Part shown: one piece after another, positions 1-64,000 of the stretch
How the letters are laid out: the number at the start of each line of letters is the position of its first letter
Position numbering within the stretch: the first letter of the stretch is position 1
NCBI GenBank assembly: GCA_025024175.1
Contig: QCXZ01000137.1
Span: 62,150,911-62,214,910 of the forward strand
DNA: 64,000 nucleotides
Source of the DNA: Rhyzopertha dominica
Taxonomy: Eukaryota; Arthropoda; Insecta; Coleoptera; Bostrichidae
Direction of reading: 5' to 3'
Notes under the pieces: generated by a model
What the model saw: only the letters and a program-made list of their open reading frames with translations
Database searches by the model: none
What the model was told of the DNA's origin: nothing
Translations under genes and position numbers: made by a program

Positions 1-1
1 T

Positions 2-298
2 GCTGGCTGGTTGAACATGGATAAGAGATTTTTGCGGCGAGTGTCTTGCTTGTATCATAAGGTAGTTTACCTTCGGACTCCACCCTACCTTTATAATAAA
101 ATCACTTTTCGGAAAGACGTTCATAATATTAATGTCAGGTTCAGGGGTAGGCTGAGTCCCCCATTTCATAACTCATCGTTGTTTGAGAGATCGTTTTCAG
201 TGCAAATTTGTAAAGTTTACAATTCTCTTCCTAGTAACTTAAAAACTCTTGAACCTGAGAAATTTAAAAGACATCTGCGGGAGTTTTTCAATGATTAA
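2..298 (+). pseudogene. Non-LTR retrotransposon ORF2, C-terminal fragment
   Basis: The frame is open from the window edge to a TAA at 298. It reads as the region that follows the reverse transcriptase domain of jockey/CR1-like LINEs: a GWL...DKR start, a PPYL motif near residue 29, then SLFERSF and a Y/W-NSLP-like block (VYNSLP), ending in a charged KFKRHLREFF tail. In complete LINEs this segment closes ORF2. The rest of the element would lie outside the window to the left. Family-level assignment is from motif recall only, so the clade (jockey, CR1 or relative) is uncertain. Confidence 0.75.
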
Positions 299-605
299 TT
301 TCGGTGCCGTGGGGTGTCTCTGACATCTATTCATCTGATAAATAATTGTTTTGGGTAATTGTTCTGGGAATTGGGGTACAATTTTCGCTCTTGATTAATG
401 TACTATTAATTTTCTATGCTTATTATGTAGTCATATTGAACTAGATTATTTTGATTATTATTTTGAGGTGGTTGAGTGGAAGAGCAGGGACACAGCTTTG
501 TGTCCATCTGAACTTCGCCCTTTGTTTTCTTTTTTTTCATTATAAAATTTGCATATATTGCAACAAACAAATAATTTTCAATACATTTTGTTATTGTATT
601 GAAGA

Positions 606-946
606 CAGCGGCGTGCCCAGAAATTTTGACCGGAGTGAAAGGGGTGAATACTACACGTCTACGGGGGAAGAGAGAGGGGAGCAAACACTGAAAATTTCCT
701 TCAAATTTTTATGATATTTTTTTATTTTTTAATAACCTTGTTTCTTAAATATAAAAATGAATAAAATTTATGAACCATTCTGTATATTTTATAACTGTTG
801 CATATTCTAGTTTCTACTATTCAAAGCTAAAATGTAATTTCGTAATTTTTCTTTTCACATTTTTGTTTAAAAAACGATGTATCTTCATGGGTCTTGGGCG
901 GAATTCTAACCCGGATCCCTCCCTTGGCCTTATTGGTACGCCACTG
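606..946. mobile_element. hAT-like MITE
   Basis: The ends are imperfect inverted repeats: CAGCGGCGTGCC at the left and, on the opposite strand, CAGTGGCGTACC at the right, the kind of terminus common in hAT-derived MITEs. The flanking octamers ATTGAAGA (598-605) and ATCGAAAA (947-954) agree at 6 of 8 bases, consistent with a diverged 8-bp target duplication. The interior has no coding capacity. A B-box-like stretch near 905 is degenerate. Confidence 0.55.
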
Positions 947-3128
947 ATCGAAAAAGGTTAAAATTATTTTAAAAAAGACGTGGTATTAGAAACAATTGAA
1001 TTTGATAGGTACAACCAGTGAAATGTATAACAGTGACCAAAAATCTGCACTGCTAATGACTACAAATAGTTATATAAACTGCAAATGTCTATCCAGTTAT
1101 GTTTCGATCCGGTGTGTGCAAAAACTTGAACGAATATAGCAAGTTCTTAAGACTGCAGGTTGTACTTTGATAAACAATATTTACATTAAAACAATCGGCA
1201 TCAACAAACCAGGTAAAAATTCAAAGTTCGGCATCATCAACAATTTATAATAACCCAAACAAACTGAAACTGAAAGCTGAGCGTGAGCTTTTAATCTACC
1301 CCTTTAGCAGGAAATGAACCACCATAAATTACAGATAATGTCAAGCTTTCGGTACGGCAACATAAACACATTGACAAGGGTGTTAATTTCATTATGAAAG
1401 TCAACAATTATAAGATGGATTTGAAAAGTTTCTGTTTGGAGGATAGTTTCCAAGAGATGCGTGGATCAGGGCTGGTATATGTATAATGTATGTAGGATTT
1501 CTATAGTAAGTTTGGCACACTAATTTACCACATCAAGAAAAGTTTGATGTAAAACAATTTTACATTAAGTACAGAAGTGTAGTTGGTCACTTGTGTTGGA
1601 AATTGCTAATTCAAAAAATTTCAATATGTAAAATTGAATTTAAAATAATAATGTTATATAAAGAGTATTTGCAGCGGATGTTATTCTTCTAAAATATTTA
1701 TAAAAATGCATCCACAGTTTGCAATTATAAATGAATTTGTTTATAAGATACACAATTTTCTCCTAATGTAGTTAATGGATGTCATTATTTATATTTTTTA
1801 CGTTTGTAGCCTTTATAAGGTGTTTACATTTTTTTCTGATCGTAAAAGGTGGTTGGCTTATTTTTCCGTATCTTATCATCTGGTTATAGTCAGGTCGACG
1901 GCTAAATAAACTATGTAGGTAGAGTTTAATACATTTGAAACAGATGTATAAGAAGAATACCTCGTTCATACTTCTGAACGAGCTAAAAATAGTATTACAG
2001 GATGTTAGCTGCTATCGAACGATTGTAGTTTCCGGTCACCCACACAAGTTCGATAATTGGTTTATTAGTGAAGCCAGAGATAAAAAAAAGTAGGAAATAA
2101 AACAGTTCTTGTCCAAAACTCCACTAATTGAAATTATTTTACATATACAGGCTGTTTACTTAATTAGTTACAACACCATATTCTGTTATTTTAAATAGAA
2201 TATGCTGTACATTATTACATTTTTGATGACTTAATTAAGCATACATATTGTCTATGATCAGCCAATTTGGCGTTATTTGGAATTTTGTGAAAAAAATACG
2301 TTTCCCATGTTTTCACATGTCTATAGAATAGATGTGCTCATATTTAAAAATATGAAATTTAATTATTTTTATCACTGAAGTTGTGGAAAACAGTATCCTC
2401 AATTTGGACAAATTAAGACATGTTTTCTCGATGTTTTAATAAAACCATTTATATTCACTTTATTAAATAAAAGTCAGAATTCCCTTTCTGTTTATATAAA
2501 TTACCCTAAAATCAAATTTTTTTATATAACGTTATATTGTTGGTAACTCATTTGTTAACTTCATTTTGTAGCAGGAGATGCAGGCATCGTAGCCACAGAT
2601 AACAATCCCGGCGCAGTAGGCAGATGTCAGTCAGAGTGTAATTTTTGATTACATATAATTCATGTCAAGTTCGTTTTCATGTTAAATAAAGTTGTTTAGC
2701 ATCCAGTGTGTGTGAATTTCGGGTTAAAGAATCCACCCCAACCTAAAATTTCATATAATTTTTGTGCTTAATCTGTTTAATGAGAGAGCAATTAAATTTT
2801 TGTTAGTTGATAATTTTGTATGTGGCAATTAAAAGAAAATTTTGTGTAAAAAAAATTCCAAAAATACGACTATTTTGTTTTAAAGGGGGCTGAATGATTT
2901 TTCCACATTCAACATTTACCGAGTAATACTCTTAAATGCTGTACTTTTTATTTCTATTTGCGTAGCGCTAATAATTTATTAGATACTTTCGTTACTAGAA
3001 TGGATGCATCAACCAAGGGCGCTGATTTTATAAAACAATTACCTCAATACGAAACATCTAAGCCCAATAAGAAATAATCTCCACTTGCAGAGTTCGCAAC
3101 AAAGACTACTCTTGTTAGAATCAGAAAC
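947..3128. other. AT-rich intergenic DNA, nothing recognised
   Basis: Only short random ORFs are present. I see no domain, RNA gene or well-formed repeat apart from A/T runs. Confidence 0.6.
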
Positions 3129-3159
3129 TTGGTTATTTTTTTCCTTATAAGTTCTCAAG

Positions 3160-3700
3160 TCTCACCGATACGTACTGAAAAACATAGAAAAACTAATGCG
3201 GGAATATCCAAGAAAAACTTACATTATCACCGCCTTCATCCGTGGGTCATAACAATGCGGTCACTCCGGTGGACAGACAAGGCGGTTTCACATATGCGCG
3301 GGAGATGCAAAAACAAAACATAAGTTACTCATCCGTTGAACTCAAACAGATACAGTTAAGACTCACAGAGGGGTTTTCACCCCAGGGCATCATCCTTATC
3401 CTATCCATGGCTTTATCCCTTAGATTACATCATTAGTCAATGGTGGTTATGAATACCTTGTTAGTTTTCTCTCTTCAACAACTAGCTAGAGTCAACCTGA
3501 AATAGTAGAGGCTTCCCCGAACGCTCACCCTAAGGCCTATAGGGTCGCATTCCAATAGCCCGGATCGGGGGCACCTAATAAGGCTACCCTCTCCACCAGA
3601 ACTATGTCATTCGAGTAGCCCGCATTACCCCCCGGAATGCAAGTCACCCACTCGAAGGAACCACGGCTGTTAACCGGGCACTCTGCGCTAGGGGTTTAAA
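3160..3700. repeat. GC-rich island leading into tandem repeat, probable TE piece
   Basis: This stretch is clearly richer in G+C than its surroundings and has blocks such as CCCGGATCGGGGG. It runs directly into the 38-bp tandem array. No ORF in it matches a family I know. A LINE or LTR 5' untranslated region is the likeliest explanation, but this is inference from composition only. Confidence 0.35.
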
Positions 3701-3890
3701 ACTGCCTGAGGCACATCATGGCGAAAGACCTTACTCTCACTGCCTGAGGCACATCATGGCCAAAGACCTTACTCTCACTGCCTGAGGCACATCATGGCCA
3801 AAGACCTTACTCTCACTGTCTGAGGCACATCATAGCCAAAGACCTTACTCTCACTGCCTGAGGCACATCATGGCCAAAGACCTCGCTCTC
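3701..3890 (+). repeat. Tandem repeat, 38-bp unit x 5
   Basis: Five consecutive 38-bp units begin ACTGCCTGAGGCACATCATG and end in AAAGACCTTACTCTC. They differ by only a few substitutions (GCG/GCC, GCC/GTC, TTA/TCG). The array stops at ACTGAGCC. The unit has no coding pattern that continues across copies. Confidence 0.9.
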
Positions 3891-4247
3891 ACTGAGCCAA
3901 AATCAAGAACATTTCTCTCTGTCAAAAATGACACCTCAATACTCATTGCCTACTTTTGCATCTCCTCGCGACTCTGATATTTTCTCGCCAAAACAATTAA
4001 TCGCACGCATACGCATTCGCTCCGATATTAGTATTTATCTTATTAACAGCGATTCTAAACATAGCAAGAAATTAATAAACGTACAAAAACACCTTTTATT
4101 TTAATAATAACGCAGACACAAAAATTGACATTTAACAGTACCTAACAGCAACGAACGGCACCTACTTGTAACATAAATGTATTTCAAGCATAATTTATTA
4201 TAAAAAGTTAGCCTCATATATTCATATTGTCTTCATTGTACTATATA

Positions 4248-4933
4248 CAGTGCGCATCTGAAGAGTCTTTCACCACGTTTCCTTTTGAATGCGTTAAGTT
4301 AGAAGGTTCTGATTTCCAAGATGGTGCCCCAGTCGCTAACAATTCGAAAATTTTAAATATCAAAGAGGGTCGTATTTACTTCGTTTGAAAACCACTTTCT
4401 TTACCTAAATGCTCAACTTGAGAAAACTAAAAATGGGCAATTCATTCATAGTTATGGGTGTTTCAGTCTGAAAACTTTTATGTTAACTTTCAAACGCGAT
4501 TATAGTGTAATAATGAAAAATGGCGGCGTCCTTTTAAAGATGAAATGTTCTTCCCACAATTAAAGATACACAATGGCCACGACCTGGAGGTCATTTTATA
4601 TGTTAATGCCAGAGGTTCATTATCTACATAATCTAGTTCAGTATACCGAACCAGGATCATCCGTTCTATAGTTCGGAAGGCTTCAATCTGAAAACGCTTG
4701 TGTCACACAGCTTTAGAATGGGTTTTCCTGTTTTTGTTTATTAAACGCGATTGCGTAGTTAATGAGAATGGCTTTCAAATAAATGTAATATGACCGCCTT
4801 TGCTATTTANAATTAATAGACAGTAGTTCAGAGCTACTGTGGCGAAATCTTGAATTTTGAGAAAACCAAATCCGTATCTTCTAACTTAACGCGTTCAAAG
4901 GTTAACGTTGGGGACGAATTTGGACGCGCACTG
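4248..4933. mobile_element. Mariner-like MITE with TA target duplication
   Basis: The ends read TA|CAGTGCGCATC at the left and GCGCACTG|TA at the right. The inverted repeats extend about 70 bp and share the inner block GCGTTAAGTTAGAAG. TA flanks and a CAGTGCGC start fit Tc1/mariner-derived MITEs. No transposase ORF remains inside; several N calls fall in or near the right arm. Confidence 0.6.
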
Positions 4934-4935
4934 TA

Positions 4936-6060
4936 TGTAGGTATAGNCTTTGGCTCATGTGAAACAAACATTTACAAATGCATTGNGTACNTACATATCG
5001 TATTGGAAATAATAATACCGTTTAGGGGACATGATATTTCAAAGCTCCGGGTGNGGCAGATAGCGAGTATAATTGACTAAAAAAGGAGGAGCTATGAACA
5101 TATCACAACAAAATGGTATTTTCCGTGTGTAATTGCATAGTGATCCCTTTTCCAACTCTGAGATATATGAAGTCAGTTTTTATCACCCAACGAGAGCTTT
5201 GATTATCCCTGAACATTTTCAATAAAGCGAAGTCACTTTTTGCCTTAAATATCTGGACTGATTTTAAGTAAGGGCTTAGCCGGATTGCGGATTACCGTTG
5301 GCAGTTTCCCGATTGAGCGGCCGAGTTCCGTAACCGGATTAATCCAGTGACCGTCAAGGGTGGCTAAGCCAACCTTTCACCTGATAAAAACACAAACATG
5401 CCCAGTTTTTATACTGTTTATTGAGACCGCCCTCCGATAGGGTTATTATGAACATGTGGCGAAGAACGTGAATGATTTTCGTTATCTGTGCCAGCTTGTG
5501 AATANTCCTATTNAAATTTACAATAAGTTATTCATTTAATGGTAGAGGTTTCAGTATTGTGCTTACTGTAGAGCGATCGCAACTGACCGTGTGTATAACA
5601 TTATATACTTGAACTTTTTTGTTTAGTTTTCGTTTCGCTAGAAACGATTAAATTTTATTTCGTTAGACAAGAAAAAATTACAAAAATTAAATATTATACG
5701 TTATTGCGCAGCGGCTATTGCAACACTAACTCAACAAGGCATAGATTGAATCAAGTGGTCGATGTCTCTTTGTGGTAATTGGTCAAAGGTCTGTGGAACA
5801 CATATTCGCAATCAGTTCCAAAGTTCTTGGTGTCTCTAGCAATCGCTGGCGTGTTCTGTTCACATATCTATGTTTAGTAACGCATTATGTAGAACTTCAG
5901 CGATCCATCGTCAGTCAGTTAAACTAGCTCGCCCTAATTGGGTATTATCACTTTTTCTGAAAATTACGTAAAATGAATCTTGAAGTGCATATATATCGTA
6001 CGCCATGTTAGAAAAAAAAATTGTTTTGTAGGTAGAGAATTTCAGGCCTGAAATTCGAAT
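4936..6060. other. Intergenic, with a small palindromic insert
   Basis: Mostly AT-rich unique sequence. A GC-richer block at about 5271-5375 is bounded by GGCTTAGCC and GGCTAAGCC in inverted orientation and may be a very short MITE. Nothing coding was recognised. Confidence 0.4.
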
Positions 6061-7085
6061 CTTAGGAGTCACCGCCAAAACGCTTCTACCCAAGGTTATT
6101 CAACTGGTGACGTCAAGTGTCATGTAAACGTTACCGAGGCGCGTGCTGTTTAATGGTGTAGTATCATTCTTGAATTGGAAAAGCTTTTGTGTGGTGTTTA
6201 TTGAAAGGACGGTGTAAGAGGTCGCACCAAAAAGTGATTTGTGTAGTTTTACAAGCATCTATTATGTATAGAAAACAAAACAAGTGTTGTTTTGTACGTG
6301 GTTATAAAAGTACTTCAGTCAGTACAGCTAACAAAATTTTTGTAACCGTTCCTCGAGATTATCAACGTATGAAAAAGTTGTTTAAGGCTCCTAGACGTGA
6401 TATGCCGAAATCGCAAGGTTTGTTTTTCTGTTGTGAAGATCATCTTAATTCTTATTGTAAGTTTTATTATTCTTTTTGGGGTTATAAGTGTTTACCATTC
6501 AGTTTCCATTTTGTTATAGCTTGAAGAGGACATGAAAAGTTATATGACTTTTAAGTTGATAGAGGGAAATGTTATAATAAAGAACGACGTTGTTCCCCAT
6601 ATATTCGAGTGTTAGCCAGACCGGAAACGNGCGGCAAGAGCCCAGAAAATAAATGGCAATTTATATTTATTCTGACCTCTAAAGTAAATGTCAAGTTTAG
6701 GGTACGTTTTTTATTCTTACATTTTTATGTTTACAAATAGTATNTTTCCAACAACCCACTGTTATCAAATTATCAATGCTACGTTAATTTGATAAAAAGT
6801 TCACTTATGCCGTTGCTTTTACGTTCTTCATCTCCGCCGCGTTGTACTACTCGTCGCTGTACACAAATTCTATAACAATGAACATGCCTTCAGAAGTCAT
6901 AACTCATAAGTATTTCACTTTTTCTAGGCGTATTTTAATTCGCTTGTCACAAAATGCATGCAAACAACAAACTGATAAATTGACGGGCTGAGGCTGACGC
7001 GTGACGCGCTGATGTAAACAAGCGGCTATTTACAAGACACCTGACGTCACGGCCAATATGTTCGCATTTTGGCNGTCCCTTTAAA
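6060..7085 (+). mobile_element. THAP-bearing DNA transposon relic (P-element-like)
   Basis: Inverted repeats flank a THAP-domain ORF: left GCCAAAACGC...GTGACGTCAAGTGTC (about 6073-6120) and right, on the opposite strand, GCCAAAATGC...GTGACGTCAGGTGTC (about 7030-7075). The arms are diverged and I could not define a target duplication, so the ends are approximate. P-type transposases carry an N-terminal THAP zinc finger; the rest of the transposase is missing, making this an internally deleted copy. Confidence 0.45.
6264..6524 (+). pseudogene. THAP zinc-finger fragment
   Basis: From an ATG at 6264 the peptide shows the THAP pattern: an N-terminal Cys pair region (KCCFVRGYKS), a FVTVPRD block, a basic KKLFKAPRRD stretch and a closing C-x2-H (FFCCEDHL). 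The second Cys of the first CxxC pair appears lost, since Tyr stands where Cys is usual. After the THAP module the frame runs into non-homologous AT-rich sequence and stops at 6524. Full-length THAP transposases are several hundred residues, so this is a remnant or the first exon of one. Confidence 0.55.
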
Positions 7086-10000
7086 TATTCACATTTTTAG
7101 TATTAAAAATATACCTTACGATCCATTTTTTCGAATTTATAAGCTGTTACAGCTGTTTTGTGGATTAGATGCTACCTATTAAAATACAATTTAATAAAAT
7201 ATAAATACATGGCAAATACCCAATTGGACCTACTTCTAAGATGACTTACGCCCTAGAAATAGTCCCATTAGCAGTCGTTGCATATGCGGACAAAGATTAT
7301 ACCGTTGCATTTGCGGTAGATTAAAAATGTTTTTGCAGATAGCGTTTCATATGAGGTCTAGGGCGATAAAGATGTTATGAATTACGGCTTACACTCTAGA
7401 ATGTATGAACATAATTTAAAAGTTTATTGCCAATATACATTTATACTACACAAGAAGCTTGTATGCTGCTATTTTAAATAAACTCAAAATATCTTATACA
7501 TACCTAATATAAACCTACTTGTAAAGATAACTAGAAACCAATTTGATCCCGGCCTAATCAGTGGTTGGCAAAACAGAATACCTTTAAACGGGATTGCCCT
7601 TGGAGTTGGCGAAATAGCACTAAAACAGGTAAAAATTTTAATTTTACACTTGGCGAAACAAGAGTTGGCGAATCGGCAATATACCCATGCACTTAGCATA
7701 TCTGCAATAGCCCCGTTAGCAAAAGTATTTTTTAAAGTACTTGACTTCCAGTTTTATTGTAACATTCGTATTATATGCTCTTTCCTTATCAAATATATAT
7801 AATAAGGAAATATTGAGGTGTTGGATAATATATGTAATCTGTTATAATATAGTACTTTATATTTCGCTTGTATTATGATCTAATGTAGGTATAGGGTTAT
7901 TGTTATTGGGAAAGCAAGCTAAATTAAAATGACTCGAACCATAGCCACCTTCAATAAGGCCGCTGCCGCATCAATTTGGCAACAGCGCTCGCAAGGCCGA
8001 TTCTGTTTAAATTGAACGGATTAATACATGACCTACTCTTTGCACTAATGTAGTGTGTTCAGACTGATAATTTGGAATCTAGATTGGCTGTTACAGGCAA
8101 ATGGTCGGCAGAAATTTTGATATAATCGCTATTCAATTTTTCTAGTCAGAACCAAAACTGCGGTTTAAAAGTATATTTGCATTACAGTCAACTTTAGTGC
8201 AGAAATTTACAACTCTACACTTCGTGCTTCGAGAAAGTCTGTGAAGCACTAACAAAAACAAGTCATAGTTTTATCAAATCCAGAAGACACTGCAGCTGCT
8301 ATTTTTGTGACATTTAACTACAACTATACCTAGACGTTTTACAAATCAAGTACCTACTTATATTAGCGATTCTGTTGCATTCAAACTTGGACGAAAACTT
8401 AATAGCTTTTGAATGCATTTAATTAATGCATTAAATTGAAATGAATGAAAGATAATGATCATTGACCAGATCCTTATTACAATTTAATAAACGGTGGAGT
8501 TCATGTGCCATCTAGAATTGTTATCGAACGTGCGAAACACGTAGTATACGTGATGCAAATGTAAATATCTGAAAACATTGATAGATTGTTTATAACGGCA
8601 AGTACCTACAAAATAAAAGGTTATTTGGTTATTTTAAGTCGTGTTTTAAGTGAGATCCGTACTACATTGCTACTTATGCAATAATGGTCTAAAATGTACA
8701 ATAAAATCTCTCGTGTGAATTGTTAATAGTTGTTGTTATTTTAAGGTACGTTCGAATAAACTGTAGCCTCAGGTTTAATTATAAGAAATACTAAATACTT
8801 TATTTTTGGAAATACTTATGTAAATTTATTTATACCTTTTCTCTTGTTAGGTACATGGCTTAACATCTCAGAAACTCTTAATAAACCATTTTATATATTT
8901 CTTGTTACTGCAGAGATGTATTTTATATTTAATTATACCAAATAAATTGTTTCATTAGAAACAAATCCAATTTCTTTTGTAACGTATGTGGTTGTCGAAT
9001 TGTTCGTAAAATAAACCCTTTGTTTCAGTATGTTAGTGTGCTTGCCTTTGATTCGTAATTTTCTTCCTATTTAAGTTATCGCTATAAGATGTGTGGGGAT
9101 TGAATATAGTTAAGGTAAAAAGTACCAAAGTTCGTAAGCAATCTTTTTTAAATCAAAAAATATTTTTGTGCAAGTATGTATGTATAATCGATGCAGAAGT
9201 CCATCAAATTATGTATGCATAGGTGCAAAAATTAGTAAGCGGAACATTGTCTTTTTTTGGTAAAGTACTTTAAAAGAAATTTGGACTTATTTTCCAACAC
9301 CGATTAAATTAATGTGTGTACTGATTTGCAACTACTTACTTGTTCTTAGTGCGTATCCATTTCTTTGATTTATGGAAGCTTTTTTCATACTGCCTATGGT
9401 TATCCCTTTCAAAACAGGCCTTTAACCTGCCACATTACAATGAATTAGAATATAATAAAAATAGAGAACCCCTTTTTGAATTTTTTTAATGGGCTAGTTA
9501 TAATTTATTGCTACAAAATAGGCATTGCAATTACATTACCCTTTTTACCTCATAAAACTGAAGGCCATGAGGAATGTTTGACGGGTGTATTAGAAAATGT
9601 GAATAGGAGAGTAGATATTTAAGCCTTCAGAAAATGGTAATAAACTTTAAAAAAATCATCCATCTAGCCATTTTTAATGTGTAGTCATAATTTGAGATAG
9701 TTGGATGCATTATCCACCTAAGTTAGTCTTGATGGCGCAAAAATACACATACCTATCAGCAAATATTTTTGATTTAAGTGAAATACAACCTAAGATGAAC
9801 GTATAATAAAAGAATCGATTATTTATTAGACCCATACTCTTCCTTTACCATTTGAGCGTCATGAACAGTTGAGCACAAATCGAACTATAAAAGTCTTCGA
9901 TCCTTTTTATTTGCACTTTAATAAAAAATTTAATACCGCCCACCCCTCACATATAGCATGAAAGTTAATGGTCCGTCTCATTTCACATATCCAAATAATA

Positions 10001-13000
10001 TTGTTTATGAATACATTAAAAGTGCACTTGCAGAGCGGGGTAATTACAAAACGCATGTTACCAAAACGGAAGGTAGACAGGGATGCAATAAATCAAAAGT
10101 TGTTTAAAGCACTCTTACCGAACTCTACCGCATATGCAGGGCTACCTGCAAGAAATTTTTTAGTCAATCGCAAGTGCAACCATAATACCCTTGACCACAT
10201 GTGCAACGACCGCAATTTTCCCTGTATCGTGATGCCAGTGGTGTTCGCTGCGTGTCGTTATAGGAAAAACCTTACATTTTGTTTTCCACCGCGAACTGTC
10301 TGCCATGTCTACGTCCATCAAGGAACCATAAGCAGAAAATAGGCACACCAATGACGGAAATGTCCAACTCTACATCTCTGTTCAATATTGCTTGACATCA
10401 TTCCAAGAGGTGGGTTTTCTGCAGCAGAGTCAGTGCTAGTATCCAAAACGGACAGTATACTTGAAAGCCCATAGCAGAGACTCTTCAACCAACAATTGTT
10501 TGTCGAGATACCCCTACATTCTATGGCTGTAACCATGGTATCCAGAGCTGTCGGAAGTTGTTTTAGGTACCGTTTTTGGCCACCTAGAATTCCCAGATTT
10601 TGTATATAACATTTAGGATAGTTATGGGTCTACAATTCAAAGAATAGACATAATCGTGTAATACGCGTGCAAAGGAAAACTTCAGTCACCATGAAAATAT
10701 TTAAGCTAAGGCTGCTGTTGCACTTTACCCTTCTAAGATGAAAAGACTCAAAAGATCAAAGATAAAAAAAGAAAATACAGCGCATAAGANGATAAAATTA
10801 ATAGATACCTTACTTAGACTTTCTAGAGAAAAGAAGCGACATAAACTGAAGCATAATAATTGATAGGAGTACAAAGCTCCAATAGCAAAGGTTACTACTA
10901 CATTTGTATATTTGACAAAATATTTGAGTGATATATGACGTGCCAACTGTTTATACGCAACCCATCTACAAAAAAGAGGTTGTTTATCTAAAAAAAAACA
11001 TGTATTATATAATGCGGTAAACAGTCTGATGGAAGGCTGAAAATGGCTGGTATAAGCACATGAAACGCCAGGTTACATCAAGTATTTTGACAAATACGCA
11101 TATATATCACNTCCATTGGCTNTATGCTACTGNGTGTGAAGCTGCTTTGGAAACGGGTTGTGGGGTGACCCGACATTGTTGACTTATTCTGTCCACGGAT
11201 ATTTATTTTATACACAGTAAGACAAAAAACAAGGTTATTATTTTTAATATAAGTGTGGAGCTCTTGGAGTAGCAGTCAAAAAACAAAAACACATCGTGCA
11301 AAAATCGAATAGGAGAAGGAGTTTTTGGCATATTCACGCACTAACGCGATTTACAGATATATTTCCAGCATACATAACATACTGTTATGTAAATAAGCAT
11401 TAAACCCTAATAAACCGTAACTGAATAATAATAATTATCTTATTTAGTATTTTAATGTATTTGTAAAAATTAGTTGTACATAATACATACATACAACTTT
11501 TGAATACCCTCTAAACTATTCAAAGGTACCCAAAAAAACTTTTATCCAGTTACTAGTATTTATCCTGATGGTTTTCACACCAAGCAATAAATTGAATTGG
11601 ACTGGTTACTGGTTGCCTTTTAGTGATGAAACAGAACAGAAAGCAACTGTTTAACAACGTTTGGTTTGAAATTGTGAGAAACCTACAACGATTCACTTAA
11701 AGCTACACTATTATTTACTTCAACAGCCGCATTTTAAGATTTACCAGTCAAAATACAATAATAGCTCTGTGTCATCTACACAAGGTCGGAAATGATAGCA
11801 GTGTACTACTTTTCTAATAACTGATAAGTACAAAATAAAAAGATAAGGTCAAATTGTGAAATTTTGTGGAATATCTGATATTTTTTTTATCGGGGTCGAG
11901 TATTCGTAAGTAAGGCAGGTTTTGAAATAAAAATAAATTTGTAATATCTCGCAAGACTTCGAGGTGTGGTAGAACTAAACCCTCCACGAAACCCAGATTG
12001 ATGCGATGGAAACATGTTACTGTTTGCTATATATTATGTACATCTGTTTATTTATTACTTTTTTATAACCTTAGATACCATGGGTATAGGAGTTACTAAA
12101 AATGTCTTCCACATTTTGTGCGTGTAACTTACTTCATTACAGCCTTTTGTAACGTGCATTAGCTGTAGTATTCAATTCATGATTTTTATGACTAATATTA
12201 AGTCTTTCTCTATTATCAATGTCAATAGAAAATTTAAAGTAAATTTGAACCAGTTTTGGCTATAATATTGCACGGTGTAGGGTGCATAGGAATGTTAACA
12301 TAAAATAAACGTAGCATTTACGTAGGTGTTATACTAAAGTTCATTGTGAACAACCACTACGGGTCTTGAGTTGTGCGCATCTTATGACCAGGAAATGATC
12401 TAAATTTTCAAAACAAAATCATTGTAAGTNAATCCGTTAAATATGACACAAGTGGCCAATTGATTGTCAGGGCCTGGTTATCAAACAGTAATGTGGTTGC
12501 TCAAAAGCTGAAGCTTGTAATAATGGTCAGACATACAAATAATATTTTCCCACGGAACCTTTTTCAATTCATGCAAAATGATCTTCATCAAATCGCTTAA
12601 AGCTTTTAAAAGAAGCGTATTTGGTGAATTTCTTAATACCAGGGATTGTTGTGTTTGCGTAAGACAGATTATATGATGTGGAATTTCTGTAAATTGGTGT
12701 AATCTGATTAACTTCATTCTACCAATGCCGATTAATACAAATTATGTCAGATACATTTTCCTGTATACGCATCTAGCAATCAAACCTTTTTTGATAAGTA
12801 TTAAATCTCCAAATGAGTCCTACTTTTTAGTTATGCTTCAATACTCATGCCGACCTTCATCATATTTTACGGCATTCCAAAGCTTCTTTATTTGTGCACT
12901 TTTTCTGTCCGTTTTCTCAGCCGCCATAATTCATGTTGGAGTTTTTGTCCTACAAATAGATGAGCGCCTAGTTTCAAAGAGCAGCTAAATCTCCGCCTCT

Positions 13001-14920
13001 GGGGCTTGAACCTGGTTAGCACCTTCTGTTTGTAGCGTTAAAAGGCGATTTACTGCATTTTGCCTTAAGTACTTACAGCGGACAAACCCGGAAGCAACCG
13101 TTGTAAGCGGCGAAAAATATTGCGGAAGAGAATCCTTTCAGTAGCAAAGTAGATTTTTACATGAAACTAACGACGAGGAGATGCAATGTAGCTCTTTCTC
13201 TAATATAAGCTTTTAGGTTAAACGAAGACCAGGGATGATCCGCTTACCAAAGAAGCTATAGTAATTTACATCTGGTTTTAATAGGAATTTAATTTCATTG
13301 ACGTTTTAAATGGGATAGTTAGAAGATAAAAAACACCTATTTTACTACAGGCATCCTTATTATATTTTTAACATATAAGGGTAGATAGAGCCATCTGCGT
13401 TCTGGACGTGTCGTCAATGTTAAGTTTTCTTAAATTCCAGCCCAATATTGACTAAAACTAAACCAATTTTACAACAGATCTACTTACGGTGGAGCACTGG
13501 GAGGCCCAACAGAACGAATAATCAATATGCAAACCATACACCCTATGCAACGCACAAATATCCCCGTTCCTACCATATTTAGGATTTTAATTTTTCCCGT
13601 TCATTTAAGCAAGTCACTTTCACTGTAATTCAATTACTTCGAAATATCCAAGTAATGGCTACCTTAAAAATTAATCAAAATTGTAAGGCGTAGCTGAATA
13701 TACGATCGTTCATATCATAGTTACACTTTTACTGTTCATTTTGAATATTTAATTCAAATTTTGATGAAATATTATTTTTAACGTTATCTGTTTTTAACAT
13801 AATCTCATATAAACTAAAAATGACACCATCAGAATTATACATAGTAGGAACTTACTATTAAAAAAATAACGTTGATATAATGCTGCACTCTCTGTGCACT
13901 TTGAGGAATATTCTAAGAAACCAAGCACTGAGGTGCACATGACCGCAAATTACCTACCCGTGCACCTGAAATATTCAGCAGTACCAGTTGTAAAGTAAAG
14001 GAATACCAACCCTAAAAGTAACTTCAAAAACTTGCACGCATTAAATAATATACATTACACATGTTATTTCTAATAATGTAGACACCTGCCTATGGAATTT
14101 GATACATACGCCTTGTTCGGGCTCACTATTGCAGCCCATAATGGCACAACAGTATTAATATTTCGTGATGTAATAGCTAATAACTTTAATTTTTTGCCTT
14201 GATTACACGACGAGGCAGCTATTTTACTTTCAATGCACAAGAGAGTGCCGCATACCCACCTTCGAGCATCCGTCTCACTAGTTGACTTCACACTCTAACC
14301 TAAAAATTAGTGCCCAGAAAGTGTTCTAAGTTCTGTCCCTTTATTTCATTGGGTAAGAATGTTATTACGAATTTTCATAAACCGAGCAGAACATAGAACT
14401 GTCCAGAGAGTATGACAGAGTGGACAATATTAATATACAATAAAGTGAACATCGCTTCATCACAGTTTTCTAATAAAATGAATATTAGGGTTAGGAGCTC
14501 CTATAGTTAGCAAACACCGTAGTCGGCGGTTTTTTCCTTACGGGGTATCAAAATTAATCTATTACCACTATTGAGGCCAGTATTATTACAACGCGGAACA
14601 AAATACTTTTTAATGCAAAAGAAAAACAAAAACAAAAAATCGTTAAGCCATAACACAACACGAGGCAAGCAACAAATTATGACTACGAATGCAAACTGCA
14701 AGAAATACCATAAAATGTGGGCTGCTATTGGCAACTCGTCTTATACAATGGTCACTATTGGTCACATACATTAACAAATGTAGGTACCGCTTATGAACGT
14801 GTGTGTAACCTTATGGCGCAGGAAATAAAAAAAGAAGACGACGTCATTTTGATCTCCAACAGCAGCATGTGTGTTATTAATAATTACTTCTATGCCATGT
14901 CGCCTGTGTCAAGACAATCT
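7086..14920. other. Long AT-rich intergenic stretch
   Basis: No recognised gene or transposon. The longest ATG ORF (9968-10342, 124 codons) has no motif I know and a competing ORF on the other strand. A degenerate tRNA-like B box lies on the minus strand near 13000 (AGGTTCAAGCCCC). Confidence 0.5.
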
Positions 14921-15060
14921 GGGGACAGCTGTTTCGGCTTATAAAGCCACCTCAGCACAGCTATAGTCCCAACGCAGACAACACGGCATAGATCTGGCTT
15001 CCCTTATATACACCAAGATAGGTATGTGTATGCGAGAATTACAGTGTGTAAAGTCACTAG
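14921..15060 (-). mobile_element. Penelope-like terminal repeat with decayed hammerhead-like motif
   Basis: This segment recurs at 61733-61880 (GACAGCTGTTTCGGCTTA...GCAGACAACA). On the minus strand it carries CTGAGG, a GGCTT/AAGCC stem and GAAACAGCTGTC, the layout of a hammerhead core. Here the last core base is T instead of A (CTGAGGT), so it is probably inactive. Confidence 0.5.
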
Positions 15061-15240
15061 ATAGATAAAGTCCAGCAATTGTCCGCCATTTTAGTTCAAA
15101 ATAGCAGCGGTAAATTTAAATGTTTATGTAGAAGATGGCATGAAACCTATTTGGTTTCTATGGTTTTGGTTTCATCCGCCATTTTAGTGCAAAAATATGG
15201 ACAATGAATTGCGGTATTGTAATATATTTAGTGACTGTAA

Positions 15241-15348
15241 CAGTGTTGATGACACCATGCCATCTAGTGGCATCAGTGGATTAGTTCTCCACAGAGACGA
15301 GTGGATGATGCCGTATTGCCAGTAGACGGCATGGTGTCATCCACACTG
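15241..15348. repeat. Fold-back (inverted) repeat
   Basis: The arms CAGTGT...GATGACACCATGCC and GGCATGGTGTCATC...CACTG are inverted and nearly contiguous, giving a hairpin of roughly 20 bp or more with inner matches (GGCATCA/TGATGCC). The ACACCATGCCATCTAGTG segment also occurs at about 61855-61872 next to a Penelope-like end, so this hairpin probably derives from the same family. Confidence 0.7.
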
Positions 15349-16039
15349 TAATTGTCGCATGTGTGTTGTTTTTGTGTTTTGACCTGTATGTTTATGTTTA
15401 TATCACACATTATATGCTGGCATGCATATGCATAATGTAACTACCAGTAGGACGACATTAATAAATTGTTTAAAAAGTTTACTATTTACCATCATTTTGG
15501 GAATTGTGACCATAAGACCATACGAGCATACGACCAATACATACATACAATACTTAGTCATTGATCGCTATGTTTACTGTTGCCTCTTGCTGCGTATTTT
15601 TTGTGGCGTTTAAAATTAGTTCTTCTATTTTGCATTCTTAATGAAGCCATTTTGAAATGCAAATTGAGTTTCGTCATAGAACCATTACGAAACGGAATTT
15701 TTATTTTCCAGTGTTGGTATCACTAACATTTTGAGAGAACGTTATACAAACCCCACCTCGTAACGTCGTAAGTATCATGGGTCTTGTCAAAATTGATAAT
15801 TGGCCAACTTAATCATGGCAGGTTAAAATTTCCAAAATATATCATTTTTATTGAATTTCTCAGTTTCTTGTTTACAAGATGGAACTCACGCAAAATAAAA
15901 AAAACTTTTAATTAACTACTACAAAATCGGCACTATCGCGTTTCTTTTTGTGGGGCAAACAAGTATTAGGAAAAATATCAAAAAAAATATATTGTGGTTT
16001 AATAATAGAATGCAGGCTGTCATGGCCGCTGTCCGTCGT
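15349..16039. other. Intergenic, nothing recognised
   Basis: AT-rich sequence with short ORFs only, next to the Penelope relic. Confidence 0.5.
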
Positions 16040-16080
16040 AGAAAGTTCTTCCGGGTTTGATGCCGTGGTCGTAGAATTTA

Positions 16081-16132
16081 CTCTTGACGTTTCGCACATC
16101 AGCGATCGTACTGTCGGCTTCTTCAGAAGGAA
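16081..16132 (-). ncRNA. Hammerhead-like motif, left Penelope end (degenerate)
   Basis: The minus strand holds CTGAAGA, then AGCCGACAGTACGATCG..., then GAAACGTC. The core boxes are kept, but stem II is less well paired than in the copy at 17369, so activity is doubtful. Confidence 0.45.
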
Positions 16133-16150
16133 TCTGACTAGTGAAATCAT

Positions 16151-16534
16151 TCATTGTCGTGATTTATATAGTAGCTGTTCCTTTTGGCTGGTTACGTGTT
16201 TGTACATGCTGCTCAAGCGATAGCTGTCTTCTTTGTTAAAGTTGTTGGGGTGCTCCATTATTTCCAGAGATTCTCTCGCAATTCTTTGGTGGTAGTGGCT
16301 GCTCCTTGCGATAGTCCGTACGTTGTCATACTCGATGATGTGTTGTTTGCCTCCTGCTACGTGTTTGGCCATGGCAGATATATCTGTGTGTCCATACGCT
16401 GCATCTTGGTGGTGTTCCTTTATACGACATTGTATGCTGCGTCCAGTTTGCCCGATGTAGACATTTTCGCAGTGACATTGGAGCTGGTAGTTTCCCTTGG
16501 TGTTTAGTTTCGGTGTTTTGTCCTTGGCCGATGG
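16151..16534 (-). pseudogene. Penelope-like element GIY-YIG endonuclease domain
   Basis: The minus-strand frame ends at 16151 and is open back to about 16534, where a stop interrupts it. It reads through a PKLNTKG linker, a Cys-rich lead (LQCHCENVYIGQTGRS) and the following RIKEH. CxC followed by VYIGQTGR is the GIY-YIG nuclease start of Penelope-like elements, with Y, G and R in place. The tail with ESLEIMEHPNNFNKEDSYRLS is also characteristic; its Glu (SLEI-E region) matches the catalytic position. In intact elements this domain nicks the target for target-primed reverse transcription. The upstream stop and damaged RT make this a dead copy. Confidence 0.85.
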
Positions 16535-16559
16535 TAGAATATGTCATATCTTTTGCACT

Positions 16560-17230
16560 GCGTTGTATCTTACTGCGATCTTCTTTCGCAGCATTTTCTT
16601 CAGTCTATCTTTTACCCCTGAAACGTATGGTAGGTAGGCATATCCTTCGTGTTGTAGTTCATGTCTTTCCTTTTGTATGTTTCTTCTTGCTCTTATAGGC
16701 TTATTAGGCTTATAACCATTTTTCTGTAGGGCACTCCTAACATGTTGAATCTCCTCGGCTCTGCTATCTGCGTCACTAATCTTCTGGGCTCTATTTAGTA
16801 GCGTGCTAATGAGTGACCTCTTCTACGATGGATGATGATGTGATGCGGCGTTTAGATATTGGTCCGTGTGAGTCTCCTTGCGGTATACTTAGTGACTCAG
16901 CTTCCCGTTAGTATTACGCTTTACTAGGACATCCATCTCTTACAATTCCCATAGTGAACTGGATGTTGTTGCGCTGCTGGTTGAGATGGTCCTTAATTTC
17001 TGCAGGGCGTCCATTACGTATGACCATATAACGAATGTGTCTTCCATATAACGGTACCAGCATTTTGGCTTCTTGTCACTTGACTCTGTCGCTTTCATTC
17101 CATGAAGATATTGGCGATGACGGGTGACAACGGTGATCCCATGACTGCTCCGCTCTTCTGTTCGTAGATATCTCCATTCCATAGCAAATATGTGGTTGTC
17201 AAGCATAGTCTTGCCAAGTCTAGCATGTGT
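16560..17230 (-). pseudogene. Penelope-like reverse transcriptase remnant
   Basis: On the minus strand I read GAVMGSPLSPVIANIFME (plus coordinates about 17096-17150) and, in a shifted frame, KPKCWYRYMEDTFVIW (about 17026-17075). These are RT palm motifs of Penelope elements. The catalytic box, normally Y-x-D-D, is YMED here, so one aspartate is changed. Frameshifts and stops separate the motifs. Confidence 0.75.
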
Positions 17231-17368
17231 CCGGATAGTCCTCTTGGAATAAGATGTCTTGAATTATCTGTAGAGTCTCTTCTACCGGAATATTCGTGAA
17301 GAGTGACACTATATAGAAGCTGACTATCATGTTAATGATAGTGATGAATTAATGATTTCACCCAGATT

Positions 17369-17409
17369 CCTTCTGAAGAAGCCGACAGTATGATCGGCGA
17401 AACGTCAAG
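17369..17409 (+). ncRNA. Hammerhead-like ribozyme motif, right Penelope end
   Basis: In order: stem I side CCTT, core CTGAAGA, one extra A, stem II GCCGA/TCGGC (5 bp, 8-nt loop), core GAA, a minimal palindromic stem III ACGT, then C at the predicted cleavage site (GTC) and AAGAG to close stem I. Hammerheads with a very short stem III are known from Penelope-like terminal repeats. The extra nucleotide between core and stem II is atypical. Confidence 0.55.
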
Positions 17410-17452
17410 AGTAAATTCTACGACCACGACATCAAACCCGGAAGAACTTTCT

Positions 17453-18847
17453 CCGATGCTTTGTGGTTTGTTTGTCATTTAGATTTAAAATGAAAAAAAT
17501 GATGGACGACCACATTATTCAAACATCATAATCCATTCGACATTTTAAACTGCTAAGTATGTAAACCTACATCAAACTGCATTCATATATATATATTTTT
17601 CGTGCCTAGATATCGGCTTATAACCCCCATTTAACATATAGCACGTGTTTGCTTATGAGAATCACAAAAAGGGAATGGTAAGTTGTAAGTTCCATAACAC
17701 TTATTACTGCACTAGCAAAACGTCCCAGACCTTTTACGAGTTACATATTGAAAATGCAAACCAGGCCATACATATATTTCGTCTCGCGTCGTAAAGAGAC
17801 GCTTCGTAGCCAGCAAGACTTACGCCATCACCCATCTAAATTGTTCTCGAGTTGGCAATAGCATACAAAGCTTCAAATGTGATGATGGCTATCTGGCTTG
17901 CCTTTATAATACAGAAGTTACTCATAAAAATAATAATAAAGTCGCAAAGGCTAATATACGTGATATTCCAAGTAATATTTGAAGAACGTTTTGCTTTTGT
18001 TTCAGAAACATGTACAACTAAATTATAAAATCTGGTGCGTTTGACGATATTCTTAGTGCTACACCGATTTGTTTGCCATTTGGCAAGGCGTTTATATTCA
18101 TTCAANAGAGCTCTTTCTGCTCTATAAGACTGTGCCAATCGCGGATTTGAATAATTATGTTTTTAAATATTTTTCTGGCTTAGAAATGGAGTATTTAGCA
18201 GGCAAATAGGGGCATTTTTGACATCTGCTTTTCTTCACTCTTATCGAAGTCAAAACGATGCCTCAGCTGCTCGGGGACAACTGCGATATGTTTGGAAAAT
18301 TAAAAAAATTGCGACTTTGCCAATACGCCTCGCACCGTAAGACATTTAGAATCCAGCGAGAAGTGTCTCAAGGCACTTTTCACTCGGTCGCCAAACACGT
18401 CCTGAATTAAATGAAAAATGAAATGCGACCATGCGACAGTACTACTCAGCTTTCTATTAAGTATTACAAAGCATGTGATATCACTTGGGTTCATTAATTA
18501 TAGGTTTGGTTGTAAAATAATTCTCTCATCTTTAGTTAAAAAAAACTAATATTAAAATATATCGCGTAATATCAAAGTAATTAATCCATCTAGGTATCAA
18601 TGTACGTCCTTATTAACGTTCGTATACTACACTATTTTATTGTAGTTTAATTATGGGTACTGACAACTGCTCATATATGTATATATCATATATATTACAA
18701 TGACACTTGTTGGAATCGTCAACATTTGTATAGTCAGGAAATCGCAATAATGGTTCAAGTTAGTAACTTATTAAATGATTACATAAACAACACAGTATTC
18801 AAAATACTAGAGGTGGAATATAGGAGGCTGGTAGTAAATTAGCAGTC
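17453..18847. other. Intergenic, nothing recognised
   Basis: AT-rich. A 100-codon minus-strand ORF at 17836-18138 contains an N and no known motif. Confidence 0.45.
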
Positions 18848-19135
18848 ATGAATAAAGCCATAATTGAAAAAGANATATTGCCCGAAATAAAACACCACTN
18901 TAATCAGGAACACATCAATGAGAACAGAGAAGCGCTAATAGATCTGTGCGTACGATATAACGCAAGAATAAACACCTTTTTTAAACACAAGCTACAACAT
19001 AAAATCACACGGCAGAACTCGACGATGGACTACAACGTCGTGGACAAGACTCTTCGCGGAGCTGTACACAATACACACGAGATAACTTGCATCCCGCAGC
19101 TCGGTTTCCATAGCTTCCTGTCAAGAGAATTTTAA
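18848..19135 (+). pseudogene. LINE endonuclease-domain fragment
   Basis: The peptide contains NENREALIDLCVRYN followed by INTFFKHKLQHKITRQ and later MDYNVVDK. This resembles the AP-endonuclease segment of RTE-like LINEs (L-x-D/F-C...NT-x-F-x-HK...KxTW...D-Y). The Trp and flanking residues are lost and two N calls interrupt it. It lies head to tail against a LINE fragment on the other strand. Confidence 0.5.
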
Positions 19136-19700
19136 TTGTCTAGTGTTTATTGCTCTTACTGTTCCTGTTAATCTTGGCCTTCCTCTTCTTTTTCTGTCCG
19201 TTGGTTGGTAATTGAGAACCTTTTTGGTTATAATTCCTACCTCCATTCTGTGTATGTGACCATACCAAATGTGTAGCTTTTTTCTATGCTATGGATAATG
19301 GAGTTACTTTTTCCTGTTTCTTGATATTTTCATTTCTCATATGCTTTAATACCCTCCATGATCTTCTTAAGAAATCCACTTCAACTGCTTCTATTTTGTC
19401 CCTATTTCTTTCTATGATGGTCCAGCACTACGGTCTATATATTACGATGGGCTTTATTGCAGCTTTATAAATGTTTATCTTTGCCGTCCGATCTTGGTCG
19501 ACCATAACAGCGAATTTACTTTTTGTATGGCTTTCTTATCTGAATTTAGTCGGTTTCTTATATCTTCTTCACATGATCCCTCTCTTCTTATAACGCTTCA
19601 CAATTTTTTTAATTTGTCACGTTTTTTTTAATACTAATTGAGCCTGATACTTGTAGGTTTGATGATGCTTTTCCTACGCAAGGTATTCAGTCTTTTTTTT
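19135..19700 (-). pseudogene. RTE-like LINE ORF2 C-terminal remnant
   Basis: The minus strand gives, in two frames, CWTIIERNRDKIEAVEVDFL followed by RRSW and RNENIK, then LWYGHIHRMEVGIITKKVL and RKRRGRPR. This is the conserved tail of RTE-type LINEs (CWTLT...I.A.EM.FLRR...D.IRN..IR...W.GHV.RM...RKRGRPR). At least one frameshift and one stop are present. Only the last part of the element is here. Confidence 0.75.
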
Positions 19701-21505
19701 TCACCAGCTCATCATCTGCAAACAAGAGTATATACATACATCCAAAGGTCGTTTATCTTTTCTTATGCCTAGATAACATCTATGATGTCATGAGTGGCAT
19801 CTATAAAGAAAAGGATGCATCCTTTGTGTTAAGATGGATGATCATTGTTCACTATTCTTTTGCTAGATACAGCTTAACATCGATAGACTTTCAAAGATGC
19901 ACATACCCATATGAACTAACCATGGAATTACTTTTGGCGCCCAAGGCACATAAGCACTGCAATGATTGCAAATTATCTATTATTCACCAAAACTATTTTA
20001 TTATTTACTTCAGCAGCCCAATTTCTACCTGCAACAGTACCGTGAATGTTCAGTGTTAATAATTCTATTTGATTAGCAAGTATAATTAATATTTATTTAG
20101 CAAACATAAACGGAAAGCTTGAGCCTTTGTCAGCTACTAATATCTCTGTTCTTAACATTATCATTAGCCCAATTTGAGCTTCCCAGAAATTTTCAATGGG
20201 GCCTGTGAATGTGACCCTAAAATGAAATTGCAATTATTAAACGGCATTACACAGGCTATTGCGTTGAATGCTAAACATTCAATCTCGCCCGGCGCTTCCG
20301 CATAAAATTTTCTGTAATCATTACAGAATTCCTGCTGTTATCAAATGGCTGCCACATTTTATTCTCATGCACGTATACTAAGCAGTGCAAAAATAAATAT
20401 CTTTGTGTCGCATATCCTGCCTTCCTACCTATTTGTCTATATTTTATACAATGTTACATACATGTTATAATTTATTACTCTGTAATTGGAACATTAATTG
20501 TGTAAAGTGCATACATTTCACAGAAATAAAAGAAATAAATCATTTGCTCGAACACTACAATACAGGCTACCATGGAACAATACAAAGATTGAGAGAAGCT
20601 TTCCATTTACTCTTATTTGTTATTCATTTAGTTTTATAGCTTAGCTATCCTTTTACATCTTTAACCTCCTAAAACTGATTGTCATTTTTTCAGATAAACG
20701 AATTCCTGACAGGCTAGGTTTCTTTTCACTCATTCTAGTATAGATTCTTGTCCTGTGTACCCATAAGTAGACCGATTACGCTAATTTTACTGCAAATTTG
20801 AATACAATCAATAACTAATTATAAACAACTGTTTTAGCTAATTCTTTGCTTAATTATTTTTAATTACGATATTTGAAAAACTAGTTTTAGGAATTTAGTT
20901 AATTTATCCCTTACATTCATTATCACAGGTAGTGAAATTCATATTTATCGATTAGTTTATTGACTAGGATCTTCATTACTGATCGTTTTTTTTATAAGTT
21001 GCGCTCGTCTAATGACATCTGATGCTATTTACGTCATGCTATACTTGCCTCTATGTATGTTACCATTGAGTTTAATGGGAGAAACTGAAATTTCCAAGGT
21101 TCAAAACTAGATTCCCTGGAAAGTATACAAGAAGGCAGTTTTCTTTGCACCTATACAAATTGCAGTTCTTGTTATTTATTGCAACACTTTATTCATTTTT
21201 CGTAATGCAATGTACCTCATCATCACGAAATTTCATGGAAGTTATATAACTGTATATAATACACTATGCTTACATTTGATTTAACTGTTACAATGGTGTA
21301 ATGATCTTTTATAAATTCACATACTGTTATGCTGATGATGCTGTTCAGTGCAATTGTTCACGTTTACTTTGCCTGGAATATTACTGGAGCAGCAGTTACT
21401 TTTTGTATAAGATGTTGTTCACTTCAAAACCACACGCTCAGTATTTAACAATTAACATTTTCAAAAGAAACTTGATAAATTTATATTTTGGCTACCCAAC
21501 AGGAA
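19701..21505. other. Intergenic, nothing recognised
   Basis: AT-rich with short ORFs and no domain or repeat structure that I can support. Confidence 0.45.
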
Positions 21506-21549
21506 CCCCTGACTAATGAGTTTCGGTATTTTTGGAGCTTATCAGAGGT
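21506..21549 (-). ncRNA. Decayed hammerhead-like motif, minus strand
   Basis: The minus strand reads CCT|CTGATAA...GAAACTCATTAGTC|AGG. Stem I is CCT/AGG, stem III is ACT/AGT and the cleavage-site C is kept, but the core is CTGATAA instead of CTGANGA. It is an inverted, mutated relative of the motif at 21712. Confidence 0.4.
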
Positions 21550-21612
21550 AGTTATTTGCTTCATAGTACGAAATCGTACAGGAAGCGAAAGTGAAAATAA
21601 GGAAAATAGTGC

Positions 21613-21945
21613 ACGGCTTTAATTTCTAGTGGTTTCGCTAGATCACATACTACACTATTGTATCTTTAACTTCACTTTCATGGCCGGTCTGTGTTGGTTT
21701 TTTGCCGGTATCTCCATCTGATGAGCTACAGAGACAGCGAAACTCATGAGTCACGGAGTCCGATTGCGTAATCAAATTAGATGTCTGTAATTTTTATTTT
21801 GTTAGTGCTTCTGAACGGTTTCTTTGGGTTAGCAATCACGGAACCCTGTACTGGGTCAGAGTGGCTACTAATTCATGGCTTTAATTTACAGTGGCTTTAC
21901 TAGATCGCACACAATGTGCTATAGTGCTTTTACTTTCAATTAACA
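21613..21945 (+). repeat. Two direct copies of a ~70-bp segment around a hammerhead motif
   Basis: GGCTTTAATTT...AGTGG...CTAGATC.CA recurs at about 21613-21680 and 21877-21945, an offset of 264 bp, with roughly 80% agreement by eye. The hammerhead motif lies between the copies. This suggests a tandem or dimeric terminal repeat of a Penelope-like or retrozyme-like element. Confidence 0.5.
21712..21758 (+). ncRNA. Hammerhead ribozyme candidate with complete core
   Basis: In order: stem I strand CTCCAT, core CTGATGA, stem II GCT/AGC with loop ACAGAGAC, core GAA, stem III ACTC-AT-GAGT, cleavage-site C (GTC triplet), and ACGGAG closing stem I (T-A, one A.C mismatch, then C-G, C-G, T-A, C-G). All conserved core positions are present. 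Such small type I hammerheads occur in Penelope-like elements and retrozymes. The 3-bp stem II and 2-nt stem III loop suggest weak or dimer-dependent activity. Confidence 0.65.
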
Positions 21946-23916
21946 TTTTGTTGTTATTGTTAACTAATAAAGAAAACAAATTATGAAAAGATAGAATAAC
22001 TTCGACTTTGAATGTAACGTTTACTTTTCCAAAATGCACTCTGATAACTATTATTATAAACAGCTTAGACTTGCAGGTGCAACTTCAAACCTAACTGGAC
22101 CCCCCTTAAAGTTAACCCAAAATTTTCTCAAAACTTTGTATCTAAAGCCCAAATATCGTAATGTACGAGTATCAATGAACTTCTAATTAATACGATTTTT
22201 TTATTTCATTGATCAACCGACTCTTTTTACTGTAAATACAATTACATATTTTATGGTTGTTTTTAAAAATTTCTGTAGATAGATACAAAATGTGGTTGAG
22301 ACGCCTGTTCAATTGAGAGAGACCCGTACAATTGACGCGCTTTCGTATACGTCGTCAATCACACCACCTGAGCTACGATCGTGTCAGACAAAAATTTCGA
22401 GCAAAAACTTAAAACTTTTGATTCTTTGTTTAATATAATGATATGATAAAAATGTACGAAAAGGCGTTTAAAATTCATAACTAAATTTAAATGTATATTA
22501 TTTGTTATTAAACCTGCTCCGAGAATTTCCTTAAATATAATTCTTTACTAACTAAAATTACTAGCAATAATTATCTTTACAAATACGTAAGCTTATACAA
22601 ACTAGTTATGTTCACGATCACATACAGAAGGAACAAGGCATATCAAAATGGTAAATTCCGTTGTATCTATTTTTCATTTATTTTGATTACCGAAGTTGTG
22701 CTCAGTTTTGCGTTATTTTGATAATAATCTTAATTAAAAAACAGAAACTGCATAAGACACGTTTGATCTTGGTTTTAATCTCGTCAGTTTCAGACCATAC
22801 CTACTTGAAGTGAAAACCACTTCCATTTTTATCGACATTTGGGGTACTCAATTTTTGATAGTTCATAATAGGAACAAAAAAATTTTAACAGAAATAACAG
22901 CAAGATACATCATTAATGTGCAGAATCATTTTTAACAATGATCATTTTTGTAACAACTGTAATATCTGTTAAATTCCTAAAATCAATTAAACACGTTCTC
23001 GTAAAGTCTTTGTCTTCCAAAGAGCTGTTTGCGCGAAGCGTAAGCTACACTCCATATTCTGATTGTCACTACAGAATTATGCGGAAATTAGCTAAAAAGT
23101 AAGTATTGCAAACTTGAAATATTTTTTCAAGCAAAGTTAGATACGAGTAAGAAATAAACAAATTATAACTGCTTGAGTTGACATCAAGATATCTGGAAAC
23201 CCTTTTTTACGCTAAACTTATTTTTTAATTCGCTTACATTGATTACACTATTTAACAGAATTACATTTTTTGTGTTTAGGAGTTCATTGGTATTTCGTTT
23301 ACTTTCGACATATCGCATAAATACATACCTTCAAAATAACGTAACATCCTAACCGCCTTGAATCTGCACAATTGCTCATGTTCCGTATAGATTAATTTAG
23401 ACATATTATGTACTTTAGACTGCCTATCGTCCATTTTTTATTAAATAATTTATTCTAAAGTATAAATATTCGGAACACGGGCTTCCTCTGCTAAAATAGT
23501 AAATAAATATTTGTTACTGAGGTAACGAAGAAGAATTTAGATAGATATTAATTCACACATATGTACAGAAATGTCTTATTTCCTTCACTATAATCACATG
23601 AAGTTGTTTTAAACTAAACTTTTTAGTAATTTTATAATTAATACGGGTCAACCACGTACCTGTTATTACCAGTTATTAGATTGCTAAAATTACCTGTTTT
23701 TGCAAGAAATGACACAATTTTGTTTTAAGGTTATTTATAAACTTTATTTCTCAGACATTTCTAGATATTTCCTAACTCTGTTTATATTATTTGCCGATAC
23801 TCGGCAATTCTCTTTAAAATCCAAATAAAACAAAAATAAGTTGCAGTGGCAGACTGACTAATTTGGAAAAAATAATCAGCAATCTTGGTACAATATAAAT
23901 TTGGGAAAATGACAAT
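21946..23916. other. Intergenic flank of the Polinton
   Basis: AT-rich unique-looking sequence. Nothing recognised up to the TTGATG target duplication. Confidence 0.5.
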
Positions 23917-23922
23917 TTGATG
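23917..23922. repeat. Polinton target-site duplication, left copy
   Basis: TTGATG lies directly before the 5'-AGTAGTAGG terminus and is repeated exactly at 31901-31906. Six base pairs is the standard Polinton duplication length. Confidence 0.92.
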
Positions 23923-23951
23923 AGTAGTAGGAATGTGGGTGTTCAAAGCCA

Positions 23952-24011
23952 GTGAGGATCACTTTTGATCCCATCTTAAAAGCATTGAGGATCAGAAAAG
24001 TTGATCCTCAC
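23952..24011. repeat. Terminal hairpin in left TIR
   Basis: GTGAGGATCA-CTTTT-GATCC pairs with GGATC-AGAAAAG-TTGATCCTCAC, leaving a loop of about 15 nt. The same hairpin is at 31812-31871 in the right TIR. It sits about 30 bp from the element end. Confidence 0.8.
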
Positions 24012-24083
24012 GGCGAATTTCTTATGGGCGAGCTGGTTCTAGCAAGCGCTCTCCTGACGGGCAACGGACCCGCATCTAGTGCA

Positions 24084-24122
24084 CGTTATCGCAAAAGGTT
24101 ATCGCAATAGGTTATCGCAAAT
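24084..24122 (+). promoter_or_regulatory. GTTATCGCAA iterons, left TIR
   Basis: Three spaced copies of GTTATCGCAA (spacing about 13 bp) follow the hairpin. The mirror copy is at about 31701-31739. Short direct repeats this close to a viral terminus are candidate binding sites for a replication or transcription protein; which one is not shown. Confidence 0.6.
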
Positions 24123-24226
24123 GTATTTTAATTAAAAAATAGTTCAAAAGTGATAAAGGTTGATAAAAAGTTGTTAATTAGCAGTCGCCTTGATCTGAGT
24201 TACGGACCTGCGAACTTATTCTTGAC

Positions 24227-24387
24227 GCGTGCAAAGGTTCTCGGAAGGGTTTCCTGCACTCGACCAAGTTCTAAACGCGTGAACTCGTTATGGGTGCGTG
24301 CAAACGTTCTCGAAAGGGTATCCTGCGCGAGACCAAGTTCTAAACGCGTAAACACGTTCTGGGTGCGTGCAAACATTCACGTGCTCG
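24227..24387 (+). repeat. 69-bp tandem repeat inside left TIR
   Basis: Two 69-bp units starting GCGTGCAAA and a third partial unit, GC-rich compared with the surroundings. A matching array is present in the right TIR (31436-31596). The reading frame across it lacks an ATG and is probably not a gene. Confidence 0.85.
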
Positions 24388-24655
24388 ATTAGCGACCCCC
24401 GTTTGAATAAGGTACTGCTTGCATACAAAGGTATGGGGAGGGCGGGACGTTTAAATGAAACTAGAGTGATGAACTAATTTACTTTATTGAGTAAATACAA
24501 AATGATTAAGTAAAAACATAGGTGTTCTTTAAGCACAATATGTCTATATAATTCCTAATAGGTGGTATGTGCAACAGCTCTGGCTGTTCCTCTTCCTCTT
24601 CTTTGGAAGTTTCATTGGTCTAGACAATGATAACGATTCCGACATCTACTAATCT

Positions 24656-24858
24656 TTATGTTAGTTTTCTCACATCTCCGCTGAGCGGGGAGTACTCGAA
24701 TATTCTGTCGTGCAGCAATAAACAGAACGCTGACGTATTGGCTGGTATACCACCATTTCCCGTTTCAAACTCCAACTTGATATCAATAGAACCTGCCTTT
24801 ATCTGTTCATTTTGATGACGGCAATCAATTACAGTAATTGGAGCTATATTCTTAAAAT
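24656..24858 (-). pseudogene. Duplicated 3' end of major capsid gene in left TIR
   Basis: On the minus strand this equals the last 67 codons and stop of the capsid gene at 29961-31169, with one Val-to-Ala change visible. It has no start or 5' part and cannot make capsid protein. It ends exactly where the integrase stub begins, which shows that right-end sequence replaced left-end sequence here. Confidence 0.92.
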
Positions 24859-25022
24859 ACTGTCAGCAGATAACGGAACCCTTTATTGTCGGAGGCATAC
24901 GGTTGCATTTCAACCAAATCAGCTTGCCAGAGATCAAAAAGTCCTTTCACTATCACTGTACGTCGCTTAAAATTACGACGTGGCCGAGTATGTAGCTCGT
25001 TCACCAGTTGAACTTTACTCAT
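24852..25022 (-). pseudogene. Polinton integrase, 5' stub (56 codons)
   Basis: An ATG at 25022 (in-frame TAA nine bases upstream) opens a peptide with NELHTRPRRNFKRR followed by the start of the rve core: LWQADLVEMQPY and KGFRYLLTV. The Asp in QADLVEM is the first residue of the D,D-35-E triad. The frame then runs into the TIR and stops at once. A full Polinton integrase has several hundred residues, with the other two acidic residues and a C-terminal domain that are missing here. In a complete element it would insert the DNA and create the 6-bp duplication, so it must have been supplied in trans. Fibre-like and DUF8207 genes lie upstream on the same strand. Confidence 0.88.
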
Positions 25023-25068
25023 TTCGATTTATTCAGAAAATAACCGTAAAACTGAATACAATGCGTAT

Positions 25069-25500
25069 TTATGAAGTGCGAAGTTTTTTATTACTAAGTT
25101 GTTCACCGACAGATTTCGGAAGTATACTGCTACCTTCTGGTTGTGGTTTATGGGGTACGTCAGATATGTCATTATTTTCAATGGGCAACGATTTATTTGC
25201 ATTCGTTATTTCACCGCTCGTATTTAATCTTTTTGACAGAGCAGCTAACGATTCAATTTTCTTCTCCAAGAAGTAAACGTTTTTTCGCAGTTCCCCTTTT
25301 AATGCATTGAACGTTTCGTCAACAAACTCCTTAGTAACTGCATCTTCCGGATTTAAAGGTTTGGCCAAGTTGCATATGCGTTTCTTTTGCACATCAATAT
25401 TTCCATCGGATGTTAGTACGTATCCAAAAGTAAGAGGCGATGAATGAGAAGGTTGTGCACCTTCAGAGCTGATGGCGCGTCCAAACTTATCAATACCCAT
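25069..25500 (-). CDS. Fibre-like / coiled-coil virion protein (putative)
   Basis: This 143-residue protein starts MGIDKFGRAI. Residues 33-61 (GNIDVQKKRICNLAKP, then DAVTKEFVD) match the register-forming motif found before the stalks of many phage and viral tail fibres, where sequences like N-x-KI-x-NL-x-P...DA-x-x-KxYVD trimerise. Residues 62-92 have heptad character. The C-terminus is polar and Pro-rich with no recognisable head domain. Gene position, leftward between integrase and the DUF8207 gene, fits an accessory virion gene. The fibre function is inferred from the motif; a structural scaffold is an alternative. Confidence 0.6.
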   Translation of the reverse strand: MGIDKFGRAISSEGAQPSHSSPLTFGYVLTSDGNIDVQKKRICNLAKPLNPEDAVTKEFVDETFNALKGELRKNVYFLEKKIESLAALSKRLNTSGEITNANKSLPIENNDISDVPHKPQPEGSSILPKSVGEQLSNKKLRTS

Positions 25501-25535
25501 GTTAGAAATGAAACGTAAAGAACGTTTTGCACAAT

Positions 25536-26447
25536 TTAAATGATAACATTGGTCTCTCTTAACTCTTCCAATATAGAAGTGATTTCATTTGAATGATTAT
25601 TATGGCCGGCTTCTTGAGATGCAAGTAAGAGTTTCAATCTAGCAACCAATTCGTTCGGATCATCCCAATACACGTAATCTAACTTATTTTTTGAATATTT
25701 CATTAATCCTGAACCGGTAGGCGGTAGAGAACCTTTAAGCTTTAAAAGATTCATTATCAGTTTATATTTGTGACTTTTGTTTCCAGCATACTGCAATGAT
25801 TTGTCATAATTACGATGTATAGCTCCGCTTCTCTGGACAATATCCAAATATGAATCAACGTCATCTTCCGTATACAACTTCTCTGAAGGGTAACGAGAAA
25901 AGATAAGCTCCTGCAAACCAGATGTTAGGGGATAACTCTTGCCGTCTACTAGAGCATTAGAGTCAATTACTGCAAATGACGAATCACCAATTTTCCAAGC
26001 TAACTTCTTTGTATCATAACGTGGTCCGTATTTAGAATCGTAATTACTATCTAGCTTTATCGAATCCATAAATCTATTGGTATTAAATTCTAAAACATCT
26101 GAAGATGTTCTTGAATAGTCTTGGAAACTAAGATCGGGTTCGACTAGCGACGAAGCAGCCTCGTCAAAACTGTCGGGTTCACTTCTAGAGTCTTCGTCCG
26201 AGTCAAAGGTTGTATGAAAACTTGCATTTTGCTCGTGCTTTTCTGTCTTCAATTTACCCGCGAGCGCATCTGGCAAGTGCTGAATTTGCTGAGGTAGATC
26301 GGACAGTTTCTTGAGCGGTGTTGTTATAGGCTGAAAAACTCTCTCTAGGTCAGCCTCAATTTCGCTTCTTCCCTTCTTTAAGGCTGCATACTTTTTACGA
26401 ATGACATTGCGAGTTTGAATAATTTTCTTAACCGTATCTGGATCCAT
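25536..26447 (-). CDS. DUF8207-type Polinton protein
   Basis: I chose the ATG at 26447 (MDPDTVKK), giving 303 residues; the frame upstream lacks another ATG. Residues 1-60 are charged and helical, 70-115 acidic and low-complexity. The conserved block spans about 138-302: YGPRYD, PLTSGLQELIF, YTEDD, AGNKSHKYK, YVYWDDPNELVARLKLL and NEITSILEEL. This block matches proteins annotated as DUF8207 that accompany Polinton-type capsid genes in insects and cnidarians; the assignment is from memory. Its job is unknown. Because it persists beside virion genes in an element without polymerase, a structural or assembly role is plausible. It lies 35 bp upstream of the fibre-like gene on the same strand. Confidence 0.75.
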   Translation of the reverse strand: MDPDTVKKIIQTRNVIRKKYAALKKGRSEIEADLERVFQPITTPLKKLSDLPQQIQHLPDALAGKLKTEKHEQNASFHTTFDSDEDSRSEPDSFDEAASSLVEPDLSFQDYSRTSSDVLEFNTNRFMDSIKLDSNYDSKYGPRYDTKKLAWKIGDSSFAVIDSNALVDGKSYPLTSGLQELIFSRYPSEKLYTEDDVDSYLDIVQRSGAIHRNYDKSLQYAGNKSHKYKLIMNLLKLKGSLPPTGSGLMKYSKNKLDYVYWDDPNELVARLKLLLASQEAGHNNHSNEITSILEELRETNVII

Positions 26448-26514
26448 TTTTATCTCCTGTATTGTTGTGGTTTTTAACAACTGCACAAACAGCTAACTGC
26501 TGATCGGATTTATT

Positions 26515-26902
26515 AGAACAGCCTGATCACTGATCTTTTGGAACAGCCTGATCACTGATCTTTTGGAACGGTCTGATCACTGATCTTTTGGAACGGTCTG
26601 ATCACTGATCTGTTGGAACAGCTTGATCACTATTCTGTTGGAACAGCGTGATCACTGATCTGTTTTAACAGCTTGTTCACTGATCTGTTCGAACAACTGA
26701 TCACTGATCTGTTCGAACAACTGATCACTGATCTGTTGGAACAGCCGATCACTGATCTGTTGGAACATCCGATCACTGATCTGTTAGAACAGCTGATCAC
26801 TGATCTGTTGGAACAGCTGATCACTGATCTGTTGGAACAGCTTGATCGCTTATCTGTTGGAACAGCTTGATCACTGTTGGAATAGTCTGATCACTGATAC
26901 AG
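26515..26902. repeat. Tandem array of 24-25-bp units with TGATCA core
   Basis: About 16 units of the form GAACAGC(T)TGATCACTGATCTGTTG separate the DUF8207 and ATPase genes. Early units are 25 bp and later ones 24 bp, which keeps a short reading frame open on both strands by chance. Each unit holds a near-palindrome TGATCAcTGATC. The spurious peptides across it are repetitive and unlikely to be genes. Confidence 0.92.
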
Positions 26903-26971
26903 TATTATTACCTGTTTGATCAGGTCCTCGTTTGAAGAGTGACTGACTGTGCATTTCGTTAACCTTACTAT

Positions 26972-27664
26972 TTATATAAGAATAAAGGTATCAAATCCTT
27001 TACGATATCGTCCCTCATCCATGGGAACGTCTTTATTGATAACCAGAAATCCATATTTGTTTTTCCAACACTCTGTGCATATTTCCCTAAATTGTTGGAA
27101 AGACATATCCGTGTTGACATGGTCATCATAGATATGTTTAATATTTAAAATATCACAGACGTACACTATGAGCAAGTTGGCGTTTTCTCTAATTAGATGT
27201 TTTGGAATGTGTGTATATGACTGACCTAAATAAAAACTGTCAATATTTCTATGTCGTCCCATGCAAAAATAATCCCTCATATGCTGCTGTTTCTGACAAG
27301 CCACGTCATCAAAAATAAAAACAGAGTTCGGTTTCGCTTCATCAGGTGGAATAACTTCATCGTGCTCTGAAAATGTGTAATATCCAACGCCTTTGACCCC
27401 AGAAAGCAAGTTTCGAAGGTAGTTATATTTTGGCTGATAGAGCGTCTTTGAGTAAACATAAACGTTTTCAAATTTTAATCCGTTGGGATGTTCTAGTAAA
27501 TTTATCAGCAAATTCGTTTTTCCACAGTTTGAGGGACCCACAATTAGTGCCCGTATTGTGTTAGGCAAGAGTTTGCTGTGTCTGCAAGGTCGTTTGTTGT
27601 CCACATTGAAATTCTCCTCTATGTTCGAAACAGGTAACTTTTCTTGTTGTCGGAACAAGCGCAT
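26972..27664 (-). CDS. Packaging ATPase (FtsK/HerA, A32-like)
   Basis: The 230-residue protein starts at an ATG at 27664. Walker A is VGPSNCGKT (residues 42-50), Walker B SVFIFDDVA (114-122), and a downstream YLGQSYTHIPKHLIREN (145-161) provides the polar sensor-like motif. Size and motifs match the genome-packaging ATPases of Polintons, adintoviruses and virophages, relatives of poxvirus A32. It would drive DNA into the capsid made by the rightward genes. It is transcribed leftward from a 109-bp divergent region shared with the PLA2 gene. All catalytic motifs look intact. Confidence 0.92.
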   Translation of the reverse strand: MRLFRQQEKLPVSNIEENFNVDNKRPCRHSKLLPNTIRALIVGPSNCGKTNLLINLLEHPNGLKFENVYVYSKTLYQPKYNYLRNLLSGVKGVGYYTFSEHDEVIPPDEAKPNSVFIFDDVACQKQQHMRDYFCMGRHRNIDSFYLGQSYTHIPKHLIRENANLLIVYVCDILNIKHIYDDHVNTDMSFQQFREICTECWKNKYGFLVINKDVPMDEGRYRKGFDTFILI

Positions 27665-27773
27665 TTTATCAACTGTTTAAAAAATAAATAGGAGCATCCA
27701 TTTAAAGAAAACTTAGTGTGTAACGAAACACGCATGTGTGAACAACAACAGCAACAACGATCTCTGTGTAAAG
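27665..27773. promoter_or_regulatory. Divergent promoter region between ATPase and PLA2 genes
   Basis: The only gap between the leftward and rightward gene blocks. It is AT-rich, with a TATA-like TTTAAAAAATAAATA at about 27676-27690. Position makes it the likely shared promoter region; no element was proven. Confidence 0.45.
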
Positions 27774-28622
27774 ATGCCAAAAAAAATTTCAAAGTCCAGG
27801 ATTAATCGTCGTTCTGGTACTCAAGGGACAGGACTTCTAAATAAACTTATTGATCGTTTGCCATTCGAAGCGCATTTTCCTCATTATTCTTATTGTGGCC
27901 CTGGAACGAAATTGCAGGAAAGACTTAAGCGTGGAGACCCGCCCCTTAACCCTTTAGACGCCGCATGTAAAGAACACGACATTGCCTACTCGCAAACGAA
28001 AGATACGCGCGCTAGAAATCAAGCCGACCTGATACTCGCTGAGAAGGCCTGGCAACGAGTTTTAGCCAAGGATTCTAAATTAGGCGAAAAAATACCTGCT
28101 TGGCTCGTGGCTAACGCGATGAAAACCAAAGCAAAACTCGGGATGGGAATGAAAACAGATCAACAGCCCAAAGTTAAGGATTCCAAATCTCAGGATAATA
28201 AGAAAGCTGCAAAAGAAGAAATTTCTTTGCTTGATATCATAAAAAGAACAAAAACTGCTTTGAAACTGAAGAAGCCTACAAATTTAGATGATGCAATCGA
28301 ACTTGCGCTCTCGGAAGCAAAAAGATGTGTAGCGGGAAAACGTGCAAAGCTACTCCGGACACGCGTCATTCGAATTCCAAAGACTGGCGGCATATTACCA
28401 GCGCTCTTGCCTATTTTCGCAGCTCTTACGTCAATAGGAAGTATTGCGTCTGGAGCAGCCAGCGTTGCCAAGGCAGTGAATGAAGCAAAAAATGCACGTC
28501 AACAGTTGGCTGAAAGCGAACGTCACAATAAAACCATGGAAGCAATCGCAATTGGAAAAGGCCTGTACCTCAAACCATATAAGAAGGGTTTAGGACTTTT
28601 TTTAAGACCAAAAAACTTCTAA
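27774..28622 (+). CDS. PLA2 / adenovirus pX-like virion protein
   Basis: The ATG at 27774 (MPKKISKSR) gives 282 residues; the frame upstream has only a GTG. Residues 37-100 form a parvovirus-VP1-type phospholipase A2: calcium loop YCGPGT (40-45) and catalytic HD in KEHDIAYS (68-69), both complete. In parvoviruses this enzyme breaches endosomal membranes. A Lys-rich linker follows. Residues 197-238 read RVIRIPKTGGILPALLPI and a small-residue-rich hydrophobic helix, like the membrane-active part of adenovirus core protein pX. The C-terminus GKGLYLKPYKKGLGLFLRPK looks conserved. Its last codons include two slippery heptamers leading into the -1 protease frame. Adintoviruses carry PLA2 and pX-like homologues, which supports a virion entry or core role. 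Confidence 0.88.
   Translation: MPKKISKSRINRRSGTQGTGLLNKLIDRLPFEAHFPHYSYCGPGTKLQERLKRGDPPLNPLDAACKEHDIAYSQTKDTRARNQADLILAEKAWQRVLAKDSKLGEKIPAWLVANAMKTKAKLGMGMKTDQQPKVKDSKSQDNKKAAKEEISLLDIIKRTKTALKLKKPTNLDDAIELALSEAKRCVAGKRAKLLRTRVIRIPKTGGILPALLPIFAALTSIGSIASGAASVAKAVNEAKNARQQLAESERHNKTMEAIAIGKGLYLKPYKKGLGLFLRPKNF
28598..28616 (+). promoter_or_regulatory. Candidate -1 ribosomal frameshift signals (two slippery heptamers)
   Basis: In the PLA2 reading frame T TTT TTA lies at 28598-28604 and A AAA AAC at 28610-28616. Both are classical X XXY YYZ slip sites in the correct register, placed 4-8 codons before the PLA2 stop. A -1 slip enters the protease frame, which is open from 28583 and has no ATG. 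A weak stem (AGTGT 28622-28626 with GCACT 28640-28644) starts 5 nt downstream. No strong pseudoknot was identified. Confidence 0.55.
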
Positions 28623-29002
28623 GTGTACTGCCGGATCGAGCACTCAATGAATACGACTTGTACAAATTTGCTAAGAAAATTCCTAATTTTCGAGGTGTGT
28701 ACATGTTGGACGAATTGCCTTTACGGCCACGCCGTCGCAAAGAATGTGCAATCATCAACTTGAATAAATCTAACGAATCCAGCAGTCACTGGGTAGCAAC
28801 ATATTATAATAAAGACAAGAATCAGTGCCTCTACTTTGACAGTTTCGGGAACCTGAGACCGCCCAAGGAAATTGTAAAGTATCTAGGAGAAGGTGTGCAG
28901 TACAACTATGATAGATATCAGAGTGATAATACTGTAATATGCGGTCATTTATGTTTATTATTTTTATATCATTGTACCTATAAATCAGGCGACTTGAAAT
29001 AA
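28622..29002 (+). CDS. Adenain-like cysteine protease (PRO)
   Basis: The conserved part shows the catalytic set of the Ulp1/adenovirus protease family: His in SSSHWVA, Asp in YFDSFG, Gln in RYQSDN and Cys in VICGHLCL. FRGVYMLDELP precedes it, as in Polinton proteases. The frame is open from 28583, overlapping the PLA2 gene, and holds no ATG until inside the conserved FRGV(Y)M motif; starting there would cut into the fold. Start is therefore unresolved: -1 frameshifting from PLA2, a non-ATG start (TTG at 28658) or splicing. The coordinate given is the first codon after the PLA2 stop. The stop codon lies within an AATAAA at 28998-29003. The enzyme should mature virion proteins. Confidence 0.85.
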   Translation, partial: SVLPDRALNEYDLYKFAKKIPNFRGVYMLDELPLRPRRRKECAIINLNKSNESSSHWVATYYNKDKNQCLYFDSFGNLRPPKEIVKYLGEGVQYNYDRYQSDNTVICGHLCLLFLYHCTYKSGDLK

Positions 29003-29031
29003 ATGTATTCAGTTTGACTGTGTGCTTTATC

Positions 29032-29715
29032 ATGTCAAGAATCCTTAGTTTTTCGGGCAACGAGTCCTCGTTGACAGCCAACTATTTTCCTCCGATAGAC
29101 CTGACAACACCGTACGAATGCGGTTTAGTGAGCCTCTTTACGTATAATAGTATTCCGAATGTCGACGAAAGCAACAATCTGTTTCACGTTGGCAATCAAA
29201 CTATAGTATTGGCAGAAGGAGCTTACGAACTGGAAGCTATTGCAGAGTACATTGAAACTTACTTAAGAGAAAAAAAGAGTAATATTATAGTCAATATTCG
29301 CGCAAACACGAATACATTGAGGACTGAAGTCAAAAGCACTCATCCTGTATATTTTAACAAAGAACGTTCGATTGGTTCTCTTTTGGGATTTAGTAAGCGC
29401 ATCATAGAGCCCAACAAAATGGTAGAGTCTGATTTACCTGTCAATATAAATAGGGTTAATTCCATTCGCGTAGAATGTAATATTATTACCGGAGCTTACC
29501 ACAATAATAGACTTGTTCACACTCTGCACGAATTCTCCCCCAACGTTTTGCCTGGCTACAAGATTAACGAGGTGCCAAAGAATATTATTTACTTACCTGT
29601 AAACGGAACTTGTATTAACTCCGTTACTGTCAGACTGGTAGATCAAGATGGAAAAGATCTCAACTTTCGAAATGAAAAAATTACGATTATTTTACATTTG
29701 AGACCGTCTACCTAG
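29032..29715 (+). CDS. Penton-like minor capsid protein (single jelly roll)
   Basis: The ATG at 29032 (MSRILSFSG) yields 227 residues; a TTG lies six codons upstream. The N-terminal part (YFPPIDL...YECGLVSLFTYNSIPNV) and the C-terminal block (NIITGAYHNN, LHEFSPNVLPGYKINEVP, then LVDQDGKDLNFRNEKITI) match the minor capsid or penton proteins of Polintons and adintoviruses. In those particles this protein forms the fivefold vertices. It follows the protease by 29 bp and precedes the small basic ORF and the major capsid gene, all on the plus strand. No damage is visible. Confidence 0.82.
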   Translation: MSRILSFSGNESSLTANYFPPIDLTTPYECGLVSLFTYNSIPNVDESNNLFHVGNQTIVLAEGAYELEAIAEYIETYLREKKSNIIVNIRANTNTLRTEVKSTHPVYFNKERSIGSLLGFSKRIIEPNKMVESDLPVNINRVNSIRVECNIITGAYHNNRLVHTLHEFSPNVLPGYKINEVPKNIIYLPVNGTCINSVTVRLVDQDGKDLNFRNEKITIILHLRPST

Positions 29716-29796
29716 ACTGTTATATAAGGTTTTGTCCACAACCAGTCATGTTAGTAAGCTGTTTGACTTTAACAGAGTCAGAGATAAAGAAGAGTC

Positions 29797-29964
29797 ATGC
29801 TTATTTTTAATAAATATACACCAAAGACGACTACACCGATTAGTTGTGACTTAGGTGTGCAACGATCAACAAGCAGATTGAAACGAGCTGCACCAAGGCG
29901 TTTAACGAAGGAAAATAGACAGTTCTTGAAATCGTTGGGACTAACGGTACTTTCACAAAAATGA
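29797..29964 (+). CDS. Small basic protein overlapping the capsid start
   Basis: An ATG at 29797 gives 55 residues ending in a TGA whose bases overlap the capsid ATG (ATGA at 29961-29964). The peptide is strongly basic in its second half (RSTSRLKRAAPRRLTKEN) and ends RQFLKSLGLTVLSQK. Lengths and position, directly before the major capsid gene, suggest a real virion or DNA-binding protein rather than chance. I have a vague memory of similar short LTxxNxxFLKSLG peptides in relatives but cannot name a family. Function unknown. Confidence 0.6.
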   Translation: MLIFNKYTPKTTTPISCDLGVQRSTSRLKRAAPRRLTKENRQFLKSLGLTVLSQK

Positions 29965-31169
29965 ACTATCTACTGGACATCACAGAGCTTCCTCGCTTTG
30001 ACGAGACAATAATCAAAAAGGAGTATCATACGTATTCGCCGTATATAGAGTCATACAATCCAAGTGACACCATCCAAATCTGTGTTCATCATCAAGACTT
30101 GGTTTTGTTACCGTCAGAAAGTTTCTTGTACGTTGAAGGAACTTTGACAGATGAGAATGATGCTGCGGTGAATACAATTAAACTTACCAACAACTGTGCT
30201 GCTTTCATGTTTGAGGAAATTCGCTACGAATTAAATGCAATCGAAATAGATCGTACCAAAAACGTTGGTATTTCTACGTCTTTAAAAAATTACGTTTCTC
30301 TAAGTCCAAGTGAAAGCGATGCCCTTCTTAATGCAGGCTGGAATTTAAAAGACGACCGGTTGTTATCAGCAGAAAACGGAAAGTTTAACTTTTGCATACC
30401 GTTGAATAAGTTGCTTGGATTCGCTGAAGACTACAAGAAGATTATACCAAACGCTAAACACGAACTGATACTGATAAGAGCGAAAACAGATGAAAACAGT
30501 GTAAAAACTGCTCTTGCAAGGTACAAGTTTAATATTAAGAAAATCAACTGGAAAGTGCCTCATATTACACTTAATGATGCAGAACGTCTCAAGTTGTATG
30601 AGACTATTCAGAGCGATCTGTCGATTCAAATCAGCTTTCGAAGCTGGGAACTTTATGAATTTCCCAACGTGCCGCAGTCGACATCGAATATTTGGCGTGT
30701 GAAAACTTCTAACCAGTTGGAAAAGCCGCGATTTGTGATTTTTGCTTTGCAAACAAACAAGTTGTATAATCTTAGAGAAAATCCTAGCGAATTCAGTACA
30801 TGCAGACTAAACAATGTGAAAGTCCATCTTAATTCTCAAGTATTCCCGTACGAAAATTTGCACGTTTCCTTTGATGAAAATCGCTACGCCTTATTGTATT
30901 ACATGTACAGTAAGTTTCAAGAGGCTTACTACGGTGAGAACCCATGTCCTTTGCTAGATCCTTCAAATTTTAAGAATATAGGTCCAATTACTGTAATTGA
31001 TTGCCGTCATCAAAATGAACAGATAAAGGCAGGTTCTATTGATATCAAGTTGGAGTTTGAAACGGGAAATGGTGGTATACCAGCCAATACGTCAACGTTC
31101 TGTTTATTGCTGCACGACAGAATATTCGAGTACTCCCCGCTCAGCGGAGATGTGAGAAAACTAACATAA
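29961..31169 (+). CDS. Major capsid protein (double jelly roll)
   Basis: This 402-residue protein has the features of Polinton/adintovirus major capsid proteins found in insects and cnidarians: SESFLYVEGTL, then FMFEEIRYELNAIEIDRTKN and VGISTSLKNYVSLS, with ITVIDCRHQNEQIKAGSIDI and FETGNGGIPANTSTFCLLLH near the C-terminus. Family members form pseudo-hexameric capsomers from two jelly rolls. The reading frame is intact. The last 67 codons lie in the right TIR and are duplicated antisense in the left TIR. The start overlaps the small basic ORF (ATGA). A polyadenylation signal AATAAA lies at 31335-31340 in the TIR. Confidence 0.88.
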   Translation: MNYLLDITELPRFDETIIKKEYHTYSPYIESYNPSDTIQICVHHQDLVLLPSESFLYVEGTLTDENDAAVNTIKLTNNCAAFMFEEIRYELNAIEIDRTKNVGISTSLKNYVSLSPSESDALLNAGWNLKDDRLLSAENGKFNFCIPLNKLLGFAEDYKKIIPNAKHELILIRAKTDENSVKTALARYKFNIKKINWKVPHITLNDAERLKLYETIQSDLSIQISFRSWELYEFPNVPQSTSNIWRVKTSNQLEKPRFVIFALQTNKLYNLRENPSEFSTCRLNNVKVHLNSQVFPYENLHVSFDENRYALLYYMYSKFQEAYYGENPCPLLDPSNFKNIGPITVIDCRHQNEQIKAGSIDIKLEFETGNGGIPANTSTFCLLLHDRIFEYSPLSGDVRKLT

Positions 31170-31900
31170 AGATTAGTAGATGTCGGAATCGTTATCATCG
31201 TCTAGACCAATGAAACTTCCAAAGAAGAGGAAGAGGAACAGCCAGAGCTGTTGCACATACCACCTATTAGGAATTATATAGACATATTGTGCTTAAAGAA
31301 CCTATGTTTTTACTTAATCATTTTGTATTTAATCAATAAAGTAAATTAGTTCATCACTCTAGTTTCATTTAAACGTCCCGCCCTCCCCATACCTTTGTAT
31401 GCAAGCAGTACCTTATTCAAACGGGGGTCGCTAATCGAGCACGTGAATGTTTGCACGCACCCAGAACGTGTTTACGCGTTTAGAACTTGGTCTCGCGCAG
31501 GATACCCTTTCGAGAACGTTTGCACGCACCCATAACGAGTTCACGCGTTTAGAACTTGGTCGAGTGCAGGAAACCCTTCCGAGAACCTTTGCACGCGTCA
31601 AGAATAAGTTCGCAGGTCCGTAACTCAGATCAAGGCGACTGCTAATTAACAACTTTTTATCAACCTTTATCACTTTTGAACTATTTTTTAATTAAAATAC
31701 ATTTGCGATAACCTATTGCGATAACCTTTTGCGATAACGTGCACTAGATGCGGGTCCGTTGCCCGTCAGGAGAGCGCTTGCTAGAACCAGCTCGCCCATA
31801 AGAAATTCGCCGTGAGGATCAACTTTTCTGATCCTCAATGCTTTTAAGATGGGATCAAAAGTGATCCTCACTGGCTTTGAACACCCACATTCCTACTACT
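30967..31900 (-). repeat. Right terminal inverted repeat
   Basis: Mirror of 23923-24858. It includes the 3' end of the capsid gene, its polyadenylation signal, a mini-ORF with a basic motif, 69-bp repeats, iterons and the terminal hairpin, ending CCTACTACT. Confidence 0.95.
31180..31281 (+). CDS. Mini-ORF with nuclear-localisation-like motif (doubtful)
   Basis: An ATG 11 bp after the capsid stop opens 33 codons containing KLPKKRKRN, a classical monopartite nuclear localisation pattern. The mirrored left TIR copy keeps the frame with one Ser-to-Leu change. It may be a small nuclear protein or just 3' UTR. Confidence 0.3.
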   Translation: MSESLSSSRPMKLPKKRKRNSQSCCTYHLLGII

Positions 31901-31906
31901 TTGATG
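31901..31906. repeat. Polinton target-site duplication, right copy
   Basis: TTGATG, identical to 23917-23922. Confidence 0.92.
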
Positions 31907-34900
31907 CTAAATAGGGATCTGTTTGGTTAAAAGGGACAGGTAGCAACCCTAATAACTGAAGTCAAAGAAAACATTAGTGTAATTGACCAAATGCGTAATT
32001 AAATGCTGCTCGTTCAAACGAATTCCTCGCTTTGTATGACGCAGTGTTAATTCCCAGCATGCAGCGGACATAATTTTGAGAAAATGAACGGTGACAAATG
32101 GAAGATAAACAAAAAACAGCTAAGAAGAAACTCAAAGGGCCGCGATTGAATTATATTATTCCGGCTTTTAAATACTGAAAACAAACACTCTGCCTGCAGC
32201 ACAGGCAAAAGTCGTATTAAATTTATTTAATCGATCAGCAGGGATGCTCCTTTAAATTAAACGCTCTTTATATCGTGAAAAACAGAATATACCTTCAAAT
32301 TATAAATTTTAATTAACCTCAAAAACATGAACATCTGTTTGCAGTTTTCAAAAGACTGTTGTTTTAGGCACAGCCGTCGTAGTTCTTGTTTTGCTCTCAC
32401 AATCGTAAGTGCTATTTTACTTAATTTTTAATCCTTGTTATTATTAGGTACAGATGATGAAACGGTTTTAGCTAGGTATTTGAAACAAATACGATACTCA
32501 TTTAAAGAAGTACTTGATGTATTCAACAGAGTTCAATCATCAGTTATAAGTTGTCTATCTTTTTTCTATGAATCTGTTTTACATCAAGCAGCCAAAGTAC
32601 ACTAGGAGTGTCTTTTGGAATAAATCGAAAAAGACATGCCTTATTATAAATTCTTTAACTGCATTAAATTGATCAGTGTTCTTCTAATTATTAGCCAATT
32701 ATTCAGAAAAAAATGAAAAGTCATTTTATATTATACCTGTAATTTCCATTCTTAGCCCTTTAAGTTATAATTACGTTCCTTTCCACACTCGATTGCTTTC
32801 AACCTGAACTTCCTAGATAATACTGCATTAATTACAAGTCGAAACGTCTTGCACGTTTGATGTACTTTACCACGTTCAATTAATTCTGTATGCGTCAAAG
32901 CTACTATTTCAGTGAATCCATTTAGCAGGAGACTCAATGTTCAACGTTTACTTCACTTCACTTGATGTAACTCCAAACTAATCTGATTGGGCTTGTTATT
33001 ACATTGAAATATTATTAACATTGGAACTGTCTGTGATATATGTATTTTGTATGTGTATGTGTATTTTGAACGTTAATTTTTCATGGTATCGTCTTGTAGG
33101 CTGGAATTTTGTCTCTACGTTGCATGTCTACGTTGAGGGAGGTGGGCATGGTGAGCAGAATAGCAAATATATACTTTTTCGTCAGATTCAATGCTAATAA
33201 GTATCGCATTAAGGCACCTAGACGCTAGCCAGTTGGAGCTGATCCGATGAGGCAAGTGAGCCACAACCTCAGGATAAGTATTATACCATTTTTTAACAAC
33301 AACAATAACAAANAAGTTATATTGNGCTTGATATTTATGTACCAAATACATTTAAAGCCTNGAAGATAGGCAACAGTATATGCACCGCTGTCNAATAAGT
33401 TATCGACGCAAGCACACTTCTTCTGCTCTGCCTGGTCACTGAAGCCCAAAAATTCTAGCCTACGACCACTCGGGAATTATCAGTCCGCGCGGAAATAGCG
33501 CGAAGACAGATGTTAACAGCCTGTTTGAGCGATCACTAGCTCACTAACGATTTAGGTTTGAACGCAACTCCGTCGACTCGAATCTGAAATTATCGGTTTC
33601 CTTCAGGTAATATGTGACAATCTATTTTCTGCTTAGCTTGGAATTTGCTGGCATTCAGCATCCTGTTATTTCAATTTAAGTTTTAAACATTGTTGCCTAC
33701 TGACTACACTTTATTATTATAATAAGAGATCTATTACTTTTTCGAATTATTAGTAATCAAGGTAATTCCATGTGGAATATTTGGCTGAACATTTGCGTTA
33801 CTGATCTATGCGAGCGTTGCCTAGCAAATGCCAATATACTAGGGTTGGGCGTCGACTTTAATTGTCGACGTCAACGATAGGGCATGTCCAACATATGTCA
33901 CAAACGCCTAAATGTAAGCAACCCCAACGTTTTGTGTATAAACAAACGTTGCTGCGTCAGTGGTTTCTTACGGGAAATACAATTAGTCGCAAAGTATTTT
34001 TGAAATATTGCGGTTGCAAAAGCGATATCAACCACAATATCAATATCAATATCAAAACAAAAAATAAAATAATCTATATACCGAAAACGTTTTTTTGTCC
34101 ACTGTGATGCCGTAAAATAAAAAAAAACAACAGCATGTACCTATCAATCCAGTGTTTGGCGCTATTATAATCCCTTTTTCAGTCTTCGGTCGGTCTAGTA
34201 ATTCCACAAATAAATATAAGATGTAGGATACTATATGCCTTAATTGTGTAATACATATATTAGTCCGGTTGTAAGCTCTATCGCTATCGCATATTCTAAA
34301 CTGGCGTTTTCGTACTTCGAGACTTTCTAGCTAAATATGCATTTCAGTACCTATCTATTACATTAATATCATATCAATACGACTTTTGGATAAGTGATCA
34401 CTAGATCTGAACGGGGAAAACGAAATACAGAAGGTTTAGTGCTATCGTCAATTTCGTGTTAAATTGTATAAATCCATGTTTATTTTTTTATGTAATGAAG
34501 GCAATAAAAAATTTGAAAAAAACATTTAGGTTTATTTATGTTTATTGTACGTTGTCGTTAGTACAAATAACAAAAAACACAAGCATAATTAAACTGATAC
34601 GTAAAATTTAAGCTACACCTATACTTATTCATTGTCACAATTTGAATCTATGTTTGTTATGTTACTGTTTTTCTTAAATACCAGCGTATACAACCAATAA
34701 AAGTGAAATATCGCTTTGAGGTTGAGAATAATATTTGGTAGTTTTGATCTTTGCAAAATTTTAATTTGGCACCACGAGTTGAGATTGGTGGNGATTCGTG
34801 GGCTGTCTGGCCTAGTTCATGTTATTATAACATGTTGTAACTGTAATCTCTTTCAAGAGCTATTATTAATTAACCATTTTTCTCTAGGTGGTGCATTTTT

Positions 34901-35350
34901 TATAGTAGGATCACCTAACAGATGAAGTGATCACGTGTAGTCCACACATCTACACGTGATCGCAACCCCTCCGCTTCCGAAAAGTCCAACTTAAATCGCA
35001 CAAAAATTTTAACATTTAATTTTTCTGATGCAACATAATCTCACTTTTTCTGCAACAAAAAAGTTTACTCGAAGATGCCGTATGGCAATATACAAAAAAA
35101 ACCAAAGCGCAGAGCCAAACTGAATGAGACGAAACACGAATGGCTGAATTTCGGTCGATCGGTAAGGTTGGCTAGTGTGAAACGGGGTCGAAGCAGATCT
35201 CCCTCGGTTGCAAAGAACTAATAGGAAAGCTGCGTCTAAAAATTACTTGAAGATCACGCGTCTTTATTGCCCCATCTCTTGGGTGATCCAGCTATAGTAA
35301 ACTAAATTATCACAACCTACCATACTTGGTTGATTATATATCTTTAATTG
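31907..35350. other. Intergenic, nothing firm
   Basis: AT-rich. CTAGGGTTGGGCGTCGAC at 33839 resembles an hAT end with a GTCGAC palindrome, but I found no partner end. ORFs at 33115-33449 carry several N calls and no domain. Confidence 0.4.
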
Positions 35351-35353
35351 GTT

Positions 35354-35425
35354 GGCTTCGGTACTCCAGAGTATAGCGCATCTGCCTATAGGGCGAGGGT
35401 TGCAGGTTCGAGTCCAGTACAAAGC
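35354..35425 (+). repeat. tRNA-Arg-like sequence (SINE head or tRNA pseudogene)
   Basis: Reads like a tRNA: A-box region ATAGCGCATCTGCC, then GGTTGCAGGTTCGAGTCC with a perfect B box (GGTTCGAGTCC). It is close to insect tRNA-Arg over these blocks. The acceptor arms (GGCTTCG against ...ACAAAGC) pair poorly, so it is not a functional tRNA. An AT-rich tail follows. Confidence 0.55.
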
Positions 35426-38108
35426 ACATGTGTTGTGATAGTTGCATAATATGTATATACATAATATGTATACAATTTAACACAGGACATTGCCATTAAT
35501 AAAAAAATAACTACATTTTGTGTGTAACGGTAATGTGACTTGTGTAAACTATTATTATATATATTATTGTATGTTGTGTAACATAAGTTACAATTATAAC
35601 ATATAAATTTAAAAATGCATTCACACGATACAATCTTTAATTTTATATGAAAAATTATGGTATACAACTTCTATTTAAATTTTAGTTGCATAAAGAGCTA
35701 ATTGTTAATAATTATCATCGAGAATCACGCATGTAGTGCCTATAGTAAGTATAATATGAACGAAAATAAAAAATATTCTAAATAAAGAACGAATTGGCTA
35801 TATTATGGAATAAAATAAGAAACGAAAATGTTTTCAAAAATAAATTACGTTAATGTTGTAGGATGTGAAGGGTGTTATAGCGCACGAGAAAAATTTGAAA
35901 TGTAAAATAAATCTTCTACAATTGCAATAAGTAGCACTGGCAATTCTGCTTATATCGTATGAATTTACAACGGTATCTGACGTTTATACGTCCTTTCAGT
36001 TTGTTAGTCGTATAACAATTATCATATTACATAACAATTATCACTCATTGTGCTCCCAAGAAAACTTATAAATCAAATCCACAAATATATTTATTCAAAA
36101 TATAGGGGATTATGTTTCGTAGGTACTTTTGCATACCATCAATTGCGTTAGTGTGATAAACGCGTCCATAAGAATTGTAAATCNAAGCGAGAGGCAATGA
36201 GGCGCCCGATAACGCAACTGCTTCCTATTGGCTGGAGCTCGAATACTGCAACCTGTGGTAGTCGAATAGACCTTGGGCGTGGATAACAAATTGTTACTAC
36301 ACCTACCGTTTATGCAACCGGCGATACCTTTTCATTCGAAAAAGTGGGAGTAGTAGTAGCTTATCAAATGGTTATTATATAAACAATACGTAATTGAGTA
36401 ATAGTCATATCCATTGACCTTTTAGAACAACGAAAGTAACTGTTTTTATTTACGATCACCATCTGTACCAGGATCGGAAAGAGAAAAAACCATCAAGGTA
36501 CTACGGTGATCAGTTCTAATCAAAAAGCAGTCCAAAATGTGCATTTTATTTTTAATCTTTATGACATAGTGAAAGATTTAGATTACTTAGTTTCGAATAA
36601 TGCAATAAAAAAAGGGAAAGTAGCCCATTCAAAACATTATAGCTGCAATATAATGTAACTGACAGTAGAGGTCTCAGCCATGGGCAAAGCTATCTTCTTT
36701 GGGTCTAGAAATATAAATAATAATAAAAGCTTCTATAATGTAGTGACTGCAAGCGACCACACACCACGCGTAAACGACAACAGACTCGGTTCCTTTAATG
36801 TTTAAAAATCAAACTGGAGTGGCCCTGAATTACTTACATTTAGGGATTCAAACAAACCTTAAAGAACAAAATTCATCGATAAGCATATGTGATGTGATTC
36901 AACTGATACAAAAAAAGACAAGCCAAAACAAGCAGTGACGTTAATAAAAATACCAACTGAAACATGTTGGAGTTCACGTATGCGTCTGCTTACTTATGAA
37001 GTTTTAGTGGGAATTGTTCGCTGCTTTCTGTGTACAGATAGGTCTCCTGTGACCCCACTATATTTTATAGTCTTATAAGACTTGGCACTTTTTCTTTTTA
37101 GCGCTAATGAATAATCAACACCCAACATTTTGATTAAGCTCTCGTCTTTGCCAAAGTGAAATTTCTTTCAACAATGTGTTAAACAAACAACATTTACTTG
37201 TAAAATATCTTATTTCCACAATGCCATAAAATACTTATAGCATTTGCCCGTTTCATTAACTATTGTTTTTTGCTTTTACGTATATAAAATAAGAAGCAAA
37301 AATTTTATTAGTTTTTGGCTAAACTTTTCCTTTTTGTCGCTAGCGTGTGTGATTTAATATTTTTTGCGTAGTACAGACATGTATCATTGTTCCCTCTATT
37401 TTTCCCAGTTTGTCCTAAAGAAGGGTAAAAAAGCAGAATGTTTGACAGATAAACAGCTTAGAAATATTGATGTGTTGATATAAACAAATAACTTTTGTAG
37501 TTTTCATTCTTATGATTAAAGAGATCTTATAAATATTTATGTTATGTTTTGTTATGAATTTTTTATTCGCGAATAGGGAATTACAAGGCAAAAGTTTATA
37601 TAGATCGATAGGATCTAATTACAGTGCATGCCGTCGGTGAATAATGAATGAATATTGACGAATAGTCTGCTAAATATTTTATGGTCAACAAAGCAGAGTG
37701 GTAACAAAAATAGTATTGCCGCCTTTAAGCACAAATGTAAATCAGTTATGTAAACTTTTAACCTGTAATGAACATTTTTCGTAATAATCGTAATCTTTCT
37801 TAAATACCCCTGTCCACAGACCTCGTTTTTTGTTTACAGGGCTCGGATGTAGCTAACATCTAGATTGAGCGACATAAATTGATTATGGCAATGACTCCAG
37901 CTTTTTAAAGCTTCCCTGAGATAAATACAACTCGCATTTGAAACATTTTCCATGTGAATCAATGTGACTGCATTTGAGATGCTAGTGAAATGGTTTATGA
38001 ATCATTTGCCAGCAACCTCACAAGTAAGTACTTTCAGGGGAGAGATTTTCTGAAGTGAACTATTTCGAGACAGAAATTAGACATGCGTGTCTTGTTTGAT
38101 AAATAAAA
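35426..38108. other. Intergenic, nothing recognised
   Basis: AT-rich single-copy-looking sequence up to the TATA duplication of the LTR element. Confidence 0.45.
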
Positions 38109-38112
38109 TATA
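38109..38112. repeat. LTR-element target-site duplication, left copy
   Basis: TATA, repeated at 45230-45233. Four-base TATA-like targets are usual for errantiviruses. Confidence 0.8.
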
Positions 38113-38457
38113 AGTTAAATAACGCCTTATTGGTGTTACTTTTTCGGCGACTTTTTGATGGTGTTAATCGCAGCGCCACTCTATTATTACGTTAGAGAAC
38201 GGATTCGTTTTAACGTCACTTAAAAACTTTGATTTAGTAATTTAGTGTATTTCCTATAAAATACAGTTCTAACGTGATCAAAGTCTAAACAACGAATGAA
38301 TCGGAAGAAAGTACAATAACCCTATCCTAGGTGCCTAGCTGATGGATTCGCTGATGCAGCGTGTGACATCAGCTCGCCGCGGCATCACAGAGCCAGGAAG
38401 TGTAAGGTAGCGATCCCGGGACGTATTTGGGCCAGGGGCGTACTCAGGCACATAATT
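38113..38457 (-). repeat. 3' LTR
   Basis: It starts AGTTAAATAACGCC and ends GGCACATAATT on the plus strand; identical to the other LTR except for one base by eye. Confidence 0.95.
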
Positions 38458-38469
38458 CCTCCCTCCTTT
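38458..38469 (-). promoter_or_regulatory. Polypurine tract
   Basis: On the sense (minus) strand AAAGGAGGGAGG abuts the 3' LTR. This is the expected primer for plus-strand DNA synthesis. Confidence 0.85.
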
Positions 38470-39520
38470 AAGTTGAACGGCCTCGTTCAGTTCTGGCAGT
38501 GAGGTCTTGTAGTTCAGTTTCCATCATCTCAGCCTGACTGGTGTTAGCACAGAAAATTCTGTAACATTTTGTTCTAAATATAAACATTATAATTAGGATA
38601 ATAATCAGGATTAAAAGTATAGCTCCTGAAATTGTGTAATGTACGAGATGAACCAATGGTCTGAGATGAATCTTCATTTATCTTCTGTAGATCTTTAACG
38701 ATTTCGCTGAGTCTTCTGAGATGAATTTCTTCTAATTTTATTCGGTTCTTTACAACTTGCAGTTTTCTTGATGTATGCAGGAATCCCAAATATGAGTTTA
38801 GATTTCATGAATTTTTGACTTTTAATTATTACGGTGCAATTACTTTGAATTAAACTAGAAGTATTTATTACAAATCTATTAATTCGTAGTTCNCGGTCTT
38901 CAATGACGTCTGTAGCTTTACTGATGATAGTATTGCATTTGATTCCAGCTTTATAGATTGGTCGAAGCTATTTTCAACAAGGGCATATTGGCAGTGGTCC
39001 GTACGTTTCNAGTTACGAGCAGTGGGTAAGGTAAAGGTTGTAAACAACAATAAAAATTTTGGAAAGACAAACATGCTTCATTCGTCCAACTGTTGTTTAG
39101 TAAGAAACATGAAACTGGCACCAAGATCTGACTATAGTTATTAGGAACAGGGTATATTATGTAGTATAAGTATGGATCATCATGAAAAATAGGGACTTGT
39201 AAAAGAAATACAATGCTTTCATCTGTGAATGCTATTTTAAGCTTTAAAATGCTTATTACTTCGAAGAGATATTTTTCATGCAAAATTTGGTTTAAATTAT
39301 AGTTCTTGGTAAGATGTGAATGAATTTGAAGGAGATCGCTCAGGGTATGTTATTAGAACCTAAGTTGATTGTTCTTTCGAGAACTTCCAAATTTTTTCAG
39401 AGACCGTTTAGCGTATTTCGATGCACATTGCATTAAATTATAAATTTCAATGGAGTCCTGAAGTTCTGATACAGATTCCGTGACATGCGGGACTACACTA
39501 TTAATAATATCTATATTTCA
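38470..39520 (-). pseudogene. Broken errantivirus env gene
   Basis: Between pol and the polypurine tract the minus strand encodes env-like pieces in at least three frames. These include a segment with FTDESIVFLLQVPIF and YYIIYPVPNN, typical of the errantiviral ectodomain, and a C-terminal piece with a hydrophobic anchor (GAILLILIIILIIMFIF) followed by a polar tail. Frameshifts and stops separate them, two N calls are present, and about 1.05 kb remains, less than the usual 1.3-1.5 kb. In intact relatives env supports infectious spread. Here it cannot make a full protein. Confidence 0.78.
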
Positions 39521-39540
39521 AGTTAGTAGAATCAACTTTG

Positions 39541-42500
39541 CTAATGCGAAGAAGAGGTACTAGGTTGCTCACTACCAGGAGTATTATCCTGCAAAGAAGG
39601 AACATGTCTTACTCGTTTTACTTTAGCTAAGTTAACTGTAGTATTTCTGTTATTTGAATATTTACCAAACAATTTTGTTTTGTCTTGTTTTTCTACCTCA
39701 ATTGTATCATAAATGGGTTTGTTTTTTGAAGTTAGTTGTGCTCGATGCAAGTATACTTGTTTATTTTCCAAAGTTGGTATAGCCTCTGAATTTTGATTTT
39801 GCCTATTCAGTCGTGCATTAGCTTGTTCTTGCATTTTATTAAATAATTCATCGTAAAATGGTAGCAGTTCCTTTTTGCGCTTTTCATTGTAATGCTCGTA
39901 AATGGTCAACTCAAGATCGATATCTGGTTCTCGTTCATAAGGCCCGTAAAGAAGATAAAAAGGGGAATGTTTTGTAGCACTATGTATGCTAGAATTATAG
40001 ACTAGTACAGCCGTTGCCATCCAGTCAGCAGGGGTATCTTTGGGAGTTTCTAATCGTAATATGCGTAATTTTTCGGTAATGGTCGAATGTAGGCGTTCAA
40101 TCGGAGAGTTTGAGTTGGGATTATCAACTGTAGTAAAGTGCAGTTCAATTTTTAATAATTTTAAATACTCTTGTACCGTTTTGTTTTTAAATTCAGCACC
40201 GGAATCACAAACTATTCTTTTTGGATATCCGTGGTGGGAAAAATAATGCCGCAATTTATTACAAATAGTGATAGCGTTTGTATCTCTTATGTTGTATGCT
40301 TGAGCATACCGGGAAAACAAATCAATTATGGTTAAAAATTTTGTATTTTGAAAAGTGTAAGTATCAATGTGCAACGTATCAAAGGGTCTCTTAGCCGAAA
40401 TGGGTCCTTGAAGAGGAATTTTATATGGATTTCGTTCATATTTAGATCTCAAACAAGAATTACATTGATTTACGATATTCGAAATTGTATCTTTCATTTT
40501 CGGCCAATAAAATTCTTTTCGTAAGTGTTCGTACGTTTCGTGAATGCCGTTATGTGTTTTATCGTGGTAATTTTTCGTTAGCTCTTTTTGTTCTTCTGAT
40601 TTTGTGACATCTTTTAAATAAGTGTTGCACAAGAATAATTTGACTGAATCGTTAAATAAATTTTGACATATTGCTAGGAATGTAGGCCGTATTCGGTGAT
40701 CTATGAAATAGAATGCATTCGATTTATTTAAATCGATAATTTCGAGGGCCCGATGTAAATCAGCTTCTAAATGTTTAAAACGCAGGGTAAATTTGTGTGT
40801 GATTTTTTCTCCAAACAATATAATAGTCTTATGCGAATATGATTCAGATATATTAAAGATAAACCGCACGGGAAAATGATTAGCGGGTTTTTCACTGATG
40901 GGGACTGTTTTTCCTATAAAATCGCCTTTTGAGTGAGCTGTGTCATAGTTTGAGATGGTCGGGGGAACGTAATTGTCTGATTGTTGTCTTAAAGAGTCAA
41001 AGTCTTCATCGGTTAATGTAGGATTTTCATTGATTTGTGGTATGATTGATTCATTATCTTCTAAAGCATTTATTTCTTGTCTGCTTAAAGCATCCGCCAC
41101 GTAGTTAGTCTTTCCTTTTTGATAACGAATTTCAAAATTGTACTCCTCCAATTTCAATCTCCATCGAACTAATCGTGCATTAGGTTCCTTTAATTTTGAA
41201 AGCCAAACAAGAGGTCTGTGGTCTGTCTCAATAATAAATTTTTGACCAAACAGATAGGGTCTGAAATGTTTACAAGAATCTACAATAGCCAATAATTCTT
41301 TTTCTATAGTAGAATAATTTTTCTCTGCCGAATTTAAAACTCTTGAGTAAAATGCGATAGGTTTGGAATTTTGGGAAAGAACAGAATCGATTGCCACATT
41401 ACTAGCGTCTGTAGTTAGTGTAAATTGTTGTTCAAAGTCGGGATAGGTCAGTATAGGTGCATTACATATGAGTTCCTTACAGTATTCGAAATCCTTTATG
41501 TACTCATCATCATTTATATTTAATTTAGAATCTTTTCTTAAACATTTTGTCAAAGGTTGAACTATTCTTGCAAAATTTTGTATGAATCTTCTATAATAAC
41601 CAACCAGTCCCAAAAATTGTTTAATTTGCTTTGTAGTAGTTGGTAAAGCATAATTTTGTATGGCCATAATTTTTTCTGGGTTAGGTTTTATTCCAGAAGG
41701 AGTTATGACGTGCCCCAAAAAAGCAACATCCTTGCGCAAAAATTCGCACTTTTCCAGTTGTACTTTAAGGTTAAACTGTCTGAACTTGGAGAAAATTTGT
41801 TTTAGGTGACTTAAATGTTCTTGCAGAGATTTAGAAAACACGATAACATCGTCCATGTAAACGAAACACGATTTGTGTAAATATTCTTTCAAAATGTTAT
41901 CCATAACCCTCTGAAAAGTTGATGGACCGTTCTTTAAACCATATGGAAGACGAAGGTACTCATAATGGGCGTTAGGCACCGAAAATGCAGTCTTTTCAAT
42001 CGAATCAGGGTGTAATTCGATTTGATGAAACCCTTGTGCAAGGTCAAGAGTCGTGAAGTAAGTACATCGTCCTAAGTTGTCGAGGATTTCATCAATGCGG
42101 GGAATGGGGTACTTGTCCTCAATTGTCTTGTCATTTAGTTTACGGAAGTCTATGACCATGCGATATTTTCTTTTTCCCGAGGCGTCAGCCTTTTTAGGAA
42201 CTATCCAAACCGGTGCCGAGTAAGGGGAAATTGAAGGTCTTATAATGTTATCATCTAATAGTTTCTTTATTTGGGAGGATATTTCAGTTTTCATTGCAGG
42301 GGGGTGTCTAAAACTTTTGACGTAAACGGGGGTGTCGTCTGTGGTGCGTATATGATGCTTAATTGCGTTTGTGAAAGTTAAGTTTGAGCTTTCTTGGTAA
42401 AATATATCCGAATATTGCTTGCAAAGTTTTGAAATTTCTGTTTTTTCTTCCATATTCATGTGCTGGGTGCGTAATTGATCTGTAATGTTTTGAGGTGTCG

Positions 42501-43169
42501 TTCTGGATTTAGGTAATTCAATATCATGCGTAAATAGAGAATCCACTGGAATTCTTTCCGTAAAATTAATTTGAACTGGTTTTTCAATTGGATTTGGAAA
42601 ATAGCAATAACCATTGAAGGCTTTATTTATTGAAGCGGGTAAAGAAAAGTGTTGAAATTTGATCTCCGGGGTGATAACATCGCCTTGTAATATGGTAACG
42701 GGTACTGGAATTGTTTTATTGCATGTTTTTGTTTCACAAAATTTTCGTGTAGTGTATTCTATGCTAAAAGGAATTTTAATGTTATCGAGTTCAATAAGAT
42801 TATTTCTATAATCAATGTTTGCTTGTAAATTTTCAAAGTCATCTGTTCCAATAAGAGCATCATAAAAATCATGCCACTTTACTACGTGAAAATTAAAAGG
42901 ATAATTAATTCCTAGTTCGTGAAGTATGGGGTATGAAATGTTTTTATTGTCTATTACAGTTTTTCTAAATCCTGTAATTTCAAAGGGGCTTTCAAATACA
43001 TAATCTGAAAATTTTGAATATGCAATTTCTGGGTTCATTACTGAACTAGAAGCGCCGGAATCGATTAAAATGCGTAAATTCAGTGAAGGTAAATAAATGT
43101 GAGGTAAAGTAGGTCGTCGACTTAAACTATTTAAATTTACGTTGGGTAATCCGCCTGGGTTGCAAACTG
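39541..43169 (-). CDS. pol: Pol polyprotein (protease, RT, RNase H, integrase)
   Basis: The frame is open from the gag overlap to a stop at 39541; the first ATG (43038) lies after the protease active site, so translation should enter by -1 frameshift. Protease: LRILIDSGASSS just upstream of that Met (DSG instead of DTG). Counting from Met 43038: RT about 240-420 with LDLAQGF and YMDD (394-397); RNase H about 545-665, starting TTDAS and ending DALSR; integrase with an HHCC finger (H...H, CNSC) and a D,D,E core (LHIDTY, VCDSGAEF, SPIERLHS) about 830-1060. No frame damage is visible, so this copy could supply enzymes. Confidence 0.93.
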
Positions 43170-44480
43170 AAAATTTTGTTCCATAACTGAAAAATTTTGT
43201 TCTATATTTGGATCATCAAAACCTTCTTCATCGATTTGACCAGAACTTTGTTGTGGATAATATTGTTCTTCTGTATTATAATATTCAAAATCGGAAATCT
43301 GCTGTGGATTTTCAGAAAATTTTTGTTCTGCTTGAAAGTTTTTGTTTTCGTGAGAATGTAATTCTTCGGAAATAAAATTTCTAACTTGTCCCGGCCTGGA
43401 TGCAAAGTAATTTGTAGGTCGAAAAGAGGTTTGCTTAGTTGATATCGACATTGGCGTAGGGGTAAACTGTTTTTGAACTGACTGCTGTTTAAGCTGAGTT
43501 CCAAACAACGGTTTAGTTGCAGGTATAGGTTTCGACAAATTTGATTTATCGGCATTGTATTGAAACGGTAAATGATTTTGAAAATTATATTGCCTAGGTA
43601 TGCTTTGTGTTTGAACATTTCTAGAAGTAGACGCTTGAACAAAATTATTCCTGAAGGTAGGTATATTTAAATTATTAAATGGCAATTTCGGTTGCGCAAA
43701 AGTCGGTTTATTTTGAGTAAATACTTTAGGAGTTGACTGTAATTTGCGCATAGTGTCAACGCACTGAAAACTTAAATTTTCATTTTCTAATTTTTGACAT
43801 TTTGCGATTGCTTCTTGCAAATTTTTAATTTCGAACAAACGTAAGTAACTGCGGTATGGATCTTGTAAACCTAATATGAATTGCTTCACAGCTTTGCGCT
43901 CATACATTTTCTTATAAGCAACACTTTCTGATGAATCAGCAACATTAAGGTTAACGTACTGGCATAAGTCGTTAAGACACTGAACAATTTTCGAATACAG
44001 ATCTAAATATGATTCTCTGTTAATTTGGAAGCATGATTCTAAAGCGTTTTCTAAAACAGATTCATCCCTCAAATCACCGTATCTGTTCAGAAGTTCGGTT
44101 CTGATAGTAGTCCAATTAGTAGCATTTGTGTTATTTATGTAATTTGAAGGTTCTCCACGGATTTTTTGTAATACATTTGAATATAACATATGTTCTTGGT
44201 CTGCATTTAATCGGCCTGATAAAAGTGCGACTAAACTGTCAACCGCTTTTAAGAATTTTGATAAATTGGATTGATCATCAAAAATAGGTAAACCGTCCAA
44301 CAAGATTTTTAAGCCTGTGTCAGTAATTGGAGTATTGGTCGTCATGGTAACGGTGTCTAATAAGCACTGATTAGATTCGAAATTGGTTGTTTCACTTACG
44401 TCTAAAGACTGACTAGTTGAAGGTGAATAAGGATTGAATTTTGATTCTTTGATTAATTTCACTTCAAGATTTTTGGGCAT
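43137..44480 (-). CDS. gag: Gag protein
   Basis: An ATG at 44480 opens 447 residues. Residues 45-230 are a helical capsid-like region (LLDGLPIFDD...FILGLQDPYRSYLRLFEI...AIAKCQKLE) like Ty3/gypsy gag. The remainder is rich in Gln, Asn, Pro and Ser with no CCHC zinc knuckle, as usual for errantiviruses. The C-terminal part overlaps the pol frame. Intact. Confidence 0.9.
   Translation of the reverse strand: MPKNLEVKLIKESKFNPYSPSTSQSLDVSETTNFESNQCLLDTVTMTTNTPITDTGLKILLDGLPIFDDQSNLSKFLKAVDSLVALLSGRLNADQEHMLYSNVLQKIRGEPSNYINNTNATNWTTIRTELLNRYGDLRDESVLENALESCFQINRESYLDLYSKIVQCLNDLCQYVNLNVADSSESVAYKKMYERKAVKQFILGLQDPYRSYLRLFEIKNLQEAIAKCQKLENENLSFQCVDTMRKLQSTPKVFTQNKPTFAQPKLPFNNLNIPTFRNNFVQASTSRNVQTQSIPRQYNFQNHLPFQYNADKSNLSKPIPATKPLFGTQLKQQSVQKQFTPTPMSISTKQTSFRPTNYFASRPGQVRNFISEELHSHENKNFQAEQKFSENPQQISDFEYYNTEEQYYPQQSSGQIDEEGFDDPNIEQNFSVMEQNFQFATQADYPT
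43170..43176 (-). promoter_or_regulatory. Candidate gag-pol -1 slippery site
   Basis: On the sense strand the gag codons CAA AAT TTT contain the heptamer A AAT TTT in the register that shifts into the pol frame, about 35 nt before the gag stop. A near-copy of this sequence lies just upstream. Confidence 0.55.
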
Positions 44481-44867
44481 TTAAATATTTAAATTTAAAT
44501 TTGAGTTAATTACTTTGTTTCTCTTAATAACTAAGGAATAGGCTAGGTTAAAATTCAAACTTACAGCGTATACGAAAGAAGCATGTCGTTCGTCGCAATA
44601 GTTCTAAGAATTTTTGTTTCCTTTACCCAGTGTCCTGTACTCTTTCGCCTGGTGTTACCAATAGCTTCGGAGTCCTTGCCTATCTGGTACTTCTGTTAAG
44701 AGCCTTGTCTACAAGTGACGGTTTCTTCTACTTCCGTATCAGCAGGGCTTTGTTTTCCACGATGGAATGATGTCGCTGCTTTGCTGCAAATGATTCGAAA
44801 TTGGCGTTAAAGAATTGAATTCACCAGGTGCTCCCAAGAGTTTCTTCTTATAGGATCCCGTACGCCA

Positions 44868-44885
44868 ATCCTGTTCGCAGCGCCA
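44868..44885 (-). promoter_or_regulatory. Primer binding site, tRNA-Ser-like
   Basis: Sense strand TGGCGCTGCGAACAGGAT begins at the last base of the 5' LTR. It would pair with a tRNA ending ...TCGCAGCG-CCA; the G discriminator points to a tRNA-Ser starting GCTGCGA. The isoacceptor is inferred. Confidence 0.7.
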
Positions 44886-45229
44886 GTTAAATAACGCCTT
44901 ATTGGTGTTACTTTTTCGGCGACTTTTTGATGGTGTTAATCGCAGCGCCACTCTATTATTACGTTAGAGAACGGATTCGTTTTAACGTCACTTAAAAACT
45001 TTGATTTAGTAATTTAGTGTATTTCCTATAAAATACAGTTCTAACGTGATCAAAGTCTAAACAACGAATGAATCGGAAGAAAGTACAATAACCCTATCCT
45101 AGGTGCCTAGCTGATGGATTCGCTGATGCAGCGTGTGACATCAGCTCGCCGCGGCATCACAGAGCCCGGAAGTGTAAGGTAGCGATCCCGGGACGTATTT
45201 GGGCCAGGGGCGTACTCAGGCACATAATT
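44885..45229 (-). repeat. 5' LTR
   Basis: 345 bp, matching 38113-38457 with one visible substitution. Confidence 0.95.
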
Positions 45230-45233
45230 TATA
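45230..45233. repeat. LTR-element target-site duplication, right copy
   Basis: TATA, matching 38109-38112. Confidence 0.8.
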
Positions 45234-45578
45234 TACTTGTAGCCTGACATTCTATTCCTTAGGTTACAGCATGTCTCTCAAGTCGTTTTGTATGTAACCT
45301 ATGCCCTAATAAAGATCTTGACTTTGCTAACTACAAACGTTTTTGACGTTTAATGTCACTACTACTTCGTTTGGACAACGATAAGCTTTATTAGAATGTT
45401 TCTGTGTGTGGCTGTTTACTTATGTCGTTTATATTTGATTTGACAACAGATCAAATAAAGTGTTGTGCTGCATTCTATATTTGAGCAACGATATGCTGTA
45501 GCACTTACATAATATTCTAAGAACAGTCTACACAAATGTTTCTGAATAAAACTGTTTGAGGGTTTTCCTGTATAATGG
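45234..45578. other. Intergenic spacer between LTR element and hAT element
   Basis: 345 bp of AT-rich sequence. No feature recognised. Confidence 0.5.
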
Positions 45579-46451
45579 CTATCCGGCAGGGTTGGCAAAA
45601 AACATGTTTTTTTTATTAAACAAAACAAACAGCTTTTTTTAATTTAATCATGTTTAAATCGTTTTAAACATGTTTTTTTTAATTTAGTTAAAAACATGTT
45701 TAAAACGTTTTAAACACTGTTTTAAACATAAACTCTCATGCAAATTTACTATACATAGTAATGAAAATAAATACGAGCAGATGGCGCGGAGCGTAGCAGT
45801 TGTCTAAAAATCCCTAGATGACTACGATTATCAGTTGTCATTTGTCTTTTTTGTTTACGCAACAATTTTAGTTATTATGAGTCGGTTTCTCTTTTCTATT
45901 TTAAACTAAAATCAACATTGTTCTTAAAATCTAGACAAAATCACATACCCCAATTTAAGGTTACTGGGTTGATTTTAGCTAATATCAATTTTAACAAAGA
46001 GAATAGAAACCGACATTGTCTGTTTAAAAGTTTAAAGTTCAACAGTTACAATGGCGTAGTAGGAACGATGCAGTGTGGAATAACTGACAAAATTAAGGTG
46101 CAAAATGGTAGAATGCGAGCTCAATGCATGAAGTGCAAAAAAGATATGGTTACACTAGTAAAAATGCTGTTATTTTTTATTCTTTGTTTATTGTTTTTTA
46201 TATTCCCAAGTTCTGATAACTATTTGGCTTTTTCTGTATTAAAGATATAATTATCTAGTAAGTGTTGAATGGACCTCTTAGTTATTGTTTTGTAGTATTG
46301 GACCAGAAATACAAATTTTTCTGTTATATTAAGGTTAAGACTTTTAAACAATATAAACTGGTCCATTTTCCTCTAAGTGGATATAAGAGTAATGTTTACT
46401 TCTACAATAGATCTGCCCGAAGTTTATCAAATCCACTATATTTAATGAATA

Positions 46452-46491
46452 GGCAAAGCGCTTTCAGCTGTAATTAGCCATCATCAGTCCC
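46452..46491 (-). ncRNA. Hammerhead-like motif, inverted Penelope arm
   Basis: Minus strand: GGGA, CTGATGA, stem II with loop TAATTAC, GAAA, palindromic AGCGCT, then T and TGCC. The GAAA box is intact, but stem I has one mismatch (GGGA/TGCC). Confidence 0.5.
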
Positions 46492-46724
46492 TCATTGTGT
46501 AAAAAAGAATACAAAAGAATTTATAAACCTGACATTGTCAAAATCAAAACAAGCAAACTTGACTTCAAACGAAAAAGTAGCCTGCATGCCAAAAGCACAA
46601 ACATGAAATCAATGATCAAATAAAGAATTTAGAAAAGGAAAACTAAAATTACAAAAATAATTCAAAATTGCAAAATTACCATTTTGTTCGCAATAAAGAC
46701 AAAATTCCAGTTTTGAATTAATCG

Positions 46725-47066
46725 AGAGTTTATAGTTTTTCTTGTAACGATTGTAATTCTGTTTATATTGGTCAAAGCGGAAGATCTTTTTCAATTAGAG
46801 GCAATGAACACTTGAAACAATATGAAAAATATAAAAATACTGATATAGTTAATACAAATTCTTCATTAGCAAATCATTTATTGTCATTCAAACACACCAC
46901 CTCTTTAAATAATTTAAATTCTTTACATGTTTGTAATAAATCCTCAAAATTAAATTTTCTTGAATTTCTTGAAATATACAAAATTATAGATAACGGTAAT
47001 TTTACAATTTTGAATGATTTTTGTAATTTTAGCTATCCTATTCTAAATTTTTTATTTGATCATTGA
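46725..47066 (+). pseudogene. Penelope-like GIY-YIG endonuclease fragment
   Basis: Reading RVYSFSCNDCNSVYIGQSGR, then FSIRGNEHLKQY, LANHLLSFKH and LNFLEFLEIYKI. CNDC followed by VYIGQSGR is the Penelope endonuclease start, and the closing E-F-L-E-I-Y block matches the C-terminal helix with the catalytic Glu. A stop lies just upstream at the inversion junction, so the RT part is missing. Confidence 0.82.
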
Positions 47067-47183
47067 TTTCATGTTTGTGCTTCTGGCATGCAGGCTATTT
47101 TTTTGTTTGAAGTCAAGATTGCTTATTTCGATTTTGACAATGTCAGGTTTATAAATTCTTTTGTATTCTTTTTTACACAATGA

Positions 47184-47223
47184 GGCACTGATGATGGCTA
47201 ATTATAGCTAAAAGCGCTTTGCC
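47184..47223 (+). ncRNA. Hammerhead-like motif, direct Penelope arm
   Basis: GGCA / CTGATGA / TGGCTA-ATTA-TAGCTA / AAA / AGCGCT-T / TGCC. Stem I (GGCA:TGCC) and stem II (6 bp with one G.T) are perfect, but the GAAA box has become AAAA, so the copy is probably inactive. Confidence 0.5.
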
Positions 47224-47611
47224 TATTCATTAAATATAAAAAATGTTAAAGTTAAATTAAAACTGTTGTATCAATAAAAAGTTTGAAAAAACATTTACGC
47301 ATTTTGTTACTGGGTCTGGTTTTGTATTCAATTCATTTTTAATGCAAATGTGGGGTGACATTATGTAGATATGTAATTGCTAATAATCTTGTCTATCTAT
47401 TTAATATTAATAATTAATAATTAATGAATCACACACAATTGTCAAATTGTCAAAAAACACAGTTTAAAACATTAACAAAAAAACACTGTTTAAAACGAAT
47501 GTTTTAAACATTTGTTTAAAACAAAGTTTTANACAGAAGCGTTGTTTTAAACAAGTTTAAAACATTCTGTTTTAAACATTTTGTTTTAATCATGCCAACC
47601 CTGCTATCCGG

Positions 47612-51331
<3,720 letters not shown>

Positions 51332-51382
51332 CCTGAAACGTTTCACTGCTCTTCGCTGGCAGCATCTTCAGTGATGTTCAGG
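51332..51382 (-). ncRNA. Hammerhead-like motif
   Basis: Minus strand: CCTGA...CTGAAGA, one extra T, stem II GCTGC/GCAGT with loop CAGCGAAGA, GAA, palindromic ACGT, T, TCAGG. The core boxes are complete; stem I CCTGA/TCAGG needs a 6-nt internal loop. Probably a fourth Penelope-type terminus; no coding part was found nearby. Confidence 0.45.
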
Positions 51383-54300
51383 TTTGGTTGGTATAATCTG
51401 AACTCATTTGTTTTGAATATAGTTTATTTTATATCGGGTCTAAAGCAATGTATGCAGGATAATTTGCAACGAATGACAAGCTGACAAGGTTAAATAGAAC
51501 TCGATCATGTACAATAACATTACAACTTGGAATAATTATATAAAAACTACCTGAATAAGAAAAAAGAAGGGCATTAAATTCTGATACAATGGTATGAAGC
51601 AACATATTCTGAAAAAGTTTAAGTTTTCTGAGATGGAAGGTTTTCAAATTAAATCAACTATAATTAATAAGATTTTTGTGAAACTATAAAGTAGCGCGCG
51701 TTTATAAAAAAAGGGTCAAGCAAGCGATGCGGGTTATTATTAGTTATTAATGTAAAAAATTTCATATGAAATCGGCTGGTACAAATTGCATTCTTTACTT
51801 TTCTTATTCTCTTTTCAATCGTTGCGATCTCCATAGACCACGTGTGTTGCTGACAAAGTAATCATTAAATTTACGAAAATTCAACTAAATGTCATAATAT
51901 AAAGGGTATTTTATTTAAACTAACGATGTTGAAATCCATTTCCGGTAAAAACCGAAAGGACCAAAATTTGAGACACAATCTGGAACTACAATCTGAAAAT
52001 CTTCAGAAAAGTATGCCCGTGAGTTTTTCATATAAAATAAGCCAATCATCATGTTTGGAAATTCTAGACGTTCACGATCAAAAATAATGGAACGGCTTAA
52101 ATTGAAAAATTTTGCTCCTTCATCAGCATACTCCTTTTAATAAGCCAAAGCGTGGTCAATGTCTAAACCTAAACCTCTCGGGACTTAAAAATCACTCATA
52201 GTGGAATTTTTCAAACCTTCCTCGTCAACGTGTGATCAAAACGTGTCGGATCACTTGTGGCCGGACCGTTTGCGTCTCAGTTAGAAATAGAATCGTTTGC
52301 TACTGACATATGTAATAACCTGGTGTCAGCTGGACCGTTTGCGGCCCAGGATGTGTGTATACCGCTAAACTTGGCTATACTCAACTGCTACATCTCTTAC
52401 GTATTTGATAAATAAGTCGCAATGTTTCCATACTTTTGTTCTGATAAGTAGGTATAAAATATCCAACAAAACGCACTGGTGAACGAATAACAACGGCATC
52501 ATCGCTTTGGCCGTTTGTTGGTATCGGTGTTAGTCACTGTCAGCGCGTAAATTAGTTTATTAAAAATATTTTTTATTGCCAAAATATTCTATTAATTTAT
52601 TCAGACTATAAAAATTGGCCACTAATTTACAATAGCATCGGAACAAAAAATAGCATACGAAAATATTAATAACAAAATAATAGTGTGTACTTTTTGTCGC
52701 TGCAGTTCAACTCTGCTTAATTTTTCCAGAAAACATGCTATAAAATATTACGTGTACCTGCACCAAATAGAGAAAGACAGAATCTCTCAAAAACTACATG
52801 CAATGAGCGCAACGTGGAAACAGAAATTTAACTGCTTCAAAAATCCCTTTCATTATTTCTTTGGCCTATTTTCTTATCAGTGAAGTAAAAGATTGCTGGC
52901 TAGGCATAATGGTACATTTACAACAATAGTATTTTCAACTATTATTTTATTAAAAACTGGCTTGACGGCGCCATCTTTTCGATGCTATATTGAACAGCAA
53001 ATGGTGCGGAGGGATCGGTTAAATAATTTAATAAGGAGTAAACGAAATCTGTTTTAATTCATATATATTTTAAAAACTATAGCCTTGCATTGTACGTAAC
53101 TATATAGAGTTAGATGACCATGTAAATGAAATTTTAACGAATTATAGCAGAAAGAAAGGTATAGAAAGCGTCTGAGAAGTATAAGTTATAATTACAAATT
53201 TTAATAATAATTATTATATTGTTAATAATTTAATGCAAGTTACTCTTTATGCTAAAGTTATTGTAATTCAGTTTTTTTAATCTGTTAGCAGTGAATAAAT
53301 TATAGAATGCAATAATTTTAAAATTATTTTCCATATACCCATTTTCACGCATTTATCGTTTACAACAGTGTAATATAAAAATACAGCAATTTACTGGTTC
53401 TTAGAATTCATAAAATTCAAATATTTGACGCGTATCATTTTCATACGAAGTACATCTATAATAGATACTATAATAGGTTTTTCATTTTTATGTTGTATAT
53501 TTAAATTAATACCGACGCTTTGAAAATCTGTAAGAAAACAAACTTGGTGACGTTAATAGAATATTTTAAAAGTGAATAAATCGCATAATTATTATTTACC
53601 CATTAAACGTTCTGCCTCTCGAAAATAAAATAAGTCTGCCATACAAAAAAAATGGGTCAGAGATAAAAGATGTTCATTAATTTAAAAAAAAAACATGTTT
53701 AAAGCTTTAAGTACCATTTATTTATTATTTTAGACAAATGGTTTCTTCAATTTTTTTACTATTATATCAGTACTATTTGTACGAGTATCACTTATTTGAA
53801 CCATTAAAAAAATTAATTAATGTTTCGTCAATTTAATAAAATTTTACATTATTATTTTTAGTTGCAAAATTAAATCTAATCGTATTTATTAACTCATATT
53901 TATTTGTTATTTAAAAAAAATGTTTATTTTGGGCAATACAATCATTGGGTACTTAATAATCAAGATAAATATATTTGATTCATACACAAGTACAAATTCA
54001 TTTGTTCCTAAATTTTCGGCTAAAGCGATGAAATCAGTATTACTCGTTCACTAGTTCTTTTTGTTGAACGTCGCAACGTATCAGAACGAAAATCCGCGGG
54101 AAGTAACCCTACCAGTAATTTTGCGACTCTACTTATTAAACTTATACCAAGGTATAAAGAAGTTAATAAGTTAACCATGCACTTGCTAGCAGGAAAAAAT
54201 ATATCAACCGCAATCCGTTCGATATTTGACCGAGGCGCAAGCAGCCCGTATTCATCCAAACGGCTAGGAAAATTCAACCAATGGAAATTTGACGTTAGAG

Positions 54301-55230
54301 CAAGTTCACACTTCAATTACTAGTTTCCACCACCCACTTCATATATTGAAAGAGATCTTATAGATAATTCCAGGGCTCCTAAATAGAACATGAAATCAGG
54401 AGCCTCTTTTAGGTCTCAGCCATCTGTTTTTGTTTTGTTTCCGCCACGCGCACATCTCAGAGCAGCTGTTCACAATAATTTATCAGGCAGTGAGTACAAA
54501 TCAGGAAGAGAAACCATGCCCTGGAACAGTCCGAGTTGACAAGTGCGCTGAAAGGTCTTTAGAAAACTTCATGCTAATTAATTTCGGGGGCCAGAAGTTA
54601 ATTAAAGTCTGGTTACCACGTCGTTTATTATTATTTTACCATGGATTCCCGGACTTAAGCATCCTTTAGATGGGCAGCGATGGAATGTGATAGCCGAGAG
54701 CTGGAATAAATTTTCCAGACATTCCCAGCTTTTAATTCCGGAAAATTGACGCCGATTTTGTATATGAAATTGCGTGGGTAAATACGCGATTCTTTCACCA
54801 AAAAAAACAAAGAACGAGTAATTTTTGCATTAAACGTTTTAAATTTTAGAAACGCCCGCACTTAATTACTAAGGATATTAGAATAATGAAATATCTTTAA
54901 TATTTTCCTTACATAAAAGTGACCTTGCGGAGGAAAATAAATCCTGTCAAAAATATAAAATATATACAAAACTGAAAGTTTAGTATGCGGTCGTTATAAA
55001 TGTAACTTATTAGGAAACAATTTACGAAGTTGTAGGAACGTAGGATTTCGCGGCCAGAGTTAGATTGAAATCTTAGTCTTTTTGGGTTACACTGCGTCTG
55101 ATTTCGGAAGAAGGTCGACGTTTTGCCCGCACTGGCAAGGGGCATCATAACGACAGGAATAACGCGAGAAACTGAACCAAATCCCAAGGAGGAAAGAGGA
55201 ATCTTTGTAAACATTGCTCCTAAATCCATT
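51383..55230. other. AT-rich intergenic stretch
   Basis: GGCCGGACCGTTTGCG near 52238 and GCTGGACCGTTTGCGG near 52329 are a short repeated pair. The minus-strand ORF at 54020-54316 has no motif I can defend. Confidence 0.4.
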
Positions 55231-55490
55231 CTACGCCGCATGAACATGATCAAACCTATCCACAAAAGAGGTGCGTTTTTGAAACATGCAATGCTCAAAA
55301 ATCTTAAAGAAGCTCGAAATTAGAGTAATGGGACGGAAATTGGCAATGTTAGTTATATCCAGTTTCTTATAAATTGGTTTAATACTGCTACATCTGAGAA
55401 CTTTGGGAAATATACCTTGGTTATAAGACAAATTTACTACGAAGGTGTTATAATAAGATGTAAACATTTTTTTTTAAATTAGAATATTAT
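55231..55490 (-). pseudogene. Non-LTR reverse transcriptase fragment
   Basis: The minus strand reads NLSYNQGIFPKVLRCSSIKP, then IYKK, NIANFRPITLISSFFKIFE. This matches the opening of LINE RT domains (N-S...G-FP..LK...V.PI.KKGD...NYRPIS.L....KI.E). The frame breaks downstream, and similarity fades after about 55290. Confidence 0.75.
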
Positions 55491-57480
55491 CCGGGCCCGA
55501 GAAAGTCTTGTTCTTCATTTTGTTAGTAATTGCCAGCTTTTAATATGCTGCATGCTGTGGGAAGAATGTGGGATTTTACTTGCATGCATTATGTTACTTT
55601 TATCTAGATTGTTTGTATCATATGCGTTTGTTACTGAAAGAAAGTGCCATTAATTTGTAAGTTAATATCTTTGTCATGAGGACGAGCTAAGGCCAACCCA
55701 TAATGACTCTCCAAGCATTTCTAAATTATTCATTCTGCGCATACATGTAGACAGGACTGTCTTACAGAAGCATCCGTAGTCTAAAAATTTGTGTGAAACA
55801 TATTATTAATAGGTAATGGTACTTGAAATTATTTCAGCTTTGAGAATCAAATTTAAAACTCAGTTGCTCAAAAGACAATAAATTTTATTAGGGAGATCTG
55901 CAAGGACATTTGTTGGCTGCCTGCCTTTAAAGAAACTTGCTGCAAATAAGTACTACTCTATCCCTTAGTGCCACCTTATTCTCGCAAGTCTGTAATTATA
56001 CTTAACTTAACGAGCTTTTTGATAATGGAGTTGGTGTAACATAAGTATCAAGATTTTTAGCAAACAAATTGCATATTTGTTAAGTGCGTGTTTCCTTAGA
56101 ATGTACATAAGACCTGAATTTGCTACTCTAACTAACAAACCAATAACGCAAGGAACGTAATATGCAACATGTAATCCGATAGCCTTTTGTGCGTTCCGTA
56201 AACATGCTCCTCTTTCATTTCACTACCAGAACAGCCTTGAGCGTACTATTGTATTTACAGTCGCAGTCGGTTGCAAAGTTCATGCAACGTCTGCATATGA
56301 TTGCTGGTATATATACTCAACAAATGTTGACGATATTGCTTACTAGATAGTAGCTATCCACAGGATTATTACTGTACATTTTTTTCATATTTTCTCATAA
56401 ATAATGTCATAATTAGCTTACTGGGGGAAATTTAAAGTTACTGACTGTATTTTCCCATTAAAGGAAGCGTCGCGGATTTAATGACTATTCGTAACAACTT
56501 GATTTATACACCGACACCGTCTGAATTGAAAAACAAAAAAAAATGGGAGAAATATCCTGTTTCCACTGAAGAATTACATAAAAGTTGTAGCAGCACGATA
56601 CTGAAGCCTTATTATTTTTGTACCAACCTTAATATAACAAAGATATTGATAATGAAGCGAAAACTACTGTCACAAGAACTCTTGTACACTCAATCTCTTC
56701 TAACATTTAATTAAATTCTCTCAAAGGTGTACAAAACTGTTAGAAATTATAGAACAGTTAATTACATCTTATCGCCCTTCCCTAAGTTTATAAGAGTTTG
56801 CAAATTATTGATATGTTTCTTTAAATAAAGCACAATATTTTTTATATCGTATTGTTAATGTTGTTAGGCTAAACAAAACCCACAGACACCTGTTGCTTAT
56901 GCTAAGCAAAGTTCCATGGTTTTACAAAAAAGGCACATTCCGTAAAGGCGTTTTTTACAAAGCGATATCATCTCATACCAAGATGCTTTTATGAATGATA
57001 AAGGATTCTTGATCAACTATTTGTTTGTGATGCACCACATATAACCATTTTATACAGCAGTTCTCTATGGAAAGTACATAATTAAAATATAATATTGCTA
57101 CGGTCAGAGCGCGACTTATGCATCTATGCTGATTTGCCCCTTTTTAATTTTCAATTTACCCTGTAGTTCATGTTCGTCAAATCATATCTATACAGACACA
57201 GACTAAAAGCTGAAAATATCAGTACCGGTTTAAAAAAATTAAGTAGGTTATTGTGTGTAATGGTATACAAGCATTTGTTTTACTAGCTTGCAAAACTTTT
57301 ACAAACACTAACAATAAGATCACCCGCATTAAGAACAACTTCAGCTTTCTGCATACCTACATCTGCAAACTGATTAGTATTTTGTACGCCACACAGCGCG
57401 AACGAATCAAGTGTACTGCTTTCTGCGTAACCAGCTTATTGCTAGAGCGCGCGGAAATATTAATCTGAATCGTTAATATT
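55491..57480. other. Intergenic, nothing recognised
   Basis: AT-rich; no domain or repeat supported. Confidence 0.4.
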
Positions 57481-57965
57481 ATTCACGTTTATAGTGAGGT
57501 GTCAACCTCCAACGCATACGTACTTAATGGAACGTGTTCCGATAATTAGCCGCTCCTGGAAAATGCCCCCATCGCGCACATACTTTGCGCTGACCTACTA
57601 CTTCGTGAACCCCACTCTAATTTAGAAGGCGAAACGACCTTGCTCTAATCTGGGCCATGAAAAACATATAAAAAACAGCGGCTCTATAGACTCGAGAGCC
57701 GCGATTGGACTTGAGATTTCTTTCAGGTGCTGTTCAGTTCTCTTCTCCTAAATGCAAAGTGACCTTCATCGTGGCGCTAATTCCCTTATGGAAAGGTGAC
57801 CCCTGAGGAAGTGCTAATCGTCACGCCAAGCGCTAGCTGAATTCCAGGGGGAGTAAACAGGCGTCTCAGCACACGGACACGAGCAGCCGGCACTAGCTCA
57901 GCGAGAACGAGCTTTATATCCGAGAGAGCACGACGCCTGCTGTATCGGATCGAGAAACGATGCTC
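57481..57965. other. GC-richer island with hairpin
   Basis: Composition shifts to higher G+C here. GCGGCTCT/AGAGCCGC (about 57677-57702) forms an 8-bp stem with a 9-nt loop, and a TATA-like CTTTATATCC lies at about 57911. It may be a host regulatory region, an LTR or a TE end; no partner repeat was seen. Confidence 0.3.
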
Positions 57966-60900
57966 TAGGTAAAATTCTATGTGACACTGATATCTCTGAT
58001 TACCTTTATGTTTGTCATATTACTCCATGCAGGTTCATAAATAAACTACATGTACGTTCTTTTTAGCTTTACGCTGTCCTATTCGAACGATTTTATGCAT
58101 TCCTTTTTTAAATATCTCCGGAAATAGTATTTACTTTTACAACGATTATTGTTCATATTCTGTACATTTACTTTGAACATTACTGACATTTAATTCTTGC
58201 ATAAGACCGCTGCAGGCTTAATTTGGCGTGACTCCTTGCTGGTAATGTCTTTTGCAGAGATGAAAGGCCGGTAGGCTACCAAAAATATCCTACAAACTGG
58301 GTGCTCTCGAAGCTCAAAAGGCTTCACATGAGGGACAGTGATGATGATCTCCTTCGAAATAAAAAAAAAGTGCTGAGACATCATTTATACTGCGGGATAT
58401 GGAATTTTAGCTCTAGACTATTGCCTAGAAGAACCACATCGAGGCTATCTTTATCGTTATGTTCCTCCTTTGTATTATGTGCATATGTTTTTTATTTGTG
58501 CTTTTGTGTTGGTTTGGTATTCCCCCTTCTTTATCTTTGTGATGCATTGTTTACGCAAATTCCTGTATTGTGGTTTTTTATATGTTTAATAATTTCTTTA
58601 CCGCCGAGTTTTACAATTGTTTTGTAGGAATAACAAATATTCTTAGTCAATGTGGTTGCACTACTGATCTCCGCTTAAACAATTCTGTTTGTTTCTCAGG
58701 AAATACATTTTAACAACAAAGTCCCTGCTGTTTACCTGTTCTTTTGAGGAGACTCCTTTGACGATTTATGATGCAATATACAATATTTAAGTAAATTCAG
58801 GTCTAGTCTGATTTGTATTTTTCATAGTTAAATTTACTATATAAAAAATATATAAAAACCCACAATGTTAGACTTTTCAAATTGGTCAGCATATATATTT
58901 TGAAATGCATGCACATAAAAACAGTCACAGCCAAGTTTTGCATTATTAATTTTTAAAATTTATCAATGATTGTGTTTTTTCCAACAGTCTTAAATGACCT
59001 CTAGCTTCCCGTGGAAGGTATTTAGCTTCGCTGCTTGTTTTTATTGGCACATGATTAAGAACAACACCAAAGAGATACTTGACAATTTTGAACCACTCCT
59101 TGGACGATAAGAAACGTTACTAAGACAGCGAAGATGCAAATCTAACAACTATAATTATTATTAATTGCTGCTTTGCATTGGTTGCTATAGAAACAATTGA
59201 ATTCCCTGTATACAATAAAAATTAAAAAAAATAAGTTTTACCCGAGATCCTATGAGTTGCAAAATTTCAGCACTGCGATATAGATACAGAATTTCCTTTC
59301 AATCATGTATGGTAAATTATAGTAGATCACCTGAGCTCGTCTGTAGAATATACCTAATATTCTCTCCCGCAATTTTTTGCTGTTATTATAATGCCTTATT
59401 GTGCCACCTTTTAGTGGCTTAATTTGTGTCATAGTTACTTTATCAGTCAGTGTTTTAAATGTAGCAAAATAACAAGCTCAGGAGACGAGAGCCTAATCGA
59501 TTGACTGACGCACAGGACACACACCTAATAGAGATACTTATAGCTTAATCGATAAAAACAATAATAAAACGGTCACATAAAGTTGTATGTACGTGATAGC
59601 CTCGACAACTGAAATAGAACGAGTAGCATTAACAAGGTAAGGCAGTAAAATACAAAAACCGCTACAAATTGAATCAATATTTCCACATCCAATTGTCAAA
59701 ATGACATTTACGTTTTAAGACAAACAGTCCTCGTGATATTAGCAAAAATATATAAATTTTTAAAATTGTTTTTTTGCAAATAACTCGAAAATTATTAACT
59801 TAACAAAAAAATTACAAGAGTGCTTTCTGATCAGAAATTTAATTTTCTATATAATACCAAAATTTAAAAAAATCGTACGAGCAGGGTCCAAAATAGGTTT
59901 TTTGGAAATATTTAGAGAATGTCAAAATTTTGGATAATCTTTCTAAAACACTTTTTGTGAGAAATTTTATTTCCTATCTGATGGTATTCTCCTTTTTTGA
60001 ATATATTAAATATATTCGGAGATATTTAAGAAAAACAGTTTTCTTTAAGTGACGCTTTTTTGCTAAAATCTTCTTAACAGTTTGTTGCACCGAAAATTTA
60101 TAAGAACGAATAATACTTGCAGTTATACAACTAATCACATACTAAAACGAAAAAAATATTAAAAAATAAAACTTTGCAAAAAGGGTAGTTACCCCCCAAT
60201 TTCGCCCCCTTCCCGATACCCTACTTACCNCACAAACAATAGGTCGCTTTGGGTAGTTGGGATTTATACGTTTGCCAAATTTCAAGTTCATATATTAAAT
60301 CTTTTGAAAGTTATCGTGTATACAAACAAAACCAGACACACACACACAGAGACAAGAAATTTGTTTTTGCTCAAATTTTGTTTTTTTTGCGTTTTCGACT
60401 ATTTTAAAGCAAATGAGCAAATAAAAATTTTTCAAAATTTTTTTCGCGATACAATAGTTCCCATCCGTTGGATGTGGAAGTAAAGTAGGTATTGAAGAAT
60501 ATAATAATCGACATTTACGTAAAAAGAGCAGAATTCGTTGGCATTACAACAGACTTATTTCCTTTGTGATAGAAAGCAAGGTGAATACAAAATACGGCCA
60601 AGTAACTGCTGAAAAGCTACCCAAACAATACACAATTATCAGAGTTTCTCGACTTGCTTGTTAACGGAAATGAATACAAAGCAGATTAAAACAAGAACAT
60701 CGTGCTGTTCAATTTTTGTAGCACCTGCTTGATGCCAATAAGGTTAGACAAGGTTTTATAATATTACATATTAGGTAATTTGATACCGCTGCTGAAACAA
60801 AACGTTCTATCGGTTTTCCATTAAACGACACTGGTAAAACTCAGACAGTGGTAACTCTAGTGTAACCTCAGGCGCTAATATCTGAAATAATTAATGATAT

Positions 60901-61732
60901 AATTTGATACTAAATGATATGTCATGAAATGCCGATGTTCCAATCTCTGTGCGTCAGGCAATTGTAACTGGTCAAATTAGTACTTATATAACAACATATA
61001 ATGTATACTAGCCAGTGTACAGTGTCGTAAATTGGGTATCACCTTTAATAAAAAGCGACCGCACATACCCTCACCGCTCGTTTTTTTTGCCACATTTTTT
61101 GCCATTGTACTTATAAATTTCCTTGTAAAAACACTGTGTGGCAGTTTTTAACAAAGAAAATGTTTCTCATTTCGTATAGGAGTCCAAATTTCGTGAATTC
61201 CATTTGCTGCATTTGCAGGATTAATCATGGCGTTGTCATATATAATATATTGTTTTTAGAGAAGGCCATATTAAATTTAAGAATTAAACATCTGCTCTGG
61301 TCAAACCATTCAAACGCTACGAATACAGAGTTCCACTTAGATGGCGCTGACGGGATTGACTCTCGCACATTTATTGGAATTGAGTTGATATCTTCGCTAT
61401 TAGTTCAGACACTGCTCACTTCACATTCACTTTACAACGGAGTTTCGTTTAGTTTGTCGTGTCACAGAAGGTGAAAAATGGTATGTTTGTAAACTACTAA
61501 AATTGATACACCTAACTATCTTGGCTGATAAAATCAGCTACACATTACGCGGTAGCTGGCGAGCGGCGAGTACTAAGAAAAGTAACAAGTAAAAAAAGTA
61601 AGTCTAGGTTCACAAAGATAGCAATATTTCTTAGAGCAAAGAAGAGAAGAATGTACGTGCGTACTACCGCATAAAATTAATCCTTCTAATTATAAATAAA
61701 TCAAATAAGGGTTTTAACAATTTGTAACAATT
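57966..61732. other. Intergenic, includes a probable noncoding repeat
   Basis: 59700-60440 is dominated by A/T runs with a GC-rich ACCCCCCAATTTCGCCCCCTTCC island near 60190; it looks like dispersed repeat DNA but no boundaries are visible. The ORF at 58301-58627 is hydrophobic and unassigned. Confidence 0.35.
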
Positions 61733-61773
61733 TGCAGACAGCTGTTTCGGCTTACAAAGCCTCCTCAGCGCAG
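61733..61773 (-). ncRNA. Hammerhead ribozyme candidate with complete core
   Basis: Minus strand: CTGCG, CTGAGGA, stem II GGCTT-TGT-AAGCC (5 bp), GAA, palindromic ACAGCTGT, C (GTC cleavage triplet), TGCA. Core positions are all intact and stem I pairs 4 bp (one G.T). It is the better-preserved relative of the copy at 14921. Confidence 0.6.
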
Positions 61774-61880
61774 ATATAGTCCCAATGCAGACAACATCTC
61801 TTAGATACCTATGCCAAGGCAGGTGATTTGAACGCGAGAATTATAATCAGGACAACACCATGCCATCTAGTGAGAATTAA
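61733..61880 (-). mobile_element. Penelope-like terminal repeat, second copy
   Basis: Shares GACAGCTGTTTCGGCTTA, ATATAGTCCCAA.GCAGACAACA and ACACCATGCCATCTAGTG with 14921-15060 and 15241-15348. No coding region is attached. Confidence 0.55.
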
Positions 61881-63420
61881 CGGCGCTACCCATCTCTCCT
61901 CTGTAATCGGAACGGTAGTTATAGTGGGTATTTAAAAACCTCATGGACGGTGTCTGGAAAGAGTGCATTTTTGTCAAGACTGTAAATTCTTTAAGAGAAT
62001 TTATATGGACATATATGTATTTTCAGCCCATCCCGTACATATTATAAAAGTAGTACCCGCAAAAACAAAATTAGTTTTTATTCGTTTTGTATTGCATCGC
62101 TAGAATAAAAACAATGCGTTTAGAAAGGCGTCATGATAATAACAAAACAGCAATAAACAAATGCTCCAACAATTGATACAACTTTAAAGATTTCGCGTTG
62201 TCATTTGGAGGTAATTTGCGTATCTATCTAGCTCTGTGGAGACCGGTCGATGGTATTAACAAGCTAATTAAGTTATATAGCAGCNTACGAGCGCCACTTG
62301 GTTTACTTACCTCCAAAATGTTTGTCAATCAACAAAAACCAAGATGGTTTACCGGAAAACTAATTACTATGAGAGCTCAACTACCTAAGGGTTGGTGATT
62401 CATCCTCTAATAACACTAAGGCTCTAAAACGCCACCCCAAGTAATCACTCAAAGCAACACAAGATGTCTTTATTACTAGGATTTCCCTTACATATTTAAA
62501 AATGAATTAAATAATATTGCAATGTAAATAAGAATAAGAATATTGAATAAAATTAATATCGGGCAATAATTCAGTTAAGTATTTTTAGTTTAATGAAAGT
62601 AAGTGTGCATTAGTAATATCGTATGTCAAATTCTACATAAATATACGTCTTGTTTTTATTTGAGCGATAGCGATGGAGTACCGTTGGTATGTGTACACGT
62701 ACGTTTACAAACGTTTACAAACTTTCTTTCCGAAAAAAAAAACAAGCGAACAAGTTATAGTTCAGCCTAAATTAAATGTTTATGGAGGTATTATATGAGT
62801 CATTGTAATATCAATAAAAATGCAATCACTGTATTTTGGTCTCATGAAGTCTTGATAAACACTAGTTGAACGACGACAGCCTGAAGTAATTTCACACCCG
62901 ACCTAAATATTGAAGAAGTTATTCCGCAAAATCTCGACAAAACCGCATAAAAACCGTCCATGTTAATTAGAAACTATTATTTTTCATCTGTCACGCAAGC
63001 AATGGGTTGAATCTTATGGGATGTTGAAATTCCTTCAATTCTGGACTGAGCTGGTTTGGTTCCCGTAAGGTGAGGAATCTCTGGTGCGTTCTATAGAATC
63101 TTCGGGAAACGTGTATGGTCCACGGCCAACGAAGAATCAAGAAACCAGCACAAGAAAGCGATTTTCCACAAAAGCTAGTCTAGACAATCAACCACGACCA
63201 ATTAGAACCATCTAAAGTGGGCTCCTATAAATACCAATATCAAACACTGCATGTGGTGTAGTGGTTTATATCGCGGCTTGGATGAAGTTCAACCAATAAG
63301 ATGCGTTGATCAGATGGGATAAACTAAACACAGAACATTTAATCAAAGATAATTATCGCCTGAACTCATCGTAATAAGAGATGGTAATTGGGATAATAGC
63401 CCAATATATGTAATGAAATA
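61881..63420. other. Intergenic with a small inverted repeat
   Basis: CATTTGGAGGTAA (62202) and TTACCTCCAAAATG (about 62307-62320) are inverted around a 120-bp segment, perhaps a tiny MITE. A tRNA-5'-like GTGGTGTAGTGGTTTATATCG lies at about 63250. Confidence 0.35.
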
Positions 63421-63500
63421 TCATTACCTGCTTTGACCGGAAATCGAACCCGGCATCCATGGGCGTACCGAAGGGGGGGGGGGGGTGCGTTTTAATAATG
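63421..63500 (-). repeat. tRNA-like / hAT-MITE-like fragment
   Basis: The minus strand contains a B-box-like GGGTTCGATTTCC beside GGTACGCCC, next to a run of about 14 G. GGGCGTACC resembles the terminus of the MITE at 606-946. Fragmentary. Confidence 0.35.
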
Positions 63501-64000
63501 TTAGTTATCCATCGAGTCTCTTTCCCTGGGAAGTAAAAATTACTACAATTGTATCTTTAGCACCTATACATATGAACTGCCAGCTTAAATTTCTAAAACT
63601 TCTGGTGAGAGAAGTTGAAGTTGTACTAAAAGCGCATCGGTTAATAAATTAGTCTTTGATATGTGTTAATTCTGAATCAGAAATCGTGGTCCTATTAGTA
63701 AAACTTTTAAGGTGGAATTTATGTTCCTTTGGTACTTCGTATGATATCATTATACATTATGTGGATCACAGATCTTTATTCTCCCGAATTAAATGTATCA
63801 GCTCATTTTTTTAAACGCGAGAGCAATGCAACTGAATGCGCCTCACCTATTTGAGTTCATCAATAACGGAATTAGTAATAAAGGGGCTTTGTATGATTAG
63901 TGTACATAGAAAACATATAAATAATTTGGGTCTTTATTTCACAGAAAATGTTTTAAGTCACCTTGCAGAAAATCCACGAAGATTATTCATGGAATACATA
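63501..64000. other. Intergenic to window end
   Basis: AT-rich; nothing recognised. Confidence 0.45.

What the first reader, a model, noticed from the sequence alone, without database searches (positions are those of the whole stretch)
23923..31900. Polinton with a copy-back (defective-interfering-like) genome structure
Seen: the left TIR contains the antisense last 67 codons of the right-end capsid gene, and TIR similarity ends inside the integrase frame, leaving 56 codons. The 6-bp TTGATG duplication is intact outside. Known: protein-primed linear viruses such as adenoviruses produce defective genomes in which one end replaces the other. Inference: a complete Polinton lost its left arm (integrase end plus probably polB), gained a copy of the right arm, and the rearranged form then integrated. 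That would be a Polinton analogue of a defective interfering particle.
Basis: partly seen in the sequence, partly recalled or inferred. Interest (0 to 1): 0.9.

Follow-up and report, generated by a model that had tools for sequence, protein, structure and literature searches.

The report
Polinton with copied-over left end
In an unnamed, probably insect, genome one end of a virus-like jumping element has been overwritten by a copy of its other end, cutting off its integrase gene, and this damaged form is found inserted at three separate places, much as defective virus genomes spread with the help of intact ones.

Summary
The element (23923-31900, TSD TTGATG) has 936-bp terminal inverted repeats whose inner part is an antisense copy of the capsid gene's 3' end, joined to a truncated integrase at 24858/24859. 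Relatives in the same genome settle the reading. Of 21 insertions whose left end was read, 12 have a TIR of about 435 bp without capsid sequence and a left arm with an integrase (full-length and open in 10 of 12). The exact window junction occurs at three loci with different TSDs (TTGATG, TAAATT, GTAAAT), so the rearranged form was itself mobile. Two other copy-back junctions exist: D2 at five loci, D3 at one (near a scaffold gap). All run from the capsid end to the integrase end. D2 left ends are identical where compared but sit on different right arms, so ends recombined. None of 64 polB hits lies within 47 kb of 22 family loci; a PolB-bearing relative carries polB beyond the capsid gene and shares the terminal 184 bp at 95%. 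Best reading: a Polinton analogue of arm-replacement (DI-like) genomes. Interference itself is untested.

The parts
23917..23922 (.). left target-site duplication TTGATG
23923..24357 (+). original (parental-length) left TIR, 435 bp
   Evidence: P-type relatives share only this part at their integrase end
24358..24858 (.). copy-back extension: antisense copy of 30967-31465 (capsid 3' end and 3'UTR)
   Evidence: not present in the left arms of the 12 P-type insertions
24858..24859 (.). copy-back junction, blunt (no microhomology, read by eye)
   Evidence: same junction at C1:14.37 Mb and C53:17.65 Mb
24859..25022 (-). integrase N-terminal remnant (about 55 codons; ORF ends one codon after the junction)
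   Evidence: parental integrase is 308 aa, Pfam rve plus a Chromo match just below its cut-off
25069..25584 (-). 171-aa stop-to-stop ORF, weak match to phage T7 tail fibre N-terminal domain (below cut-off)
25536..26447 (-). 303-aa ORF of unknown function
26482..26900 (.). 24/25-bp tandem repeat array
26972..27676 (-). packaging ATPase (Pfam Pox_A32)
27717..28622 (+). protein with phospholipase A2-like domain (Phospholip_A2_4)
28583..29002 (+). adenain-like cysteine protease (Peptidase_C5)
29032..29715 (+). penton-like minor capsid protein, 227 aa
   Evidence: AlphaFold2 model pLDDT 89.5; best PDB match mavirus penton 6g41 E 3.9e-8
29961..31169 (+). [quoted passage not shown]
   Evidence: Pfam DJR-like_dom E 1.2e-120
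30967..31465 (.). source segment of the copy-back (capsid 3' end and 3'UTR, right arm)
31466..31900 (-). right TIR (parental length)
   Evidence: outer 184 bp shared at 95% with a PolB-bearing relative
31901..31906 (.). right target-site duplication TTGATG

Best explanation
The window element is an integrated copy of a rearranged, integrase-defective Polinton genome. Its parent is a family (9,280 bp at C1:10.96 Mb) that already lacks PolB: a 435-bp TIR, a 166-aa ORF, integrase, the virion gene set with the capsid gene last, then the second TIR. While a parent genome was being copied as a linear molecule, synthesis that began at the capsid end ran through the TIR and about 500 nt of the capsid arm and then switched to the integrase gene of a left arm. 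The product has a left end that is a copy of the right end and has lost the 166-aa ORF and most of the integrase. Both ends still carry the terminal sequence, so the molecule could be copied and inserted by enzymes supplied from intact relatives, and it is found integrated at three places. Shown: parental TIR and arm, three integrations of one junction, two other junctions of the same kind, exchange of ends between copies, no polB hit in or near the family, shared tip with a PolB-bearing relative. Inferred: replication as a linear episome, template switching as the joining step, PolB and integrase supplied in trans.
For: Junction query contiguous at 3 loci; the other 37 of 40 scored rows match one side only (73 candidates, so a lower bound). 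19 of 19 insertions with both ends read have a perfect 6-bp TSD, all 19 different. Parental left arms with 435-bp TIR. Integrase full-length and open in 10 of 12 P insertions, cut to the same 56-aa ORF in 3 of 3 D1 copies, and broken in 4 of 5 D2 copies. D2 (5 loci, about 6-nt microhomology) and D3 (1 locus, 2-nt) are separate junctions in the same direction. D2 left extensions do not differ where compared (189 nt in four, 180 nt in one), yet the right arms fall in different groups; the C53 D1 copy has a D1 left end and a right arm identical to two P copies. None of 64 polB hits within 47 kb of 22 family loci. The PolB-bearing C36 element has the same first 37 nt and 95% identity over 184 bp.
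Against: No extrachromosomal molecule, transcript or virion was seen, and no reads. No intact polB was found in the subfamily shown to share the tip (C36 a 265-aa open frame; C41:26.87 Mb, a likely member, one stop). The D1 joint has no microhomology, so it does not by itself show template switching. 7 of 19 elements have TIR pairs differing at 9 or more places, so homogenisation of the ends is not universal. The C1 D1 copy has a 100-N gap in its middle (not at the junction) and D3 lies near one. At two P loci split by a gap (C53:12.40, C86:12.92 Mb) one assembly piece has an open integrase and the other a broken one.
Confidence: 0.77

Rival explanations
1. The end replacement happened in the chromosome: break repair of an integrated element invaded the other TIR, copied past it into the capsid arm and rejoined in the integrase. 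The altered element was later mobilised in trans.
For: Same product and the same intact TSD. One-sided conversion between inverted repeats is established for chromosomal DNA (recalled).
Against: It needs remobilisation anyway, since D1 is at 3 and D2 at 5 sites with different TSDs and unrelated flanks. Three separate junctions and exchange of right arms fit a pool of co-replicating genomes better.
Confidence: 0.15
2. The long TIR is an adaptive or neutral end expansion, as in poxviruses, and not a defective genome: the copied end is favoured because it carries a useful signal such as a packaging or priming element.
For: One D2 left end is joined to different right arms; C3:55.74 D2 keeps an open 308-aa integrase; D3 retains the left arm.
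Against: D1 loses most of the integrase and the whole 166-aa ORF; D2 truncates that ORF in 5 of 5 and the integrase frame is broken in 4 of 5.
Confidence: 0.25
3. Assembly artefact at 24858.
For: The assembly has real problems in this family: 100-N gaps that split or duplicate copies. No reads were available.
Against: None of the three D1 copies has a gap at the junction (the C1 copy has one elsewhere in the element); flanks are unrelated and each copy has its own TSD.
Confidence: 0.03
4. One reading: one event removed integrase and polB together from a complete Polinton.
For: PolB-bearing relatives exist in the genome.
Against: Parents with the full integrase arm already lack polB, and in the C36 relative polB lies on the other side of the capsid gene.
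Confidence: 0.03

Closest known systems
Polinton/Maverick (Polintoviricetes), animal 'adintovirus'-like group
   Same: TIRs, 6-bp TSD, double jelly-roll capsid, penton, adenain-like protease, A32-like ATPase, rve integrase with a sub-threshold C-terminal Chromo match in the parents; a chromodomain integrase is named as an adintovirus trait in PMC11071296 (passages seen)
   Different: no PolB found in the 22 family loci; the window copy also lacks most of the integrase; its left TIR carries a capsid 3' copy
Poxvirus ITR expansion (2022 Mpox genomes, PMC10230479, abstract read)
   Same: a piece of one end is duplicated to the opposite end with deletion at the site of insertion, lengthening the terminal repeats
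   Different: poxviruses are hairpin-ended and cytoplasmic (recalled) and do not integrate; known from virus isolates, not from separate genomic integrations
HCMV Towne/AD169 variants (PMC2885757, start of abstract seen in listing)
   Different: herpesvirus strains
Adenovirus incomplete-particle genomes (Daniell 1976, Tibbetts 1977: seen only as references in PMC12090768; content recalled)
   Same: recalled as defective linear genomes with one end duplicated in place of the other, protein-primed replication
   Different: transient products of infection; here the products are archived as separate integrations
Copy-back genomes of negative-strand RNA viruses (PMC12363239, start of abstract seen in listing)
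   Same: truncated genomes with complementary ends made when the polymerase changes template
   Different: RNA genomes; here DNA with pre-existing TIRs

Membership tests
Polinton/Maverick | terminal inverted repeats and 6-bp target-site duplication | tested here: met
   window, and 19 of 19 insertions with both ends read
Polinton/Maverick | double jelly-roll major capsid and penton | tested here: met
   Pfam DJR-like_dom; penton model to mavirus penton 6g41
Polinton/Maverick | packaging ATPase and adenain/Ulp1-type protease | tested here: met
   Pox_A32 and Peptidase_C5, both above cut-off
Polinton/Maverick | retroviral-type integrase | tested here: not met
   window copy keeps about 55 codons; met in parents (rve; open full-length frames in 10 of 12)
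Polinton/Maverick | protein-primed PolB | tested here: not met
   none of 64 PF03175 hits within 47 kb of 22 family loci; present in relatives
Defective (DI-like) genome | derived from a fuller genome by end copy with loss of genes | tested here: met
Defective (DI-like) genome | keeps terminal cis sequences | tested here: met
   tips and TSDs intact
Defective (DI-like) genome | spreads only with helper functions | tested here: inconclusive
   3 D1 integrations without a full integrase gene; intact relatives in the same genome; direct dependence not testable
Defective (DI-like) genome | interferes with the full virus | not testable with these tools
   needs experiment
Adintovirus (as defined in PMC11071296) | OTU-bearing PolB plus BLAST-recognisable hexon | not tested
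   no PolB in the element; hexon not compared with the reference clades

The most novel reading that the evidence does not exclude
One genome archives a chain of dependent genomes: a PolB-bearing Polinton, a PolB-less form with integrase and the virion genes, and integrase-less copy-back forms, each using enzymes of the level above; copied-over ends spread as units by recombining onto different genomes.
Probability: 0.35. Interest if true: 0.85.

Novelty: new variant of a known kind. Interest (0 to 1): 0.7.

Why it matters
Whether animal Polintons replicate as free linear virus-like genomes is, as far as I recall, argued mostly from gene content. End-copied genomes that integrated repeatedly are a fossil trace of linear replication, co-replication and helper use. 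They give a concrete marker (junctions, reassorted ends) that can be looked for in other genomes, and a case in which defective genomes of a DNA virus group can be counted and dated.

Tried and rejected
Capsid scans of viral contigs (single sequence and alignment) and genome contigs found no relatives. The 56-aa junction ORF had no exact match among protein records, the best of 10 being 76% identical; short ORFs may simply not be predicted. Apparent head-to-tail dimers (C53:12.40, C86:12.92, C3:62.55, C41:11.11 Mb) were rejected: a 100-N gap lies between the halves. Each was counted as one insertion although its two ends are on different assembly pieces; so was C136:31.36 Mb. C136:46.99 and 47.01 Mb were merged as an assembly duplicate (left flanks 99.5% alike). 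C41:31.9 Mb was dropped from the class count (only the right end found). Other close relatives (for example C136:60.90 Mb) were not read. PDB sequence search with the capsid profile found nothing. My early idea that the window's inner TIR differences are simply mutations after insertion was dropped: one right-arm variant (window 30982) recurs in five other right arms.

Literature: 'polinton' with 'defective interfering' gave one paper, unrelated by its listing; a search on polinton, copy-back, template switching and terminal duplication listed 8 of 43 papers, none about Polintons by title or abstract. Subscription papers are mostly not held.
Full report
What was claimed and whether it is there. 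The window holds a 7978-bp element at 23923-31900 with TTGATG on both sides. Its TIRs align over 936 columns with 4 mismatches and one 2-nt gap; every difference lies at 24491-24843 and the outer 568 bp are identical. The inner left TIR is an antisense copy of the capsid 3' end and 3'UTR. It stops at 24858 inside a frame that starts like a Polinton integrase and ends in a stop one codon past the joint.

What the element encodes. Pfam gives a double jelly-roll capsid, an adenain-type protease, a PLA2-like domain and an A32-like ATPase, all above cut-off. The 227-aa protein between protease and capsid models well (pLDDT 89.5) and its best solved-structure match is mavirus penton. All seven genes read open in the window. 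Of the two other D1 copies, C1:14.37 Mb has a broken ATPase frame and a PLA2 frame cut near a 100-N gap, and C53:17.65 Mb a broken penton frame.

The parents. The own genome (479 Mb, 138 contigs) has 152 ATPase matches (231 candidates, 150 scored); 19 rows are at 98% or more without a stop, counting the window and two places doubled by scaffold gaps. Reading the arms of the near-identical family gives 21 insertions whose left end could be classed. Twelve (P) have a TIR of about 435 bp (some with a 39-nt insert or 11 nt missing) with no capsid sequence at the integrase end. Two of these have deletions in the left arm: C137:28.57 Mb, which loses the 166-aa ORF but keeps its integrase, and C5. 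The parental left arm carries a 166-aa ORF, whose start and end look by eye like a signal peptide and a membrane span (no tool was run for this), and a 308-aa integrase with rve and a Chromo match just below cut-off. The integrase is full-length and open in 10 of 12 P insertions (one with an undetermined base, one with its start outside the stretch held), 285 aa in C5 and broken in C136:47.0 Mb; in C53:12.40 and C86:12.92 Mb the second assembly piece is broken. The P copy at C1:10.96 Mb is 9,280 bp tip to tip.

Copy-back forms. D1 is the window junction, at three loci: window, C1:14.37 Mb, C53:17.65 Mb (the C53 copy has one extra T at the joint and about 72 nt missing further in). D2 joins the 3'UTR to the 166-aa ORF and occurs at five loci (C136:49.69, C41:21.78, C41:13.70, C3:62.55, C3:55.74 Mb), with a shared TGTCTA at the joint in four; C41:13.70 has one substitution there. 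D3 (C136:31.36 Mb) puts a 2.44-kb copy of the right end, including the whole capsid gene, in front of part of the left TIR; its outer 1204 nt match the element's right end, which lies beyond a scaffold gap, at 99.8%. It is the least secure. Nine of 21 insertions are thus copy-back forms, and all run from capsid end to integrase end.

Mobility. Nineteen of 19 insertions with both ends read have matching 6-bp flanks, and all 19 differ. The 400-nt flanks of the eight D1 and D2 insertions share only TA-type repeats with one another; a D3 flank has a 35-nt match (89%) to a D2 flank, and the two flanks of C3:55.74 have a 98-nt inverted match with each other. So each of D1 and D2 integrated repeatedly; neither is one locus duplicated.

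Exchange of ends. The five D2 left extensions do not differ where compared (189 nt in four, 180 in one), but the attached right arms do: C136:49.69 and C3:62.55 share one type, C41:21.78 has the right arm of the P copy C53:19.60, C3:55.74 has the type near the window, and C41:13.70 another. The C53 D1 copy has a D1 left extension (1 of 426 from the C1 copy) and a right arm identical to two P copies and one step from three more. At window 30982 the right arm carries a capsid variant found in 6 of 8 D1/D2 right arms and 0 of 11 others (9 P, D3, one unclassed), while the three D1 left copies have the other letter. So the D1 and D2 right arms share ancestry that their left copies do not; the copies were not simply frozen at insertion. 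Within-element TIR differences have a median of 2 against 11 between elements, but 7 of 19 elements have 9 or more (repeat units make some of these alignments uncertain).

PolB. PF03175 gives 64 matches, many with long open frames (106 candidates, 91 scored). None is nearer than 47 kb to any of 22 family loci (spans of a few incomplete loci are approximate). In contig C36, whose capsid is 91% alike, polB (8159-8857) lies on the far side of the capsid gene (2840-4042). After the capsid gene of C36 and of C6 (90%; no polB hit in C6), DNA likeness to the window family stops at or just before the capsid stop codon, apart from one weak 59-nt match in C6 to the 3'UTR (E 2.8e-4). The right end of the C36 element shares its outer 184 bp with the window TIR at 95%, the first 37 nt being identical. 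I infer that the family lost its PolB arm before the copy-backs, and that enzymes recognising that tip could act on it. No intact polB was seen in that subfamily.

Mechanism. The simplest account is protein-primed copying of linear genomes (established for pPolB elements; recalled) in which a strand begun at the capsid end switches into a left arm. The joint is blunt in D1, with about 6 and 2 shared nucleotides in D2 and D3 (read by eye), which fits loose template switching or end joining. Chromosomal repair followed by remobilisation remains possible for the founding event.

Comparison and novelty. The architecture equals terminal arm replacement known from poxviruses (PMC10230479, abstract) and HCMV (PMC2885757, start of abstract in listing), and resembles adenovirus incomplete genomes (recalled; references seen). 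Genomes with adenovirus-class virion genes but no recognisable PolB and integrase are mentioned in PMC11071296 (passage). I found no report of copy-back or DI-like Polintons in two searches. I rate it a new variant of a known kind. Confidence in the best explanation was lowered from 0.78 to 0.77 on checking, because the C1 copy contains a scaffold gap.

Noticed in passing
window 39541-44480 (-): Long ORFs of 1223 and 447 aa that read like pol and gag of a Ty3/Gypsy-type retrotransposon (judged by eye).
   Followed up: no
window 16151-16543 (-) and 46722-47066 (+): ORFs with a VYIGQ(T/S)GRS-like stretch reminiscent of GIY-YIG endonucleases of Penelope-like elements (motif recalled).
   Followed up: no
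window 26482-26900: 24/25-bp tandem repeat array between the 303-aa ORF and the ATPase; one strand stays open as an 86-aa repeat ORF.
   Followed up: no
L009, L049, L050, L051, L054, L055, L058: 100-N scaffold gaps fall in or next to family copies and make false tandem dimers; copy counts in this assembly need care.
   Followed up: yes
L061 (C6:8000-9999): Left arm of a relative with a 90% alike capsid has a homologue of the 166-aa ORF plus a further 294-aa ORF rich in Ser/Thr with a hydrophobic start (by eye).
   Followed up: no
L059 (C36), L060 (C6): After the capsid gene both relatives have a 185-204-aa ORF (NWIVMDVQGLRGKDNEF...) that the window family lacks.
   Followed up: partly
L013, L033: P-type copies with deletions inside the left arm (571 and about 68 nt), another route of arm loss without TIR change.
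   Followed up: no
window 30982: A capsid variant in the right arm is found in 6 of 8 D1/D2 right arms and 0 of 11 others, a possible marker of the copy-back lineages.
   Followed up: partly
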